From: an uncultured Lachnospiraceae bacterium
GTDB lineage: Bacteria; Bacillota; Clostridia; Lachnospirales; Lachnospiraceae
Length of the DNA: 64,000 nucleotides
Assembly (NCBI GenBank): GCA_949840805.1
Contig: CATKXR010000004.1
Location: 62,001 to 126,000 of the forward strand
Direction of reading: 5' to 3'
Below, piece after piece: positions 1 through 64,000 of the stretch; position 1 is the first letter of the stretch; every line of letters starts with the position of its first letter. A program made the position numbers and the translations under genes. The notes under the pieces were generated by a model. The model was not told where the DNA came from, did not search any database, and saw nothing but the letters and a program-made list of their open reading frames with translations.

Positions 1-279
1 CTTTTCCAAGGCCTGGTCTTTTGGAATGTTGTCAGAATATTCAGGATCCCGGGCCGGGGAATCCGGCTCTTCCGGATCTGTTTCGGAAGGACTGTCTTCT
101 GCATCTAAAGTTTCCCACTCTTCAGCCGCATCCCATTCCTCGGCCACATCCCATTCGGCCGCTTCATCCTCTGCGGATTCCTCCGTCGGCAGGGCAGGCG
201 CTTCTGTCAGCTTGGTTCCACAAATACCGCAAAATATGGCGTCTTCCACCATTTCTGCGCCGCATTTATAACATTTCAT
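1..279 (-). CDS. Zinc-ribbon protein, acidic, cut by the left window edge
   Basis: The reading frame stays open from an ATG at 279 down to base 1, giving 93 residues with no stop, so the C-terminus lies outside the window. An AGGAGGAAAACAG ribosome site sits just upstream of the start. The N-terminus begins MKCYKCGAEMVEDAIFCGIC, with cysteine pairs at 3/6 and 17/20, a typical short zinc ribbon. The rest is strongly acidic (Glu, Asp, Ala, Trp) and looks unstructured. It is the last visible member of a minus-strand series whose members share this kind of N-terminus. The function is unknown; a catalytic or membrane part may lie in the missing portion. Confidence 0.75.
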   Translation of the reverse strand, partial: MKCYKCGAEMVEDAIFCGICGTKLTEAPALPTEESAEDEAAEWDVAEEWDAAEEWETLDAEDSPSETDPEEPDSPARDPEYSDNIPKDQALEK

Positions 280-303
280 CTGTTTTCCTCCTCATGCATC
301 TTT

Positions 304-1131
304 TTACGGCATGGAATCTTCTATTCTTTTTATAAGAAGTATATTATCTTTTTCTATCTGGCTCAACATATCCTCATTAAAAGAAGAAGGGGCAATTGTT
401 CCGTTGTACCAGGATTTTGTGTTAAAATAATTCTGCAATGCTTCCGTGTCAAACCGCCTCCCATGCCTGGCATAGATTTCATTGCGGGCGATTTTCAACT
501 GTTCTTTTGAAAGGCCTGCCAGGTCTGCTTCTGTAAGCCTGCTATAGCTGCTGCTTGGTATCATGTAACTGCTGTCATATCCTCCTGAATTATAATAGGA
601 TGGCGCGGCGGTTGTTGCAGGCGGAGTGTAACTGTAATAATTGGGCGATGGATTTTGATAATCTGGTGCAGAATAATAGGAAGCCGTGGTTTCCATGGCT
701 GGAGTCGTTGCAGACGGCCAGGTTTCAGACGCCGCGGCTGTCTCGGCAGCAGTTGTTGTCTCGGCCGCCGTGGTCTCGGCGGCTGCCGTTGTGGCAGCGG
801 CTTCCTCCTCTTTTCGTTTTCTTTTTTCTCTGGCTTCCCTTCGCTCCTCCCTTTCACTGTCTTCATTGTCCGCCCAGGGGGCGTTGCTGATCAGATCGTC
901 TAACATTCCCTGTTTATACGCAGCGAAAACACCCAGCCCTAAGACCAGCAATAAAAACAAGACCAGCAAAATTCCCGTTAAAATACCTTTTTTCTTTTTC
1001 GGAGGTTTATTTGCCGGTGCCTGCTGCGTGGCAGCCGTATTTTGAGATGGCGCCTGGTTTACGGCGGCTCCACATCCGCTGCAGAATTTGGTTCCGGGTT
1101 TTAATTCTTTGCCGCATTTTGAACAAAACAT
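304..1131 (-). CDS. Zinc-ribbon, single-pass membrane protein with C-terminal YARHG domain
   Basis: The 275-residue protein has four parts. Residues 3-20 form a zinc ribbon with two CxxC pairs. A basic stretch leads into one hydrophobic segment at about 49-71. Next comes a long Ala/Thr/Glu-rich and then Tyr/Pro/Ser-rich linker. The C-terminal 70 residues contain the motif IARNEIYARHGRRF, the signature of the YARHG family, which occurs in extracytoplasmic parts of bacterial proteins. The expected topology is ribbon inside and YARHG outside. The start is supported by an AGGGAGGAAAACA ribosome site. It follows a probable terminator that separates it from the FHA gene upstream, so it may be expressed at a lower level or separately. 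Its biochemical role is unknown; it may be an envelope sensor or effector of the neighbouring kinases. Confidence 0.8.
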   Translation of the reverse strand: MFCSKCGKELKPGTKFCSGCGAAVNQAPSQNTAATQQAPANKPPKKKKGILTGILLVLFLLLVLGLGVFAAYKQGMLDDLISNAPWADNEDSEREERREAREKRKRKEEEAAATTAAAETTAAETTTAAETAAASETWPSATTPAMETTASYYSAPDYQNPSPNYYSYTPPATTAAPSYYNSGGYDSSYMIPSSSYSRLTEADLAGLSKEQLKIARNEIYARHGRRFDTEALQNYFNTKSWYNGTIAPSSFNEDMLSQIEKDNILLIKRIEDSMP

Positions 1132-1183
1132 TGTTTTCCTCCCTCAAAGGCAAAATATTGGTAATGACTCGGTTATCTACATG

Positions 1184-1231
1184 AAAAAGATGCTCTGGCA
1201 TTCATCTCACCGATGAACGCCAAAGCATCTT
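1184..1231 (-). terminator. Intrinsic terminator after the zinc-ribbon/FHA gene
   Basis: An 18-base-pair stem has arms at 1189-1206 and 1212-1229; the two non-Watson-Crick positions are G-U wobbles. On the minus-strand transcript the stem is followed directly by five U residues. It lies between the stop of the FHA gene (1239) and the start of the YARHG gene (1131), so it would end or attenuate the long signalling transcript. Confidence 0.8.
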
Positions 1232-1238
1232 CCCGGTA

Positions 1239-1730
1239 TCAACTGCCCATATCACACTCGGCTACTGTCAGCTCAACCATACCGAATTTTAAACGATCTC
1301 CCACATGGATTTCCTGCGGCTCTTCCACCATCACTCCGTTTAAGTAAGTGTGGTTAAAGGAATTCATATCTTCAACAAAGCAGGCGCCGCCCCGGCAATA
1401 AAATTTGCAATGCTTTCTGGAGACAGATTTATCGCCTTCGATCACCACGTCACAGCTTGAAGCGTCCCGGCCCAGGACGGCAGGATATGCCAGATCACAG
1501 CCATAGACTTTGTTGCTGTCTGTAATGTCCTGCAGCACCAGAAGTCCCTGAGCCGGAATATCTTCCTCGGTATTCGGATCAACATCCGCCATGGAAGCCG
1601 ATGCCGGTTCCGCATTAACATTCTCCTGCGGCGCTGCTGCCTGCGGGTTTTCATTAGCCAGACGTACTCCGCAATAGATACAGAAATTCAGGCCATCGCT
1701 TAATTCCCTTCCACAATTTGTGCAAAACAT
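1239..1730 (-). CDS. Zinc ribbon plus canonical FHA phosphothreonine-binding protein
   Basis: The 163-residue protein has an N-terminal zinc ribbon (MFCTNCGRELSDGLNFCIYC) and a short linker. A complete FHA domain spans roughly residues 75-158. The FHA hallmarks are present: a glycine-arginine turn (VLGRDASSCDVVI), SRKHCKF with the Ser and His that contact phosphothreonine and shape the loop, and the TYLNG turn. This is the only FHA domain in the island with intact binding residues, so it is the likely reader of phosphothreonines written by the neighbouring kinases. It is cytosolic with no membrane segment. It probably shares a transcript with the genes upstream. Confidence 0.88.
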   Translation of the reverse strand: MFCTNCGRELSDGLNFCIYCGVRLANENPQAAAPQENVNAEPASASMADVDPNTEEDIPAQGLLVLQDITDSNKVYGCDLAYPAVLGRDASSCDVVIEGDKSVSRKHCKFYCRGGACFVEDMNSFNHTYLNGVMVEEPQEIHVGDRLKFGMVELTVAECDMGS

Positions 1731-1756
1731 AATCTAACCTTCCTTCTTCTTTACTC

Positions 1757-2659
1757 CTAATCATCATAATAATGATCGTGATCATAATCATAATCATAAT
1801 CGTGGTCGTAATCATGATCATAATCATAATAATCATAATCGTCTCTGCCATAATTACCGCTTTCAACGGCGCGGATGAATTCCTGGATCTCCGCGTCTTC
1901 TGCATACAGATGTTTTAAATCACGTTTTACATTTTCCTCCCACTCGGTCCGTTTCCTGGCCCGTGCTTTTGAATTCAGGTTCATAACATTCTTTTTGTAG
2001 GTCTCATACAATTCATCCTGTTTCTCCTGAATATACTCCAGGTTGCGCTCCTGAACCTGTGACCTCTGATGATCCAGCGCCGTTCCCGGAAGAACCGGCA
2101 GCCATATGTCATCGCCGCCGCCCCGGTTGGCCGCCCGGTTTTCATCGTTTCTGTAATATTTTTTGCCGTCTGCATCATACCGGATGGTAACATTTCCTTC
2201 TTCCGCAAAGCTGTTGCGTTTCAATTCTCCGTTGGGTTCCGCATAGTAGCAGAATCCGCCGGCATCAAAAGAACCGACTGCCATGACGCCATTTTCTTTC
2301 AGATAGTAACGTTTTGGTCCGACATTCAGCCAGGATGTATGCATGGCGCCTCCCTTTTCCGGGTTTAAGTAATACCATGCCCCGTCTACCTGCTTCCAAC
2401 CCATTGCAATGGCGCCGTTTTCAGGCTCGAAATAATACCAATTCCCCTCTACTGTCTGCCAGCCGGTCATCATATGGGCTTCGGCATCAAAGCCGTAACG
2501 TGTACCATCAATATCCACAATCTGATTTCTGGCAAGGGATCCGGAATCAAAGCGATAGATGTCCTTTTCGCCATCCTTTTCCCAGCCTGCCAGAGATGCA
2601 AAAGCCATGGAACATGATAATACGGCCACAATTCCTGCACTTGCTAATTTCTTTTTCAT
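1757..2659 (-). CDS. Secreted protein with choline/glucan-type cell-wall-binding repeats and Asp/Tyr/His tail
   Basis: The 300-residue protein starts with a signal peptide (two lysines, then a hydrophobic run ending in AFASLAG). Residues 40-150 hold consecutive wall-binding repeats with the recurring pattern G-W-x-x-V-x-G-x-W-Y-Y-F, as in CW_binding_1 proteins that attach to teichoic acid choline or to glucan. A charged, probably helical part follows. The protein ends in about 30 residues made almost only of Asp, Tyr and His, which could bind metal ions. An AGGAGGAAAACAAT ribosome site supports the start. It is the only fully secreted product in the kinase island and might be an extracellular partner of the kinase ectodomains; this is inference from position. 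Confidence 0.8.
   Translation of the reverse strand: MKKKLASAGIVAVLSCSMAFASLAGWEKDGEKDIYRFDSGSLARNQIVDIDGTRYGFDAEAHMMTGWQTVEGNWYYFEPENGAIAMGWKQVDGAWYYLNPEKGGAMHTSWLNVGPKRYYLKENGVMAVGSFDAGGFCYYAEPNGELKRNSFAEEGNVTIRYDADGKKYYRNDENRAANRGGGDDIWLPVLPGTALDHQRSQVQERNLEYIQEKQDELYETYKKNVMNLNSKARARKRTEWEENVKRDLKHLYAEDAEIQEFIRAVESGNYGRDDYDYYDYDHDYDHDYDYDYDHDHYYDD
1760..1852 (-). repeat. Low-complexity repeat coding the Asp/Tyr/His tail
   Basis: The DNA consists of near-tandem copies of a 6-base unit (variants of ATCATA and ATCGTG on the plus strand). It codes for alternating Asp with Tyr or His at the C-terminus of the wall-binding protein. Such tracts can change length by slippage in whole or partial codons. 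Confidence 0.75.
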
Positions 2660-2714
2660 ATTGTTTTCCTCCTGAAATAAAATATTTAAGATTTATCATG
2701 TAAACTAAAACCGT

Positions 2715-4934
2715 TTACTGCAGTCGGTCAAAATCGGAATCCCGTCCTTCGGCTGCAGCCGTAGTGGGTGCAGAAGTAGAGGGCGGAGCCGGGGCTTCTG
2801 TAGTAGTCACCGGGTTATTTGCCGGGGCCGAGGCGCCGGATGAACCGTTGCCTGCCGGCTGTCCGCCGCCTGTATTGGCCGGACGGTTATTATTAGCCGG
2901 AGGGTTGTTTGTCCGGCCTCCGCCGGATGTGGAGTTCCTTCCTTGGGTCGGCCTTTCTGGTTCGCGGCCTAAGCTTACCACAATCGTAATTTCCGTACCC
3001 TCATCCACAAGACCCGGTTCAACACTCTGGGAGATTACCCTGCCTTCTTCCACGGCAGCGTTGTATTCTTCTTCAACAGACACCGCCATACCGATGGATT
3101 CCAGGTTAGTGACGGCCTCTTGTCTTTCCTGGTTTAACACGCTTATTAACTGAATCTGCCTTGCTCCAAGGCTTATCTTCACTTTGACGATATCGCCTTT
3201 ATTCCCTTTGGTTCCTGCTTTCGGGGATTGGCCGAAGATCTGTCCTTTTGGCACATCCTTATTATATTCCAATCCTTCTTTTTCCAAAAAAACGCCTGCT
3301 GCCTTCGCTTTTTCCAATCCTTCTTCTTCCATAAAGCCGGTGAATTCCGGCACTTCAGTCTCTCCGGTTCCGGCCTGTTTGCCCGAAGCGATCCGGAGTG
3401 TTATCACCTCGTCCAGGTCAATTTCCGAGTTCCTGTCCGGACGGATTCCTGTAACAAAACCGGCAGGCGCCCACCCTTCCGGATCCGTTTCCGTATTGAC
3501 AGCTATCAACCCCTCTTCCTGAAGCATGGCCATGGCATTGGCTTCTGTCATCCACACCACATCCGGCACCGTTGTCCTGCCGCTGCCGGAGCTGATGACT
3601 ACCCGGATCAGAGAACCTTTCTCAACCTGTATTCCCGCAGACACCTCCTTGCCGTCCTCATCCACCTGTCCCAGAACGTATCCTTCCATGATGGTCTCGG
3701 AGGCTTGGGTTCCCCCTACCTCGTATTTCAGTCCAAGGGATTCCAGACGTTCTTTCGCGGTGCTTTGGGACATATTTACCAGGCTGGGCATCCAGACCAT
3801 ATTTTCTTTTTTTTCAAAGCCCGGAAGCTTGGGCAGGGGGGATTCGATCACTCCTGTCATCAGCAAGGCGCCAAACACTAACACGGCGGCTCCGGCGGCG
3901 GCGCAGACTGCTTTCAGCCAGAGAGGCCATTGTCCTAAATCGTTTTTTTCTACGGTAGCCGCCGTCCGCTTTACATTATTTGAGGTCAAAGCCTGTTCAA
4001 ATTCTTCCGCAGATTTTGTACGGTCTGCGATTTTTACATGTAAAGCATTCATTAAGGCATTTTCGATATTTTTATTAATCGTTACGCCCAGTTTGGAAGG
4101 TTCTTTTAAGGTATCCTTTACTCTGCGTTCCGGTGATTCCGGCGGCCGTATTCCCGTGATCATTTTATAGAATGTCGCCGCAAGGGAATACACATCCGTC
4201 CACGGTCCCTGGTTGCCTCCGCTTTGGTACTGTTCCACAGGGGCATAGCCAAGTTTTAAAATTACGGTCAAAGATTTGCTGTGGGTGGTCGTCACCTGCC
4301 TCGCAGCCCCGAAGTCCAGGAGCTTTACCTGGCCGTTTTCCAATAAATAGATATTATCCGGCGAGATGTCCCTGTGGATAATATTTTTGGCATGAACCTC
4401 TTTTAAGGCGCCGATTACAGCCATAATGATCGGAAGCGCCTCTTCCACCGAAAGTTTCCCCACTTTTTTCAGCCGTGCCTTCAGGGTCTCCCCTTCCAGC
4501 AATTCCATAACAATATAGGCTGTATTATTCTCCTCAAAAAAATCATAGATCTGTGTGATTCCCGGAACCTGATGAAATTCTGCCAGGCGTTTCGCTTCAT
4601 CCAGGGTTTTCTTCATGCCTGCTATAAACTGTTCTTTCTTCTCTCCTGCATATACGCGGACCTGGGTCTCATGGGGCATCCGGGTGGCAAATTCCGATGG
4701 AAAATACTCCTTTATGGCCACTTTATGCTGGAGAGTCTGGTCAAATCCGATATAGGTGATTCCAAAGCCGCCGAAACCCAGCACGCGGCCCACAATATAC
4801 CTCTCCCGGATAACGGTTCCTGGTGCAATATGATAGGCTTCCTTGGCAGGGCTGTCCTGCTCATAGCCGCAATGGGGGCAGACATTATAATCCCCTTCAT
4901 ACTCCTGCATACATCCCAAACATAATGTCTTCAT
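2715..4934 (-). CDS. Transmembrane Ser/Thr protein kinase with zinc ribbon and four PASTA domains
   Basis: The 739-residue protein is a Hanks-type kinase. A zinc ribbon (cysteines 5, 8, 19, 22) precedes a kinase domain at about 45-310. That domain has a glycine loop (GFGGFG), the ATP-anchoring lysine K75 in VAIKEYFP, HRD at 187-189 and DFG at 207-209, so it should be active. One membrane helix lies near 340-362. Outside are four PASTA-like repeats (about 380-660) of the kind that bind muropeptides or lipid II in PrkC and PknB. The protein ends in a Pro/Asn/Thr/Ser-rich tail. The cytosolic ribbon is not part of classical PrkC. It is probably the cell-wall-sensing kinase of the island, reversed by the two PP2C phosphatases encoded upstream. 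Confidence 0.92.
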   Translation of the reverse strand: MKTLCLGCMQEYEGDYNVCPHCGYEQDSPAKEAYHIAPGTVIRERYIVGRVLGFGGFGITYIGFDQTLQHKVAIKEYFPSEFATRMPHETQVRVYAGEKKEQFIAGMKKTLDEAKRLAEFHQVPGITQIYDFFEENNTAYIVMELLEGETLKARLKKVGKLSVEEALPIIMAVIGALKEVHAKNIIHRDISPDNIYLLENGQVKLLDFGAARQVTTTHSKSLTVILKLGYAPVEQYQSGGNQGPWTDVYSLAATFYKMITGIRPPESPERRVKDTLKEPSKLGVTINKNIENALMNALHVKIADRTKSAEEFEQALTSNNVKRTAATVEKNDLGQWPLWLKAVCAAAGAAVLVFGALLMTGVIESPLPKLPGFEKKENMVWMPSLVNMSQSTAKERLESLGLKYEVGGTQASETIMEGYVLGQVDEDGKEVSAGIQVEKGSLIRVVISSGSGRTTVPDVVWMTEANAMAMLQEEGLIAVNTETDPEGWAPAGFVTGIRPDRNSEIDLDEVITLRIASGKQAGTGETEVPEFTGFMEEEGLEKAKAAGVFLEKEGLEYNKDVPKGQIFGQSPKAGTKGNKGDIVKVKISLGARQIQLISVLNQERQEAVTNLESIGMAVSVEEEYNAAVEEGRVISQSVEPGLVDEGTEITIVVSLGREPERPTQGRNSTSGGGRTNNPPANNNRPANTGGGQPAGNGSSGASAPANNPVTTTEAPAPPSTSAPTTAAAEGRDSDFDRLQ

Positions 4935-4969
4935 TTTACTGTTCCTTATCCGTCATGTGATTTTTGCGG

Positions 4970-5461
4970 TTACTCCTCCCAGGAAAAGTCCGGACCGCAC
5001 AGAGGGATGAACATCAGCTTTGTGCCGCCTGTCTGAAGGATATCCCGGTTCTTAAGCTCCAGGCTCATTAAAAGCACCTGGCCATTTATATAGGAAAGTT
5101 CTCTGGCATCCCCCGCATTGGCATAAAAAGCTCTTTTTTCCCGATCATAGGTTACAGTCATCTGGCAGCATCTGGCCACCTGAGGATCCGATGCCAGTAC
5201 AATATCCATATCTGGAGAACCGCCGATCCGGTTCTCTCCCTTTTTCAGATCATAAATCCTTCCGTATGATTCGCCCTCTATACACACCAGCCAGCCCACC
5301 GCCGGTTCCTTAGGCGTTTTCTCCTGCTGCATAGAAACAGCGGCCGGTTCTTCTTCCTGACGGGGTTTGACAGCCGGTTTTTCCGGGCCTCCGCATTTAG
5401 GACAGACCTGATGCTTATCTCCGTCATAAAAATGTCCGTGGACGCAACGTTTTAAATTCAT
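4970..5461 (-). CDS. Zinc-binding N-terminus plus degenerate FHA-like domain
   Basis: The 163-residue protein begins MNLKRCVHGHFYDGDKHQVC followed by PKC, a Cys/His cluster like that of the repeat protein at 9191-10543. The C-terminal half (about 70-160) has the FHA fold pattern, with a GENRIGGSPDMDIVL turn and a YINGQV turn. The usual S-x-x-H phosphothreonine motif is replaced by VARCCQMTV. It may therefore bind something other than phosphothreonine, or serve only as a scaffold. It lies between the pseudokinase and the PASTA kinase on one transcript, with gaps of 20 and 35 bases. The family assignment is moderately sure; the function is unknown. Confidence 0.7.
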   Translation of the reverse strand: MNLKRCVHGHFYDGDKHQVCPKCGGPEKPAVKPRQEEEPAAVSMQQEKTPKEPAVGWLVCIEGESYGRIYDLKKGENRIGGSPDMDIVLASDPQVARCCQMTVTYDREKRAFYANAGDARELSYINGQVLLMSLELKNRDILQTGGTKLMFIPLCGPDFSWEE

Positions 5462-5481
5462 TCTTATTTCCTCCCTGCTGG

Positions 5482-6357
5482 TTAAGTCATTTCAAGAGTA
5501 GCTTCGTCCAGAAATATGTCCGCAAACCTGTGGACAGAAGCAGGTTTTATCATACTGCCTGTTCCCAGGACAGCACGCAGGGCATCCGCCATACACGGGG
5601 GTATCTTCTCCTGCAGGGCGTCCATATTTTCTTCAAAGGAACGCTCTTCCCATGCTTTTTCTCCGGCCAGCATACTGCCGGCTAAGTTGGCAAGCGCCGT
5701 GATATCCTTGTCAGCCGACAAAGGATGGGTGGTATTCCCATTAAAACATCCCAGCAGGCAATTCCCATGGGGGAGCATATAGATATGATCCATATCCACC
5801 TGTCCATGAAATATATCCAGCCTGTGGGCGGCTGAAAGAGGATGGGAGAGATCTTTAACGATCCATTGCACCCGTTCCGGAGAACACATATCGGGATAGC
5901 GGTACACCATTTCACGAAGCGTGTTTCCTTCCGGAAATTCCATGATCACATAGGCAGTGCCATAATCTTCTGTCACAGCCAGAACATTTAAAAGGCCCGG
6001 CGTTTCGTCGAGGATGATCAGCCTGCGACCGGATGTTATAAATTCCCTGAGCCCTGAAAAAAATGCTTCGTTTTCTGAAGACAGGACTTTTATGGCCCCA
6101 TTTTCCATACGGCAAACCATGTTCTCGGGAAAATACTCCATGATCAGAACCTTGCGGGTGAAAAGGGCGTCCCAGCCCATATATAATATATCAGCTTCGT
6201 CCTGACGTTTTACGGCGCCTATAATATATCTGCCTCTCAGAATGCTTCCCGGTTCCATTACCCCTTCCGGTGTGTCAGGGGTTTCTTTGCAGCCGCAGTA
6301 GGGGCAGACCGTATCTTTTTCCTGATACTCCTCCATACAATTCAGACATCGCTTCAT
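5482..6357 (-). CDS. Zinc-ribbon pseudokinase
   Basis: The chosen start (ATG at 6357) places the zinc ribbon MKRCLNCMEEYQEKDTVCPY at the N-terminus, as in its paralogues, and begins 5 bases after the stop of the upstream kinase. The 291 residues follow the kinase fold: a GSILRGRYIIG entry, an AYVIMEFPEG hinge and a helical C-lobe. The catalytic sites are lost. The ATP lysine of VAIKE is methionine (M73 in LIMEYFP), HRD is HGQ at 184-186, and the DFG region reads LLGCFNG. There is no membrane segment. By analogy with known pseudokinases it may regulate or scaffold the active kinases next to it. The glycine-rich loop is also missing, so residual ATP binding is unlikely. Confidence 0.8.
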   Translation of the reverse strand: MKRCLNCMEEYQEKDTVCPYCGCKETPDTPEGVMEPGSILRGRYIIGAVKRQDEADILYMGWDALFTRKVLIMEYFPENMVCRMENGAIKVLSSENEAFFSGLREFITSGRRLIILDETPGLLNVLAVTEDYGTAYVIMEFPEGNTLREMVYRYPDMCSPERVQWIVKDLSHPLSAAHRLDIFHGQVDMDHIYMLPHGNCLLGCFNGNTTHPLSADKDITALANLAGSMLAGEKAWEERSFEENMDALQEKIPPCMADALRAVLGTGSMIKPASVHRFADIFLDEATLEMT

Positions 6358-6362
6358 TTTTC

Positions 6363-8372
6363 TTATTTCCAGCTTTCCATATAGTTCTTGTTTTCGGCAA
6401 GCCACTGGCTTCCCCCTGCCGATGCGTTTTGTATCTGGCTGTCCACCGCTCCCAGATCTCCCTGGTATACATCCTTAAATACCTCATACATGGTGCGGTT
6501 GACAGGGATCCCTTCCAGATCCCTTACCCCTAAGATGCTTTGGGAGTTGGCAGAAAGCATGTAATAGATCATCCATTGGGCAGCTTTTTTCTCATATTTT
6601 CCGGAAGTTCCATTGACGCTCCAAAGGTGGTCAAAGCGTACTTGTACATCGTTTGAAGGAAACTCCACCCGAAACCGGGCGGGCAGCTCCCTGGTTAGCC
6701 TCTGATAATCTCCCGTATCGGAAAGATACCGGTCAGCCTCTCCGTCTATAAACATCTGGCAGCCGTCCGCGTTCATATCTTTTTTATTTTCGTCTGCCAG
6801 CTTTTGGTAATCCCGGATACATTCTTCTCCCAAAAGATCCCTGTATATTAAAAAATCTTCTCTGCGCACAGAAGTTTTCTCTTCTGCGCCATTCGCATCT
6901 GTCCGAACATAGATTACCGGGATTTGAAAGCAAAGGGGCATCTGTTTTTTGTCCGGAAACAGCTCCTCATATTGATCCAGAAACCAGTATCCGTCCTCCG
7001 TTCCTTCGCCGATACGATCCAAGGTAATATTAAGCGGCTCTAAATCTTTCGTGTAAGCCGGATCCAGACAGGCGCTTTCAAACACATCCGGAAGCGTTCC
7101 TGCCGCCGCCGCTTCATTCAGTTTCGTTTCATAATCCGCTTTCTCAAAAGCTTCTATCTGAACGGTAATCTGAGAATAGTCTGTCAGGAAGTCGGCAAGC
7201 ATGGCTTCTGTGCGGGCCGTTGCATTTTCTATGGTGTCATTTTCATCCGCAGCCACCCATATTTGGAGGTTTGCCGGCTGCAGGGTCGCGTCTTCCTGCT
7301 GTTTCTTGTAACGGTGGAAGAAAAATCCTCCTACAGATCCCAAAACAGCTATGGTTGCAGCTACCTGGACCAGGCGCATTTTTCTGCGGCGGAGAAGTTC
7401 TTCTTCTACATCCAGCACTTTTTTCTTTTCCATCAAAGCATCCCGGAACTGATCCGTATTCTGAAAACGCAGTTCCAGTTTTAAGGCCATAGCCCGCATG
7501 ACTGCATTGCTCACGCTTTTTGATATTTCCGGGTCCAGTTTGCGGGGGGCGGCCAGATGATCTTTGTGAAGACGGTCCGTGGATTCTTCCGGCTTTATTC
7601 CGGTCAGGGCAAAATAAGTGGTCGCCCCAACCGCATAAATATCCGTCTGCGGTCCCTGTACCCCATTGGTGCTGTACTGCTCCGGCGGCGCGTAATGGGG
7701 TGTCAGGACGGTTGACATCTCCGTGGCTTCGAACCGTGCCGCGCCAAAGTCGAAAAGCTTTACCACGCCGCTGTTACAAATGAAAATATTATTGGGATTA
7801 ATATCCCGATGGACAATCTTTTCTTTATGTACTTCTTTTAAGGCATCCAGTACTGCCAACGCCACGCCTGTTGCCATGGCCTGGCTTACTTTTCCGCCTT
7901 GTTTGGCAATATAATCTTTATACGTCATACCGTCCATAAATTCCATTACCATGTATGCCGTATTCTTTTCCTCAAAAAAATCATATACGTCCACTATATT
8001 CGGATGTTCGTTAAATTTCGCCATCTTTCTGGCTTCGTTTAAAAAACGTGTCTTTCCCTTTTCAAACTCTTCAATATTTTTTTCCGAATAGGAGCGGACC
8101 TCCATGGTTCCCGGGGTCCTGGTGACAATACTTCCCGGATAATACTCTTTGATTGCCACCATCCTGTTAAAAGTATTATCCCAGGCCTTATATACAATGC
8201 CAAAACCGCCGGCATTAACGGATTCTCCAATCATGTAGCGGCCATCCAGAAGCAAGGTTCCCGGCTCCATATAATACAGGTCATGGGCTTTTGCCGCACG
8301 GCTGTAACCGCAGTAGGGACAAAAATTCGCTTCTTCTGTGTATTCTTTCATGCAACGATAGCAGCGAGCCAT
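6363..8372 (-). CDS. Transmembrane Ser/Thr kinase fused to an extracellular solute-binding-protein-like domain
   Basis: The 669-residue protein has an N-terminal zinc ribbon (MARCYRCMKEYTEEANFCPY). Its kinase domain at 45-315 carries intact motifs: AGGFGIVYKAWD, K75 in VAIKEYYPG, HRD at 188-190 and DFG at 208-210. A basic stretch and one membrane helix follow (about 333-354). The outer 310 residues resemble family 1 extracellular solute-binding proteins. They start NLQIWVAADEND, contain a YETKLNEAAAAGTLPDVFES segment, and near the end have SANSQSILG and GIPVNRTMYEVF, all placed as in sugar-binding lipoproteins. The domain reading is strong by pattern but was not tested by structure prediction. 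The likely role is a kinase that senses a small molecule directly. Confidence 0.85.
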   Translation of the reverse strand: MARCYRCMKEYTEEANFCPYCGYSRAAKAHDLYYMEPGTLLLDGRYMIGESVNAGGFGIVYKAWDNTFNRMVAIKEYYPGSIVTRTPGTMEVRSYSEKNIEEFEKGKTRFLNEARKMAKFNEHPNIVDVYDFFEEKNTAYMVMEFMDGMTYKDYIAKQGGKVSQAMATGVALAVLDALKEVHKEKIVHRDINPNNIFICNSGVVKLFDFGAARFEATEMSTVLTPHYAPPEQYSTNGVQGPQTDIYAVGATTYFALTGIKPEESTDRLHKDHLAAPRKLDPEISKSVSNAVMRAMALKLELRFQNTDQFRDALMEKKKVLDVEEELLRRRKMRLVQVAATIAVLGSVGGFFFHRYKKQQEDATLQPANLQIWVAADENDTIENATARTEAMLADFLTDYSQITVQIEAFEKADYETKLNEAAAAGTLPDVFESACLDPAYTKDLEPLNITLDRIGEGTEDGYWFLDQYEELFPDKKQMPLCFQIPVIYVRTDANGAEEKTSVRREDFLIYRDLLGEECIRDYQKLADENKKDMNADGCQMFIDGEADRYLSDTGDYQRLTRELPARFRVEFPSNDVQVRFDHLWSVNGTSGKYEKKAAQWMIYYMLSANSQSILGVRDLEGIPVNRTMYEVFKDVYQGDLGAVDSQIQNASAGGSQWLAENKNYMESWK

Positions 8373-8376
8373 GATA

Positions 8377-9198
8377 TCATTCCTCCATTTTTCCGCCGTA
8401 ATATTGAATCAGGACAACCGTAGTATTGTCCTGTTTTTTTACCGCTTTTGCAAGAGCCATATCCACCAGCCGTTTTGCGGAAACACGGGCATCGATCTGG
8501 TTGTCTGTCAGCATTGCCTTGATCTGGTCGCTGCTTAAGCTTTTGTACAGTCCATCGCTGCACAGCAGAAGCTGATCTCCCGGTTTTAAGGCAATCTGCC
8601 GCCGGCTCCTGCCAATCTTTTTAATATTGCCGATGCCAAGATAGCTGGTCAGTGCTTCTGCCATCCTGCCTTTTGATTCCCGGTCAAAATGTTCCCGGGT
8701 GATTTCCCCGTTGCGCAGGGAAGTTTCCAAAAAAGTTCTGTAATTCTGATCCCGGGTAAGCTGTTTTAGATCGTCTCCCCGAAGCAGATAGATCCGGCTG
8801 TCCCCTACGGACATCCATTCTGCCGTCCCGTCCCTGCCAACCACAACGGAGACAATTGTGGTTCCTGCGTCCAGCCTGTTCCCGTCCGCGGCTTTCAGCC
8901 CGTGAACCTTTGCGTCCATGCGGACTGCTTCCCGGCAGAGAAAATCTGCAAAATCCCCGGAGGGACGCTTTGTCTGATAATCTTTCAGAAGTGTATTTAC
9001 GGCTTCCCGGCTTGCCCTCTCACCGCCTGAAAGGCCGCCCATGCCGTCGCAAAGGACTGCCAGCACCCTGTCCGGTTCTGCAAGAACTCCTGCATAGTCC
9101 TGCTGTGTCTTCCGGTTTCCGATAATACTATATGCTTCCACAGAAATTTCCGCAGGAAGCTGTTCTTTCCGAAGTTGTACGATATTTAACTCATTCAT
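8377..9198 (-). CDS. PP2C-family protein Ser/Thr phosphatase
   Basis: With the ATG at 9198 the protein has 273 residues and overlaps the upstream FHA-repeat gene by 8 bases. A GTG at 9249 in the same frame would add 17 residues but has a poorer ribosome site. PP2C signatures run in order: an SIIGNRKTQQD entry, the metal-binding DGMGG (D51), GDSRIYLL, a CSDGLY motif, and QDNTTVVLI near the end. It removes phosphate from Ser/Thr and probably reverses the kinases encoded 4 bases downstream. It is cytosolic with no membrane helix. It is one of two PP2Cs in the island. Confidence 0.9.
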   Translation of the reverse strand: MNELNIVQLRKEQLPAEISVEAYSIIGNRKTQQDYAGVLAEPDRVLAVLCDGMGGLSGGERASREAVNTLLKDYQTKRPSGDFADFLCREAVRMDAKVHGLKAADGNRLDAGTTIVSVVVGRDGTAEWMSVGDSRIYLLRGDDLKQLTRDQNYRTFLETSLRNGEITREHFDRESKGRMAEALTSYLGIGNIKKIGRSRRQIALKPGDQLLLCSDGLYKSLSSDQIKAMLTDNQIDARVSAKRLVDMALAKAVKKQDNTTVVLIQYYGGKMEE

Positions 9199-10543
9199 AG
9201 GAGTCCCATAATCTTCCTTCTCTGCAGAATGCAATAAATTCAAACTCACTGTTCCCGGCCCGAATATGATCCCCGGAGGCCAGCTTTACTGCTCCCTGCA
9301 GGTTTTCCTCATTTAGAAAAACATTTTCATCTGCCTGTTTCACTGCAAAAAATTCGTTGTTCTTATCGTCATAAACGACGGCACAGGATGCAAAATCGCC
9401 CAGCTTTGCATCTCCTTTTACCGCAATATCCATTCTGTCGCTGCCGCCAAGCCGGTTGAATCCCTTACACAGCCGGTAATCCGATCCCTTCTGGGGACCG
9501 TCCGTACAAACCAGCCATCCGACTACAAACCCGGAAGGCTGTCCGGGCGCTGCGCTTTGCTGAAGCCCGGAGACTTCCGGCCGAGGCCGCGTTTTGACAG
9601 TTTCGGCTTTTTGTGCCGGAATGCTTACAGGCGGCGCTTCCGTCTGTGACGCGGCCGAGACGGCGGGAGATATGGCGATAGTGCGGTCGTCAAAAGAGGA
9701 AGCGGCCGAAACCGCCGCGGGTATGGCGATAGTGCGGTCGTCGTCCTCGTCATAAGAAGAAGTGGCAGAAGCCGTGGGTATAGCAATGGTGCGGTCGTCG
9801 TCCTCATCAAAAGAGGAAGCGGCCGAGGCGGAAGGTATGGCAATGGTGCGGTCATCATCGTCGTCATAAGAAGAAGTGGTCGAGGCCGCAGAGGGTATGG
9901 CAATGGTGCGGTCGTCGTCCTCGTCATAAGAAGAAGTGGCAGAAGCCGCGGGTATAGCAATGGTGCGGTCGTCGTCCTCGTCAAAAGAGGAAGCGGCCGA
10001 GGCCGCAGAGGGTATGGCAATAGTGCGGTCGTCGTCCTCGTCATAAGAAGCAGTAGCAGAAGCCGCAGGTATGGCAATGGTGCGGTCGTCATCTTCGTCA
10101 TATGGTAATGACTCAGAGGCAGCCGGCATTGCAATGGTGCGGTCATCGTCTTCATCATAAGCCGATTCCTGAGAGGGAGCCGGCATGGCAATGGTACGGT
10201 CATCATCTTCTTCAGAAGACGATGATGCATTGGAAGGGGGAACCGGCATAGCGACCGTGCGGTCGTCGTCTTCAAAAGAATTGCCGCCCGGCATAGCGAC
10301 CGTACTGTCGTCCTCGTCCTTCACCGAAATCTCCGGTTTTGCCGGGGCCTCCTGTTTTTTGTCTTCTCCCCTGCGGAAAAAAGAAAACCGCTTTGATTTA
10401 GGTTTCGCCTTGGCTTCCGGCTGTCCATTGTCCTTCCCGGCCTGCTGTTCTTTCTCCATTACGGGGAGTACTCCGCAGTGGGGACATTGAGAAAATTTCG
10501 TATTATCGTAGTAATGTCCCTTATCGCATCGTATAATTGCCAT
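9191..10543 (-). CDS. FHA-like protein with twelve Asp-rich Thr-x-x-Ile/Met repeats
   Basis: The 450-residue protein has three parts. The N-terminus (MAIIRCDKGHYYDNTKFSQC, then PHCG) is a Cys/His cluster. Residues 76-299 hold twelve copies of a core DDDRT(I/V)A(I/M)P, separated by Ala/Ser linkers of 8-12 residues. Residues 342-442 resemble an FHA domain (GWLVCTDGPQKGSDYRL, GFNRLGGSDRMDI), but the usual SR-x-H phosphothreonine contact is replaced by LGDFASCAVVYD. Each repeat has a Thr with Ile or Met at +3, the spacing preferred by several FHA domains, and acidic residues before it. It may be a multi-site substrate and docking scaffold. An AGGAGG site supports the start. Confidence 0.82.
   Translation of the reverse strand: MAIIRCDKGHYYDNTKFSQCPHCGVLPVMEKEQQAGKDNGQPEAKAKPKSKRFSFFRRGEDKKQEAPAKPEISVKDEDDSTVAMPGGNSFEDDDRTVAMPVPPSNASSSSEEDDDRTIAMPAPSQESAYDEDDDRTIAMPAASESLPYDEDDDRTIAIPAASATASYDEDDDRTIAIPSAASAASSFDEDDDRTIAIPAASATSSYDEDDDRTIAIPSAASTTSSYDDDDDRTIAIPSASAASSFDEDDDRTIAIPTASATSSYDEDDDRTIAIPAAVSAASSFDDRTIAISPAVSAASQTEAPPVSIPAQKAETVKTRPRPEVSGLQQSAAPGQPSGFVVGWLVCTDGPQKGSDYRLCKGFNRLGGSDRMDIAVKGDAKLGDFASCAVVYDDKNNEFFAVKQADENVFLNEENLQGAVKLASGDHIRAGNSEFEFIAFCREGRLWDSYE
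9647..10318 (-). repeat. Coding tandem repeat, 12 units of about 57-60 bases
   Basis: The DNA repeats in phase with the reading frame and gives the Thr-x-x-Ile/Met units. The threonines fall at residues 81, 96, 117, 136, 155, 174, 194, 213, 233, 252, 271 and 288 of the protein. The middle copies are most alike, which suggests recent expansion by unequal exchange; the first two and the last are divergent. The units are not palindromic and have no unique spacers, so this is not a CRISPR array. Confidence 0.9.
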
Positions 10544-10639
10544 AATATCCTCCTCAATTCTTCCGCCTTTTTACTTTTCGTTAATTGTCTGTTGAAAAAT
10601 CGAATATCCAAATGGTTGTCCTGAGGCTATAAACAGCCG

Positions 10640-11365
10640 TTAATCCATCCATACCGCCACTGCAGAATAATTATCCATATTGGTTCCGTGGCCGTTTTTG
10701 CAGATGATGGCCTGCATAGCTTCTATCCATGCATCGGGACTGGCAGCTTTTTTTAAGGTGGATTCCATTTTCTTTTCCTCAATCAGCTCCCAAAATCCGT
10801 CCGTACATAACAAAAAAGCCTGCCTGCCTGCCCGTTTGACAACTTCAGACTCCTGATAGTTTACTTCTTCCGTATCTGTTCCAAGAACCCGCAGAAGGCG
10901 GTTCCTGTCCGGATGATGGCGGATCGCTTTTTCTTTAATCTCACCTGCTGAAACAAGCATTTGAGGTACACTGTGATCCAGGGTTCTCTCCCTGATCTTT
11001 CCGTTAAAAAAATAATACAGGCGGGAGTCTCCTATATGCCCCCAACGGAGGTGTTCCTTCTCAACATCTAAAATCACCAGGGTTGTCTTCATATCCCGGC
11101 ATGTCCGGTCCTCCTGCTGGCGTTTAACAATCGAATCCTGGGCAGCTTCAAATGCGTCCCGCAGAAAGGTTTCTTTATTTTCTCTTGCTGCGAATGTTTT
11201 GACAGCCGTTTCCACTGCCAGCCGGGAAGCTACTTCTCCTTTTCCGTGTCCGCCCAGGCCGTCTGCCAGGAGAAAACAATAGGTCTCCTCGTCCTGGTAC
11301 ATTCCCACGCTGTCCTCATTATTTTCTCTGTTGCCCTTGTCGCTGAATAACGAAAATCTGATCAT
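10640..11365 (-). CDS. PP2C-family protein Ser/Thr phosphatase, first gene of the signalling operon
   Basis: The 241-residue, single-domain cytosolic protein has PP2C motifs in order: RENNEDS (metal Asp 18), LLADGLGGHGKGE (D35), WGHIGDSRLYYF, CTDGFWEL and MDNYSAVAVWMD at the C-terminus. It is about the usual length of PrpC/Stp phosphatases. It is the first gene after the promoter at 11391-11418, with a GAGGT ribosome site. PrpC normally sits beside a single PASTA kinase; here it heads a larger island with a second PP2C. It probably keeps kinase outputs low when no signal is present. Confidence 0.92.
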   Translation of the reverse strand: MIRFSLFSDKGNRENNEDSVGMYQDEETYCFLLADGLGGHGKGEVASRLAVETAVKTFAARENKETFLRDAFEAAQDSIVKRQQEDRTCRDMKTTLVILDVEKEHLRWGHIGDSRLYYFFNGKIRERTLDHSVPQMLVSAGEIKEKAIRHHPDRNRLLRVLGTDTEEVNYQESEVVKRAGRQAFLLCTDGFWELIEEKKMESTLKKAASPDAWIEAMQAIICKNGHGTNMDNYSAVAVWMD

Positions 11366-11390
11366 CGATATACCTCGCTAAGTGTTCTTA

Positions 11391-11418
11391 ATTATATCAT
11401 AAAGACAATATTTGTCAA
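11391..11418 (-). promoter_or_regulatory. Sigma-A promoter of the kinase/phosphatase island
   Basis: On the minus strand a perfect TTGACA (11418-11413) is followed by a 16-base spacer and a perfect TATAAT (11396-11391). It lies 26 bases before the ATG of the first PP2C gene, so the leader is short. No other promoter this good was seen within the island, which favours one long transcript. Confidence 0.85.
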
Positions 11419-11627
11419 AGTATAATCCGCATGCTGTCAGTATATGTATAACCGAATAATAATCACGTATAAAAATTATATCATCGAGAAATGTCAAAAA
11501 CAAGTTTTTTGCAAGACTTCTTTGTATATTTTATTGTTTTAAGCAGGAAGCTTTTATCGAAAGTCTGTAAGAAAAAATATATGGAGCAAAAAGCGAAATA
11601 ATATAGATTTTTCTTTTCGGAATGTAA
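11419..11627. other. AT-rich intergenic stretch, no gene seen
   Basis: This stretch lies between the island promoter and the glnN terminator. It is AT-rich and contains no reading frame with a credible ribosome site. No tRNA or structured RNA was recognised. It may contain further upstream regulatory sites for the signalling operon, but none could be named. Confidence 0.5.
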
Positions 11628-11677
11628 AAAATTAAGAAATGCCAGAACCCCTGCCTCGGCAAAAGGTTCCGGCATTC
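11628..11677 (-). terminator. Intrinsic terminator of glnN
   Basis: A 12-base-pair stem with one G-U pair has arms at 11638-11649 and 11665-11676, around a 15-base loop. On the minus-strand transcript it is followed by a U-rich run (TTCTTAATTTTTTAC). It starts 12 bases after the glnN stop codon. Confidence 0.8.
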
Positions 11678-11688
11678 ATTCCTAAATC

Positions 11689-13806
11689 TTACACTTCAAA
11701 AATCAAATCTCCATAGCTGGGGAACGGCCACAGCTCTTTATCCACAATCATCTCCAAACGGTCTGCCGGGGCTCTCAGAGCCTCCATAGCCGGAACCACT
11801 TTGTCATGGTAGGCATGGGCTTTCGTCATCCCGTCTTCCATACCGGCGCATTTTTCCGTAACATCCGTAAGCGCCGCCAGAGCCACTTTCATATCAGAGA
11901 GCATGGCTGAGGTTTCCGTCAGAAGTTCCGTCTGCACGCTGGTATCCGCTTCCGGGCATGCTGCCTTTACCTCGTTAAGAGATTTGGCAAGCTGGGTTGC
12001 ATATTTAATCGCAGCGGGGATGATCTGCTTCCCTGCCATATCGATCATGGTCTTGGCTTCAATATTGATGACCTTGGAATAGGCTTCATACTCCACTTCG
12101 GCACGGGACTTCAATTCCGCGCGGGTAAATACCCCGAATCCCTCGTACAGCTTTACCGCTTTTTCCGTGGTTAAGGCCGGGATGGCGTCCACCATGGAGC
12201 GGATGTTGGGAAGGCCGCGTTTTTCCGCCTCCTGAACCCAGGCGTCCGAATAGCCGTTGCCATTGAAAATAATCCTCTTGTGTTCCTTTAAAAGCTTCTT
12301 AATCAAATCGTGGACTGCCATATCAAAGTCTTCCGCATTTTCCAGCTCGTCTGCCGCTTCCTTAAATGCCTCTGCCACAATGGTGTTCAGCACGACGTTA
12401 GGCGGGGCGATAGAATCGGAAGATCCTACCATACGAAATTCGAATTTATTTCCCGTAAAGGCAAAAGGCGAGGTGCGGTTCCGGTCCGTGGCGTCCTGGT
12501 CTAAGTCAGGAAGAGTCGCCACGCCTGTTCTTAGCGTACCGCCTTTCTTGGAATGGGTCGCCTCGCCGGTGCTGCAGAGCTGATCGATCACATCCTCAAG
12601 CTGTTCGCCTAAAAACACGGAAATAATGGCCGGAGGAGCTTCGTTGGCTCCCAGCCGGTGGTCATTTCCCACATCTGCCGCCGACTCCCGAAGAAGATCC
12701 GCATGGATATCCACCGCTTTCAGGATACATCCCAAAACCAGCAAAAACTGGACGTTTTCATGAGGCGTTTCTCCCGGGCTTAAAAGGTTTACTCCGTCAT
12801 CCGAGGTCAGTGACCAGTTATTGTGTTTACCGGAGCCGTTTACTCCTGCAAAAGGCTTTTCGTGAAGCAGGCAGGTCAGCCCGTGGCGTCCGGCCACTTT
12901 TTTCAGTGTTTCCATTATCATCTGGTTGTGGTCCACCGCCAGGTTGGCCTGGTCGTAAATCGGAGCCAGCTCATGCTGTGCCGGGGCCACCTCGTTATGC
13001 TGGGTTTTTGCTGTCACGCCCAGTTTCCACAGTTCTTCGTTGACTTCTTTCATATAAGAACCGATCCGCTCGCGGATCGCGCCAAAATAGTGATCTTCCA
13101 GTTCCTGCCCTTTTGGCGGCATGGCGCCGAATAAAGTACGTCCTGCATAGATCAGATCTTTTCTCTGAAGATACTTGGCCCGGTCCACCAGGAAGTATTC
13201 CTGTTCCGGTCCCACGGACGGGCATACCCGTTTGGCGGTGGTATTGCCAAACAGCCGTAAAATCCTTAAGGACTGCTTATCGATGGCCTGCATTGACCGG
13301 AGAAGCGGTGTCTTCTGGTCCAGGGCCTCGCCTTTGTAAGAACAAAAGGCAGTGGGGATACAGAGTGTGACACCGATGGCATCCTGCCGCAGAAATGCCG
13401 GCGATGTACAGTCCCATGCGGTATATCCTCTGGCCTCGAAGGTGGCGCGCAGCCCTCCGGACGGGAAGGAAGATGCGTCCGGTTCCCCTTTGATCAGCTC
13501 CTTGCCGGAAAACTCCATGATGACCTTTCCTTCAGTATCCGGCGCCGAGATAAAGGAATCGTGCTTTTCGGCGGTCACTCCGGTTAAAGGCTGGAACCAG
13601 TGGGTATAGTGAGTGGCGCCCCTTTCTATGGCCCAGTCTTTCATGGCATGGGCGACGACATCTGCAATGGAAGGATCCAGTTCCGCGCCGTCTTCAATGG
13701 TCTTTTTCATTTTCTTAAATACGCTCTTAGGCAGACGCTCTCTCATTACTGTCTCGTTGAACACGTTTTTGCCAAATATTTCTGCTACCTTTACGATCTC
13801 GCTCAT
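11689..13806 (-). CDS. glnN: Type III glutamine synthetase
   Basis: The enzyme makes glutamine from glutamate, ammonia and ATP in the cytosol. The 705-residue length and the start [20 protein letters not shown] are typical of the GSIII family of Bacteroidetes, Clostridia and cyanobacteria, and far longer than type I (about 450). Family stretches are visible: [47 protein letters not shown] and [19 protein letters not shown]. The start at 13806 is chosen over upstream in-frame starts because it matches the family N-terminus and follows a good site (GAGAGGAAAGG). The gene stands alone between its own promoter and terminator. No ammonium-transporter or PII gene is adjacent. Confidence 0.96.
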
Positions 13807-13956
13807 AGGTTTTCCTTTCCTCTCCTCAAAATACCTGTCTCCGTTTTCCGGAACCGGTACAGGTTTCAACAGTCTGCCCTGCGGGGCATGCCCGTCCGCA
13901 ACAGCAGAAAAGGCGTCCTTCCTCATTTCCTTGGAAGAACACCTTCGTTCCTTATT

Positions 13957-13985
13957 AAAATAAACCATCTGCTCTGAAATTGCAA
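13957..13985 (-). promoter_or_regulatory. Probable sigma-A promoter of glnN
   Basis: On the minus strand TTGCAA (13985-13980) is spaced 17 bases from TATTTT (13962-13957). It would give a leader of about 140 bases before the glnN start. No known riboswitch was recognised in the leader. The -10 is imperfect, so the assignment is moderate. Confidence 0.5.
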
Positions 13986-14051
13986 GCACTTTTTTGATTT
14001 TTTTAATCCGGACGGGATAACAGACTGGCAGGGACAGCCGGAAAATTCATC

Positions 14052-14080
14052 TTGTTTTATGGGTAATAACGTGATAGAAT
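14052..14080 (+). promoter_or_regulatory. Probable promoter of the MATE gene
   Basis: TTGTTT, a 17-base spacer and TAGAAT precede the MATE start by about 45 bases. It is divergent from the glnN promoter. Confidence 0.5.
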
Positions 14081-14123
14081 CAGTTCTACACGCAAAAATA
14101 CCATGAACAGGAGGAGAAAACCT

Positions 14124-15491
14124 ATGGAACTTAACCAGAAAGCAGATCTGTTTGAATGTACCCCCATTGCCAGGGCAGTTGCCCAGTTGACGATTCCTAC
14201 AATTTTAAGTTCTCTGGTAATGGTGATTTACAATATGGCAGATACTTATTTTGTGGGAATGGTCAATGACCCGGTACAAAATGCTGCCGTGGCCCTTGCC
14301 GCTCCTGTACTGCTGGCGTTTAACGCAGTAAACAACCTGTTTGGCGTAGGCAGTTCCAGTATGATGAGCCGTGCCTTAGGGAGCAGGGATTATGAGACGG
14401 TGCGGCGCAGCTCTGCTTTTGGTTTTTACTGTTCCCTGATCTGCGGGGCAGTGTTTTCCCTGCTGTGCCTGATTTTCCGCGAGCCTTTACTGGTGCTTTT
14501 GGGGGCGGATGCAAACACGGCGGCCGCCACCGGCGAGTATCTGAAGTGGACCGTGATCTGCGGGGCGGCGCCTGCCATCTTAAATGTGGTAATGGCATAT
14601 ATGGTAAGGTCGGAAGGGGCTGCCCTTCATGCCAGTGTGGGGACTATGAGCGGCTGTATTTTAAATATTATCCTGGATCCTGTTTTTATCCTGCCGTGGG
14701 GACTTAATATGGGGGCAGCAGGAGCCGGCCTTGCGACTTTTCTTTCTAACTGTGTGGCCTGCCTGTACTTTTTCGTCCTGCTTTACGTGAAACGGAAGAG
14801 CACTTTTGTTTGTATACTTCCTCATAAGTTCAGTCTGCAGCGGGCGGTGGTCTTAGGAATCTGCGGAGTGGGGATTCCGGCGTCCATCCAGAATCTTTTG
14901 AATGTGACGGGAATGACCATTCTGAATAATTTCACGTCTTCTTACGGCGCCGATGCGGTGGCGGCCATGGGGATCACTCAGAAGATCAATATGGTCCCGG
15001 TGCAGGTGGCATTGGGATTTTCCCAGGGAATCATGCCGTTAATCAGCTACAACTATGCCAGCGGAAATATAAAGAGGATGAAAGAGGGGCTTTTGTTTGT
15101 GGCAAAGCTAATGATGCCGGCTATGGTGGTGGTATCGCTGCTCTATTATCTGGGGGCAGGGGCTTTGATCGGGGCATTTATGAAAAACGAAACTATTATT
15201 GCATATGGAAGCCGCTTCTTAAGAGGGTTCTGCTTAGGCCTGCCGTTCCTCTGTATGGATTTTCTTGCAGTGGGCGTGTTCCAGGCTATCGGGCTGGGGA
15301 AAGCGGCGCTGCTGTTTGCCATTTTAAGGAAGATTGCCCTGGAGATTCCGGCGTTGTACGTGCTGAACTTTTTCTTCCCGCTTTACGGGCTTTCTTATGC
15401 CCAGTTTACGGCGGAATTCGTTTTGGCGGCCGCGGCAGTGATTATGCTGGGGCGGATTTTCGGGCGGCTTCAAAAAGGGGAGAAGATCTAA
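14124..15491 (+). CDS. MATE-family multidrug/cation exporter
   Basis: The 455-residue membrane protein has about twelve hydrophobic segments. Its N-terminal helix pattern (PIARAVAQLTIPTILSSLVM, then YNMADTYFVGM) is typical of MATE (NorM/DinF-like) exporters, which expel cationic drugs in exchange for Na+ or H+. The two halves show the usual internal repeat, each with an aromatic/Pro-rich first helix. The ATG at 14124 is chosen because AGGAGG sits 8 bases upstream; an earlier in-frame ATG at 14103 has no such site. The gene is probably monocistronic. The substrate cannot be predicted from sequence. Confidence 0.9.
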   Translation: MELNQKADLFECTPIARAVAQLTIPTILSSLVMVIYNMADTYFVGMVNDPVQNAAVALAAPVLLAFNAVNNLFGVGSSSMMSRALGSRDYETVRRSSAFGFYCSLICGAVFSLLCLIFREPLLVLLGADANTAAATGEYLKWTVICGAAPAILNVVMAYMVRSEGAALHASVGTMSGCILNIILDPVFILPWGLNMGAAGAGLATFLSNCVACLYFFVLLYVKRKSTFVCILPHKFSLQRAVVLGICGVGIPASIQNLLNVTGMTILNNFTSSYGADAVAAMGITQKINMVPVQVALGFSQGIMPLISYNYASGNIKRMKEGLLFVAKLMMPAMVVVSLLYYLGAGALIGAFMKNETIIAYGSRFLRGFCLGLPFLCMDFLAVGVFQAIGLGKAALLFAILRKIALEIPALYVLNFFFPLYGLSYAQFTAEFVLAAAAVIMLGRIFGRLQKGEKI

Positions 15492-15500
15492 CGGCAGATG

Positions 15501-16595
15501 TTAATCTTTTAGCATCTGTTTCATAGCATCATGGAGAAGCTTGTAGCTTTCCTCACTGGCGGCCACGTAGGGCGAGTCGATCAGATAATCTTCCAGGGTT
15601 TTGAGCTGGGTTTCGGTTCCTTCAATTCCCAGCTCCTGGATGGACAAAGGCATATCCATGTCGGCCATATATTGTTTTAATGCCTCTTTATCCTGGGGAA
15701 GGCGGTTGTAATAAAGCTGGGTGAACAAACCTACCGCCACGATTTCGCCATGAAGGGCATTTTTGGCTTCCCGGGTGAAAAAGGTACGCACACCGTCATA
15801 GATCATATGGCCCAGGGCAGACTGAGAGAAGCTCTTGGTAATATTGGCAATGACCCCGGTGACGGCTATGTTGATAAAGGTCACATCATACACTGCCTTG
15901 GTGAGTCTTTTCTCACGGATGTCGGCAATGGCCTGGGGGCCGTACTCTTTTAACACTTCATAGGTGTAAGCGGCCATGTTGTAAGCGGAAAACAGGTCGA
16001 TTTTATTATCTTCCAGCAGCATGACAGGTTTTCCGTTCTGGATTTCGATTTTTTTGGCCATGGCGTCCAGGATGCCGGCAGCCGCGTAGCGGATGGGGCA
16101 TTCGGCGATGGTCTGCATATCCACCAGGACGGCGTCCAGTTCATGTTCAAATCTCCAGCAATTTTTTTTGGCTCCCTCCGGGGTATACATCACGCTCATT
16201 GAGGTGAAGGCGGCGCATGTGGCGATGGAGGTGGGAATGTTAATGCAGCCTACATGGGCGTTTTCGGCCACGGCTTTAGATAAGTCCATGATTACGCCGC
16301 CGCCGATCCCCACAACTTCATCACACCCTAAGTCCGTTACTTTTTTTCCCAGCTCAGCGGCGGATTCATAGGAGCATTGGCCTTTGTAAAGTTCTACCAC
16401 ATATTCTATCCCGGCAGCCTCTATTCCAGGAAGCAGCCGGTCTTTAGTTACGGCGAACGCCGTATTGCCGGCAAGCAAAAATGCTTTTTTGCCGAACCGG
16501 GCAATTTCTTCTCCGCACTGTTCAAGCAGATTTTCCTCCTGGCGGTAGCGTCCCGCTCCAAATTTGATAGCAGCATCCAGAATGATTTTTTCCAT
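15501..16595 (-). CDS. GldA-like metal-dependent polyol/alcohol dehydrogenase
   Basis: The 364-residue enzyme belongs to the glycerol dehydrogenase branch of iron-containing alcohol dehydrogenases. The NAD-binding motif is GIGGGVIMDLSKAVA, and the family stretch PTSIATCAAFTSMSVMYT follows. Metal ligands can be placed at D177 (ILDAMAK), H263 (LGHMIYDG) and H282 (LHGEI). It would oxidise a vicinal diol such as glycerol, or a related phosphorylated or amino alcohol, with NAD+. An AAGGAGGGT ribosome site supports the start. The LysR regulator at 16797-17744 lies upstream on the same strand. The natural substrate is not evident and GldA itself is only one option. Confidence 0.85.
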   Translation of the reverse strand: MEKIILDAAIKFGAGRYRQEENLLEQCGEEIARFGKKAFLLAGNTAFAVTKDRLLPGIEAAGIEYVVELYKGQCSYESAAELGKKVTDLGCDEVVGIGGGVIMDLSKAVAENAHVGCINIPTSIATCAAFTSMSVMYTPEGAKKNCWRFEHELDAVLVDMQTIAECPIRYAAAGILDAMAKKIEIQNGKPVMLLEDNKIDLFSAYNMAAYTYEVLKEYGPQAIADIREKRLTKAVYDVTFINIAVTGVIANITKSFSQSALGHMIYDGVRTFFTREAKNALHGEIVAVGLFTQLYYNRLPQDKEALKQYMADMDMPLSIQELGIEGTETQLKTLEDYLIDSPYVAASEESYKLLHDAMKQMLKD

Positions 16596-16728
16596 GTTTT
16601 GTACCCTCCTTGTTTGACTGGGTATTTCGGAATCGCTCTTAAACTAATTTCCAGAAATATCCTGTAGATTTTGCAACTTGTTGGTATTACCATAACAGAA
16701 GAGGGTACCGGTTTCAACAGGATGAACG

Positions 16729-16765
16729 AAAAGCAGACAGATCCATAGAGATATATCTGCTTTTT
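16729..16765 (-). terminator. Probable terminator after the first LysR gene
   Basis: A stem pairs AAAAGCAGA with TCTGCTTTT, partly extended inward, and lies just past the stop of the LysR gene at 16797 on the minus strand. The transcript ends with a U-rich run. The inner part of the stem is imperfect. Confidence 0.5.
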
Positions 16766-16796
16766 ATACAAATTTGTCTGTTTTGGCCGGCTTTGT

Positions 16797-17744
16797 TTAA
16801 AGATGCTGGTCAGAGGAAAGCGGATTCCAGTATGCGGAAGCCAGCTCAATAAAATACCGGGCCGGTTTTGGCAGATAGGAGCCTTTCCGGTAGGAAGCCA
16901 CAATATCCCAGGTGGGATGTTCCGCGAGGGAAAAGCAGGCAAGGCATTTATCCGGCTTTTGCAGGTAATAGGCGGGGATGAGGCCGCAGCAAAGGCAGCT
17001 GCGGATCATAGTCAGGATGGTGGCATTGCTGGCAGTTTCAAACAGGACATTGGGCAGGAATCCGGCCCGGGTAAACAGCCGGTCGATGAGCTGGCGGATG
17101 GTGGATTCCTTGTACATAAGGACGAACGGTTCATATTGCAGCAGGCGGATGTCCAGTTCGGGAAAGGGAAGGCAGGAGTCTTCCCCTGTGGACTCGCAGG
17201 GCTGGTATTTTGCGCAGACAGGATGGCCGCTTGGGACTACCAGGAAGATTTCTTCTGTGGACAGAAGGATATATTCATCGTCTGTCCGGTGCTCGCTGCA
17301 GAGTGTCTGGAATCCTAAGTCCAATTCGCCTTTGGCGATCATCGCCTGCTGTCGGCGGACGCTGAGTTCGGAAGGTTCCACCGTGATATCAGGATATTTC
17401 TGATGAAATCGGGGATATACATAAGAAAACATGGAAGTGCCTCGTCCCGGGGTAAAGGCCAGGGAAAGGGTGCCTTTTTGCTTGGACGCCATATCGCCTA
17501 AACGTTTGTAAGTCTCCTGCTTGATCTGCAGCATTTTTCTGGCATTTTCCAGATAGATTTTCCCGGCTTCGGTGGGATGGCAGTTGGAACGTGAACGGTA
17601 GAACAACTGAAGGCCAAGTTCCCGTTCCAGGCGCAGAAGCTGCTGGTTCAAAGCCGGCTGGGTCAGGTGAAGCTTTTCCGCGGCCCGGGTGATATTGTGT
17701 TCTTCGGCGATTTTTAGAATGTATTCGATTTGTTTCGTATCCAT
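16797..17744 (-). CDS. LysR-family transcriptional regulator, divergent from garD
   Basis: The 315-residue protein has an N-terminal winged helix-turn-helix (start MDTKQIEYILKIAEEHNITR, recognition part LTQPALNQQLLRLERELG). A LysR substrate-binding domain follows (TLSLAFTPGRGTSMF, GELDLGFQTL). It is divergent from garD across a 205-base gap, the normal layout for a LysR activator and its target. The effector is probably a hexarate or a pathway intermediate. It is closely related to the regulator at 19474-20451, with near-identical N-termini, so the two flank garD as a pair. Confidence 0.9.
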   Translation of the reverse strand: MDTKQIEYILKIAEEHNITRAAEKLHLTQPALNQQLLRLERELGLQLFYRSRSNCHPTEAGKIYLENARKMLQIKQETYKRLGDMASKQKGTLSLAFTPGRGTSMFSYVYPRFHQKYPDITVEPSELSVRRQQAMIAKGELDLGFQTLCSEHRTDDEYILLSTEEIFLVVPSGHPVCAKYQPCESTGEDSCLPFPELDIRLLQYEPFVLMYKESTIRQLIDRLFTRAGFLPNVLFETASNATILTMIRSCLCCGLIPAYYLQKPDKCLACFSLAEHPTWDIVASYRKGSYLPKPARYFIELASAYWNPLSSDQHL

Positions 17745-17892
17745 AAGGCGGCGCCTCCGTAAGTTTTATGTGATATGCCTGCATTGTGGCGGCCGGAATC
17801 CCCAGATCCGGCTTATGGATATTATAAAATAAAAAATTTGTCTTTACAACGGTTCTCTAAAATAAAGTTTGTAATGTCTAATAATTATCAAT

Positions 17893-17921
17893 TTTACATC
17901 TGCTGCCAATACAGGTACAAT
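17893..17921 (+). promoter_or_regulatory. Probable garD promoter
   Basis: TTTACA, a 17-base spacer and TACAAT precede an AGGAGGAG ribosome site and the garD ATG at 17950. The leader is short. LysR binding sites (T-N11-A type) are expected upstream, in the AT-rich 17820-17890 stretch, but none was singled out. Confidence 0.6.
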
Positions 17922-17949
17922 AAGTATAACAAAATAGAGGAGGAGATGT

Positions 17950-19470
17950 ATGGCAAGACGGAAATATGTCAAGATCAAGGATCAGGATAATGTAGTGGTG
18001 GTGGTGCAGGATACGCCAAAGGGGACAGAACTTATGGAGGGACTCGTCACCGGCCAGGACGTTCCCCAGGCTCATAAAGTGGCCCTGGCAGACATTCCGG
18101 CCGGGGGAGAGATTGTCCGTTACGGCGTGGTTCTGGGATATGCCATCCATGACATTAAGAAAGGGGACTGGATCAACGAGCACATGCTGGAGCTGCCGGA
18201 GAGCCCGTCTGTGGATAACATGGAGTATGGCACGAACCTGGTGCCGTTTGAGGAACTGCCTATGCCGACCCGCACCACCTGGATGGGATATAAGAACGCG
18301 GAAGGCCCTGCGGGGACCAGGAACCTGCTGGGGATCGTGACCACTGTCCAGTGTGCCGCCGGCGTGCTGAAAGTGGCGGTGGAGCGTATTAAAAAGGAAT
18401 TGCTCCCCAAGTATCCCAACGTGGACGGGGTGGTGGCGGTGACTCATCCTTATGGATGCGGAGTGGCTATAAATGCCCCTATGGCGGTTATCCCCATTCG
18501 GGCGATCACCAATGTGATCCGCCATCCTAATTTTGGCGGTGAGATTATGGTCGTGGGGCTGGGATGTGAGAAGCTGACCTATGACCGGGTGCTGCCGCCG
18601 GAAGATATCAATTCGGAAAATGTGCTGACTTTGCAGGATTATGCCGGCCATGACGCGATGATGAACGCGATTCTTGAAATGGCGGACAAAAAGCTTCAAA
18701 GGTTGAACAAAAGGACGCGGGAAGAGCTTCCTTTAAGCGAACTCCTGGTGGGAATGCAGTGCGGCGGAAGCGATGCCTTTTCGGGTGTGTCGGCCAATCC
18801 CAGCGCCGGTTTTGCCGCAGATATGATTGTCCGCGGCGGCGGTACGGTGATGTTTTCGGAAGTCACGGAGGTAAGGGACGGCGTACATATGCTGGCAGCC
18901 AGATGCCCGGATGCCCGGACACGTGACCGGCTGGCAGAGGAAATGAAATGGTATGACGATTATCTGGCACAGGGCGGAGTGGGCCGTGACGCCAATCCCA
19001 CGCCGGGCAACAAAAAAGGCGGCCTTGCAAACATCGTGGAAAAGGCCATGGGAAGCATTGCCAAAAGCGGTACAAGCCAGATCGTGGAGGTGCTGTCGCC
19101 GGCTCAGAAGCCGACAAAGCATGGCCTGATCTATGCGGCGACCCCGGCCAGCGACATCGTATGCGGACCAAGCCAGGTGGCCAGCGGAATCGGCCTGCAG
19201 GTATTCATGACCGGAAGAGGGACTCCCTACGGCCTGGATATCAGCCCGGTGATCAAGGTCTGCAGCCGCAATGAGATGAAGGACCACTGGTTTGACCTGA
19301 TCGATATTTCAGCCGGAGATGTGGCTACCGGTGAAAAGACCATCGCGGAGGTGGGAACGGAAATTTTTGAGTTTATACTGGCAGTGGCCAGCGGCGAGGC
19401 GGAGCCGTACAGTGACAAACATGGCTTCCACAACGATATGTGCATCTTCAACCCGGCGCCCATAACCTGA
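17950..19470 (+). CDS. garD: Galactarate dehydratase
   Basis: The 506-residue protein reads almost colinearly with the remembered E. coli GarD sequence: HKVALADIPAGGEIVRYG, YGCGVAINAP, NPNFGGE-like and VVGLGCEKL segments, MQCGGSDAFSGVSANPSAGF, TVMFSEVTEVRDG, ANPTPGNKKGGLANIVEKA, GLIYAATPASDIVCG, and a C-terminal FNPAPIT. It has the SAF-like N-terminal and UxaA-type C-terminal parts. It removes water from galactarate to give 5-keto-4-deoxy-D-glucarate in the cytosol. The altronate dehydratase UxaA is the nearest relative but lacks several of these stretches. The gene is divergent from one LysR gene and ends 3 bases before the stop of the other. Confidence 0.95.
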   Translation: MARRKYVKIKDQDNVVVVVQDTPKGTELMEGLVTGQDVPQAHKVALADIPAGGEIVRYGVVLGYAIHDIKKGDWINEHMLELPESPSVDNMEYGTNLVPFEELPMPTRTTWMGYKNAEGPAGTRNLLGIVTTVQCAAGVLKVAVERIKKELLPKYPNVDGVVAVTHPYGCGVAINAPMAVIPIRAITNVIRHPNFGGEIMVVGLGCEKLTYDRVLPPEDINSENVLTLQDYAGHDAMMNAILEMADKKLQRLNKRTREELPLSELLVGMQCGGSDAFSGVSANPSAGFAADMIVRGGGTVMFSEVTEVRDGVHMLAARCPDARTRDRLAEEMKWYDDYLAQGGVGRDANPTPGNKKGGLANIVEKAMGSIAKSGTSQIVEVLSPAQKPTKHGLIYAATPASDIVCGPSQVASGIGLQVFMTGRGTPYGLDISPVIKVCSRNEMKDHWFDLIDISAGDVATGEKTIAEVGTEIFEFILAVASGEAEPYSDKHGFHNDMCIFNPAPIT

Positions 19471-19473
19471 ATT

Positions 19474-20451
19474 TTATTCAGGCATGGCGGTTATGGCAGG
19501 GACATCTGCATCTTCAGGATTCAGCCGGTTCGGACGGTCAAAGGGATTGCTGCTCCAGTGTTCTTTTACCATGTCGATAAAGAGTCGGGCAGGCCTGCTT
19601 AAGTAAGCGTTCCGCTTGTAGCTGGCGGCGACATGCCAGCTTGGATGGTTTGGCAGTTGAAAAAAGGCAATATCGGCTGTCCGGTTCTGTGCATAGTAGG
19701 ATGGCACCAGGCCGCAGCAGAGGTTGGTCTGCACCATATAAATAATGGTATTGTTGTTGCGGGTCTCGAACAGGATATTGGGGGCAAATCCGGCCTGTTT
19801 GAATATATCATTGGCCAGGGAGCGCATGGTGGAGTCCTTGCCAAGAAGGACGAAGGGTTCGTACCGCACATGTTTTATGTCCATGACAGCCAACGGCTCT
19901 CCCGGCGGCGCGGCATAAGCGCCTAAGGGATGGCCGGAGGGAACGGCCAGGAGGATCTCCTCCGTCACCAGAATGATATATTCGTCGTTCGTGTGGTCTT
20001 CCTGCCGCAGTGTCAGAAAAGCTATATCCAGGCCGTCGTCGCTGATCATCTGCTGTAGTTCATGTACGCTTTTTTCCACAGGTTCCACGGTGATATCCGG
20101 GTATTTTTGGTGAAAGGCCGGATAGACAGAGGTAAACATATTAATCCCCCGCCCGGGCGTAAAGCCGATGGAGAGCTGCCCTCTCCGGGTATTGGCAATA
20201 TCGCTGATCTGATTGTAAGTATCCTTTTTCAGGCGCAGGATCTCACGGGCATTGTGCAGATAAATCTCACCTGCCCTGGTAGGCCTCCAATTGACCCGGG
20301 AGCGGTGAAAAAGAGGGGTGCCAAGCTCCTTTTCCAGCTTGAGAAGCTGCTGGTTTAAGGCTGACTGGGTGATGAAAAGCTTGTCGGCTGCTCTGGTGAT
20401 ATTGTTTTCTTCGGCGATTTTGAGGATATACTCAATCTGCTTGGTATCCAT
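19474..20451 (-). CDS. LysR-family transcriptional regulator, paralogue of the one at 16797-17744
   Basis: The 325-residue regulator starts MDTKQIEYILKIAEENNITR, nearly identical to its neighbour. The start at 20451 is chosen because it aligns with that paralogue and follows AAAGGAACTT. A LysR effector domain follows (GQLSIGFTPGRGINMF, DDGLDIAFLTL). It converges on garD and is upstream of nothing on its own strand except the unknown gene at 20592-21458, whose transcript would run into it. It probably responds to a hexarate-related effector. A short palindrome lies in its upstream region near 20517-20530 and may be an operator. Confidence 0.9.
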   Translation of the reverse strand: MDTKQIEYILKIAEENNITRAADKLFITQSALNQQLLKLEKELGTPLFHRSRVNWRPTRAGEIYLHNAREILRLKKDTYNQISDIANTRRGQLSIGFTPGRGINMFTSVYPAFHQKYPDITVEPVEKSVHELQQMISDDGLDIAFLTLRQEDHTNDEYIILVTEEILLAVPSGHPLGAYAAPPGEPLAVMDIKHVRYEPFVLLGKDSTMRSLANDIFKQAGFAPNILFETRNNNTIIYMVQTNLCCGLVPSYYAQNRTADIAFFQLPNHPSWHVAASYKRNAYLSRPARLFIDMVKEHWSSNPFDRPNRLNPEDADVPAITAMPE

Positions 20452-20591
20452 AAGTTCCTTTCCGTGGCAAATACTGCACGATCTGTTATTAAAAAAATTA
20501 AGAGAACACAAAAAACAAGTAATTTTACTTCTTGTTTAAAGCATGGTATGATTAAAATATAACAAACAAACGCCATAACTTTTCCGGATCG

Positions 20592-21458
20592 TCAGAGGGT
20601 TTTGGCCAGGTCAAGCAGGTAGAGAAGTTCCGGAAACGGATCAAAATCCAGAAGATCTTTTGCAGGAGCCTGTTTGACGGAAACCGGCCGGGCCAGGAAC
20701 CGTCCGCGGATGAAGACGTCCATCTGGCTGCCCCGGATGCTGACGGCCGTATAACCGGGAGTGTATTCTGTCAGTTTTTTAAGTTCACTGAGAAAGCGGC
20801 CCGGCAGAACCGGGGCAGGCTGAGAAGCAGGGCCATAAAGCACATAACATTTGGACAGCGCTTCGTCAGGAATCGCGTATGGACTGAACAGAGGGGCCGT
20901 TTTAAAAAATTCCATTCGTATGGGGGTGGGGACCGAAGTCTCATGAAGAAGCCGGAGGTTCATGCCGGTGTCTTTGGAAAGTTCTATGTGAGTCCATACC
21001 CCGGAATTGAAATGGATACGTTTTTTCCCTTTTTCCACCAGCTTAAAGTCTTGTGCCAGGGTAGCATCGCATAGGGAAACGGATAATCCGCGCAAACGGC
21101 CGGACAGCTCCCAGCATAGAAGCGGAGTGTCCTGCCCCTGGCAAAAGGGCATAAGGTGGGCGCGGGAAAGGACGTCGGCGGTAATATGGGAGGCTCCCTT
21201 TTCGGCAACTGTGGCCATGCCAAGCTTAGGGCAGAGAGTGTGCTCTAAATTGGCGCAGGTGAAGGCATTTACATATTTTTTTTGCTGCGGGCGCACTACG
21301 GACAGATGGAAGAGTACGGCGGCAGCAAGGGTTCCCAAAGTCAGAAAGTGGTTTTTGAATACAAAGACCAGGGCGGCAGTCAGGATCAGCAGGAGAATCA
21401 ACACCTGCATACGATAACGGCGATACATTTGCTGAAGTTCTGAAATGGAATAATTCAT
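20592..21458 (-). CDS. Unknown protein with two N-terminal membrane segments
   Basis: The 288-residue protein starts at ATG 21458, which follows AAAGGACAAGC; earlier in-frame codons lack a ribosome site. Two hydrophobic stretches at about residues 17-60 form a hairpin, and the remainder is soluble. The general plan resembles DUF3137-type membrane proteins, but this is a weak match by eye. It is divergent from the tctC gene. No link to hexarate use is visible apart from position. Confidence 0.6.
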   Translation of the reverse strand: MNYSISELQQMYRRYRMQVLILLLILTAALVFVFKNHFLTLGTLAAAVLFHLSVVRPQQKKYVNAFTCANLEHTLCPKLGMATVAEKGASHITADVLSRAHLMPFCQGQDTPLLCWELSGRLRGLSVSLCDATLAQDFKLVEKGKKRIHFNSGVWTHIELSKDTGMNLRLLHETSVPTPIRMEFFKTAPLFSPYAIPDEALSKCYVLYGPASQPAPVLPGRFLSELKKLTEYTPGYTAVSIRGSQMDVFIRGRFLARPVSVKQAPAKDLLDFDPFPELLYLLDLAKTL

Positions 21459-21585
21459 AGAGCTTGTCCTTTCTTGAATCGGTATTACTGGGATTATAGC
21501 ACAGGAATCCGTTTTTAGAAACAGGGAGATCACAAAGGTAATTATGTATTACAAATAAAATTTTAATAAGAGGGAGGTTTTTCAC

Positions 21586-22707
21586 ATGAGAAAAACAATC
21601 AAAAAAGTGTTGGCAGTAACAGCAGCATCCGCAATGATCCTGTCTATGGCAGGCTGCGGCAACAATTCTGCCAGTTCCGGCGCGGCAGCGCCGGCAGCGG
21701 GCGGCGGAGAGTCCCAGGCAGCGGCGGCGGCACCGTCCGGCGCAGGCGAGAGCAGCCTGAAAGGACAGAATGTCCGCGTGGTAATCGGTTCTACTTCCAC
21801 TTCCGGCGATTCTTACATGATCGCAGACCTGGTGACTCGTTATTTGAGCGCCGAGATGGGCTTTAACGGCAAAGTTGACGCTATTGGTAACGCGGCTGCC
21901 CTGGATGAGATCAAGAACGGCAAAGGCGATGGCAAACTGGTAATGATGTTCCATGACATGACATTCTTAAGCCAGCTTTTCGGTTCCGTAGACGAGATGT
22001 ATTCCCTGGAGAATATGACCGTCGGACCGCGTATCGGCCAGAACCCGGGCGCCTGCTTCGGTGCGGCGGCTGAAGACAACTTTGCCACCCTGGCTGACGT
22101 GACCAAGTATCTGGAAGAGCATCCGGGAGAGCCGTTGTCCTTTAACATTGAGTCCGGCGCTACGTCTCATCTGGCATTTGTAGCTTATTATCTGTATATC
22201 AAGGATACTCTTGGAGATGACGCGGCAAGCGGAATCAAGGCTATTGTAGGCGGAACTACTGCCGAGAAGCTGCAGAGACTGTGGGACCGCAATGCCGACA
22301 TTATCTACGGCGATACCTCCGCTTTTGAGCAGTATACCCAGGATGGCGTAGAGGCTCAGCTTAAGATGACGATGTTTGGTTCTTGTGGTGAAGTAAGCGG
22401 CATTGAGATCGATTCCATGGCAAAATCCGGTGTTACTTTCAATGGAGAACCTTTTGAGTTCGCAAAAGATTTCTGCATGTACTTCCCGAAAGACATGGAT
22501 GCCAATGTGCTGGCCGAGTATGAGGCTGCCATGAAGAAAGTTACCGAGAACCCGGATTTCCAGGCCGATATGGCGAAGCTGTATTACAATCCGCTGTCTG
22601 CCGACGAGGTTGGCGTGGATGCTTCCAAGGAGTTCATCTACAACAAGCGCGAGATGTGTAAAGAGCTGATTGAGAAGGCTCCGTCCCTGGATGAGCTGGC
22701 TAACTAA
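21586..22707 (+). CDS. tctC: Tripartite tricarboxylate-type transporter, substrate-binding lipoprotein
   Basis: The 373-residue protein has a lipoprotein signal with lipobox LSMAGC, an Ala/Gly-rich linker, and a TctC/Bug-type binding domain (NVRVVIGSTSTSGDSYMIAD). TctC proteins bind a carboxylate outside the cell and hand it to the TctAB membrane pair. The genes for those two follow directly. Position between garD and gudD suggests a hexarate (galactarate or glucarate) as substrate, which is inference. A GAGGGAGG ribosome site supports the start. The product should be more abundant than TctAB because a hairpin terminator lies downstream. Confidence 0.88.
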   Translation: MRKTIKKVLAVTAASAMILSMAGCGNNSASSGAAAPAAGGGESQAAAAAPSGAGESSLKGQNVRVVIGSTSTSGDSYMIADLVTRYLSAEMGFNGKVDAIGNAAALDEIKNGKGDGKLVMMFHDMTFLSQLFGSVDEMYSLENMTVGPRIGQNPGACFGAAAEDNFATLADVTKYLEEHPGEPLSFNIESGATSHLAFVAYYLYIKDTLGDDAASGIKAIVGGTTAEKLQRLWDRNADIIYGDTSAFEQYTQDGVEAQLKMTMFGSCGEVSGIEIDSMAKSGVTFNGEPFEFAKDFCMYFPKDMDANVLAEYEAAMKKVTENPDFQADMAKLYYNPLSADEVGVDASKEFIYNKREMCKELIEKAPSLDELAN

Positions 22708-22785
22708 AGGATCTTTATAAAAGGCGGCTGTTGCGGCAAAAAAAGGCCGCATACAGATGAAAAACAGATTAAGATGTGAAAGATA

Positions 22786-22837
22786 CGCCCTGTATGGCAT
22801 GGCAGTGACATGCCGTGCCGCGCGGGGCGGTTTTTTT
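22786..22837 (+). terminator. Hairpin with U-run between tctC and tctB (attenuating terminator)
   Basis: A stem-loop runs from CGCCC (22786) to GGGCG (22829), with an inner GGCATG/CATGCC stem, and is followed by seven T residues. It lies inside an otherwise obvious operon, so it probably lets only part of the transcript continue into tctBA. This pattern is common after binding-protein genes. Confidence 0.7.
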
Positions 22838-22874
22838 ACTCTGCAGGTCTGGAATACAGGAAAGGGGAAACAAC

Positions 22875-23312
22875 ATGATTAAAGTGGTTTATTCTACACA
22901 GCATTGGATTATGCCTCGTATTGTTATGGTTGTCCTGGCGGTCCTGCTGGTCGCGATCATTGTGACAGAGGGGATGGCACGTGTAAAAAGCGGCGGTTCT
23001 TTCATGGGAAAACCGGGGAAGTTCTTCCGTGATGACTGCGACCATGTGAAGCTTTGGGGGACGCTGGTATTGTTCGCCGCGTATCTGTGGTGCTTAAATG
23101 TGATCGGTTTTACAGTTACCAGCATTGTTTTTGTGTTTCTGTTTAATGTGCTTTATGCAGGGACAGAGAAAAAATCTCTGATCCTGAGCGTGGTGCTGTC
23201 TGTTGCCAGCGCGCTCATCATCAGTGTGCTGTTCGGCGTGGTGTTTAACATTACGCTTCCCAGCGGCATCTGCACCCTGGCATTTCCGCAGTTTGGTTTC
23301 ACACTTTATTAA
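22875..23312 (+). CDS. tctB: Tripartite tricarboxylate-type transporter, small membrane subunit
   Basis: The 145-residue protein has about four hydrophobic segments (first in PRIVMVVLAVLLVAIIV, then KLWGTLVLFAAYLWC and two more). It sits between tctC and tctA, as TctB always does. The start at 22875 follows AGGAAAGGGGAAACAAC; an upstream in-frame ATG lies inside the terminator region. TctB is poorly conserved, so the assignment rests on size, topology and gene order. Confidence 0.88.
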   Translation: MIKVVYSTQHWIMPRIVMVVLAVLLVAIIVTEGMARVKSGGSFMGKPGKFFRDDCDHVKLWGTLVLFAAYLWCLNVIGFTVTSIVFVFLFNVLYAGTEKKSLILSVVLSVASALIISVLFGVVFNITLPSGICTLAFPQFGFTLY

Positions 23313-23331
23313 GAAAGGATGGTAAAACGGT

Positions 23332-24801
23332 ATGGTAGCACATCTTTTAATAGCGGTTTTAGGCGTTGTGGCTGGTATCGTATTCGGTGCCATCCCCGGC
23401 ATGACGGCAACCATGGCAGTGGCCGTGTTCCTGCCGATGACGTATGCCTATGATATGGATACGGCCCTGTTTTTGCTGCTGGGCCTGTATGTGGGCGGTA
23501 TCTCCGGCGGCCTTGTACCGGCGATTCTCATCAATATTCCGGGTACGCCTTCTTCCATTACCACTACCTTTGACGGGTATCCCATGTCAAAGAGGGGAGA
23601 GGGAGAACGAGCATTAAAGATCGGTATTCTGGCCAGCTTTTTAGGCGGAATGATTTCCCTGCTGTGCCTGTGGCTGTTCACCCCGCTTTTAAGCGCGGCG
23701 GCTCTGAAATTCAGCGCGGTTGAGAAGTTTTTGATCATTTTGTTTGCCCTGACGGTTATTGCGGCACTGTCAAAAGGACAGATGCTGCGGGGGATTTTCG
23801 CAGGATTTGGCGGCGTTTTGGTGAGCTTATGCGGCATGTTCAGCGTAAATAACTCCTATCGTATGGTTCCTGCTTTTATGAAGGCGAAAATGCAGGATGG
23901 TTTCCAGCTTCTTCCCGTACTGATCGGCCTGTTCGCTATCGCGCAGATTTTTGAGGAAGCGGAAGAGGGAATGCGCTTTAAGATCGAGAAGGTGGATAAT
24001 GCAGAAGGAAGCGGCGTCACAAAGTTCTCTTTGAAAGATTTTAAAGGCCAGGGCGTGAACGTGATCCGTTCCTCTCTGATCGGTACTTTTATGGGCGTGC
24101 TTCCGGGAGTAGGCGGTTCTGCGGCTTCCATTCTGGCTTATGCCCAGGCTAAGAACTTTTCCAAGCATCCGGAGCTTTTGGGTACCGGTTCTCCCGAGGG
24201 GCTGGTGGCCTCCGAGTCCTCCAACAACGGCCTGACAGGCGGCGCGCTGATCCCTCTTTTGAGCCTTGGCATTCCCGGAGACTCCACGACGGCAGTTTTG
24301 ATTTCTGCGTTTATGCTGCAGGGCATTCAGGTAGGCCCGCTGTTCATTACCCAGAACCCGCACACCTGGAATACGATTTTGGTGGCGCTTCTGGCCTGTA
24401 ACATTATCATGTTTATTGTAATGTTCTATCCGATTAAATGGATCAGCAAGATCATCTACATTCCGCGCCAGCGTCTGTACCCGATCATTATCATGATCTG
24501 CGTGGTCGGGGCCTATGCAACGAAGAACGGCCGTATGTTTGATGCCTGGACTCTGCTGGCCTTTGGGGTAGTCGGGTATATTTTCGGAAAGATCAAGATT
24601 CCGGCCTCCTGTTTCCTGATCGGGTTTATTTTGGGGAAAGACCTGGAAAATTATTTCATTCAGGCTATTTCTGCGGCAAGCGGAAGCCTTACGGTGTTCT
24701 TTACAAGGCCTATCGGATTATTTATCTGGGTTTTGATCATTATCTCGGTGGCTTATGCGATCTGGGATGACCGGAAGAGCAAAAAGAAAGCGGCGCAATA
24801 A
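23332..24801 (+). CDS. tctA: Tripartite tricarboxylate-type transporter, large membrane subunit
   Basis: The 489-residue protein has about twelve membrane segments. TctA family signatures are present: FGAIPGMTATMAVAVFLPMT, GISGGLVPAILINIPGTPSS (typical of the family's repeated G-P motifs), and LLSLGIPGDSTTAVLISAF in the second half. It forms the ion-coupled channel for carboxylate uptake with TctB. It begins 19 bases after tctB. The likely cargo is galactarate/glucarate given the flanking dehydratases; citrate or other carboxylates remain possible. Confidence 0.94.
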   Translation: MVAHLLIAVLGVVAGIVFGAIPGMTATMAVAVFLPMTYAYDMDTALFLLLGLYVGGISGGLVPAILINIPGTPSSITTTFDGYPMSKRGEGERALKIGILASFLGGMISLLCLWLFTPLLSAAALKFSAVEKFLIILFALTVIAALSKGQMLRGIFAGFGGVLVSLCGMFSVNNSYRMVPAFMKAKMQDGFQLLPVLIGLFAIAQIFEEAEEGMRFKIEKVDNAEGSGVTKFSLKDFKGQGVNVIRSSLIGTFMGVLPGVGGSAASILAYAQAKNFSKHPELLGTGSPEGLVASESSNNGLTGGALIPLLSLGIPGDSTTAVLISAFMLQGIQVGPLFITQNPHTWNTILVALLACNIIMFIVMFYPIKWISKIIYIPRQRLYPIIIMICVVGAYATKNGRMFDAWTLLAFGVVGYIFGKIKIPASCFLIGFILGKDLENYFIQAISAASGSLTVFFTRPIGLFIWVLIIISVAYAIWDDRKSKKKAAQ

Positions 24802-24873
24802 AAACGCGCGGAAATAAATTAGAAATATTTAGAGAAACGCAAAAATATCTTACTATATTTAATCGAATTATCG

Positions 24874-24882
24874 TGTTATAAT
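24874..24882 (+). promoter_or_regulatory. Extended -10 promoter before gudD
   Basis: A perfect TATAAT at 24877-24882 is preceded by TGT, the extended -10 element. No good -35 was found. It lies 55 bases before the gudD start, so gudD can be transcribed apart from tctCBA. Confidence 0.55.
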
Positions 24883-24937
24883 AGAATTACAGAGGCAAAA
24901 CGAAGCAAAAACGATTAAATTAAAGGAGGAAGCAGTA

Positions 24938-26293
24938 ATGGGAGTGCCTGTAATTACAAAAATGGAAGTTTATCCAGTAGCGGGAAAGGATTGTATGGAG
25001 CTGAACTTAAGCGGTGCCCATTCTCCGTTTTTTACCAGGAATATCGTGATCCTGCACGCGGATAACGGGGAGACCGGTGTGGGCGAGGTTCCGGGAGGAA
25101 AGAAGATCACGGCGGCTTTGGAAGAGTGTATTCCGATCGTGGAGGGAACCAAGGTTTCCGAATATAAGAGCACGCTTCTGAAAGTGAAGGCGCATCTGGA
25201 TTCCAAAGGTGAAGAGGATGTGCGGGGCAACCAGACGTTTGACCTGCGTACAGGGGTGCATGTAATTACTGCCATCGAGGCTCCGTGCCTGGATCTGTTA
25301 GGCAAGTATTTAGGCGTGCCGGTGTGCGAGCTTTTGGGAGACGGGCAGCAGAGAGATAAGGTGCGTATGTTAGGATACCTGTTCTTTGTTGGGGATCCCA
25401 ACCGCACGGACCTGCCTTATGACCATGAGCCGGATGCGGACTGCGAGTGGTATCGGATCCGCCACGAGGAGGCGCTGACCGCAGACAAGATCGTGGCTTT
25501 TGCCAAAGCTACCCACGAGAAATACGGATTCCAGGACTTCAAGCTGAAAGGCGGCGTTCTGCGGGGCGACAAGGAGATGGAAGTGATCCGGGAGCTGAAG
25601 AAGGCATTTCCCGAGGCGCGCATCGACTTGGACCCCAACGGCGGATGGCTTCTTGAAGAGGCAGTGGAGTATGTGAAAGGAATGAAGGGAATTCTTACAT
25701 ATTGTGAAGATCCCTGCGGCGCCGAGGGTGTGTACTCCGGGCGTGAGATCGTCAGCGAGTTCCGCCGCCGTACCGGATTCCCCACCGCAACCAACATGAT
25801 CGCCACGGACTGGAGGGAGGTAGGCCATTCCCTGGAGTCTCAGGCTGTGGATATCATCCTGGCGGATCCTCATTTCTGGACTATGGCCGGTTCCGTGCGT
25901 GTGGCTCAGATGTGCCATGATTTCGGCTATACGTGGGGCAGCCATTCCAACAACCATTTTGATATCTCCCTTGCCATGTTTACCCAGGTGGGGGCAGCGG
26001 TTCCGGGCGAGTACAACGCGCTGGATACCCACTGGATCTGGCAGGAAGGCTTAGAGAGGCTGACCAAGGAACCGCTTCAGATCGTTGACGGCTGTGTGGA
26101 AGTTCCCAAGAAGCCGGGCCTTGGCATTGAGGTGGATATGGATCAGGTTTTGAAGGCACATAAGCTGTATATGGATAACTGCCTGGGAGGCCGTGATGAT
26201 TCTGTCGGAATGCAGTATCTGATTCCGGGCTGGAAGTTTAATTCCAAGAAACCGTGCCTGGTTCGTGAAGGCAGCGAGTGGAATAAGGATTGA
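24938..26293 (+). CDS. gudD: Glucarate dehydratase
   Basis: The 451-residue enolase-superfamily enzyme is nearly colinear with the remembered E. coli GudD sequence: [66 protein letters not shown] and [16 protein letters not shown]. Catalytic and metal residues are visible: K202 and K204 (DFKLKGG), D232 (LDPNGG), E257/E263 (EDPCGAEG), N286, and H336. It dehydrates D-glucarate (and L-idarate) to 5-keto-4-deoxy-D-glucarate, the same product as GarD. An AAAGGAGGAAGC ribosome site supports the start. Confidence 0.97.
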
Positions 26294-26307
26294 TCCTGAC
26301 ACAGAGG

Positions 26308-26341
26308 AAAGGGCAGACTCGAGAAAAGGGCTGCCCTTTTC
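26308..26341 (+). terminator. Possible terminator after gudD
   Basis: AAAGGGCAG (26308-26316) pairs with CTGCCCTTT (26331-26339), followed by a short T/C run. The U-tract is weak, so readthrough into the next gene is likely. Confidence 0.45.
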
Positions 26342-26404
26342 TGATATTATGGTTTGTATTATATGTCCGTGCGGATAAAGGTATGAAGAGAAAGGGGAAA
26401 GATC

Positions 26405-27715
26405 ATGAAGGTAGTAAACGGAGGTATGGTATCGAAGCTTTTGAAGGACACGCCTGTTCCGAAAATGTTCCATGCAAGACAGACATTTCCGGCCGACAAG
26501 ATTGCGCCGGAGGAGATTCCCGGCGTGGTGGAAAGGGAACTGGGCCAGGATCAGTTTGCTTCGCTGATTCAGCCGGGGATGAGCATCGCCATCACTGCGG
26601 GAAGCAGGGGAATCCGCAATGTGGATATTATTACCAGGGCAATCGTTGATTTTGTCAAATCCAGGGGAGCCAGCCCTTTTATTGTCCCTGCCATGGGGAG
26701 CCACGGGGGAGCCACGGCAGAAGGCCAGTTGGAAATACTGGCAGGGTATAACATCACGCCAGAATCCATGGGGTGTCCCATTAAGTCTTCCATGGAGGTG
26801 GTGGAGCTGGGATATTCGAAAAGAAACCGCCGGGTAGCGATTGATAAGAATGCATATGAGGCAGACGGGATTATTATTTCCTGTCGGTTAAAGCCACACA
26901 ACGCCTTCCGCGGCCCATATGAGAGCGGACCCTGTAAGATGATGACGGTCGGCCTTGGCAAACAGGCAGGTGCCTCGGTAGTCCACGGAGACGGTATGGA
27001 TGTGATTGCAGAGAATATCCCTACCATGGCGGAGGTTGTGCTGGAGAAGGCGAAGATTTTGCTGGCAATTCCCTGTATGGAGAATGCCTATGATGAGACA
27101 TGCAGAATCGAGGCCATTCTGGCCAAAGATATTTTGGACAGGGAGCCGGAGCTTTTAAAAATGGCATTTTCCAATATGCCACGATTGATCGTGGGAGAAG
27201 GAGATGTGCTGGTGGTGGATGAGGTAGGGAAGAATTACAGCGGAACAGGGGTGGATCCTAACATTACAGGGACTTTTTCCACGCCTTACGCAACCGGCGG
27301 CATCAAAGTTCAGCGGACCTGTTTTTTGAACCTGAGCGAGGAGTCCCATGGAAACGCCTTGGGAGTAGGGCTTGCAAGCGCCATTACCAATAAGATCTTT
27401 GACGATATGGATGTGGAGAAAATGTATCCCAACTGTATTACCAGCACGGTGCTGGCATCGGCCAGGATTCCCTGCGTGGTGGCAAATGACAAGGAGGCAG
27501 TCCAGATCTGTATAAAGACCTGCAATAAGATTGATCCGGCAAGTGTCCGCGTGGTGCGTATTCCCAACAGCCTGCATATCGGGGAGATCATGTTGTCAGA
27601 AGCATATTATGAGGATGTAAGGGCCGGGAAATATCCGGGCCTGGAGGCCTTGGACGAGCCACGTGAACTGGAGTTTGACGGGGAAGGAAACCTGGTGACA
27701 AAAACGGTGATGTGA
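26405..27715 (+). CDS. LarA-like (DUF2088) protein, possible nickel-pincer-dependent racemase or epimerase
   Basis: The 436-residue protein has the overall plan of the lactate racemase LarA family: a conserved N-terminal PGMSIAITAGSRGI loop, an FIVPAMGSHGGATAEGQ motif with a His, then LKPHNAFRGPYESG with a second His and VVHGDGMDVIAENIP. LarA-type enzymes use a nickel pincer cofactor to racemise or epimerise 2-hydroxy acids. Hexarates are 2-hydroxy acids, and the gene lies between gudD and a GntR regulator, so epimerisation of an aldarate or related hydroxyacid is a reasonable guess. The cofactor-making genes larB, larC and larE are not in this window. It is not necessarily a lactate racemase. 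Confidence 0.75.
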   Translation: MKVVNGGMVSKLLKDTPVPKMFHARQTFPADKIAPEEIPGVVERELGQDQFASLIQPGMSIAITAGSRGIRNVDIITRAIVDFVKSRGASPFIVPAMGSHGGATAEGQLEILAGYNITPESMGCPIKSSMEVVELGYSKRNRRVAIDKNAYEADGIIISCRLKPHNAFRGPYESGPCKMMTVGLGKQAGASVVHGDGMDVIAENIPTMAEVVLEKAKILLAIPCMENAYDETCRIEAILAKDILDREPELLKMAFSNMPRLIVGEGDVLVVDEVGKNYSGTGVDPNITGTFSTPYATGGIKVQRTCFLNLSEESHGNALGVGLASAITNKIFDDMDVEKMYPNCITSTVLASARIPCVVANDKEAVQICIKTCNKIDPASVRVVRIPNSLHIGEIMLSEAYYEDVRAGKYPGLEALDEPRELEFDGEGNLVTKTVM

Positions 27716-28431
27716 TGGGAGAGATGCGCCATAGATCCCTGCCGGAACGGACGGCGGACGTGATCTGCGATATGCTTTACCGGAAAAATTACCGGGTAGG
27801 GGCAAAGCTGCCGGGGGAGCTGGAACTGGCCCGGATGCTGGAAGTGAGCCGGAATACGGTGCGTCAGGCGATCCGTCTTCTGGCGGATCGCGGCATCCTG
27901 GAGGTGGAGAGGGGATCCGGAACATTTGTGTCCTCCAGGCTGGGCATGAGCGAGGACCCGCTGGGGCTTTCCATGATTCTGGACAAGGGCCGGCTTCTGA
28001 AGGATCTCCTGGAGGTGAGGCTTTTGATTGAACCCAGGATTGCCGCTCTGGCGGCGGAACGGAGGACTGCGGAAGAGCTTTGCCAGCTAAAAGATATCTG
28101 CAGCCGTCTGGAGCAGGCATACAGCCAGGGAGAAAATTATTATGAACTGGATATGGAATTCCATACTTTTCTGGCAGGATGCAGCAAAAACCTGGTGGTA
28201 CACAGTCTTCTGCCGGCGATCTGCCAGACGATCATTCTGCAGGAAAGCATGATTCGGGCAAGGATGGGGAGACAGACCATCCTTGCCCATCGCCGTATCT
28301 GCCAGGCGGTGGCAAACGGCAGCGGGAGCGAGGCCCACGACGCCATGATGGTTCATCTGGTACAGAACCAGGAGCGGATGCTGCGCCGGGAAGAGCAGGA
28401 AACAGGGAGTACAGATTTGTATAAAAAGTGA
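27715..28431 (+). CDS. GntR-family (FadR/FCD type) transcriptional regulator
   Basis: The protein of about 238 residues has an N-terminal GntR winged helix (LPGELELARMLEVSRNTVRQ, then GILEVERGSGTFVS) and an all-helical FCD effector domain. In that domain Asp and His residues (ELDMEFHTFL, LAHRRICQA) fit the usual metal-binding pattern for carboxylate ligands. The ATG at 27715 overlaps the LarA-like stop codon by one base; a GTG one codon earlier is an alternative. Members of this group often repress sugar-acid catabolism. It probably controls the LarA-like gene and the flavoprotein trio. Confidence 0.88.
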   Translation: MGEMRHRSLPERTADVICDMLYRKNYRVGAKLPGELELARMLEVSRNTVRQAIRLLADRGILEVERGSGTFVSSRLGMSEDPLGLSMILDKGRLLKDLLEVRLLIEPRIAALAAERRTAEELCQLKDICSRLEQAYSQGENYYELDMEFHTFLAGCSKNLVVHSLLPAICQTIILQESMIRARMGRQTILAHRRICQAVANGSGSEAHDAMMVHLVQNQERMLRREEQETGSTDLYKK

Positions 28432-28529
28432 ATAGGAAGCCATATCCGGTTCTATTGCCGGACATCCTGTTGAAACCAGGGACCTGATATGGTAAAACCA
28501 GGGTATGGAAATCAAGGAGGAGGAAAGAT

Positions 28530-29987
28530 ATGGCAGAATTTGATGTGATAATCATCGGAGCCGGCGTGGTTGGCAGCGCGGTGGCGCGGGAGTTGTCCCG
28601 CTATGCCGTCCATGCCGCCGTTCTGGAAAAAGAACTGGATGTGGCATGCGGCAATTCCAGCAGGAATACGGGAATGCTCCATGCAGGGTTTACCTACAAG
28701 CCAGGGACTTTGAAGGCGGAGTGCGCGGTGGAGGGAAACCAGGAATTTGACCAGGTGGCAAAGGAGCTGGAGATTCCATTCCGCAGGACGGGAAAGGTTG
28801 TGGTGGGGTTCAATGACCACGACATGGAGAACCTTTTAAAGTTTAAGGCCGTGGGGGAGAAAAACGGAGTCAGGGGGATGCAAATCATTGACAAAACGGA
28901 GTTAAACCGGCTGGATTCCAGCGCGGGCGGGGAGTTTGCCATGTATGTGCCGGACTCAGGCATCCTGGATCCCATGCAGTACACCATTGCACTGGCAGAG
29001 AACGCCTGCCAAAACGGAGTGGAATTCTTTTTTGACAGCAAGGTGACAGCCATTGAGCGGACAAAAGATGAATATCTCGTAAAAACCACAAAAGGAGAAT
29101 TTTCGGCAAAATGGGTTGTCAACTGTGCGGGAATGTACGCCCCGGAGATTTCGGAAATGCTGGGCTATCCCAATTATCCCACAAAAGGATTTAAAGGCGA
29201 GTATTTTATTTTGGACAAAAAGGCCGGAAAACACCTGAATATCCCGGTGTATCCGGCGCCTAACGATAAAGGCGGTTTTTCTACCCATGCCACGCCCACC
29301 ATTGACGGCAACGTGCTGGTAGGACCGGATTCTTACGTGACAGAAGGGCGCGAAGACTATGCTGTGACAAAAGAACATTTAGACGGATTGATCGAAGACG
29401 GCCAGAAAATGTTTAAGCACATGAAGCGGGAGTATTTTATCCGCAATTTTGCCGGAATCCGATGGAAGCGTTATGACCCGGAGACGGGAGAGATTCTGGA
29501 TTTTTTGCTGGAAGCAGATGAAGAGAAACCCAATACGGTGAACCTGGTGGGAATCGAGTCTCCGGGAATCACCTGCGCCCTGCCTCTGGCCCGGCGGGCG
29601 GTGAAGATTGTGGCAGAGCGGGAACACCTGGCGGCAAATCCGGATTTTAACCCTTGCAGGAAGGGAATCCGCAAATATATCGAAATGAGCACGGAGGAGA
29701 AGAAACAGGCGATTGCAGAAAATCCCGACTACGGCGAAGTGGTGTGCCGTTGTGAAAACGTGTCCAGGGCGGAGATCCTCCAGGCGATCCACAATCCTCT
29801 GGGAGTGCATACAGTGACCGGGATCAAGAATCGTACCCGTGCCACTATGGGACGCTGCCAGGGCGGTTACTGTGAGACCAGGATCACAAAGATGATAGAA
29901 GAGGAGCTGGGAATCAAACCGGAGGAAGTCCGTTATTCCAAAAATGGCGGCTATATGTTTACGGGAAAGGTGAGGGAGGACGTATGA
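28530..29987 (+). CDS. FAD-dependent 2-hydroxyacid/glycerol-3-phosphate dehydrogenase-like protein with BFD-type iron-sulfur domain
   Basis: The 485-residue protein begins with a dinucleotide fold (DVIIIGAGVVGSAVAREL) and continues as a DAO-type oxidoreductase. NSSRNTGMLHAGFTY resembles the L-2-hydroxyglutarate oxidase and GlpA groups. The last 80 residues form a BFD-like [2Fe-2S] domain with C406, C408, C443 and C448 (CRCE and GRCQGGYC). It is soluble. It is translationally coupled (ATGA overlap) to the next flavoprotein gene. By analogy with the anaerobic GlpABC system it would oxidise a hydroxy substrate and pass electrons to its partners. The substrate is unknown; the cluster hints at a 2-hydroxy sugar acid rather than glycerol 3-phosphate. 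Confidence 0.85.
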   Translation: MAEFDVIIIGAGVVGSAVARELSRYAVHAAVLEKELDVACGNSSRNTGMLHAGFTYKPGTLKAECAVEGNQEFDQVAKELEIPFRRTGKVVVGFNDHDMENLLKFKAVGEKNGVRGMQIIDKTELNRLDSSAGGEFAMYVPDSGILDPMQYTIALAENACQNGVEFFFDSKVTAIERTKDEYLVKTTKGEFSAKWVVNCAGMYAPEISEMLGYPNYPTKGFKGEYFILDKKAGKHLNIPVYPAPNDKGGFSTHATPTIDGNVLVGPDSYVTEGREDYAVTKEHLDGLIEDGQKMFKHMKREYFIRNFAGIRWKRYDPETGEILDFLLEADEEKPNTVNLVGIESPGITCALPLARRAVKIVAEREHLAANPDFNPCRKGIRKYIEMSTEEKKQAIAENPDYGEVVCRCENVSRAEILQAIHNPLGVHTVTGIKNRTRATMGRCQGGYCETRITKMIEEELGIKPEEVRYSKNGGYMFTGKVREDV

Positions 29988-31219
29988 GACAGACGGATGT
30001 GGTGATCATCGGCGGCGGCCCCGCGGGACTGGCAGCGGCAGCGCGCCTTTGGGAAAAAGGAGTCCGGGATATCCTGATCCTGGAGAGGGAGCATTTTCTG
30101 GGAGGAATTTTAAGGCAGTGCATCCACGACGGATTTGGCCTGACCAGGTTTGGGGAAACCTTAAGCGGGCCGGAGTATGCCAGCCGGTTTATCGATCAGG
30201 TGGAAGAGATGGGGATTCCCTATATTACTGACACTACGGTTATCGATATCACCGGGGACCGGAAGGTGACGGCTTCTTCCCGGGAGGGCATTCTGGAAAT
30301 CCAGGCAAAGGCCGTGGTCCTTACCATGGGCTGCCGGGAGCGGACCAGGGGAGCCATCAGCATTCCGGGACAGAGGCCGGCAGGCGTGTATACTGCAGGA
30401 GTGGCACAGAGCTATATCAATCTGCAGAACAAGATGGTAGGCCGGGAGGTGGTGATATTGGGCTCCGGCGACATCGGCATGATTATGGCGCGGCGGATGA
30501 CCCTGGAAGGCGCTCATGTACAGGCAGTCTTTGAGGTACAGCCTTATGCCAGCGGACTGCCAAGAAATATTGAGCAATGTCTGAATGACTACGGGATTCC
30601 GCTGTTTCTGAGCCATACTGTGACTGATATCAAGGGTGTGGAACGGCTGGAGGCCGTGGTCGTGTCCCAGGTGGACGAGCGTATGGCGCCTGTTCCCGGC
30701 ACGGAGAAGGAATATGCCTGCGATACCCTTATTCTTTCCGTAGGGCTGATTCCGGAAAATGAGCTGTCCTTAGCAGCCGGTGTGACGCTTGACGAGCGGA
30801 GCCGGGGGGCGGTGGTGGATGAATATCACCAGACCAGCGTCCCGGGAATCTTTGCGGCGGGCAATGTGCTGCAGGTCCACGATCTGGTGGATTTCGTATC
30901 CATGGAGGCGGAAAGCCTGGCGGATTCCGTGGTCCGCTATCTGGAAAAAGAAGGGCTTCCGGAGTGTGTATTGGCAGTAAAGACAGACAAAAATGTGACC
31001 CACACCATTCCTCAGAGAATCAGCGGCACGGAGGATTTCAAATTGTCGCTGCGGGTGAGAAAGCCGGTGAAAAACGCCGTTATCCGGCTGAGCCAGAATG
31101 GAAACGTGGTATTGGAAAAGAAGATGCCCAAGGCTATCCCGGCGGAGATGATTCAGATTCCGGTAAAAGCAGGGGCGCTCAGTAAGAAGGGTGATCTGGA
31201 GGTGAGTGTGGTATGGTAA
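29984..31219 (+). CDS. FAD/NAD-binding oxidoreductase, partner subunit
   Basis: The 411-residue protein has a FAD-binding Rossmann motif (VVIIGGGPAGLAAAARL) and a second nucleotide-binding fold (VVILGSGDIGMIMARR), as in pyridine nucleotide-disulfide reductase relatives without the redox disulfide. LTMGCRERTRGA and GIFAAGNVLQVHDLVD are typical of the GlpB-like/hydrogen cyanide synthase subunit B group. It overlaps its neighbours by 4 and 7 bases. It probably links the first subunit's iron-sulfur centre to NAD(P) or to another carrier. Confidence 0.85.
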   Translation: MRQTDVVIIGGGPAGLAAAARLWEKGVRDILILEREHFLGGILRQCIHDGFGLTRFGETLSGPEYASRFIDQVEEMGIPYITDTTVIDITGDRKVTASSREGILEIQAKAVVLTMGCRERTRGAISIPGQRPAGVYTAGVAQSYINLQNKMVGREVVILGSGDIGMIMARRMTLEGAHVQAVFEVQPYASGLPRNIEQCLNDYGIPLFLSHTVTDIKGVERLEAVVVSQVDERMAPVPGTEKEYACDTLILSVGLIPENELSLAAGVTLDERSRGAVVDEYHQTSVPGIFAAGNVLQVHDLVDFVSMEAESLADSVVRYLEKEGLPECVLAVKTDKNVTHTIPQRISGTEDFKLSLRVRKPVKNAVIRLSQNGNVVLEKKMPKAIPAEMIQIPVKAGALSKKGDLEVSVVW

Positions 31220-31584
31220 GGGAATTTACCTGTATTATGTGTCCTCTTGGGTGCGATCTGAGAGCCGAGATTATCCCGGGGGCCAATGAAGAAGAAATTC
31301 TGGTGACGGGAAATACCTGTAAGAAGGGCAAAGAATATGCGATGCAAGAGCTGACAGACCCTCAGCGGAATATTGCCACCTCTGTGCTGGTGGAGGGAGG
31401 AGAACTGCCTCTGGCCAGTGTCCGCCTTACCCACGCTATTCCGAAAAACAGGATTTTTGACGTGATGGGGGAGATACGGAAGCAAAAGCTTACCGCGCCG
31501 GTGAAAGCAGGACAGGTCGTGATCGAGAACGTGCTGGGACTAAAGAGTAATGTGATCGTCACCAAGTCGGTGGGAAGAGGATAA
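31213..31584 (+). CDS. DUF1667 small cysteine-rich subunit
   Basis: The 123-residue protein carries C7, C10 and C14 (CIMCPLGC) and C36 (GNTCKKG), an arrangement suited to an iron-sulfur cluster. It matches the DUF1667 family, known as the third gene next to GlpA-like and GlpB-like flavoproteins in Clostridia and Thermotogae. It ends the operon just before a strong terminator. Its exact role (electron transfer or assembly) is unknown. Confidence 0.85.
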   Translation: MVREFTCIMCPLGCDLRAEIIPGANEEEILVTGNTCKKGKEYAMQELTDPQRNIATSVLVEGGELPLASVRLTHAIPKNRIFDVMGEIRKQKLTAPVKAGQVVIENVLGLKSNVIVTKSVGRG

Positions 31585-31592
31585 GGAAGGTG

Positions 31593-31637
31593 AAAAAGGG
31601 CTGCCTGGAAGGGATCATTTCCAGGCAGCCCTTTTTT
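31593..31637. terminator. Strong bidirectional terminator
   Basis: A near-perfect stem of about 16-18 pairs (AAGGGCTGCCTGGAA with its complement) is flanked by A-run and T-run. It lies between two converging genes: the DUF1667 stop (31584) and the DMT-transporter stop (31646). It can therefore serve both strands. Confidence 0.92.
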
Positions 31638-31645
31638 AGGTGCGT

Positions 31646-32536
31646 TTAGCGGCGCGATTCTTTTTTCTGCAGCCCTATAATTCCAAAAATAAACATCAGG
31701 GTCCCGCCCACAATATAACCGCTGATCTTCTCATGAAAGAACAGCACGCCCCACAGGATCGCAAAGATCGCCATGGTACTCTGGATAACCGGCACCATAT
31801 AAAAGGGAACTAACAAGATGGCCCGCGCATTCAGGTAAAAGCCGAATCCGGTAATGAAGCCGAATAACAGGATCCCGGCCAGGCATCCCAGGTCAGGATG
31901 AACGCCTGCCAGCTCCCCGCAGACGGCGCCCGGAACCAGGGGCAGAAAGGCCAGTATGGCAGACACGGCAAAAATCGACAGGTTGCTGTCAATAATATCC
32001 ATCCGGTCCGCGATCATTTTCTGGGACAGCACATGGCAGCCGGCACAAAGGCCTGACAGGATAAAAAGCCCGGTCAGCAGGATGTTTTCCTGGAAAAACA
32101 CGTCCAGGGGACGCCCGTTCCAGGAGATACAAAGCACGCCTGCCATACAGAGGAAAATACAGAAAAGCTTTTTGGGAGGGAGCTTTTCCCGGAACAAAAG
32201 CACGCTGGACAAAGTCAGGAACACCATCTGGGCAGGCTGGGTTATAATATTTCCGTAAGAAGGGCCGTGGGAGAGGGCGTAGTTTTCCGTCAGGTAGGCC
32301 AGCCACTTGGCGGCGGCGCCAAAAAGGATCCATCCGGCGGCCGGCCGGGCTGTGGAGAAAAAGTCTTTCCGAAAGGGCTGACGCTTCACTGCTTTGAGCA
32401 GCAGCAAAAAGCAGACGCCCACGGCAAAACGGAAAAAGGTAATGTAGGCAGGGCTGAAATAGGGGCTGATCAGCTTGACGCAGGTTCCGCCAAAGCTGAA
32501 CATCAGGGCAACACACAGAAGATATAAGTATCCCAT
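31646..32536 (-). CDS. EamA/DMT-family membrane transporter
   Basis: The 296-residue protein has about ten hydrophobic segments in two repeated halves, as in EamA (DUF6) transporters. MFSFGGTCVKLISPYFSP and FFRFAVGVCFLLLL in the first helices are typical. The start at ATG 32536 is chosen because AAGGAAC lies 8 bases upstream; in-frame ATGs further up lack a site. It probably exports small metabolites such as amino acids. It is divergent from the TetR/RND operon, and its promoter region is separate from the operator palindromes. Confidence 0.85.
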   Translation of the reverse strand: MGYLYLLCVALMFSFGGTCVKLISPYFSPAYITFFRFAVGVCFLLLLKAVKRQPFRKDFFSTARPAAGWILFGAAAKWLAYLTENYALSHGPSYGNIITQPAQMVFLTLSSVLLFREKLPPKKLFCIFLCMAGVLCISWNGRPLDVFFQENILLTGLFILSGLCAGCHVLSQKMIADRMDIIDSNLSIFAVSAILAFLPLVPGAVCGELAGVHPDLGCLAGILLFGFITGFGFYLNARAILLVPFYMVPVIQSTMAIFAILWGVLFFHEKISGYIVGGTLMFIFGIIGLQKKESRR

Positions 32537-32655
32537 AAGAAAAGTTCCTTGTCTTTTAATCGTTTGCATGATTTTGGGTTTGCGGGGATAGTATATCATA
32601 TTTTTGCGGAAGATGGCAGAAAATGTAAATTTTTATAAAAATTTTCTAATGTCTA

Positions 32656-32684
32656 TTGACAACATGACAGGGTGTCATTATAAT
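32656..32684 (+). promoter_or_regulatory. Perfect-consensus sigma-A promoter of the tetR-RND operon
   Basis: TTGACA at 32656-32661, a 17-base spacer and TATAAT at 32679-32684 match the consensus exactly. A promoter this strong needs repression, which fits the operator palindromes lying in the spacer and just downstream. Confidence 0.93.
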
Positions 32685-32720
32685 GAGTGACAGATTGTCA
32701 CAAAAGTGACAACATGTCAT
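32664..32720 (+). promoter_or_regulatory. Three operator palindromes, TGACA-N3-TGTCA
   Basis: Three copies of one inverted repeat occur: ATGACAGGGTGTCAT (32664-32678, in the promoter spacer), GTGACAGATTGTCAC (32687-32701), and GTGACAACATGTCAT (32706-32720). The first two are perfect outside the 3-base centre; the third has one mismatch at its outer ends. Centres are 23 and 19 bases apart, about two helical turns. They are the natural binding sites for the TetR protein encoded 66 bases downstream. Confidence 0.88.
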
Positions 32721-32785
32721 ATATTCTGGTATGCAGGTTATAAAGGAGGGATTGAGAGTGCATCAGAGGGGAGAGGAGGAAAAGC

Positions 32786-33412
32786 ATGCCTACAGAACGG
32801 TTTTACCGTTTGCCTGAGACCAAAAAGCAGGCAATACGAGAAGCAGCATTGAAAGAATTTGCAAGGGTTCCCTTTGATAAGGCTTCCATTAATCAGATCA
32901 TCCACAATGCGGATATTTCCCGGGGCAGTTTTTATACCTATTTTGTAGATAAGCAGGATGTGGTGGATTTTCTGCTGAAGGATCAGTTCGAAGAACTGCA
33001 GAAGCTTTGCAAGAAAGAGTTGGACAGCAATGGCGGCGATTATTTTGCCATGGTGGAACGGATGTTTGAATTTTTTGTGGAAAAGCTTTGTACAAACCCG
33101 GAGATGGTGACGGTAGCCCGGAATATTTTTTCCAACAAGGAGAATATCGAACTTGTGGGGATGTCAGGATGGCCGGCCCCTGACTGTGAGGTAAAATGGA
33201 TGTATGAGAACCTGGAAAGGAGTCGTTTTCGGTTTGAGAAAGCGGAGGATTTTTCTGCCCTGGCCATATTAGCCATGTCATCGCTGGCGGTTTCCCTTAA
33301 ACAGTATTACGAGAGTCCGGAGCAGTTGGAGAGTATTCGAAGGACATTGAAAAAATCCCTCGATATTTTAAAGTACGGGTCTTACAGGCAGGAACAACAA
33401 ATATTAATTTAG
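32786..33412 (+). CDS. TetR-family repressor of the RND efflux operon
   Basis: The 208-residue protein has an N-terminal TetR helix-turn-helix (ALKEFARVPFDKASINQIIH, NADISRGSFYTYFVDKQDVV) and a helical ligand domain. It is the first gene after the operator cluster and 70 bases upstream of the membrane-fusion gene, so it should repress itself and the pump until a ligand binds. A GAGGAGGAAAAGC ribosome site supports the start. The ligand is unknown. Confidence 0.92.
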   Translation: MPTERFYRLPETKKQAIREAALKEFARVPFDKASINQIIHNADISRGSFYTYFVDKQDVVDFLLKDQFEELQKLCKKELDSNGGDYFAMVERMFEFFVEKLCTNPEMVTVARNIFSNKENIELVGMSGWPAPDCEVKWMYENLERSRFRFEKAEDFSALAILAMSSLAVSLKQYYESPEQLESIRRTLKKSLDILKYGSYRQEQQILI

Positions 33413-33482
33413 ATAAAGAAAAGCATATAAAAAATCAATAGAAAGACAGAAGAAAGAAGATAAAAGGTAAGAGGAGACAGCG

Positions 33483-34601
33483 ATGAATAAAGGTATAATT
33501 ATTGCAGGAGTTGTCATTGTGGCAGTTGGCGCTGCCATTATCGTACCCCGGGCGCTGAAGCCGAAGGCAGTCCTGGAGGAGGCCCCGGTTCCCATTGTGC
33601 AGGTGGAAGAACCGCGCCCGGCCGATATTGTGCTGTACCGGAGTCTGGTAGGCACGGTAGAGCCATCGGATGTGGTATACATCTATCCCAAGGCAGCAGG
33701 GGAGATTACGAATGTGTTTGTAAAGGCAGGGGATGTGGTGGCGGAGGGCCAGGCTATCTGCAAGATCGATACCAAGCAGGTGGATTCCGCCCGGCTCAGC
33801 ATGGAAGCAGCCAGGACGGCCATGGATAATGCCAACAGCAATTTAAGGAGGCAGCAGGCTTTGTATGCAGCAGGCGATATTGCATCCGCTGCCTATGAAC
33901 AGGCGGATATGCAGGCCAAGAGCGCCCGGATCCAGTATGAGCAGGCCAAGCTGAATTACGATTACCAGATGGAATTCAGCAATATCACCGCGCCTATCAG
34001 CGGGATCGTGGAGCAATGTGACGTGGAGGTCCATGACAATGTAGCCCAGCAGTCCCTGATCTGCGTTATTTCCGGCGCAGGAAGCAAGGCGATCACATTT
34101 TCCGTTACAGAAAACGTAGTGGACCAGATGCAGGTAGGAGATAATGTGACCATTGAAAAGAACGGGAAGGAATACCAGGGAAGCATCACGGAGATCAGCA
34201 GCATGATCGATGCGGCCACCGGACTGTTTAAAATCAAGGCGTCCGTAGAGAAAGGAGACGCTCTGCCTACTGGTTCTGCAGTGAGCCTGTATGTGGTTTC
34301 GGACCAGGTCAGCCAGGCCATGAGTATTCCGGTAGACGCGATTTATTATTCAGGCGGCGATGCCTATGTATATACATATGATAACGGAATCGTGCATCAT
34401 CTCCCGGTGGAGGTGGGAATCTATGATTCTGTCCGGGCCGAGATTCTGTCCGGGATTGAAAAAGACGACCAGGTGATCACGACATGGAGTTCAGAGCTTG
34501 TGGAAGGAGCGCACGTGCAGGTTGCCGCAGATGCCCCGGCGGAATCGGACAGCAGTACAGGTCATGACAATGTGCAGACAGAGAGCACACAGGCAGAGTA
34601 G
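33483..34601 (+). CDS. RND efflux membrane-fusion (HlyD/AcrA-like) subunit
   Basis: The 372-residue protein has one N-terminal membrane anchor (about 5-22) and no lipobox. A biotinyl-lipoyl-like domain follows (KAAGEITNVFVKAGDVVAEG and APISGIVEQCDVEVHD halves). A coiled-coil hairpin (SARLSMEAARTAMDNANSNL onward) and beta-barrel domains complete it. Such adaptors bridge the RND pump to a TolC-like channel. The C-terminal tail is Ser/Thr/Glu-rich. Its stop lies 14 bases before the RND gene. Confidence 0.92.
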   Translation: MNKGIIIAGVVIVAVGAAIIVPRALKPKAVLEEAPVPIVQVEEPRPADIVLYRSLVGTVEPSDVVYIYPKAAGEITNVFVKAGDVVAEGQAICKIDTKQVDSARLSMEAARTAMDNANSNLRRQQALYAAGDIASAAYEQADMQAKSARIQYEQAKLNYDYQMEFSNITAPISGIVEQCDVEVHDNVAQQSLICVISGAGSKAITFSVTENVVDQMQVGDNVTIEKNGKEYQGSITEISSMIDAATGLFKIKASVEKGDALPTGSAVSLYVVSDQVSQAMSIPVDAIYYSGGDAYVYTYDNGIVHHLPVEVGIYDSVRAEILSGIEKDDQVITTWSSELVEGAHVQVAADAPAESDSSTGHDNVQTESTQAE

Positions 34602-34615
34602 GAGGAAAGACGGCT

Positions 34616-37600
34616 ATGGGATTAACAAAATCAGTCCTGAAAAGGCCGATCACCACGGTGCTGGTGATCTTGTGCCTGATTGTGTTCGGCCTGCAGTCCG
34701 TGCTGTCGGCAAAGATGGAGCTTATGCCTACCATGGATATGCCCATGCTGATCATTGCCACCATCTACCCGGGGGCAAGCCCGGAAGATGTCAATGATCT
34801 GGTGACTACGGAGATCGAGGATAACATTGGTTCTTTAAGCGGTGTGGATACGGTTCAGTCCATGTCCATGGAGAATATGTCCATGGTAATCATCCAGTAT
34901 GATTACGGCAAGGACATTGATGAAGCATATGACGATTTAAAGAAAAAGATGGATGTGCTGGAGGCCAGCCTGCCGGACGACTGCGAATCTCCGGTTGTGG
35001 TTGAACTGAATCTGGATGATATGGCATCCGTATATTTGTCGGTGAACCATAAGACGGAGCCGAACCTTTACAATTATGTGGACAATAAGGTGGTTCCGGA
35101 ACTGGAAAAGATCACCACGGTTACAGATGTGGATGTGAGCGGCGGCCAGGAGGAATATATTAAGGTCGAACTGGTTCCCGAGAAACTGCAGCAATACCAT
35201 CTGAATATGAATTCCATTTCCCAGGCCATCGGCAGCGCCAAATTTACTTATCCGGCGGGCGATACGATAGTAGGCGGCCAGCAGTTGTCTGTCAGCGCGG
35301 GGATCGAGTACGATACCATGGAATTGCTGAAAAAAATTCCGATTTCTCTGGGCAATGGCAACGTGATTTATCTGGAGGATGTGGCAAATGTCCATACCTC
35401 TTTAAAAGATGCTACAGGCGTAGCCCGTTATAACGGGAGAGACACCATTTCCATAGGAGTCAAAAAGCAGCAGAGCGCCACGGCCATGGAGGTTTCAAAA
35501 GCGGTTAACCAGGTTATTGAATCGCTGCAGGCGGAAGACGAGAATCTGGAAATTGTCGTAGTCAATGATACCAGTGATTCCATTCAGTCTTCTCTGGAAA
35601 GTGTGATGCAGACCATGGTTATGGCCGTGCTCGTATCTATGGTGATTATTTTCCTGTTTTTTGGGGAGATTCGGGCGTCCCTGATTGTAGGCACTTCCAT
35701 TCCGATCTCAATACTGGCGGCATTGATTCTGATGCAGGCCATGGGCTTTACATTAAATGTCATCACCTTAAGCAGCCTGGTGCTGGGTGTAGGTATGATG
35801 GTGGATAACTCCATTGTGGTTCTGGAAAGCTGTTTCCGCTCCACCAAAGGGAAGGGGATTGTAGGATACCGGGATGCGGCGTTGGAAGGGAGCGGGATTG
35901 TACTCCAGTCCATTATTGGCGGTACGGTTACTACCTGCGTGGTGTTTCTGCCGCTGGCGCTTTTGGAAGGAATGACCGGGCAGATGTTCAAGCCCCTGGG
36001 CTTTACCATTATTTTCTGCCTGCTGGCATCTCTCATAAGCGCTATGACCATAGTTCCTTTGTGCTATTGTACATTCCGGCCCCAGGAGAAGGAACATTCC
36101 CCGGCAGGCTGGATCCTGGCTAAAATGCAGGACGGCTACCGCGACATGATGAAAGTGATCCTTCCGAGAAAGTTTACGGTGGTTGCGCTTTCCATTGTGA
36201 TGCTTGGGGTGTCTCTCTGGATGGCTACCCAGCTTCGAATGGAGCTGATGGTGTCAGATGACACGGGAACGATAAGTGTTTCCATTGACACACGGCCGGG
36301 ACTTACGGTAGCTGAGACAGATAAGATTCTGCAGCAGGTGGAAGCTGTTGTATCGAAAGACCCGGATCTGGAATCTTATATGCTGACTTCCGGAGGGAGT
36401 GGTATGAGTATGGGCGGCAGCGGGGCCACTCTTACGGCTTATCTTCTGGATGATCGGAAGCGGGAGACAGATCAGGTTGTAAAAGAATGGAAACCCTTGT
36501 TAAATCAGATTGCAGGTGCTAATATATCCTTAGAGGCATCTTCTTCCATGAGCATGATGTCTTCTTCCAACGGAGTGGAATATATTCTGCAAAGCACCCA
36601 GTATGATGAGCTGAAGGAGGTTTCAGACAAGATAGTCAACGATCTGCTGGAGTGTGACGAGGTGACAAAAGTACACAGCACCCTGGAAAATGCGGCCCCG
36701 GTGGTAAAACTGGATATTGATGCCGTAAAGGCAAATGCAGAAAATATCACTCCCATGCAGATTGCAGGGGCAGTAAGCAATACATTGAGTGGCATTGAAG
36801 CCACTACTTTGGAGGTGGATGGAGACGATATCAGCGTTATGGTGGAATATCCGGACGACGAGTATGATACCATCGACAAACTGAAAGGAATCGTTTTAAC
36901 GAATAATTCAGGTGCTTCTGTAGCTTTGACTGATGTAGCAGATGTGAATTTTAAAGACAGCCCTGCCACCATTATTCGTACTGACCGGCAGTACCGGGTA
37001 ACGATTACCGGTGATCTGCAGACGGATGATCCCCGCCTGATCGATGAGATTGAGAACCGGCTTTATGATGAGGTTGTGTCTAAATACATAAGCCCGACCC
37101 TTTCACGGGCTGTCAACAGCAGGGATGAGGCTATGGCAAGAGAGTTCGGCAATTTGTTCGGGGCTATCGGCACGGCGGTATTTTTGGTGTTTGTTGTTAT
37201 GGCTGCCCAATTTGAGTCACCGAAGTTTTCGGTTATGGTTATGACGACCATTCCTTTTGCCCTGATTGGTTCCTTCGGGCTTTTGTACCTGACCGATGTG
37301 CCAATCAGTATGGCATCTTTGCTGGGATTTTTGATGTTGTCAGGAACGGTGGTCAACAATGGTATCCTGTATGTGGATACGGTGAACCAGTATCGGCAGG
37401 AGATGGAGCTTCATACGGCTTTGATTGAGGCGGGAGCCACCCGTCTGCGGCCTATCCTGATGACGACGCTGACGACGATTGTTGCCATGATCCCCATGGC
37501 AATGGCTTATGGCGACAGCGGAAAGAGCATGCAGGGATTGGCCCTGGTAGATGTGGGCGGCCTGATCGCCTCCACGGTGCTGGCGCTTCTGATGCTGCCA

Positions 37601-37657
37601 AGCTATTATCTGCTGATGAGCGGACGGAAAAAGAAGAAAGAACCCAGCTATGATTAA
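34616..37657 (+). CDS. RND-family efflux permease (HAE1/COG0841 type)
   Basis: The 1013-residue pump has the duplicated RND plan: a first membrane helix, a large outer domain, six helices around residues 335-550, then the same again. DVNDLVTTEIEDNIGSLSGV and the TM4 motif LGVGMMVDNSIVVLESCF are clear. AcrB has two Asp in TM4; here the pair is Asp-Asn, and the TM10 region reads GTVVNNGILYVD where AcrB has a Lys. These changes recur in Gram-positive and Bacteroidetes relatives as recalled, so the pump is probably active with a modified ion relay. The substrates are unknown. Confidence 0.94.
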   Translation: MGLTKSVLKRPITTVLVILCLIVFGLQSVLSAKMELMPTMDMPMLIIATIYPGASPEDVNDLVTTEIEDNIGSLSGVDTVQSMSMENMSMVIIQYDYGKDIDEAYDDLKKKMDVLEASLPDDCESPVVVELNLDDMASVYLSVNHKTEPNLYNYVDNKVVPELEKITTVTDVDVSGGQEEYIKVELVPEKLQQYHLNMNSISQAIGSAKFTYPAGDTIVGGQQLSVSAGIEYDTMELLKKIPISLGNGNVIYLEDVANVHTSLKDATGVARYNGRDTISIGVKKQQSATAMEVSKAVNQVIESLQAEDENLEIVVVNDTSDSIQSSLESVMQTMVMAVLVSMVIIFLFFGEIRASLIVGTSIPISILAALILMQAMGFTLNVITLSSLVLGVGMMVDNSIVVLESCFRSTKGKGIVGYRDAALEGSGIVLQSIIGGTVTTCVVFLPLALLEGMTGQMFKPLGFTIIFCLLASLISAMTIVPLCYCTFRPQEKEHSPAGWILAKMQDGYRDMMKVILPRKFTVVALSIVMLGVSLWMATQLRMELMVSDDTGTISVSIDTRPGLTVAETDKILQQVEAVVSKDPDLESYMLTSGGSGMSMGGSGATLTAYLLDDRKRETDQVVKEWKPLLNQIAGANISLEASSSMSMMSSSNGVEYILQSTQYDELKEVSDKIVNDLLECDEVTKVHSTLENAAPVVKLDIDAVKANAENITPMQIAGAVSNTLSGIEATTLEVDGDDISVMVEYPDDEYDTIDKLKGIVLTNNSGASVALTDVADVNFKDSPATIIRTDRQYRVTITGDLQTDDPRLIDEIENRLYDEVVSKYISPTLSRAVNSRDEAMAREFGNLFGAIGTAVFLVFVVMAAQFESPKFSVMVMTTIPFALIGSFGLLYLTDVPISMASLLGFLMLSGTVVNNGILYVDTVNQYRQEMELHTALIEAGATRLRPILMTTLTTIVAMIPMAMAYGDSGKSMQGLALVDVGGLIASTVLALLMLPSYYLLMSGRKKKKEPSYD

Positions 37658-37711
37658 AAAGAGCAGGATGCCTGAAAGAGCAAAGGGATTAAGCTTTGAG
37701 AGGAGAATGAA

Positions 37712-38881
37712 ATGAAGATCTGGAAGCGTGCGGCCTCATTTGGACTGGCATGTGCAATGTTTTCTGCCATGCAGTTCCCGTCATGGGCGTCAAGCCCGGA
37801 ATTTGCACGGTCGGCAGAAGAATGGGCGAGGCTGCGGGATGATGTGCTGGAGTATGATGAGATCGAGGATCTGATTGCAGAGTATAATGCCACCGTACAG
37901 GTCAACCAGTTGGATTTAAATGAATTTAAGAGAAAATACGGGGATACCAAGGATGATGTGTCGGATAAATACCGGGACATGGCAAATGAGATTTACGCCA
38001 GCATAGATTATCCGGATTCCGATGATCCGATGTACGGCATGATGGTGGCATCCGTCCTGGCGGCTGAGATCCAGGCCAAGAATATGCTTCAGCAGGCAGA
38101 TGAGAACCTGGATGACAGCGAGATAATTTATATCAACTATAAACAGGCGGAAAAGACACTGGTGACAGTGGCCCAAAGCAATATGATAAATTATGCCAAG
38201 GGGCTCCTTCAGCTTCAGCAGGCGGAACTGGCTCTTTCCCAGGCCCGTACTGCCATGGCCAGTGTGAATGTCAAACAGGCCAACGGGCTTGCCACCCAGA
38301 TGGAGGTGCTGAGCGCAAAGGAAGCCTTGATGACAGCGGAACGAAATATTGAGTCGTCCAGGACCGGTGTGGAGAATGTGCGCCAAAAGCTTGTGGTCAT
38401 GCTTGGGTGGCAGTTTGACGCCAGGCCGGAGATAAGGGAAATTCCTGCCGCGGATATAGGCAGGATTGCCAGGATGGATCCACAGGCTGACAAAGCGCGG
38501 GCAGTAGAAAACAACTATACCTTAAAGGCCAATAAGAAAAAGCTGGCCAATGCAAGCGCGGCCAATGTGATTGACAGCCTGAACAAAACCATCAGCGATA
38601 ACGAGCAGAAGATCGGTTCTTCTCTCATGACCAGTTACCAGAATGTCCTGACCGCCAGGCTGGCATACAGTCAGGCGGTGGCGGAGCTGGATGTGGAGCT
38701 GAGGAACCTCCATTCCGTAGAGGTCAATTATCAGAACGGCAATGCCAGCCGCACCCAGCTCGAGAACCAGCAGTACGCGGTACAGAACAAACAGATTGCA
38801 GTAAAGATTGCGGATATGAACCTGTTCCAGGTCATGGAGACCTATGACTGGGCGGTAAACGGGCTTGCCGGTACTTCATAG
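37712..38881 (+). CDS. TolC-like efflux protein, first of a tandem pair
   Basis: The 389-residue protein has a signal peptide (cleavage near PSWA-SSP). The mature protein is mostly alpha-helical with heptad patterns, as in the TolC/OEP family (QAELALSQARTAMASVNVKQ, ANGLATQMEVLSAKEALMTA). No beta-barrel segment is obvious. It shares an N-terminal motif (EWARLRDDVLEYDEIEDLI) and C-terminal METYDWAV with the next gene, so the two are duplicates. It probably forms an extracytoplasmic helical conduit or collar on the RND pump, perhaps crossing the cell wall. Confidence 0.8.
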   Translation: MKIWKRAASFGLACAMFSAMQFPSWASSPEFARSAEEWARLRDDVLEYDEIEDLIAEYNATVQVNQLDLNEFKRKYGDTKDDVSDKYRDMANEIYASIDYPDSDDPMYGMMVASVLAAEIQAKNMLQQADENLDDSEIIYINYKQAEKTLVTVAQSNMINYAKGLLQLQQAELALSQARTAMASVNVKQANGLATQMEVLSAKEALMTAERNIESSRTGVENVRQKLVVMLGWQFDARPEIREIPAADIGRIARMDPQADKARAVENNYTLKANKKKLANASAANVIDSLNKTISDNEQKIGSSLMTSYQNVLTARLAYSQAVAELDVELRNLHSVEVNYQNGNASRTQLENQQYAVQNKQIAVKIADMNLFQVMETYDWAVNGLAGTS

Positions 38882-38898
38882 CAGGGAGGACATGAGCA

Positions 38899-40095
38899 TT
38901 GGGAAAAAAGAAAGGATATCTGGCACTGGCTGTTTCTCTTGCAATGATAACGGCGCTTCCGGCCCAGGCGGCTCCCACAGGGCCGGGAGCGCCTCCGGAA
39001 CCGGAAAAGTACAGCGCCGAGAAATGGGCAAGGCTTCAGGATAACCGGATTGAGTATGACGAACTTGCGGATCTGGTCCATGAATATAACCCGGATATGT
39101 CCAAGGCATGGGACAGCTATCTGACCATGAAAGATGATTATCTCAATATGGTGACAGAGCTGGAAAGCCAGTACCGGCATGTGGAGGAAACGACAGATCA
39201 GGTGGTCGCCGCCACCAAGTTTTTGAATGACCCAGCCATAGCGGCGCAGGCGGCCCAGGTGAAGATGCTTGACAAATCTTACCGGACAACGGTTCAGGCT
39301 ATGCGTGACACCGTAAACAAATGGGACACGAATCCGAAAGCCACCAGTGCACTGCACAGGGCGGAGCGGCAGATCACGGCAGGCGCCCAGAGCGCCATGA
39401 TCGGCTATGAGACGATCCGGCAGAATATCGCCACTCTGGAAACCATGGTAAAGCTGTATGAAAGGCAGGTTGAACTGGCAGGCCGCCAGGCTGTTCTGGG
39501 GCTGGCTACGGAAAACAGCCTGACCAGCGCCAATGCCAGCCTTCTGGCTGCCCAGGTCCAGCTTAATTCTCTGAGGGACCAGCAGGAAAGCGTAAGGCGG
39601 ACATTGTGTATGCTGTTAGGATATGAACCGGATTCCAATCCGGAGATCTGTTCTGTCCCGAAATTTGATATGGCCAGGCTTTCCGAAATGAATCTGGAAG
39701 AGGATACGAAAAAGGCTATCGGCAATAACCAGACACTCATCTCCCAGAGAACTTCGGCAAAGGGTACGACCAGCGACCAGATTGCGGCCAGGAGCAGGAT
39801 GATCGCAGAGGGAGATCAAAAGCTGACCATAGAAATGCAACGCCTGTATCAGGACGTCCTGGATAAAAAAGCGGCTTATGACGCTGCCTGTACAGGTTTT
39901 ACGGCGGCACAGATGAGCCGGGATGCGTCGGAAAGGCAATATAATCTGGGACTTTTATCAGAGGTTCAGTATATTGGGACACAGATTTCCTATTGTCAGA
40001 AAAAAGCGGAAAAAGAATCAGCGGATTTGAATCTTTTACAGGCTATGGAAACTTATGACTGGGCTGTTTTAGGGTTTGCCACGGTCAGCGACTGA
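38899..40095 (+). CDS. TolC-like efflux protein, second of a tandem pair, TTG start
   Basis: The 398-residue protein starts at TTG 38899, with GGGAGGA 8 bases upstream; the nearby ATG at 38892 is in another frame. A signal peptide (GYLALAVSLAMITALPAQA) is followed by a Pro-rich spacer. It then has the same motif as its neighbour (KWARLQDNRIEYDELADLV), long helices, and METYDWAV near the end. It is related to TolC/OEP helical domains without an evident beta-barrel. Its 3' end overlaps the convergent spoIIR gene by 27 bases. It probably assembles with its paralogue on the RND pump. Confidence 0.78.
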   Translation: MGKKKGYLALAVSLAMITALPAQAAPTGPGAPPEPEKYSAEKWARLQDNRIEYDELADLVHEYNPDMSKAWDSYLTMKDDYLNMVTELESQYRHVEETTDQVVAATKFLNDPAIAAQAAQVKMLDKSYRTTVQAMRDTVNKWDTNPKATSALHRAERQITAGAQSAMIGYETIRQNIATLETMVKLYERQVELAGRQAVLGLATENSLTSANASLLAAQVQLNSLRDQQESVRRTLCMLLGYEPDSNPEICSVPKFDMARLSEMNLEEDTKKAIGNNQTLISQRTSAKGTTSDQIAARSRMIAEGDQKLTIEMQRLYQDVLDKKAAYDAACTGFTAAQMSRDASERQYNLGLLSEVQYIGTQISYCQKKAEKESADLNLLQAMETYDWAVLGFATVSD

Positions 40096-40776
40096 CGGGG
40101 GCAATGAGCTGCCTTTGAAGGTAGGGAACAGCATAAACCGGATTTCTATTTCAGGGCGGTTATCTTTAAGAGCGAGATAATCGTCCTGTTTTAGTTCCTG
40201 TAAAAGCAGGGAAGAGCTCTTTTGGGGAATACCCGTGCATGCCTCATCTACGAAACAGAACTGCGGGTAAAGGATACACCACCAGTTATGCCCCCTGCCT
40301 TTGCCGAGCGTGATACGGGCAGCGTCATAATAGCCGCAGGGGAATACATAAGAGCCATAGTTCCGGGCGGGAAAGTAGCAGTTGGTGAGCTGTAAGTGGG
40401 CCTGGTAACAAAAACCCTGCTGTCTTAAGTAGGTGTTGGCAATGGTTTCGATTGCTTCCCGGTTTGCGGCAAGGTATGCAACGGTGTCTTTTTTATCTGC
40501 ATAATCCGGCAGGTTCTCTTTTAAAAAGTCCAGTATCAAGCTGCGTACTTCCAGTTTGGCCTGCTGGTCTTTTTTGCTGTCACTGTCTGCCAGAATGTGG
40601 AACCGCAGTACAGACGGGGCCAGACGTGCCGCCAGATCCTCCTGCTGCTTTCTGGCCTGGGTTTGCGTGAAAAGAAACGCCAGAAGAAAACAGCCCAGTG
40701 AGAGGGCCAGGTTTGTCTGCCAGGATTTTGCCTTTTTGGAACGGCTTTTGGTAAAAAATGTATGGATTCTTTTCAT
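40069..40776 (-). CDS. spoIIR: Stage II sporulation protein R
   Basis: The 235-residue protein has an N-terminal membrane/signal segment (about 22-40) and the SpoIIR domain. LRFHILADSDSKKDQQAKLE, YGSYVFPCGYYDAARITLG and GHNWWCILYPQFCF are diagnostic. SpoIIR is made in the forespore, acts across the membrane, and triggers SpoIIGA to process pro-sigma-E in the mother cell. It is direct evidence for endospore formation. An AGGAGAACATAAAA ribosome site supports the start. The C-terminus overlaps the convergent TolC-like gene. A sigma-F promoter was looked for and not convincingly found. Confidence 0.94.
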   Translation of the reverse strand: MKRIHTFFTKSRSKKAKSWQTNLALSLGCFLLAFLFTQTQARKQQEDLAARLAPSVLRFHILADSDSKKDQQAKLEVRSLILDFLKENLPDYADKKDTVAYLAANREAIETIANTYLRQQGFCYQAHLQLTNCYFPARNYGSYVFPCGYYDAARITLGKGRGHNWWCILYPQFCFVDEACTGIPQKSSSLLLQELKQDDYLALKDNRPEIEIRFMLFPTFKGSSLPPSVADRGKP

Positions 40777-40818
40777 TTTTATGTTCTCCTAAAAATATTC
40801 CTGTTTTTTTGATTCCAC

Positions 40819-40846
40819 TTTCAATTATTGACAGATATGATATAAT
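40819..40846 (+). promoter_or_regulatory. Promoter of the ddl-murI operon
   Basis: A perfect TATAAT at 40841-40846 with an extended -10 TG (40838-40839) lies 88 bases before ddl. The -35 (TTTCAA, 16-base spacing) is weak; the nearby TTGACA at 40828 is too close to serve. Confidence 0.6.
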
Positions 40847-40933
40847 TAAACGTAATGATTTACCGACAGGATCCTGCCGGGAGAATAAGCCTGCGGGTGC
40901 GGGGTAAATCAAAACATCAGGAGGAAGTATTTT

Positions 40934-42001
40934 ATGGCGAAAAAAAGAATTGCGGTGTTGTTTGGCGGACAGTCCTCGGAGCATGTGGTTTCCTGCATGT
41001 CTGCCGCCAACGTGATCGAACAGATAGATACCCTGCGTTATGAGCTGTTTTTGATCGGTATTACAGAGGACGGCCGTTGGCTGAAGGCAGAGTCTGTGGA
41101 GGACATCAAATCCGGGGCATGGCGGACCGGCACCGTGGAGGCGGTAATCTCGCCGGACGCCACAAAAAAGGGCGTGGTCGTGACGGAAGAAGGCAGGAGC
41201 CGGCTGGTTGAAATTGATGTGGCATTTCCCATTCTTCATGGTCCTTACGGGGAGGACGGCACCATCCAGGGGCTTCTGGAGCTGGCAAAGATTCCCTATG
41301 TGGGCTGCAATGTCCTGTCTTCCGCCGTCTGTATGGATAAGCTTTATACCAAGATTATTGTCGGTTCTTTGGGGATAAAGCAGGCGGACTATATACCGGT
41401 AATGGTGTGGAAGTTTAGAAAGGACAGAGACGCCGTTGTGAGGCAGGTAGAGGAGCGTTTTTCCTACCCGGTCTTTATAAAGCCTGCCAATGCAGGTTCT
41501 TCCAGAGGAATCACAAAGGCGGGAAACCGTCAGCAGTTGATCGAGGGCCTGGAAGAAGCGGCCGGCCATGACAGGAAGCTTCTGGTGGAGGAGGCGGTCA
41601 CAGGCCATGAGATCGAGTGCGCGGTGCTCGGAGGCGGCGAAAAGCCGGTTATGTCCTCGGGCGTGGGAGAGATCCTGCCAGGAGCCGAATTTTACGATTT
41701 TGACGCCAAATATTATAATGCCAAATCCCGCACCGTGATTAACCCGGAGCTTCCGGGGGATTCTGTCATGGAAGTGAAAAAGGCGGCGGAGAAGATATTC
41801 AATGCCGTGGACGGTTACGGGCTGGCCCGGGTGGATTTCTTTGTGAAGGAGAACGGAGAAGTGATCTTTAACGAGATCAATACCATGCCCGGCTTCACCG
41901 CCATCAGCATGTATCCTGTGCTGTGGGAGGCCATGGGGCTTTCCAAACGTCTGCTGATTGATAAACTGATTCTGCTTGCCCTTGAGCGGAAGATGCAATG
42001 A
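40934..42001 (+). CDS. ddl: D-alanine--D-alanine ligase
   Basis: The 355-residue ATP-grasp enzyme joins two D-alanines for the peptidoglycan stem peptide. Family motifs include VLFGGQSSEHVVSCMSA, HGPYGEDGTIQGLLELA, KPANAGSSRGITK and FNEINTMPGFTAISMYP. Its neighbour murI makes the D-glutamate of the same peptide, which supports a cell-wall operon. An AGGAGGAAG ribosome site supports the start. A D-Ala-D-Lac (VanA-like) enzyme is less likely; no vanH or vanX lies next to it. Confidence 0.95.
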   Translation: MAKKRIAVLFGGQSSEHVVSCMSAANVIEQIDTLRYELFLIGITEDGRWLKAESVEDIKSGAWRTGTVEAVISPDATKKGVVVTEEGRSRLVEIDVAFPILHGPYGEDGTIQGLLELAKIPYVGCNVLSSAVCMDKLYTKIIVGSLGIKQADYIPVMVWKFRKDRDAVVRQVEERFSYPVFIKPANAGSSRGITKAGNRQQLIEGLEEAAGHDRKLLVEEAVTGHEIECAVLGGGEKPVMSSGVGEILPGAEFYDFDAKYYNAKSRTVINPELPGDSVMEVKKAAEKIFNAVDGYGLARVDFFVKENGEVIFNEINTMPGFTAISMYPVLWEAMGLSKRLLIDKLILLALERKMQ

Positions 42002-42028
42002 GAGGAACAAAGAAAGAGGACAAAAGCT

Positions 42029-42847
42029 ATGGACAGAAATGCACCGGTAGGGATTTTTGATTCCGGCGTGGGAGGGCTGACCGTGGCCAGGGAGATCATA
42101 CGCCAGATACCGGAGGAGCGGATCGTGTATTTTGGAGATACGGCCCGGCTGCCTTATGGAAGTAAATCAAAGGATACGGTGATCCGGTATTCCCGCCAGA
42201 TCATCCGTTTTCTTAGGACCATGGATGTAAAAGCCATTGTAGTTGCCTGCAATACGGCCAGCGCCTATGCCCTGGATGTGATACAGGCGGAATCGGATAT
42301 TCCGGTGATCGGGGTGATCAATGCAGGAGCACGTACCGCCATCCATGCCACCCGCAACGGCAGAATCGGAATCATCGGTACGGAAGGCACTGTCAACAGC
42401 GGCATTTATACAGAGGTTATGCGGCAGTTGAAGCCGGATATAGAGGTGTTTGGGAAATCCTGTCCCCTGTTTGTGCCGTTAGTGGAAGAAGGGCTTTTGC
42501 ATGATTCCGTGACGGATGAGATTGCTTCCCGGTATTTAAGCGTGCTGAAGGGAAAATATATTGATACCCTGGTGCTGGGATGCACCCATTATCCGCTGCT
42601 GCGCTCCACCATCCGCCGGCTGATGGGGGAGGCGGTGACTCTGGTCAACCCGGCTTATGAGACCGCCCTGGAGTTGCGGGAACTTTTGAAAAGCCGGGAT
42701 ATGAACCGGCAGGAGCAGATGCCCTTTGAAGGGGAAAAGTATCAGTTTTTTGTCAGTGATCTGGCAGAGAAATTCACGGATTTTGCCACGGCGATCCTGC
42801 CAGGCGAGGTGAAGGAGACAAAACAGATTTCGGTTGAGGACTATTGA
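42029..42847 (+). CDS. murI: Glutamate racemase
   Basis: The 272-residue enzyme converts L- to D-glutamate for peptidoglycan. The two catalytic cysteines are C74 (VACNTASAY) and C185 (GCTHYPLL), and the N-terminal GIFDSGVGGLTVAREI is typical. It follows ddl by 27 bases and precedes the DUF1934 gene by 55. Confidence 0.96.
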   Translation: MDRNAPVGIFDSGVGGLTVAREIIRQIPEERIVYFGDTARLPYGSKSKDTVIRYSRQIIRFLRTMDVKAIVVACNTASAYALDVIQAESDIPVIGVINAGARTAIHATRNGRIGIIGTEGTVNSGIYTEVMRQLKPDIEVFGKSCPLFVPLVEEGLLHDSVTDEIASRYLSVLKGKYIDTLVLGCTHYPLLRSTIRRLMGEAVTLVNPAYETALELRELLKSRDMNRQEQMPFEGEKYQFFVSDLAEKFTDFATAILPGEVKETKQISVEDY

Positions 42848-42902
42848 TTGCGCGTAACCGTTGCGGATGGATGCCTTTTGACGGACATTAAGGGGGAAAC
42901 CT

Positions 42903-43343
42903 ATGACAAGAGATGTTTTAATACGGATCAGCGGCCTGCAGGCAGTGGATGGAGATACCAACGACGTGGAAATCATCACCACCGGAGATTATTTTCTGAA
43001 GAACGGAAAGCATTATGTGATTTATGAGGAAATGATGGAAGGGTTTGAGGGAAATGTCCGAAACACGGTAAAGATCACCCCGGATGTGATGGATATCCGG
43101 AAACAGGGGATAATCGGCACCCATATGACTTTTGAACTGGATAAAAAAAGCGAGACCCGCTATGCCACGCCTTTGGGAGATTTTGTGGTGGAGATCAGCA
43201 CCAACCGGATCCGGATCGAGGAGCAGGAAGACAGCCTGAAGGTATCGGTGGATTATTCTTTGGGAATCAATTATCAGCATGTGTCGGATAACAGTATTGT
43301 CATGGATATCTGTTCCCGGGAAAAGGCGCAGCTCCGGCTGTAA
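42903..43343 (+). CDS. DUF1934 (YwiB-like) beta-barrel protein
   Basis: The 146-residue soluble protein alternates strands as expected for the calycin-like DUF1934 family: MTRDVLIRISGLQ, YFLKNGKHYVIYEE, and a C-terminal SLGINYQHVSDNSIVMDI. The family is widespread in Firmicutes, often near argS or cell-wall genes. Its function is unknown. A GGGGGAAACCT ribosome region precedes it. It is probably the last gene of the ddl-murI operon. Confidence 0.85.
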   Translation: MTRDVLIRISGLQAVDGDTNDVEIITTGDYFLKNGKHYVIYEEMMEGFEGNVRNTVKITPDVMDIRKQGIIGTHMTFELDKKSETRYATPLGDFVVEISTNRIRIEEQEDSLKVSVDYSLGINYQHVSDNSIVMDICSREKAQLRL

Positions 43344-43396
43344 GACGGGCAGATGCAGGTATGCCGCAAAATGAGATAAAGTAGGATAATTAGGAT

Positions 43397-43434
43397 AAAA
43401 AACGGATTCTTTCCCGGCGGGAAGAATCCGTTTT
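43397..43434. terminator. Bidirectional terminator
   Basis: A stem of about 12-13 pairs plus a bulge (AAAACGGATTCTT and its complement around a CCCGGCGGG loop) carries A- and T-runs on its flanks. It separates the converging DUF1934 gene and the gene at 43440. Confidence 0.88.
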
Positions 43435-43439
43435 CGATG

Positions 43440-43937
43440 TTATTTTGATTTCTTTTTCTTGCTTTTGGGAGACTCGTCCTTCTTTTCGTTCTTGTCCTTT
43501 TTGAAGCGGGCGAAAAAGCCTTTCTTTTTGGGGAGTGGCGTGACGGAACCGCCCCGGACGCTTTTGATATCGGTTATGTAGATTCCGCTGACCACAACCT
43601 TTGCTTCTGTCTTTATGGGAAGAAGCGCGAAAACCCGTTCGTCCGCCATCAGAGTCATGACCTTGGGCCCGACTTTTGCCTTGACGATGGGAACCTTCGC
43701 CCAGCGCATGTATTTGGGCGTCTGTTCGTAAACCATCTTTGGAAGTCCCGCATCTTTGATTTTCATCTTCTTTTTGTCAATGACCAGCATGGATACGGTC
43801 TGCTTGGCGGCCTCTAAAAGCGCCTGCTGTTCTACCTGCCTTTTTTCCAGCTTCCTTCCCAGAAAGTACAGGACTACCAGTGCCACTGCGGCAATGACCA
43901 GGATTACGATCAGTATCCTGAAAATTAATTCCATCAT
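43440..43937 (-). CDS. Unknown membrane-anchored protein with basic C-terminal tail
   Basis: The 165-residue protein starts at ATG 43937, where GGAGGT lies 7 bases upstream. One N-terminal membrane helix (ELIFRILIVILVIAAVALVV) leads to a cytosolic domain of about 90 residues and then a very Lys-rich tail, which could bind nucleic acid or acidic lipid. No family is recognised. It is divergent from rpoB with about 200 bases between the starts. Confidence 0.65.
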   Translation of the reverse strand: MMELIFRILIVILVIAAVALVVLYFLGRKLEKRQVEQQALLEAAKQTVSMLVIDKKKMKIKDAGLPKMVYEQTPKYMRWAKVPIVKAKVGPKVMTLMADERVFALLPIKTEAKVVVSGIYITDIKSVRGGSVTPLPKKKGFFARFKKDKNEKKDESPKSKKKKSK

Positions 43938-44029
43938 GGGGAATACCTCCAATATGATCTTTGAGTATCAGGTAAAAACCTGCCCAAACAGTATACCATT
44001 TTTTTAAGGATTTTGCAAGAAGAAAAAAC

Positions 44030-44058
44030 TTGACACCTTGACAGGGCTATGATATTAT
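44030..44058 (+). promoter_or_regulatory. rpoBC promoter
   Basis: TTGACA (44030-44035), 17 bases and TATTAT (44053-44058), with TG of an extended -10, lie 82 bases before the rpoB start. This gives rpoBC its own strong promoter. Confidence 0.85.
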
Positions 44059-44140
44059 GGAATGTGCTCTATTGTGGCATGATGGGTTTTTTGCGCCCTT
44101 GCGCCGCAAAATCGAAAATATAACAGGGGTGAAAACGTCA

Positions 44141-47100
44141 ATGGAGAAAAGCAGAATGCGCCCGGTATCGACCGGGAAAAGCGCCAGAATGAGCTTCTCA
44201 AGGCAGAAGGAAGTTCTTGAGATGCCAAACCTGATTGAGATCCAGAAAGTCTCCTATCAGTGGTTCCTCGATGAGGGGTTGAAAGAAGTATTCGAAGATA
44301 TTTCCCCAATCTCCGACTTTGCCGGGCATTTAAGCCTGGAGTTCGTGGATTTTACCTTGTGCAGAGATAAGGTGAAGTACTCCATTGAGGAATGCAAAGA
44401 ACGCGACGCCACTTACGCGGCTCCTCTGGAAGTCCGGGTAAGGCTTTACAATAAGGATAAAGAAGAGATCAATGAGCACGTGATCTTCATGGGTGATCTT
44501 CCTCTTATGACCGATACCGGTTCCTTTGTAATCAACGGGGCGGAGCGGGTTATTGTCAGCCAGCTTGTGCGCTCCCCTGGTATTTATTATGGCATCGGCC
44601 ATGACAAGGTGGGAAAGGAGCTTTATAGCTGTACCGTGATTCCCAACCGGGGGGCATGGCTGGAATATGAGACGGATTCCAATGATATATTTTACGTGCG
44701 TGTGGACCGTACCAGAAAGGTTCCGGTGACTGTATTAATCCGGGCCCTGGGCTACGGCACTAATGCGGAAATCATAGAACTGTTCGGCGAGGAACCGAAG
44801 CTTCTGGCAAGCTTTGGCAAAGATACTTCCGACAACTATCAGGACGGCCTGCTGGAACTGTACAAAAAGATCCGTCCCGGAGAGCCGCTGTCCGTGGACA
44901 GCGCCGAGAGCCTGCTCAACAGCATGTTCTTTGATCCGAGACGTTACGATCTGGCAAAGGTCGGCAGATATAAGTTTAATAAGAAGCTCCACTTTAAAAA
45001 CCGTTTAAAGGGCCAGACCCTGGCAGAGGATGTGGTGGATCTGGATACCGGAGAGGTTCTGGCCGAGGCGGGTACCGTGCTGGATAAGGATCTGGGAGAG
45101 AAGATCCAGAACGCCGGCGTGCCTTTCGTATATATCCAGGGGCCGGAGCGCAACTACAAGATCCTGTCCAATATGATGGTGGATCTGGCGGGCTATGTGG
45201 ATTTTGATCCGGAGGAAGCGGGAATTACGGAATTAGTATATTACCCGGCCCTCAAAACTATTCTGGAAGAAGCTGGCGGGGATGCGGCCGTTCTCAAGGA
45301 TCTGGTGCAGCGGAATGCAACGGAGCTTGTGCCAAAGCATATTACAAAGGAAGATATTGTCGCTTCTATTAATTATAATATGCATCTGGAAGGCGCCATC
45401 GGCACGGCAGACGATATTGACCATCTGGGCAACCGGCGGATCCGCGCCGTGGGAGAGCTTCTGCAGAACCAGTACCGGATCGGCCTTTCCAGGATGGAGA
45501 GGGTGGTGCGGGAGCGGATGACCACCCAGGATATGGACGGCATTACCCCGCAGTCCCTTATCAATATCAAGCCTGTGACGGCGGCAGTGAAGGAGTTTTT
45601 CGGAAGCTCCCAGTTGTCCCAGTTCATGGACCAGAACAACCCTCTGGCAGAGCTGACCCACAAGCGGCGTCTTTCTGCCCTGGGACCCGGCGGCCTTTCC
45701 AGGGAACGTGCAGGATTTGAGGTGCGTGACGTCCATTATACCCATTACGGCAGGATGTGTCCCATTGAGACCCCTGAAGGTCCCAATATCGGCCTGATCA
45801 ATTCCCTGGCGACTTATGCCCGGGTAAATCAGTATGGTTTCATCGAGGCGCCCTACCGGGTGGTAGATAAGACGGACAAGGCCAATCCGGTAGTTACGGA
45901 TGAGGTGGTTTATCTGACCGCCGACGAGGAAGACAATTTTATTGTGGCCCAGGCGAACGAGCCTTTGGACGAAGAAGGCCATTTTGTGCGGAACAATGTT
46001 TCTGGGCGTTTCCGTGAAGAGACGTCCGCGTTCCAGAAGAGCACGATCGATTTGATGGATGTGTCCCCCAAGATGGTATTTTCCGTGGCCACTTCCATGA
46101 TCCCGTTTTTGGAGAACGATGATGCCAACCGGGCGCTGATGGGTTCCAACATGCAGCGTCAGGCGGTTCCCCTTCTGACTACGGAGGCGCCGGTGGTAGG
46201 GACGGGAATCGAGGCGAAGGCGGCGGTGGACTCCGGTGTCTGCGTGCTGGCCCGCCATGCCGGCGTGGTAGAGCGCTCGGCCAGCAATGAGATCATTATA
46301 CGCAGAGATGACAACGGGAACCGGGAAGTTTACCACCTGACCAAGTTTAAGAGAAGCAACCAGTCCAACTGTTACAACCAAAAGCCTATTGTGTACAAGG
46401 GCGACCATGTGGAGGCGGGAGAGGTGATTGCAGACGGCCCATCCACCCAGAACGGAGAGATCGCCCTGGGGAAGAATCCTCTTATCGGGTTTATGACATG
46501 GGAAGGCTACAACTACGAAGACGCGGTTCTGCTTTCGGAGCGTCTGGTACGGGAGGATGTCTATACGTCCGTTCACATTGAGGAGTATGAGGCGGAAGCC
46601 CGCGATACCAAATTGGGACCAGAGGAGATCACCAGGGATGTTCCGGGAGTAGGTGATGATGCGTTAAAGGATCTGGATGAGCGAGGAATCATACGGATCG
46701 GCGCGGAAGTCCGTGCCGGAGATATTCTGGTGGGAAAAGTGACTCCCAAGGGAGAGACGGAGCTGACGGCGGAAGAACGTCTTCTGCGGGCGATCTTCGG
46801 CGAGAAGGCGCGGGAGGTAAGAGATACTTCTTTGAAGGTGCCTCACGGCGCGTATGGAATTATAGTGGATGCCAAAGTCTTTACCAGGGAGAACGGGGAT
46901 GAGCTGTCTCCGGGAGTCAACGAGACGGTCCGGATTTATATTGCCCAGAAGCGTAAGATCTCCGTGGGAGACAAGATGGCAGGAAGACACGGCAACAAGG
47001 GTGTGGTCTCCCGTGTGCTGCCTGTGGAGGATATGCCGTTTCTGCCTAACGGGCGTCCCCTGGATATTGTATTGAACCCTCTGGGCGTGCCGTCCCGTAT

Positions 47101-48025
47101 GAATATCGGGCAGGTGCTGGAGATCCACCTGAGCCTTGCGGCCAAGGCATTGGGCTTTAATATTGCCACCCCGGTATTTGACGGGGCGGATGAGGTGGAT
47201 ATCATGGACACCTTAAGCATTGCCAATGATTATGTCAATTCCTCCTGGGAGGAGTTTTATGAGAAATACAAAGATACGGTGAAGCCGGAGGTTATGGACT
47301 ATTTAGGTTCTCACCTGGAACACAGGGAGCTGTGGAAGGGCGTGAAGATCAACCGTGACGGAAAAGTCCGCCTCCGCGACGGGCGTACAGGAGAATATTT
47401 TGACAGTCCCGTCACCATCGGCCACATGCATTACCTGAAGCTGCATCATCTGGTAGATGATAAGATCCATGCCCGTTCTACCGGCCCATACTCTTTGGTG
47501 ACACAGCAGCCTTTGGGCGGAAAAGCCCAGTTCGGCGGACAGCGTTTCGGAGAGATGGAAGTGTGGGCGTTAGAGGCCTATGGCGCTTCCTATACCCTGC
47601 AGGAGATTCTTACGGTCAAGTCCGATGACGTGGTAGGGCGTGTGAAGACCTATGAGGCGATCATCAAGGGCGAGAATATTCCGGAGTCAGGAATTCCGGA
47701 GTCGTTTAAGGTATTGTTAAAGGAACTTCAGTCTCTCTGCCTGGATGTGCGGGTGCTGCGTGACGACAACACGGAGGTGGAGATTGGCGAGAATATTGAC
47801 TACAGCGATACAGATCTGCGTTCCATCATTGAGGGAGACCGTGGCTACGGCCAGGATGAATCCTTTGGCGATTACGGCTATCAGCAGCAGGAGTTTTCCG
47901 GCGGCGAGCTGGTAGACATAGATGCAGATGCCGTGGAAGAGGATGAGGACGACAGTGATTATGATGATTATGATGATGCCGATTTTGAGGAGCCCTCAGA
48001 TTTAGAACCTTCAGATTTGGAATAG
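44141..48025 (+). CDS. rpoB: DNA-directed RNA polymerase beta subunit
   Basis: The 1294-residue core polymerase subunit starts at ATG 44141 after AGGGGTG; earlier in-frame ATGs precede the conserved N-terminus. The rifampicin region ([32 protein letters not shown]) has the usual sensitive residues. [20 protein letters not shown] and [20 protein letters not shown] are the known active-site and clamp motifs. The C-terminus carries an acidic Asp/Glu-rich extension. No rplJ-rplL genes lie upstream; the next gene up is on the other strand. Confidence 0.98.
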
Positions 48026-48075
48026 GAGGCCCGGCAGAAACGGAAGCAATTTAATGATAGAAGGGAGTATCGCTC

Positions 48076-51000
48076 ATGCCAGAGACAAATGAAACTTATC
48101 AGCCGTTGACATTTGATGCCATCAAAATCGGCCTGGCTTCTCCGGAGAAGATCCTGGAGTGGTCTCACGGTGAAGTGAAAAAGCCGGAGACCATCAATTA
48201 CCGGACTTTAAAACCGGAACGGGACGGCCTGTTCTGTGAGAGGATCTTCGGCCCAAGCAAAGACTGGGAGTGTCATTGCGGCAAATATAAAAAGATTCGT
48301 TACAAAGGTGTAATCTGCGACCGATGCGGCGTAGAAGTGACCAAGTCAAGCGTCCGGAGAGAGCGGATCGGCCATATTGACCTGGCGGCTCCTGTTTCCC
48401 ATATCTGGTATTTTAAGGGGATTCCCAGCCGGATGGGGCTGATTCTTGACATTTCTCCGCGGGTGCTGGAGAAGGTGCTGTATTTTGCGTCTTATATCGT
48501 GCTGGATAAAGCCCAGACCAGCCTGCAGTATAAGCAGGTGCTCTCAGAGAAAGAATATCGCGAAGAACTGGAAAAGTGGGGGTACGGCGCGTTCCGTGTA
48601 GGGATGGGCGCCGAGGCAGTCCTGGAGCTTTTGCAGGCAATCGACCTGGAGAAAGAGTCCGAGATGCTCCGCAAAGAGCTTCGCGACTCCAGCGGCCAGA
48701 AGCGCGCCCGCATCATCAAGCGGCTTGAGGTGGTAGAAGCGTTCCGCAGCTCCGGCAATAAACCGGAATGGATGATTATGACAGTGATTCCGGTGATTCC
48801 GCCGGATATCCGTCCTATGGTGCAGTTGGACGGCGGCCGGTTTGCCACTTCCGACTTAAATGATCTGTACCGAAGGATTATCAACCGCAACAACCGTCTG
48901 GCCAGGCTTCTGGAGCTGGGGGCGCCGGATATTATCGTCCGCAACGAGAAGCGCATGCTGCAGGAAGCCGTGGACGCGCTGATTGACAACGGCAGGCGCG
49001 GCAGGCCGGTGACAGGGCCGGGCAACCGCGCGTTAAAGTCGATTTCCGACATGTTAAAGGGAAAACAGGGCCGGTTCCGCCAGAACCTTTTAGGAAAGCG
49101 GGTGGACTATTCCGGGCGTTCCGTTATCGTCGTGGGCCCGGAACTGAAGATCTATCAGTGCGGTTTGCCAAAGGAGATGGCGATTGAGCTGTTTAAGCCA
49201 TTTGTGATGAAGGAGCTTGTGCAGAACGGCACGGCTCACAATATAAAGAGCGCCAAGAAGATGGTGGAGCGTCTTCAGTCCGAGGTGTGGGATGTGCTGG
49301 AGGAAGTGATCAAGGAGCACCCGGTCATGCTGAACCGTGCCCCTACCCTTCACAGGCTGGGTATCCAGGCCTTTGAGCCGATCCTGGTAGAAGGTAAGGC
49401 CATCAAGCTGCATCCTCTTGTCTGTACGGCTTTTAATGCTGACTTTGACGGAGACCAGATGGCAGTCCACCTGCCTTTGTCGGTGGAAGCCCAGGCTGAA
49501 TGCCGGTTTTTGCTGCTGTCTCCCAACAACCTGCTGAAGCCTTCTGACGGAGGCCTGGTGGCAGTCCCGTCCCAGGATATGGTGCTGGGGATCTACTACC
49601 TGACCCAGGAGAGGCCAGGCAGCAAAGGAGAAGGCAAGGCATTTAAGAGTGTCAACGAGGCGATCCTTGCCTATGAGAATAAGGTTGTGACCCTTCATTC
49701 CCGGATCAAAGCCCGGGTGACGAAAAAGATGGAGGACGGCACCATAAAGAGCGGGATCGTGGAGTCCACAGTGGGACGTTTCATCTTTAACGAGATCGTT
49801 CCCCAGGATTTGGGATTTGTGGACCGGACCCAGGAGGAGAATGAGCTGAAGCTGGAAGTGGATTTCCATGTAGGAAAGAAGCAGCTCAAGCAGATCCTGG
49901 AAAAAGTATTTAACGTCCATGGAGCCACCCAGACGGCTATGACACTGGATGACATTAAAGCTATCGGATATAAATATTCCACCAGGGCGGCTATGACGGT
50001 GTCGATTTCCGACATGACGGTGCCGGCATCCAAACCGCAGCTTATTGCAGACGCCCAGGCCACGGTAGATAAGATTGCAAAGAATTTCCGCCGCGGTCTG
50101 ATCACGGAGGAGGAGCGGTACAAAGAGGTTATCGAAACCTGGAAAAATACGGATGACCAGCTTACTCACGACCTGCTGAGCGGGCTGGATAAATACAACA
50201 ACATTTTTATGATGGCAGACTCCGGAGCCCGTGGTTCTGACAAGCAGATCAAGCAGCTTGCAGGAATGCGCGGACTGATGGCGGATACTACCGGCCATAC
50301 CATTGAGCTTCCTATCAAGTCGAATTTCCGTGAGGGGCTGGACGTTCTGGAGTATTTCATCTCCGCCCATGGCGCGAGGAAGGGATTGTCGGATACGGCC
50401 CTGCGTACAGCGGACTCCGGATACCTGACCCGCCGGCTGGTGGATGTGTCCCAGGATCTGATCGTCCGGGAGGTGGACTGCTGTGAAGGCAAGGATATTC
50501 CCTTTATGGAGATCAAGGCTTTTGCAGACGGCAAGGAGACCATCGAAGGCCTTCAGGAGAGGATTACCGGACGGTATATTGCAGAGACGATCACAGATCC
50601 GGATACGGGAGAGGTGGTAGTAAAGGCCAATCATATATGTACTCCCAAACGCGCGGCAGCAGTTATGAAGGTGCTTGAGAAGCAGGGAAGGGATTCCGTG
50701 AAGATCCGTACCGTGCTTACCTGTAAATCCCATATTGGTGTCTGCGCCAAGTGCTACGGAGCCAATATGGCTACCGGGCAGTCGGTGCAGGTGGGAGAGG
50801 CAGTAGGCATTATTGCGGCCCAGTCCATCGGTGAGCCGGGAACCCAGCTTACTATGCGTACCTTCCATACAGGCGGCGTGGCAGGCGGTGATATCACACA
50901 GGGTCTTCCTCGTGTGGAGGAGCTGTTTGAGGCCAGAAAACCGAAAGGCCTGGCCATTATTTCCGAATTTGGCGGCGTCGTCACCATCAAAGACACCAAA

Positions 51001-51840
51001 AAGAAGAGGGAGATCGTAGTGACGGATACGGAGACCGGCAATTCCAAGACGTACCTGATTCCCTACGGTTCCCGGATGAAAGTCCAGGATGAGCAGGTTA
51101 TTGAAGCAGGCGATGAGCTGACGGAAGGAAGCGTAAATCCCCATGATATTTTAAAGATCAAGGGCGTCCGCGCGGTGCAGGATTATATGATCCGGGAAGT
51201 ACAGCGGGTATACCGTCTCCAGGGCGTGGAGATCAATGACAAGCATGTGGAGATGATCGTCCGCCAGATGTTAAAGAAGATCAAAATCGAAGAGAGCGGC
51301 GACAGTGATGTACTGCCAGGTACATCCATGGACGTGCTGGATTTCAATGAGATGAATGACGCTCTGATCGCTGACGGGAAGATTCCGGCAGAGGGCAAGA
51401 GGGTAATGCTGGGGATTACCAAGGCATCTCTTGCCACAGATTCATTCTTGTCGGCGGCATCTTTCCAGGAGACCACTAAGGTTCTGACAGAGGCAGCCAT
51501 TAATGGCAAAGTCGACCATCTGATCGGGCTGAAAGAGAATGTGCTGATCGGAAAGCTGATCCCGGCCGGTACGGGAATGAAGCGGTATCGTTCCGTGAAG
51601 CTGGATACGGATTTTGCCATGGAAGATGAGATCGTCTTAGGAGAGGATGACGAACAGGTTCCTCTTGCGGACGAGGGTGACGATATGATGGAGGAGGCTC
51701 CGGAAGTGTTTGATATTGACGACAGCGAGGAGCCGGATTTCCTTGAGGAGGATGAAATGCCGGGTGATTCGGAAGAGCCGGAGGAAGCCGGTCTGGAGGA
51801 ACTGGCAGAGGCGGATGAGCCGGAAGAAGGATTGGATTAA
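48076..51840 (+). CDS. rpoC: DNA-directed RNA polymerase beta' subunit
   Basis: The 1254-residue catalytic subunit begins 50 bases after rpoB. The N-terminal zinc site (CHCGKYKK and CDRCG) and the magnesium site [12 protein letters not shown] are intact. [19 protein letters not shown] near the C-terminal end is typical. An acidic tail of about 60 residues (rich in Glu and Asp) ends the protein, as in rpoB here. A GGGAG ribosome site supports the start. Confidence 0.98.
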
Positions 51841-51859
51841 AGAATAGATGAGAAAAAAG

Positions 51860-51903
51860 AAGGTTCTCTCGTAACGGAAAGCAGTTGCGGGGGAACCTTT
51901 TTT
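51860..51903 (+). terminator. rpoBC terminator
   Basis: AAGGTTC at 51860 pairs with GAACCTT in a stem of about 16 pairs, including three G-U pairs, and is followed by a T-run. It lies 20 bases after the rpoC stop. Confidence 0.85.
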
Positions 51904-51939
51904 ATTCGGGAACATGATATTGCGAAAGAATATAAATTA

Positions 51940-51954
51940 TGAAAATGGTTATCA
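51940..51954 (+). promoter_or_regulatory. Probable Fur box
   Basis: TGAAAATGGTTATCA matches the 7-1-7 Fur operator (TGATAAT-N-ATTATCA) at 12 of 14 positions. It lies 6 bases before the -35 element of the next promoter, so iron-loaded Fur would block transcription. Confidence 0.65.
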
Positions 51955-51960
51955 AAATCA

Positions 51961-51989
51961 TTGACAAATATCCCAAAGGGAGGTACAAT
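51961..51989 (+). promoter_or_regulatory. Promoter of the small cysteine-rich membrane protein
   Basis: A perfect TTGACA, 17 bases and TACAAT precede the small gene at 52082. The leader is about 85 bases and contains an AAGGAGG ribosome site near its end. Confidence 0.82.
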
Positions 51990-52081
51990 GCAAAAGAAGA
52001 CGAGGACATTTCGTTCTGGTTATTTTTAGTTGTAGATTGCGGATACACGGAATAGAATGAAAAAGGAGGCACGGGGTTAAA

Positions 52082-52234
52082 ATGGCAGATATTGTAATTT
52101 TTGTCTGTATTGTGGGGGCAGTTGGTGCGATCGTGGGAAAAAAAGTAAAGGACCGAAAAGCAGGCAGGACGGCTTGCGGGTGCGGATGCTGCGGGTGTTC
52201 CGGATACGGAGAGAAGAAAGATTGCCATCAGTAG
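52082..52234 (+). CDS. FeoB-associated Cys-rich membrane protein, 50 residues
   Basis: The small protein starts MADIVIFVCIVGAVGAIVGK, a single membrane helix. A basic stretch follows, then a cysteine cluster (ACGCGCCGCS) and a last Cys near the end. This matches the FeoB-associated Cys-rich family, which often accompanies the FeoB iron(II) transporter; no feoA or feoB is nearby here. The Fur box upstream supports an iron role. The AAGGAGG site is 12 bases from the ATG, slightly long. The function is unproven. Confidence 0.75.
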   Translation: MADIVIFVCIVGAVGAIVGKKVKDRKAGRTACGCGCCGCSGYGEKKDCHQ

Positions 52235-52244
52235 AGAATGGGAA

Positions 52245-52283
52245 GAACCGGCATGGCGGGAGGCTGTGGCGGTTCGTTTTTTT
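52245..52283 (+). terminator. Terminator after the small iron-related gene
   Basis: GAACCG (52245-52250) pairs with CGGTTC (52270-52275), with additional inner pairing, followed by seven T residues. The gene is therefore monocistronic. Confidence 0.75.
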
Positions 52284-52303
52284 GGAGTGGCTGCGGATTC
52301 CTG

Positions 52304-52333
52304 TTGACTTTATGAAACAGGGTGGATTACAAT
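52304..52333 (+). promoter_or_regulatory. Promoter of the polysaccharide deacetylase gene
   Basis: TTGACT, an 18-base spacer and TACAAT lie 60 bases before the start at 52393. Confidence 0.65.
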
Positions 52334-52392
52334 AGAGGTGGCAGATTTACTGGAAAATAAAGAATCTTTAAGATATAAGCGGAGAGGTTGAA

Positions 52393-53805
52393 ATGTCAGA
52401 GGAGAGAGCCTGGGAAGTGCAGATGGAACGGATGAAGAATATGGAAGGCAATGGAAAAGGGCGGATTGAGCAAAAATGGAAGGAGAGAAGAGAAAAACAG
52501 GAGGAATTACAGATATATAAACAACATGCCAAGCGGACAATGCTGCTTTTATGTGTGCTTGCCGTCGGGGTGGGGACGGCCGTTTTGGTGGCGGGACGGC
52601 TGAAGGAAGTCCGGGAAGGGCTTAGCGTGGGTGGCAGCAAGACGGAGAGAGTCCGGGCAGAGATGCCCCTGGAGAGCCAGAGGGAGCGTCAGACCGTGGA
52701 GATCCGACATCCGGAACCGGAAATTTCTTATGACGAGCTTCCCAGAATCGGCGCTCTGTATGGCATTCATGTGCAGGGGAAGGGATGGAGTAATTATTTT
52801 CCTGACAATGCTTACGGAATGGCGCCTGCAGGCGGGTATATTACTGCTTTGCGGGCCACGTTACATAATCAGCCTGAGGATATGACGGGGACCATAGAAT
52901 ATCAAGTGAATTTAAGCGGAAGCGGATGGATTTCCTGGCAGTCGGACAGCCAGGAAGCGGGAGATTCTACGGGGGATATGCCGTTAGAAGCCGTATGTAT
53001 GCGTTTGACAGGGGATTTGGAGACCTATTACGATGTGCTGTACAGTGTTTTGCAAAATAATGCCTGGACTGACTGGGTGAAGAACGGACAGGAGGCAGGA
53101 ATCGCCGGCCAGGGGCTTCGGGTGGATGGACTGCGGATTTCCGTGGTGCGCAAGCAGGAAGGAAAAGAGACTTTTGCAGGGGAGATCGATCCGTCAAAGC
53201 CCATGGTGGCGCTGACTTACGATGACGGGCCTTCCAGAGACTCTACGCCGCGAATTCTGGCAAAGCTTAAGGAATGCGGCGGCCGGGCTACTTTCTTTAT
53301 GGTGGGAAACAGGGTAGGGAAGTTTGCGCCAACCGTCAGCCAGATGGTAGAACAAGGGTGTGAGGTTGCAAACCATACTTATGACCATACTCTGATGACA
53401 AAGGTTGCCCCTGAGGAGCTGGAACGGCAGCTTATGACGACCAACCAGGTAGTGGCGCAGGCCGGAGGGGTTACGCCGGTTCTGATGCGTCCCTGCGGAG
53501 GGGCTACCAATAATGCCGGAATGGGGATTGCAGGGGCTATTTCTATGCCGGCGATTATGTGGTCGATAGATACGCTTGACTGGAAAACGAGGAATGCGGA
53601 GTCAACGGTTTCGGCGGTACTGGATAATGTAAAGGATGGGGATATTATTTTAATGCATGATCTCTACGGGGCTACGGCAGATGCCAGCGAGATCATTATT
53701 CCGGAGCTGATTAAGCGGGGATATCAGCTTGTGACGGTCAGTGAGCTGGCTTCATACCGGGGCGGGATGATACCGGGGAAGTCTTATCATATGTTTCGTC
53801 CTTAA
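52393..53805 (+). CDS. Membrane-anchored polysaccharide deacetylase with hydrophobic-W (ChW) repeats
   Basis: The 470-residue protein has a charged cytosolic N-terminus, one membrane helix (about 48-68), and a linker. ChW-like repeats (about 120-252) follow, with conserved G-W (131/132, 178/179) and W-x-x-W (225/228) followed by QEAG. The C-terminus is a NodB domain. The NodB metal and catalytic sites are present: D277-D278, H328 and H332 (HTYDH), R366-P367, D396-W397 and H422. It would remove acetyl groups from peptidoglycan or another surface glycan outside the cell. A sporulation role is possible but not shown. It precedes a CotS-like gene. Confidence 0.9.
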   Translation: MSEERAWEVQMERMKNMEGNGKGRIEQKWKERREKQEELQIYKQHAKRTMLLLCVLAVGVGTAVLVAGRLKEVREGLSVGGSKTERVRAEMPLESQRERQTVEIRHPEPEISYDELPRIGALYGIHVQGKGWSNYFPDNAYGMAPAGGYITALRATLHNQPEDMTGTIEYQVNLSGSGWISWQSDSQEAGDSTGDMPLEAVCMRLTGDLETYYDVLYSVLQNNAWTDWVKNGQEAGIAGQGLRVDGLRISVVRKQEGKETFAGEIDPSKPMVALTYDDGPSRDSTPRILAKLKECGGRATFFMVGNRVGKFAPTVSQMVEQGCEVANHTYDHTLMTKVAPEELERQLMTTNQVVAQAGGVTPVLMRPCGGATNNAGMGIAGAISMPAIMWSIDTLDWKTRNAESTVSAVLDNVKDGDIILMHDLYGATADASEIIIPELIKRGYQLVTVSELASYRGGMIPGKSYHMFRP

Positions 53806-53874
53806 AGGGCATATTTTTGCAGCTTCTCTCATATTTTGGAAGTAGCCGGTTGGGCAACGAGTGGAGGGGCAGGT

Positions 53875-54855
53875 TTGAACGACAATTATCTGGATGTTAT
53901 GGAACAGTATGAAGGGGAGACCTTAGAGGTTCGCCGGGGACGGGGGGCATGGATTTTTGAACGCTCTGACGGGTTAAAGCTTTTAAAGGAATATCGGGGC
54001 AGCGTAAAGCGTCTGGAGTTTGAAGAGATGGTTCTTTGCGGCCTGAAGAATCAGGGTATCACTGCAGTGGACCAGTATGTGCGGAACCGGCAGGGAGAGC
54101 TGGTGACGGCAGCGGAGGATGGGACGAAATATATTTTAAAGGACTGGTTTGTGAACCGGGAGTGCAACCTGAAAGACGGAAGGGAGATTTTGACGGCCGT
54201 TACATGGATTGCCAGGCTTCACCAGGCATTCAGGAAGATCCCCTGGCAAGAAGAATGGAATACAGGTTCTATGCTGCCTCCGGGGCTGAGCACGGAAATG
54301 CGGCGACATACCAGAGAGATGAAGCGGGTGAGGACCTTTGTCAGCAATAAACGCAGGAAAAGCGAGTTTGAGCTTTGTGTCATGGAACATTTTGCGGAAT
54401 TTTATGAGCAGGCCCTAAAAGCCCAGGAAGGGTTGGAAGCTTTGGAAAAGAAGCAGGATGAGAACAGGCTTTTCCTGTGCCATGGAGATTTGAACCAGCA
54501 TCATCTGCTAATGGGGACCGGGGATGTGGCGGTGATTGAGTTTAATCAGATGCACCGGGGAAAACAGATGGCAGACCTGTATCATTTTATGCGCAAGGTA
54601 ATGGAAAAGCACGGATGGGATGAAGGGCTGGGAATATCAATGACAGAAGGGTATGATAAGGTGCTGCCAATGGATGAAGAAGACAGGGCATGTCTTTATT
54701 TTCTGTTTTTGTATCCGGAGAAATACTGGAAGCAGCTAAATTACTACTACAATGCCAACAAGGCATGGATTCCGGCAAAAAATGTAGAAAAGCTGCGGAG
54801 CATAAAAGAGCAGCAGGAGGCGAGGGTGCGTTTTTTGGATAGGATAAAAGGATAA
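53875..54855 (+). CDS. CotS-family spore-coat kinase-like protein, TTG start
   Basis: The protein of 326 residues has an aminoglycoside-phosphotransferase-like fold, as in CotS, CotI and YutH. The C-lobe motif is LCHGDLNQHHLL, and the metal-binding Asp of the usual I-D-F/W motif is replaced (VIEFNQMHRG), so activity may be altered. LYPEKYWKQLNYYYN is typical of the family. The start is TTG 53875, since GGAGGGG lies 6 bases before it and no ATG fits. It follows the deacetylase by 69 bases and may share its transcript. CotS proteins sit in the spore coat. Confidence 0.8.
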   Translation: MNDNYLDVMEQYEGETLEVRRGRGAWIFERSDGLKLLKEYRGSVKRLEFEEMVLCGLKNQGITAVDQYVRNRQGELVTAAEDGTKYILKDWFVNRECNLKDGREILTAVTWIARLHQAFRKIPWQEEWNTGSMLPPGLSTEMRRHTREMKRVRTFVSNKRRKSEFELCVMEHFAEFYEQALKAQEGLEALEKKQDENRLFLCHGDLNQHHLLMGTGDVAVIEFNQMHRGKQMADLYHFMRKVMEKHGWDEGLGISMTEGYDKVLPMDEEDRACLYFLFLYPEKYWKQLNYYYNANKAWIPAKNVEKLRSIKEQQEARVRFLDRIKG

Positions 54856-54886
54856 GGGGCGGTTCTAATTTTGTTTTAGAAACCTT

Positions 54887-54915
54887 TTGACGAAGGATTT
54901 ATCTTATTATATAAT
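54887..54915 (+). promoter_or_regulatory. Promoter of the phosphoglucomutase gene
   Basis: TTGACG, 17 bases and a perfect TATAAT lie about 87 bases before the start at 55003. Confidence 0.85.
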
Positions 54916-55002
54916 AGAGACAATTGAAAGTAATTACATACGGGCTTTCATTTAGTAATTCTGCTGAACTGGCAGGAAGTATACAGGAGGGAGTATTAAG
55001 TT

Positions 55003-56739
55003 ATGAAGGATTACATGAAGATTTATGAGGAGTGGCTGTCGAATCCGTACTTTGATGAAGGGACAAAGGAGGAACTGCGGGCGATCGCGGGCGATGAGAA
55101 TGAGATCAAGGAAAGATTCTACATGGATCTGGAGTTTGGCACGGCCGGCCTGCGGGGGATTATCGGTGCGGGGATTAACCGGATGAATATCTATGTGGTC
55201 CGCAGAGCCACCCAGGGCCTGGCAAACTATATTATCAAGCAGGGCGGGGCGTCAAAGGGGGTTGCCATTGCCTATGATTCCAGGAGGATGTCGCCGGAAT
55301 TCGCCGATGAGGCGGCACGCACCCTGGCGGCTAACGGGATCAAGGCTTATAAATTTGAGTCTTTGCGCCCCACGCCGGAGCTGTCCTTTGCCGTGCGCGA
55401 GTTAGGATGTATCGCCGGAATCAATGTGACGGCCAGCCATAACCCGCCGGAGTACAATGGATATAAGGTATATTGGGAGGACGGTGCGCAGTTTACCCCG
55501 CCTCATGATAAGGGCGTGACCGAGGAGGTCCTGGCTATTGAGGATCTGTCAACCGTAAAGACCATGAGCGCTTCTGACGCAAAGGCGGCAGGGCTGTATG
55601 ACGTGATCGGCGCGGAACTTGACAATAAATACATTGCCAACGTAAAAGCCCAGGTAGTCAATCAGGAAGCTATCGACCAGATGCAGGACAAGATCAAGAT
55701 CGTGTATACCCCGCTTCACGGCACAGGTAATATTCCGGTCCGGCGGGTGCTCAAGGAGATCGGGTTTACGCATGTATACGTGGTTCCGGAGCAGGAGCTG
55801 CCTGACGGGGAATTCCCCACTGTCAGCTACCCCAATCCGGAAGCGGCGGAGGCTTTTGCCCTGGGTCTTAAGATGGCGAAAGAGATCGATGCGGATCTGG
55901 TGCTTGCCACTGACCCGGATGCAGACCGTTTGGGCGTATATGTGAAGGACAGCAAGTCAGGAGAGTATATTTCCCTGACCGGCAATATGTCCGGTTCCCT
56001 GCTTTGTGAGTATGTGCTGAGCCAGAAGAAGGCGCAGAAGGCAATTCCCGCAGACGGAGAGGTGGTTAAGTCCATTGTCAGCACCAATCTGATCGATGCG
56101 GTGGCAGCTTCTTATGACTGTAAGCTGATAGAGTGCCTGACCGGATTTAAGTGGATCGGACAGCAGATTTTAAGGGAAGAAAATACAGGCGTCGGACATT
56201 ATATGTTCGGTATGGAGGAGAGCTACGGATGTCTGATCGGTACATACGCGCGGGATAAGGACGCGGTATCGGCCACTGTGGCCCTGTGTGAAGCTGCGGC
56301 TTATTATAAGACGAAGGACATGACGCTGTGGGATGCCATGATGGCTATGTATGAGAAGTACGGTTATTACAAAGACGCCGTCAAGTCTATCGGCCTGTCA
56401 GGAATCGAAGGGCTGGCCAAGATCCAGTCTATCATGGAGACTTTCCGCAATGAGACGCCTGCCGGCTTTGGAGAATACAAAGTAGAGTATGCCCGGGATT
56501 ATAAGATGGATACGGTTAAGGATATGGCTACCGGAGAAGTGAAGCCTACCGGACTTCCGTCTTCCAATGTGCTGTATTATGATATGAATGATAATGCATG
56601 GCTGTGCATCAGGCCGTCCGGCACAGAGCCCAAGATTAAGTTCTATTACGGAGTGAAGGGAAGTTCTTTGGCGGACGCGGATGCTAAGTCTGCGGCTTTG
56701 GAAGAAGCGTTAATGGAGGTTGTGAACAAACTGCTGTAA
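55003..56739 (+). CDS. pgcA: Phosphoglucomutase/phosphomannomutase
   Basis: The 578-residue alpha-D-phosphohexomutase interconverts glucose 1- and 6-phosphate (or the mannose esters) via a phosphoserine. The catalytic serine is S145 in TASHNPPEYNGYKVYW. The magnesium site is D304/D306/D308 in ATDPDADRLG, the sugar-binding loop is GMEESYGCLIGTYARDKD, and the phosphate site is RPSGTEPKIKFYYGV. The length and the N-terminal 45-residue extension match the PgcA type of Firmicutes. It provides glucose 1-phosphate for glycolipid, teichoic acid or glycogen synthesis. Confidence 0.95.
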   Translation: MKDYMKIYEEWLSNPYFDEGTKEELRAIAGDENEIKERFYMDLEFGTAGLRGIIGAGINRMNIYVVRRATQGLANYIIKQGGASKGVAIAYDSRRMSPEFADEAARTLAANGIKAYKFESLRPTPELSFAVRELGCIAGINVTASHNPPEYNGYKVYWEDGAQFTPPHDKGVTEEVLAIEDLSTVKTMSASDAKAAGLYDVIGAELDNKYIANVKAQVVNQEAIDQMQDKIKIVYTPLHGTGNIPVRRVLKEIGFTHVYVVPEQELPDGEFPTVSYPNPEAAEAFALGLKMAKEIDADLVLATDPDADRLGVYVKDSKSGEYISLTGNMSGSLLCEYVLSQKKAQKAIPADGEVVKSIVSTNLIDAVAASYDCKLIECLTGFKWIGQQILREENTGVGHYMFGMEESYGCLIGTYARDKDAVSATVALCEAAAYYKTKDMTLWDAMMAMYEKYGYYKDAVKSIGLSGIEGLAKIQSIMETFRNETPAGFGEYKVEYARDYKMDTVKDMATGEVKPTGLPSSNVLYYDMNDNAWLCIRPSGTEPKIKFYYGVKGSSLADADAKSAALEEALMEVVNKLL

Positions 56740-56747
56740 GAAGACAG

Positions 56748-56793
56748 GAAAAAACTGCTGCCACAGAGGGAAAACCGTGGCGGCAGTTTTTTT
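56748..56793 (+). terminator. Terminator after phosphoglucomutase
   Basis: AAAAACTGCTGCCAC pairs with GTGGCGGCAGTTTTT (one G-U pair), followed by extra T residues, just past the stop at 56739. Confidence 0.92.
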
Positions 56794-56891
56794 GTGATGG
56801 GAGATTCCTATATCCAGGCGGAGCTTCTTAAAACAGGAACCGTGAGTCATGACAGCCATGGAAAGACAAGAGAATATGCAGGTTTCTCTGC

Positions 56892-56920
56892 TTGCGCAGG
56901 ATAGTAAAGTGTGCTACAAT
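56892..56920 (+). promoter_or_regulatory. Probable thrC promoter
   Basis: TTGCGC, 17 bases and TACAAT lie 85 bases before the thrC start. A T-box leader was not recognised in the short upstream region. Confidence 0.5.
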
Positions 56921-57004
56921 CCTCTAGGAAAGATTGAAAATAGAAAGAAAAAAGCAAGCCTGAAAAGAGGCTATTATTTAAAGAACAGAGAGGATTGGCT
57001 GAGT

Positions 57005-58501
57005 ATGGAGAATTTATCTTATCAGAGTACCAGAGGCGGGGAAAAGGGATTGACAGCTTCCAGTGCAATTTTAAAGGGACTGGCAAAAGACGGCGGACTG
57101 TATATGCCTTCGGTGATCCCGAAGCTGGAGATCTCTGCAGATAAGCTGGCAGGTATGTCTTATCAGGAGACAGCCTATGAAGTGATGCGGTTATTTTTGA
57201 CGGATTATACAGAAGAGGAATTGAAATACTGTATCCGTTCTGCTTACGACAGTAAATTTGATACTGAGGATATTGCGCCCTTACGGGAGGCGGACGGAGT
57301 TTACTACCTGGAATTGTTTCATGGAAGTACTATAGCGTTTAAGGATATGGCGCTGTCCATTTTACCCTACCTGATGACAACGGCTGCAAAGAAGAACCAT
57401 GTGGAGAATGAGATTGTGATTCTGACGGCTACTTCCGGAGATACGGGAAAGGCCGCTATGGCAGGATTTGCAGATGTGCCGGGTACGCGGATTATCGTGT
57501 TTTATCCTAAGGGGGGAGTCAGCCGGGTTCAGGAACTGCAGATGGTGACTCAGAAGGGGGACAACACGGCAGTGGTGGCGATTCATGGAAATTTTGACGA
57601 TGCCCAGACTGGGGTCAAGAAGATTTTCGGAGACCAGGATTTTGGAAAACGGCTGGCAGAGCGGGGATTCCAGCTTTCTTCCGCCAATTCCATCAACATA
57701 GGACGACTTGTGCCGCAGGTAGTATATTATGTCTACGCATATGCCAGGTTAGTAAGAGACGGAAAGATCATGGCGGGGGACGAGATCAATATTACGGTTC
57801 CCACCGGTAATTTTGGCAATATTCTGGCGGCTTATTTTGCAAAGCAGATGGGCCTGCCTGTGAAGACGCTTATCTGCGCTTCCAATGATAATAAGGTATT
57901 ATATGATTTCTTCAAGACAGGAGTTTATGACAAGAAGAGAGAATTTATTCTGACAAGCTCCCCGTCAATGGATATTTTGATTTCCAGCAACCTGGAGCGG
58001 CTGATTTATATGAGTACGGGAATGGACGCGGAAGCGAACAAGAAACTTATGGCAGAGCTTGCCGGGACCGGCGCGTATACGGTGTCAGAGGATATGAAGT
58101 CCAAAATGGCAGACTTTAAGGGCGGATATGCCACGGAGGCAGAGAACGGGAAGGAGATCAAACGGCTGTTTGACAAGACCGGTTACATGATTGACACCCA
58201 CACCGGAGTGGCTTCTGCAGTTTATCAGAAGTACAAGGCAGAGACGAAAGATGTGGTTCCTACCGTCATCGCTTCTACCGCAAGCCCCTACAAATTTTCA
58301 CATAGCGTAATGGAAGCCGTGTTTGGAGACCAGGGGGATAAGGACGAATTTGCCATTATTGACGATCTGTGCGCGGCTTCCAAAGTAGCCGTTCCAAGAG
58401 CCGTGGAAGAAATCCGGAATGCCCGGATACGTCATAAGAGGGAGTGCGATGTGGATTCCATGGAGGAGACGGTAGCGGAAATTCTTGGGCTGCAGGCATA
58501 G
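57005..58501 (+). CDS. thrC: Threonine synthase
   Basis: The 498-residue PLP enzyme turns O-phosphohomoserine into threonine. The start MENLSYQSTRGGEKGLTASS, chosen at ATG 57005, matches the family N-terminus; upstream in-frame codons do not. The PLP lysine is K113 in HGSTIAFKDMALSIL. The phosphate-binding and cofactor loops are TATSGDTGKAAMAGF and PTGNFGNILAAYFAKQMG. It belongs to the longer (class I) form common in Clostridia. No homoserine kinase or dehydrogenase gene is adjacent. Confidence 0.96.
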   Translation: MENLSYQSTRGGEKGLTASSAILKGLAKDGGLYMPSVIPKLEISADKLAGMSYQETAYEVMRLFLTDYTEEELKYCIRSAYDSKFDTEDIAPLREADGVYYLELFHGSTIAFKDMALSILPYLMTTAAKKNHVENEIVILTATSGDTGKAAMAGFADVPGTRIIVFYPKGGVSRVQELQMVTQKGDNTAVVAIHGNFDDAQTGVKKIFGDQDFGKRLAERGFQLSSANSINIGRLVPQVVYYVYAYARLVRDGKIMAGDEINITVPTGNFGNILAAYFAKQMGLPVKTLICASNDNKVLYDFFKTGVYDKKREFILTSSPSMDILISSNLERLIYMSTGMDAEANKKLMAELAGTGAYTVSEDMKSKMADFKGGYATEAENGKEIKRLFDKTGYMIDTHTGVASAVYQKYKAETKDVVPTVIASTASPYKFSHSVMEAVFGDQGDKDEFAIIDDLCAASKVAVPRAVEEIRNARIRHKRECDVDSMEETVAEILGLQA

Positions 58502-58595
58502 GATTTGTCCAAAGTCCGCGGTACTGTTATCAACAACCAATACCTGGCCGAAAAGATTGTGGAAAGTTACACTATTCAAACATGGGAAAATGCGT

Positions 58596-58601
58596 TATAA
58601 T
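58596..58601 (+). promoter_or_regulatory. -10 element of the fba promoter
   Basis: A perfect TATAAT lies 85 bases before the fba start. No good -35 was found at the right distance, so an activator or an unusual -35 is possible. Confidence 0.45.
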
Positions 58602-58686
58602 AGTGCATAATAGTACAGGCTGCAGTCTGTGCTTCCCACAGGAGAGGGAAAGTGGGAGTATAAATAACGAAATGGAGGATCTAAAA

Positions 58687-59550
58687 ATGTTAGTATCTGC
58701 AACAGAAATGCTGAAAAAAGCGAAAGCCGGCCATTATGCCGTAGGACAGTTCAACATCAACAATCTGGAGTGGACCAAGTCCATCCTGGCTACCGCGCAG
58801 GAGCTGAATTCCCCGGTTATCCTGGGTGTGTCCGAGGGCGCAGGCAAGTATATGACAGGTTTTAAGACAGTGGCCGATATGGTGAAGGCTATGATCGAGG
58901 AGATGAATATCACGGTTCCGGTTGCCCTGCATCTGGATCACGGCAGCTATGACGGCTGCTATAAGTGCATTAAGGCAGGATTTTCTTCCATTATGTTTGA
59001 CGGTTCCCATTATCCTATTGAAGAGAATGTAGAGAAGACCAAAGAGCTGGTGAAAGTTGCCCATGCAATGGGGCTGTCCATTGAAGCTGAGGTAGGTTCT
59101 ATCGGCGGTGAGGAAGACGGAGTTGTAGGTATGGGCGAGTGTGCAGATCCCAATGAGTGCAAGGCTATTGCGGATTTGGGCATTGATTTCCTGGCTGCGG
59201 GCATCGGCAATATCCATGGCAAATACCCCGAGAACTGGCAGGGATTAAGCTTTGACACCCTGGCTGCAATCCAGGAGAAGACCGGCGAAATGCCTCTGGT
59301 GCTTCATGGCGGTACAGGTATCCCGGCTGACATGATCAAGAAGGCCATTGACCTGGGCGTTGCGAAGATTAATGTGAATACAGAATGCCAGTTGTCCTTT
59401 GCGGCTGCTACCCGTGAGTATATTGAGGCCGGTAAGGACCAGCAGGGCAAGGGCTTTGACCCGAGAAAGCTTCTGGCACCGGGCGCGGCTGCCATTAAGG
59501 AGACTGTAAAAGAGAAAATGGAACTGTTTGGGTCCGTTGGGAAAGCCTGA
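58687..59550 (+). CDS. fba: Class II fructose-bisphosphate aldolase
   Basis: The 287-residue zinc enzyme splits fructose 1,6-bisphosphate into dihydroxyacetone phosphate and glyceraldehyde 3-phosphate. D84-H85 (LHLDHGSYDG) are the catalytic Asp and a zinc ligand; H177 (GNIHGKYP) and H207 (LHGGTGIP) complete the site. SIEAEVGSIGGEEDG and FAKINVNTE-like (VAKINVNTECQLSF) stretches fit the family. The start at 58687 follows GGAGGATCT by 5 bases; upstream in-frame starts lack conservation. A tagatose-bisphosphate aldolase of the same family is less likely. Confidence 0.93.
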   Translation: MLVSATEMLKKAKAGHYAVGQFNINNLEWTKSILATAQELNSPVILGVSEGAGKYMTGFKTVADMVKAMIEEMNITVPVALHLDHGSYDGCYKCIKAGFSSIMFDGSHYPIEENVEKTKELVKVAHAMGLSIEAEVGSIGGEEDGVVGMGECADPNECKAIADLGIDFLAAGIGNIHGKYPENWQGLSFDTLAAIQEKTGEMPLVLHGGTGIPADMIKKAIDLGVAKINVNTECQLSFAAATREYIEAGKDQQGKGFDPRKLLAPGAAAIKETVKEKMELFGSVGKA

Positions 59551-59573
59551 GAAAAGGGAAAACGGATAGTTTG

Positions 59574-59617
59574 ATACATGAGGGCGGTGATACATATGTA
59601 TCACCGCCCTCATGTAT
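59574..59617. repeat. Perfect 44-base palindrome after fba
   Basis: The two 22-base halves are exact reverse complements with no spacer (centre at 59595/59596). It lies between fba and the convergent PPC gene. It has no U-run on either side, so it differs from the other terminators here. It could still stop or protect transcripts from both directions, or extrude as a cruciform. Confidence 0.9.
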
Positions 59618-59664
59618 GCATCCCAAAACGGCCTTTAACGGCACCTTATTGCATGTTTTGTCTG

Positions 59665-60084
59665 TTAAAACCGATACAGATTCAGCCCGATCTCTTCATC
59701 CATCCTTCGTTCTATAGTCCCGTCCAGTTTCGTCACTGTGATCTCAGCCGTAGCAGATACATAACAGGCGTTCATATGGCCTCCCGATATGTTCATTTCT
59801 TCATCACACAGATTTACGTGAAAATGCAGATAGGTTTTTCCGTCTTTTGTTGAAATATTTCCTACCAGAGAAGTAATCTCCATTGGACCTGTGAGTTCTT
59901 TTTTCTTATAGACCTTGTTGATTGTATCGAAAAGCCCTACGACAGCCTTGTTGGCTGCTCCAAGTCCCACGGCAGAGCCTACACGGATATTTTCCATGCG
60001 GCACAGTGTTTGAATTTGTTCCAGAATCTCTTCTCCCGGATCCACTCTCATAACATAATGGTTGCCCAATTGCTTATATTCCAT
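59665..60084 (-). CDS. PPC-domain (DUF296) protein
   Basis: The 139-residue single-domain protein has the PPC/DUF296 fold: a start with RVDPGEEILEQIQTLC, GSAVGLGAANKAVVGLF, and the His motif LHFHVNLCDEEMNISGGH. Bacterial PPC proteins form trimers and may bind metal or a small ligand; some influence DNA in plants. It is the last gene of the lower hexarate operon. Its role here is unknown. An AAGGAGGAAATA ribosome site supports the start. Confidence 0.85.
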   Translation of the reverse strand: MEYKQLGNHYVMRVDPGEEILEQIQTLCRMENIRVGSAVGLGAANKAVVGLFDTINKVYKKKELTGPMEITSLVGNISTKDGKTYLHFHVNLCDEEMNISGGHMNACYVSATAEITVTKLDGTIERRMDEEIGLNLYRF

Positions 60085-60102
60085 TATTTCCTCCTTTATT
60101 CA

Positions 60103-61077
60103 TCACAAAACCATTCTCCACAATGGCACGGAAACCAGAGATAAAAAGGTAGATACCACGATGCATTTGGTTGCGAATTTGTAATCACAGCCATGCTTGG
60201 CAGCCAGGATCGCAGAGGTACTGCCTGCCGGCATCCCGGTTATTATCACTGAAATCCCGGTAATCAGCGGATCAATCTGTGCCAGGCGGCATCCTGCCAG
60301 TGCGATTGCCGGAAGGATTGCCAGGCGCAATACTGTTATAAAGGCCACATTTCCATCAAACATTTCTCCCGGTTTTACATCGGATATCATCATGCCGATC
60401 AGCACCATGGTCAATGCCGTTGTACAGCCTCCGGCTGCCCGGACCGCTTTGTCCAGCGCCAAAAGAAACACGGATGTTACGGAACTTACCGCATGAATGC
60501 CGCAATTCATAACGCCATTGTAAAGAGAAGCCAGGGGCGCCTGAAAGACCAGCAATACCAGCCCGATCTCCACTGATATAATACAGGGGTGGAGCATTAA
60601 TTTTTTCAGCACGCTTTTCATGTCCGGCGATTCCGTAAAACAGGAAACTCCGGCCGTCCACATCACGATTCTGGTGGGAACAATAAAAATCGCCGCATAC
60701 ATCAGCCCTTCTGCCCCAAAAATCCCTTCGGCAATCGGCATTCCCAGAAATCCCGAGTTGGACACCAAGGTGCAGTACTGCATTACCTGCCGGACTTCTT
60801 TTGATTTATGGTTGTAGAGCACCCGGCTTAAAATGAAATTTACCACCTGGATCAGCGTTGCAATCACCAGGCACAGGGCAAACTTTTTCAGAATTTCCAT
60901 GCTGAATTCCATACGGAAGGAATTGATAATATTGCAGGGAAGGAAAAAATACAGGACGGCATCCGTCAGTATTCCCTTTCCTTCCGGTTTTAGAATTCCT
61001 GTTTTTGTCATCACTGCTCCTGCTGCCATCAACAGAAACATCATAATCTGCAAAGCCCACAAACTGCCCAGCTCCAT
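60103..61077 (-). CDS. AEC-family membrane transporter
   Basis: The 324-residue protein has about ten membrane helices with AEC features: NSGFLGMPIAEGIFGAEGL in the first half and ITGMPAGSTSAILAAKHGC with ATKCIVVSTFLSLVSVP at the end. AEC carriers move carboxylates such as malate, or auxin in plants. In this operon it probably handles a carboxylate of the hexarate or glycerate pathway. A GGAGAGGA ribosome site supports the start, and the gap to garK is 29 bases. Confidence 0.88.
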   Translation of the reverse strand: MELGSLWALQIMMFLLMAAGAVMTKTGILKPEGKGILTDAVLYFFLPCNIINSFRMEFSMEILKKFALCLVIATLIQVVNFILSRVLYNHKSKEVRQVMQYCTLVSNSGFLGMPIAEGIFGAEGLMYAAIFIVPTRIVMWTAGVSCFTESPDMKSVLKKLMLHPCIISVEIGLVLLVFQAPLASLYNGVMNCGIHAVSSVTSVFLLALDKAVRAAGGCTTALTMVLIGMMISDVKPGEMFDGNVAFITVLRLAILPAIALAGCRLAQIDPLITGISVIITGMPAGSTSAILAAKHGCDYKFATKCIVVSTFLSLVSVPLWRMVL

Positions 61078-61106
61078 AGCCTGTCCTCTCCGTTTTTACA
61101 CAATGC

Positions 61107-62252
61107 TCAGGATTTTTTTAAATCCATTCCTGCTTTTAACAGCCGGAACATCCGCTCTGCCGCTCCTGCATACAATTCCTCAGCCCGGTCGCAGGCCTCC
61201 TGGATATCCATCGCCCCGTTGATGGTGGGCAGTATACTGTCAATGCCATATTCAAAAATTTTATCGGCTCCCTGGCCCATGCCGCCTACAATGGCAACTG
61301 CCGGAATCCCCCTGGATTTACAGCGCTGTCCGATACCGCTGGGAACCTTGCCGAATGCCGACTGCCAGTCAATGCGCCCTTCGCCTGTCACTACCAGGTC
61401 CGTCCCCTCCAGAAGCCCGTCGAAGTCGATCAGATCCAGAACGGTGTCAATTCCTGACTTCAAAGTAGCATCCAGAAATCCGCAGAGCGCCGCACCCAGG
61501 CCTCCCGCAGCCCCGGCGCCGGCTTTCGTCTCCACATCGATCCCCAGTTTATCGCGCATTACAGCCGCGTAATTTTTCATCCCGGCTTCCAGCTCATCCA
61601 GAATCTCCGGCGTTCCTCCCTTTTGTTTGCCAAATGTGTAGGTGGCCCCGTCCGGCCCTGTCAGAGGATTGGTTACATCACACATTACTGTGATCTCGGC
61701 TTCTTTGACTGCCGGGTCAAGGCCGCTCACGTCAATATCTGCAACCTTGGCCAGATCTGAGCCAAAGCCTGCCAGCTCCTTCCCTTCCGCATCCAGAAAA
61801 CGGATACCCAGCGCACGCATGGCTCCCATCCCGCCGTCATTGGTAGCGCTGCCTCCGATAGCGATAGACAGTTTGCGCAGTCCCTGGGTAAGGGCGTCAC
61901 GAATCAGTTCCCCCGTGCCGTAAGTAGTGGTATTCAGAGGATTTCTTTTTTCCATCGGAACCATGGGGAGTCCGGAAGCCGCCGCCATCTCAATGACTGC
62001 CGAATCTCCGTGAAATACACCATAGAAGCCTTCCACATCCTCCATCAGGGGCCCATGGACCATAACCTTACGCCAGCTTCCCTTCGTGGCGTCCACAACG
62101 GCTTCCACGGTTCCCTCGCCGCCGTCTGCGACTGGCACTCCGGCCGTTTCACACCCGGGAAAGATTTTATTGGCCGCTTCTGTAAGCAGCCGGATGCTCT
62201 GTTCTGAAGTGATGGTTCCCTTGAAGGAATCTGAAGCAAATAAAAACCTCAT
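61107..62252 (-). CDS. garK: Glycerate 2-kinase
   Basis: The 381-residue enzyme begins MRFLFASDSFKGTITSEQSI, the standard start of the GarK/GlxK family. Also seen are PVADGGEGTVEAVVDATKG, GGSATNDGGMGAMRALGIRF, GAGAAGGLGAALCGFL and VTGEGRIDWQSAFGKVPSGI. It phosphorylates D-glycerate to 2-phosphoglycerate, the last step of hexarate degradation into glycolysis. The start at 62252 follows AAAGGAGAAGAT; upstream in-frame ATGs fall in a structured leader. It acts with the reductase and aldolase encoded upstream. Confidence 0.95.
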   Translation of the reverse strand: MRFLFASDSFKGTITSEQSIRLLTEAANKIFPGCETAGVPVADGGEGTVEAVVDATKGSWRKVMVHGPLMEDVEGFYGVFHGDSAVIEMAAASGLPMVPMEKRNPLNTTTYGTGELIRDALTQGLRKLSIAIGGSATNDGGMGAMRALGIRFLDAEGKELAGFGSDLAKVADIDVSGLDPAVKEAEITVMCDVTNPLTGPDGATYTFGKQKGGTPEILDELEAGMKNYAAVMRDKLGIDVETKAGAGAAGGLGAALCGFLDATLKSGIDTVLDLIDFDGLLEGTDLVVTGEGRIDWQSAFGKVPSGIGQRCKSRGIPAVAIVGGMGQGADKIFEYGIDSILPTINGAMDIQEACDRAEELYAGAAERMFRLLKAGMDLKKS

Positions 62253-62279
62253 ATCTTCTCCTTTCATGATATGCAACAA

Positions 62280-62372
62280 GCCGGCAAATGTCCAGGAGGA
62301 ATGCCGGCATGTCATCGGTATGGCGCTGGTAACGCGGCTGCATCTGCAGGTATCACTTGGCACCATACCGAT
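62280..62372 (-). promoter_or_regulatory. Structured leader between the aldolase gene and garK
   Basis: On the minus-strand RNA two hairpins occur in series. The first pairs 62372-62360 with 62326-62314 (13 pairs, one G-U), with an apical region of about 33 bases. The second pairs 62308-62302 with 62286-62280 (7 pairs) and exposes CUCCU in its loop, which is complementary to the garK ribosome site AGGAG. No U-run follows, so it is not a classical terminator. It could be a processing or translation-control element. It matches no riboswitch the annotator recognised. Confidence 0.5.
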
Positions 62373-62419
62373 ATATATTATGGTAGTAAAGTAGCTTTTA
62401 TTTTAACAGCCGATCTGTA

Positions 62420-63319
62420 TCAGATCAGTCCGGCCTTTTTCATCTCTGTCTTGATCTTGTCAAGCACAGGTCCCTCCGGAGTGGCAAGGTTCGGAGTATA
62501 GGGAACGCCAATATTTCTGCCCCGCAGATTTGCCATATCTTTGGCAGCTACCGGGAAGCTTGCGCCGTCCATGGACAGACGAACCGGATTCAGCTTAAAC
62601 TGCGCTTCCAGGGAGCCTTCCAAATCACCGGCTACATACTTATTGTACACGTCCGTGATCAGTTCCGGCATAAAGTTGGCGGCTGTGCAGACACCGCCTA
62701 CGGCGCCGTGGCACATAGATGCATACAGGAGCGTATCTTTTCCGCCAAATACTTTAAAATTCACGTCTCTGGTCCTGCGGATAAACTCGGCAGTCTGCGT
62801 AATATCTCCGCTGGTATCCTTCATCCCGATGATATTCTCTACTTCGTGGGCAAGGCGCTCCACCAGATTGCCTGACATGGTGTAGCCTACCCGTCCGGGA
62901 TTGTTGTACAGAAGCACCGGAGTCTCCGGAACAGCCTCGGCGATGGTTTTAAAATGCTGAAAAAGCTCGGTCTCTGTCGGCTTCAAGAACATGGGCTGCA
63001 GGATGGAAATACCTGCGGCGCCGTTGGCCACCGCCATCTTGGCAAGGCGGACACATTTCTTTGTGCTGATAGCGCCGATGCCGAAATATACCGGAACCCG
63101 GCCGGCGGCCTGATCTACCATGATCTTTAAGCCCCGCTCCATCTCATCTTCTTCGATTACATAGAACTCACCGTTGCTCCCGAATGCCAGGATGCCCAGC
63201 ACCCCGCCGTCTATCACATAGTCTACCTGCTCCCGCATTTTTTTCTCATCGATTTTCTCATCGGCGTCGATAGGGGTCAGGATCGGAACCACTACACCCT
63301 TGATAAAATCTGTATTCAT
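62420..63319 (-). CDS. DapA-family class I aldolase, probable 5-keto-4-deoxyglucarate aldolase or dehydratase
   Basis: The 299-residue TIM-barrel enzyme belongs to the dihydrodipicolinate synthase/N-acetylneuraminate lyase group. The Schiff-base lysine is K167 (IIGMKDTSGD), the catalytic Tyr is Y138 (LLYNNPGR), and the substrate loop is GSNGEF. The start at 63319 follows GAGAGGAGAT. It lies between tartronate semialdehyde reductase and glycerate kinase, exactly where E. coli has the unrelated aldolase GarL. Cleavage of 5-keto-4-deoxyglucarate to pyruvate and tartronate semialdehyde is therefore the most likely role. A KdgD-type dehydratase/decarboxylase giving 2-oxoglutarate semialdehyde is the alternative, but it would leave its neighbours without a substrate. 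Confidence 0.85.
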   Translation of the reverse strand: MNTDFIKGVVVPILTPIDADEKIDEKKMREQVDYVIDGGVLGILAFGSNGEFYVIEEDEMERGLKIMVDQAAGRVPVYFGIGAISTKKCVRLAKMAVANGAAGISILQPMFLKPTETELFQHFKTIAEAVPETPVLLYNNPGRVGYTMSGNLVERLAHEVENIIGMKDTSGDITQTAEFIRRTRDVNFKVFGGKDTLLYASMCHGAVGGVCTAANFMPELITDVYNKYVAGDLEGSLEAQFKLNPVRLSMDGASFPVAAKDMANLRGRNIGVPYTPNLATPEGPVLDKIKTEMKKAGLI

Positions 63320-63379
63320 ACCTAATCTCCTCTCTGAAATCACAGCTTTTATGACATCTTCTGCACACAGGTAAATTGA

Positions 63380-64000
63380 TTATGATTCTACGGTAGTATT
63401 GGCAATCTTCTCATAGTATTTAACAATACTGGAGTGGTCCTCTTTTTCATATCCGTCGGCTTTGAGTCCCTGCATGATTTCCATTAACTGGCCGGTCAGC
63501 GGAACCGGGGAGCTGATTGCATGGGCGGCGTTCAAAGCATTATTCAGGTCCTTGATATGCAGCTCAATACGGAAACCCGGCTTAAAGTTTCTTGCCAGAA
63601 TCATGGGAGCCTTGGCATCCATAACCGTGGATCCTGCCAGTCCGCCACGGATTGCCTGATATACCAGCTCCGGATCGGTGCCGGCTTTTTTGGCAAAGGT
63701 CAGTGCCTCGGAAACGGCGGCAATATTTACGGCAACCACGATCTGGTTGGCAAGCTTTGCAACATTACCGGAACCTAATTCACCGACATAAACAACAGAA
63801 CCGGCCATTACCATCAGCATATCATAATATTTGTCAAACAGCTCTTTTTTACCGCCTACCATTACGGATAAGGTTCCGTCGATAGCCTTGGGCTCGCCGC
63901 CGGACACGGGGGCGTCCAGCATCTCGATTCCAAACTTGGCAGCCTCGGCTCCGATTGCCTTGCTTTCGGTTGGGTCGATGGAACTCATGTCAATCAATAC
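63380..64000 (-). CDS. garR: Tartronate semialdehyde reductase, cut by the right window edge
   Basis: The frame is open to the window end, so the N-terminal NAD-binding part is missing; 206 residues are visible. VIDMSSIDPTESKAIGA, DAPVSGGEPKAIDGTLSVM, the catalytic lysine in GNVAKLANQIVV, and KDLNNALNAAHAISSPVPLT are typical of GarR/GlxR (2-hydroxy-3-oxopropionate reductase). It reduces tartronate semialdehyde to D-glycerate with NAD(P)H. It is followed 60 bases later by the aldolase gene and then garK. Other 3-hydroxyacid dehydrogenases share the fold, but the gene set favours GarR. Confidence 0.92.
   Translation of the reverse strand, partial: VLIDMSSIDPTESKAIGAEAAKFGIEMLDAPVSGGEPKAIDGTLSVMVGGKKELFDKYYDMLMVMAGSVVYVGELGSGNVAKLANQIVVAVNIAAVSEALTFAKKAGTDPELVYQAIRGGLAGSTVMDAKAPMILARNFKPGFRIELHIKDLNNALNAAHAISSPVPLTGQLMEIMQGLKADGYEKEDHSSIVKYYEKIANTTVES

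Follow-up and report, generated by a model that had tools for sequence, protein, structure and literature searches.

The gene island at the beginning of the analysed DNA (the window, a stretch of 64,000 nucleotides from an uncultured Lachnospiraceae bacterium) is, with slightly better than an even chance, one half of a Ser/Thr phosphorylation switch at the membrane, namely the half that senses and scaffolds; the main client of this switch in this lineage would be a type VII secretion system (T7SS) encoded elsewhere in the genome. The same genes adjoin a T7SS in close relatives, and thus the island probably switches such a machine on or off. Overall, the best reading is that threonine phosphorylation controls secretion here in a variant form, rather than that the system is entirely new in kind. 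In the present study, we determined by computation which genes are present, whether the kinases are intact, how well the motifs are conserved, which genes are linked in relatives and how they co-occur with the T7SS ATPase EssC. The island belongs to a co-directional cluster of 13 genes, of which it comprises the first ten and part of an eleventh; the cluster continues past the window:

11391..11418, minus strand: sigma-70 consensus promoter, TTGACA-16-TATAAT with TG extension
10640..11365, minus strand: g01, PP2C phosphatase A, 241 aa (Pfam PP2C_2, 1.6e-18)
9191..10543, minus strand: g02, putative ribbon-FHA scaffold, 450 aa, with a CxxGH..CPHC ribbon, 11-12 DDDRTIAxP motifs and an FHA-like domain without the pThr pocket
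9640..10320 (approximate), minus strand: acidic Thr motif array within g02, spacing 15-21 residues, mostly 19-20
8377..9198, minus strand: g03, PP2C phosphatase B (Pfam PP2C_2, 3.9e-15)
6363..8372, minus strand: g04, ribbon-kinase-TM protein with a solute-binding-protein-like ectodomain, 669 aa (Pfam Pkinase, 4.8e-40; SBP_bac_8, 9.7e-9)
5482..6357, minus strand: g05, ribbon pseudokinase without TM helix; Lys, HRD and DFG all lost
4970..5461, minus strand: g06, another ribbon-FHA protein, with a degenerate pThr pocket
2715..4934, minus strand: g07, ribbon-kinase-TM protein with four PASTA repeats, 739 aa (Pfam PASTA, 1.2e-35; Pkinase, 8.8e-33)
1757..2659, minus strand: g08, secreted wall-binding protein with choline-binding-type repeats (Pfam Choline_bind_3, 1.5e-18)
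1239..1730, minus strand: g09, ribbon and canonical FHA reader, 163 aa (Pfam FHA, 6.5e-19); GR and SRKH retained
1187..1231, minus strand: long hairpin and T-run in the g09-g10 gap, probably a terminator
304..1131, minus strand: g10, ribbon-TM-YARHG protein (Pfam YARHG, 2.7e-27)
1..279, minus strand: g11, ribbon-acidic linker-ribbon-TM protein, start only; the rest lies outside the window
L002 17325-17741, beyond the window after g11: g12, coiled coil with a C-terminal ribbon
L002 16285-17265, beyond the window after g12: g13, TM and M15 peptidase

Gene maps were drawn with custom HMMs built from few sequences, a Kyte-Doolittle rule for TM helices and open reading frames called by length. All genes listed by an earlier reading of this DNA from sequence alone (the sequence-only reading) are present on the minus strand where it had placed them, including the secreted wall-binding protein and the YARHG membrane protein, both found by Pfam; its limits of the island were too narrow, however, since the cluster extends past base 1 to the complete g11, g12 and g13.

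The two PP2Cs that had been claimed are g01 and g03; the start of g03, which overlaps the end of g02, was set at an internal ATG. In five relatives that share the gene order (L019-L023), a g01 orthologue with 64-85% identity leads the run. The two transmembrane kinases, g04 and g07, are intact as had been stated, with VAIK, HRD and DFG retained, and their ectodomains differ (solute-binding-protein-like versus PASTA), in keeping with the idea that several outside cues are read. For both, the closest solved kinase is PpkA (160 bits versus 96 for the runner-up for g04, 155 versus 98 for g07), a kinase that acts in the T6SS pathway of threonine phosphorylation (PpkA-PppA-Fha). PpkA is also nearest to g05; for all three proteins the ranking covers solved structures only. 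The pseudokinase assignment of g05 was borne out: VAIK, HRD and DFG are missing, and the same three catalytic losses were found in 8 of 8 aligned sequences (the window's included), so that it is conserved as a pseudokinase. Its AlphaFold model has a pLDDT of 91.2, with PpkA as the best fold match. We dropped the possibility that g05 replaces EssB, since EssB is absent from the best 60 of 1032 sequence matches and from the best 50 fold matches listed, and PpkA comes first in both; what we retain is the proposal that g05 is a pseudokinase adaptor.

Three FHA or FHA-like proteins were found as claimed (g02, g06 and g09), of which only g09 is canonical; the pThr-binding Arg and Ser are missing in g02 and g06. 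No Pfam-A family above its cut-off and no NCBIfam model matched g02. Both g02 and g06 are members of a broad ribbon-FHA family with GarA/OdhI as the closest solved relatives; Arg and Ser of the pocket are both retained in 68 of its 85 members, and it also contains a kinase-less type. The AlphaFold model of g06 (pLDDT 90.5) has strands consistent with a ribbon and a beta-sandwich. As for the GarA/OdhI-type switch, the intact pThr pocket is missing in g02 and g06, and an acidic Thr motif, for which phosphorylation is predicted, precedes the FHA-like domain; no alignment was obtained between this motif and the ETTS motif of GarA, and thus the likeness is in arrangement only.

Judging from its sequence, g02 is probably a multivalent phospho-scaffold. 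The Thr motifs, N-terminal to the FHA-like domain, are regularly spaced and better conserved than the spacers: codon differences in the motifs are 166 synonymous and 66 non-synonymous (a count that is partly circular, because the motifs were selected by amino-acid pattern), against 104 and 275 in the spacers. At the positions unused in selection (-1, +3 and +4), 47 synonymous and 38 non-synonymous differences were counted, against 48 and 211 in the spacers; at these positions non-synonymous differences outnumber synonymous ones in L019, L020 and L021 (29:50, 23:40 and 15:40), mostly as R/H/S and M/I exchanges, still below the spacers. That the array instead has no phospho-function and is just an acidic repeat, serving perhaps as a spacer or metal-binding tail, would agree with its low-complexity sequence and with a copy number that varies from 8 to 11 across four genomes under one rule and up to 12 under another. 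We consider this improbable, given that the motif positions, including those unused in selection, change less than the spacers and that single motif copies are enriched across the ribbon-FHA family (86 copies, whereas shuffling the linkers of 71 members gave 16.6 +- 4.4).

The eight N-terminal Cys-pair ribbons noted earlier, which we located by Cys pattern, are present (g02, g04, g05, g06, g07, g09, g10 and g11), but the first knuckle in g02 and g06 is CxxGH. In the 5.0-Mb genome, 6 of the 13 places matching Pfam Zn_Ribbon_1 at E <= 0.01 are inside this cluster of about 13 kb (above the family cut-off, 11 of 13 genome-wide and 5 of 6 in the cluster); this clustering is not due to chance. The ribbons split into three sequence classes, with a mean identity of 0.44-0.54 within and 0.19-0.36 between classes, and each class is tied to one kind of protein. 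The three classes speak against a single tag; the common dimerisation or docking tag proposed by the sequence-only reading, with ribbons that would bind one another, is not supported in that form.

A search of relatives for the same gene set and order, which that reading had called for, found the set conserved in its order in close relatives, completely in L019, L020 and L021 and with extra genes in L022 and L023; modules related to it are present in many Clostridia and, outside this class, in a small number of bacteria. In three genomes (G011, G013 and G023), the g01-g08 orthologues form one run with EssC, YukD and WXG100 genes (YukD and WXG100 of G013 were identified by eye). In G000 (the window genome), G012, G014 and G022, the T7SS part is on a separate contig, and in G008 a g08 homologue adjoins EssC. 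The combination of EssC with a transmembrane kinase, a PPM phosphatase and FHA components, as in T7SSe/T7SSj, is present: it forms one cluster in relatives and two unlinked loci in the window genome. This genome is a bin (90% complete, 6.35% contaminated), and therefore the joining of its contigs C4 and C40 leans partly on the relatives. Like type VIIb systems (T7SSb), it has EssC with an N-terminal FHA and FtsK/SpoIIIE domains (assigned by Pfam of the G011 orthologues), WXG100 and YukD; the best solved match of the G011 EssC is YukB (8.8e-141). The pseudokinase membrane component of T7SSb, EssB/YukC (PF10140), gave no match in this 90% complete bin, with a positive B. subtilis control. The T7SS of this lineage is apparently not of type b.

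The 24 genomes of the genus fall into 8 that have the g05 orthologue (E < 1e-50) together with this EssC (74-76% identity to the G011 query) and 16 that have neither, a split that amounts to one or few evolutionary events. In the more distant G036 and G026, which have the same EssC type, a PP2C, a transmembrane kinase and a vWA-TM-FHA protein lie alongside EssC. Six further loci of this type were mapped: a kinase or PP2C is beside EssC in five (G356 has neither) and vWA-TM-FHA in two. A loose pThr-pocket pattern is matched by 35 of 36 vWA-TM-FHA rows, three of which are fragments of a single gene of the window genome. In the FHA domain of EssC of this type, the key Arg is replaced with S, N, A or K.

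Many similar modules lack EssC, and thus the T7SS would be one client among others. Seven other genomes of the same genus have ribbon kinases without such an EssC (the clusters of six were mapped), and in 36 of 50 ribbon-kinase genomes no EssC was found at E <= 1e-60. EssC is nevertheless commoner in these genomes than in Clostridia at large (14/50 versus 22/293, p = 1e-4), in a comparison for which the 50 were chosen by us from 79 loci and the taxa differ from those of the 293. The co-occurrence of the ribbon-FHA family with EssC at the class level is weak (4/28 versus 18/265, p = 0.15), in a test blurred by the kinase-less type. The EssC-less modules and this weak association rule out the T7SS as the sole client. 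FHA-FHA-ABC exporters, another possible output, were seen in 7 of the 79 loci, a set that remained when duplicates were removed from the 80 best of 561 confirmed candidates; many of these loci end at contig ends, and thus absences there are not firm. VgrG-like/DUF4280 loci with ribbon-FHA are found elsewhere in the window genome. Inspection of the island's neighbours by eye revealed no recognisable T6SS apparatus genes.

From these data we infer who phosphorylates and binds whom, and secretion as the output. The kinases g04, with its solute-binding-type ectodomain, and g07, with PASTA repeats at the wall, may monitor the envelope and phosphorylate g02 at its acidic Thr motifs, so that g02 would offer as many as 12 pThr docking sites in a row. 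Readers with a canonical FHA domain (g09, vWA-TM-FHA and perhaps further FHA proteins encoded at the EssC locus) would assemble on g02 at the membrane, with g05 joining as a non-catalytic adaptor. The assembly may license the EssC/WXG100 machine to assemble or fire, and g01 and g03 would reset the switch. In our judgement, the control of timing of type VII secretion in Firmicutes is largely open; this gene set offers concrete sensors in the form of the PASTA and SBP-like ectodomains, the g02 array as a concrete candidate for the substrate, and both readers and erasers.

A stand-alone envelope-stress module, as the sequence-only reading had proposed, would turn wall or solute cues into wall remodelling (g08, g10 and g13) or transcription, with the T7SS neighbourhood incidental. 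The envelope-type genes in the same run, the EssC-less modules in most ribbon-kinase genomes searched and the exporters as an alternative output fit this explanation; the strictly paired presence and absence of g05 and EssC across the genus and the joint clusters with the T7SS in three relatives do not, and we regard it as rather unlikely. The PrkC/PrpC (PknB/PstP) system consists of a PASTA kinase with a PP2C, and the island could be a duplicated pair of this kind with accessory genes, in which g07 would be an ordinary PASTA kinase and g01 and g03 its phosphatases in cell-wall homeostasis. The four PASTA repeats of g07 and its PP2C neighbours are shared with that system, and the best NCBIfam models are PknB_PASTA_kin for g07 (295.7 bits) and Stp1_PP2C_phos for g01 and g03. 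However, these scores are under the cut-offs (450 and 230, respectively), the kinase domain of g07 is closer to PpkA than to PknA, Stk1, StkP or PknB (solved chains), and the same genome has a second PASTA kinase at C8. The extra kinase, the pseudokinase, the ribbons and the FHA scaffolds also set the island apart, and this origin appears to us the least probable of the alternatives. A defence system was rejected: we read the PADLOC matches as domain likeness (kinase models PD-T4-6, mad6 and others for the kinases, PDC-M21C for the PP2Cs), with one weak match for g10 and none for g02, g06, g09 or vWA-TM-FHA.

Like the island, the T6SS pathway combines a transmembrane kinase, a PP2C and an FHA protein. 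The island differs in that its client is probably a T7SS, in its ribbons, pseudokinase and motif array, in having two PP2Cs and in ectodomains of the PASTA and SBP-like kinds. The T6SS threonine phosphorylation pathway is treated in PMC5995506. Garrett, Higginson and Palmer (2024, PMC11217815), in the available part of their text, note kinases, phosphatases and FHA proteins beside T7SS subtypes c-j and suggest phospho-regulation without explaining it. Those subtypes share with the present lineage an EssC-type ATPase, WXG100 and mostly a YukD-like protein; several have a transmembrane Ser/Thr kinase, a PPM phosphatase and FHA proteins, and T7SSc has a vWA component. Here there are several N-terminal-ribbon kinases, a pseudokinase, a ribbon-FHA protein with a Thr-motif array and vWA-TM-FHA, the kinase/FHA half is detached in the window genome, and no DUF6382 (TsxJ-type FHA protein) was matched among the subset of island and T7SS-locus proteins scanned. 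The words 'zinc' and 'PASTA' are absent from the main text of that paper. The claim of a possibly undescribed system therefore stands in part: no name for this gene set was found in our searches of PMC, but such genes with T7SS variants are in print. The sequence-only reading did not include the Thr repeats of g02, the T7SS link or the fact that the kinases are close to PpkA.

As far as the available text of PMC8546545 goes, the PknG-GarA/OdhI-GlnH/GlnX system resembles the island in an FHA protein with an N-terminal Thr motif and a solute-binding sensor, and mycobacterial PknG has a rubredoxin-like domain on the kinase; the output of PknG is metabolic, and the FHA copies of the window (g02 and g06) have lost the pThr pocket. 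The TerY-P triad (PMC11090510, in part, citing Anantharaman 2012) and an actinobacterial kinase-ribbon/PP2C/vWA set of GAP1-N2 systems (PMC7159879, in part) both combine vWA, PP2C and a kinase with a zinc ribbon, which is C-terminal in TerY-P; a WXG100/FtsK-like operon is noted beside some TerY-P triads. The window lineage has neither the C-terminal-ribbon kinase nor the stand-alone vWA of TerY-P: the ribbons are N-terminal, most kinases have TM helices, and vWA is fused to TM and FHA.

A broader view is put forward tentatively, as a possibility short of an even chance: a widespread, unnamed counterpart of T6SS threonine phosphorylation centred on Gram-positives, with PpkA-like N-ribbon kinases, PP2Cs and a ribbon-FHA hub, may have been coupled in evolution to delivery machines that are unrelated to one another, namely type VII secretion and, in Clostridia and Bacilli, an injection-like locus of the VgrG-like/DUF4280 kind. 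Both hub paralogues of the window lineage would have lost the pThr pocket and one gained up to 12 phospho-sites, so that a self-binding switch became a one-way multivalent scaffold. Natural comparisons with and without EssC are available, and one phosphorylation module serving several unrelated delivery machines becomes testable.

The consensus promoter reported upstream of the gene run was found at 11418-11391 with 12 of 12 matches and the TG extension; promoter-like sites in general are scarcely above chance (23 found versus 16.7 expected). The hairpin at 1187-1231, which has no second copy within the window, dominates the fold of the g09-g10 intergenic stretch, for which the folding energies range from -40 to -57 kcal/mol across the window, L019, L020 and L021. 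The hairpin probably ends a first transcript after g09, with a counterpart in all three relatives folded.

The minus-strand gene list of the sequence-only reading was borne out by open reading frames and Pfam matches for g01 to g10, and the cluster continues past base 1 of the window:

g01, minus strand, PP2C
g02, minus strand, ribbon-FHA-like protein
g03, minus strand, PP2C
g04, minus strand, ribbon-kinase-TM with a solute-binding-type ectodomain
g05, minus strand, ribbon pseudokinase
g06, minus strand, ribbon-FHA-like protein
g07, minus strand, ribbon-kinase-TM-PASTA
g08, minus strand, secreted wall binder
g09, minus strand, ribbon-FHA protein
g10, minus strand, ribbon-TM-YARHG protein
g11, minus strand, truncated by the window start and complete in the sequence past the window
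g12, past the window, coiled coil (by eye) with a C-terminal ribbon
g13, past the window, TM and M15 peptidase domain

The window is positions 62001-126000 of contig C4 in a 5.0-Mb bin (G000; 90.04% complete, 6.35% contaminated). The claimed promoter is present as a perfect match at 11418-11391. The suggested concentration of zinc-ribbon-like motifs is real, since 6 of the 13 places in the genome with a Zn_Ribbon_1 match fall in this cluster. Gaps within g01-g09 range from a short overlap (g02/g03) up to 96 bases; the g09-g10 gap is 107 bases and holds a long hairpin at 1187-1231 (an inverted repeat of about 20 pairs). The folding energy of this gap is -40 kcal/mol, and that of its counterparts in close relatives with the full gene set and order (L019, L020 and L021) is -41 to -57; thus, g01-g09 probably form one transcript and g10-g13 another. 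Longer than most terminators, the inverted repeat is matched by one at the corresponding position in all three relatives. The g11 orthologues are 664 aa in L020 (14401-16395) and 653 aa in L021 (10947-12908), compared with 154 aa for g11 itself and 151 aa for the L019 protein, and thus an ectodomain was gained or lost inside this lineage. After the cluster, L019 (genome G012) has an additional kinase-like gene (1918-3351), in which a pattern search found no catalytic motifs.

The g02 and g06 proteins belong to a common family with the layout ribbon (CxxGHxYD..CPxC), linker and FHA domain. Neither has a Pfam-A match above the cut-off or an NCBIfam match. Pfam FHA was matched by 31 of 37 family members (E <= 1e-3), the nearest solved structures to the profile of these 37 are GarA and OdhI, and the AlphaFold model of g06 is confident (pLDDT 90.5). 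Both the Arg and the Ser/Thr of the phosphothreonine pocket are retained in 68 of 85 distinct family sequences; one or both are missing in the other 17, including g02 and g06. In a tree with few columns and many open forks, g02 and g06 lie in two separate lines; in each, the degenerate members sit close to sequences from their own genus that are mostly canonical. This placement suggests that pocket loss affected both paralogues within a single lineage.

The linker of g02 contains an array of an acidic Thr motif (DDDRTIAxP), with 11 copies by a strict rule and 12 by a relaxed one, spaced mostly by 19-20 residues; the arrays of L019, L020 and L021 have 10, 9 and 8 copies, respectively. Such motifs are also enriched in the linkers of 71 non-array members (86 motifs vs 16.6 +- 4.4 in shuffled linkers; at least one in 46 members vs 13.7 expected), an enrichment that is not a formal probability, the members being related to one another. 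Codon differences in the motifs are more often synonymous than non-synonymous in all four genomes (166:66 in the window), and those in the spacers the reverse (104:275), although the motif counts are partly circular because motifs were chosen by amino-acid pattern. At window positions outside the picking pattern (-1, +3 and +4), the ratio is 47:38 vs 48:211 in the spacers, so that here too the motif is better conserved than the spacers.

Both g04 and g07 retain the catalytic Lys, HRD and DFG, and all three are lost in g05 and in the seven orthologues aligned with it. The nearest solved structure is PpkA for g04 (160 bits vs 96 for the next), for g07 (155 vs 98) and, by profile, for g05 (63.6 vs 50.7); PpkA is also the top fold match of the g05 AlphaFold model (pLDDT 91.2). 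Judged by this nearest structure, g07 is not simply a second PrkC despite its PASTA repeats. The genome has a second PASTA kinase on contig C8.

The protein search with g05 and that with EssC of genome G011 each covered the same 61 genomes. In the genus of the window (24 genomes, G000 included), eight have a g05 orthologue (E < 1e-50), the identical eight have this EssC, and 16 have neither. This EssC matches the query at 74-76% in the seven genomes other than G011 and is full length in seven of the eight, ending at the contig end in G008, where a g08 homologue adjoins it. In G011, G013 (partly by eye) and G023, the g01-g08 orthologues are contiguous with the EssC, YukD and WXG100 genes, in a run that also holds a vWA-TM-FHA protein, another ribbon kinase, an exporter of the FHA-FHA-ABC type and TM-FHA proteins. 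The type VII secretion (T7SS) half of G000 lies on contig C40 (five WXG100-like genes, YukD, LytTR, EssC, TM-FHA, vWA-TM-FHA and a 237-aa gene common to G011 with no Pfam match), and the halves are split likewise in G012, G014 and G022. The FHA of this EssC retains S..H, and its key Arg is replaced by S, N, A or K. No YukC/EssB match was found in the 90.04% complete bin, so the system is probably not a T7SSb as strictly defined.

We mapped six more loci with an EssC of this type, full length and 47-52% identical. EssC is accompanied by a kinase, a PP2C and a vWA-TM-FHA protein in G036 and G026, by a PP2C and a kinase in G384, by a kinase fragment in G353, by a PP2C in G294 and by neither kinase nor PP2C in G356. 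The last four genomes have ribbon kinases at a different locus; in G026, the g05 search of 61 genomes gave no ribbon-kinase match.

Conversely, seven genomes of the genus have ribbon kinases and lack this EssC. Clusters of six of these genomes were mapped. In several EssC-less clusters of the genus (L025, L026, L029 and L030), the g05 position is taken by longer ribbon proteins (about 760-820 aa) that have a TM helix and whose kinase motifs are altered. A ribbon-kinase profile scan of named genomes gave 79 distinct loci among the best 80 of 561 confirmed candidates. Within these 79, a ribbon kinase was recognised in 77 and a PP2C in 56; 51 loci have a ribbon-FHA protein and 50 have other FHA proteins, while vWA is present in 17, an FHA-ABC exporter in 7 and T7SS genes in 4. 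Ribbon kinase, PP2C and ribbon-FHA protein occur together in 50, and 16 have no PP2C, FHA or ribbon-FHA within the examined stretch. Carriers of the trio include Bacillus sp. FJAT-29790, Bacillus dakarensis, Fredinandcohnia quinoae, Desulfosporosinus acididurans, Methylomonas lenta and two Bryobacterales MAGs. Among 293 Clostridia genomes, the ribbon-FHA family occurs in 28 (E <= 1e-40, a stricter threshold than the 1e-8 of the underlying table, and including carriers of a kinase-less type), EssC in 22 and both in 4 (p = 0.15). In the class of the Bacillus locus, the family occurs in 15 of 151 genomes (E <= 1e-30), and, apart from L071 itself, the two of these that were mapped belong to the kinase-less type. 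EssC (E <= 1e-60) is commoner in 50 ribbon-kinase genomes chosen from the 79 loci (14 vs 22 of the 293; p = 1e-4), and 14 is a lower bound because the genome of L129, with an EssC-like gene, is not among them. Thus, T7SS is a favoured but not exclusive partner of the module.

The module probably works as follows: the sensor kinases would phosphorylate the g02 motifs, to which FHA readers would then bind; the PP2Cs would reset the phosphorylation, and the gathered complex would license the secretion machine. Precedents are the threonine phosphorylation pathway of T6SS (PMC5995506), phosphorylation of GarA/OdhI next to their own FHA by PknG, with the solute-binding sensor GlnH (PMC8546545), and the B. 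subtilis pseudokinase YukC, whose binding to the FHA region of YukB apparently involves no phosphorylation (PMC9600267). Published T7SS variants share kinases, PPM phosphatases and FHA proteins with the setting of this module, and phospho-regulation of some subtypes has been suggested (PMC11217815). Likewise, the published TerY-P triads (PMC11090510) and an actinobacterial set (PMC7159879) share ribbon kinase, PP2C and vWA with it. Neither ribbon-FHA hubs nor the motif array nor the module as a whole was found described in the open-access literature, most subscription papers being outside that scope.

Two more ribbon-FHA loci of G000 have no adjacent kinase (C30, L134 and L159; C42, L135 and L160), a type also found at L140, L141, L143, L146, L147, L161 and L162. 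The conserved cluster includes a VgrG-like spike protein (solved-structure matches of about 1e-5) and TM-bearing PP2C genes, usually two; most loci also have a TM-FHA protein, and several have DUF4280 (PAAR-like, IglG-related). Among its other conserved genes, those scanned had no substantial match in Pfam or NCBIfam, and the two compared with the PDB (D725 and D160) had no convincing one there. The cluster appears to be a contractile-injection or T6SS-like locus controlled by phosphorylation. Other Clostridia have nearly the same set, as do two genomes from the class to which the Bacillus locus belongs.

Immediately upstream of the island, a co-directional gene at 11689-13989 is glutamine-synthetase-like as read from its translation, which is noteworthy beside the glutamate role of PknG-GarA; by eye, a gene of similar length has this position in L019 and not in L020 or L022, the latter a locus with extra genes. 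Also by eye, 17950-27715 reads as a cluster for sugar-acid catabolism, in which dehydratase-like genes accompany regulators and a transporter of the tripartite tricarboxylate type, and a V/A-type ATPase gene cluster lies downstream of the island, in the stretch beyond the window (L002, 4644-13270).
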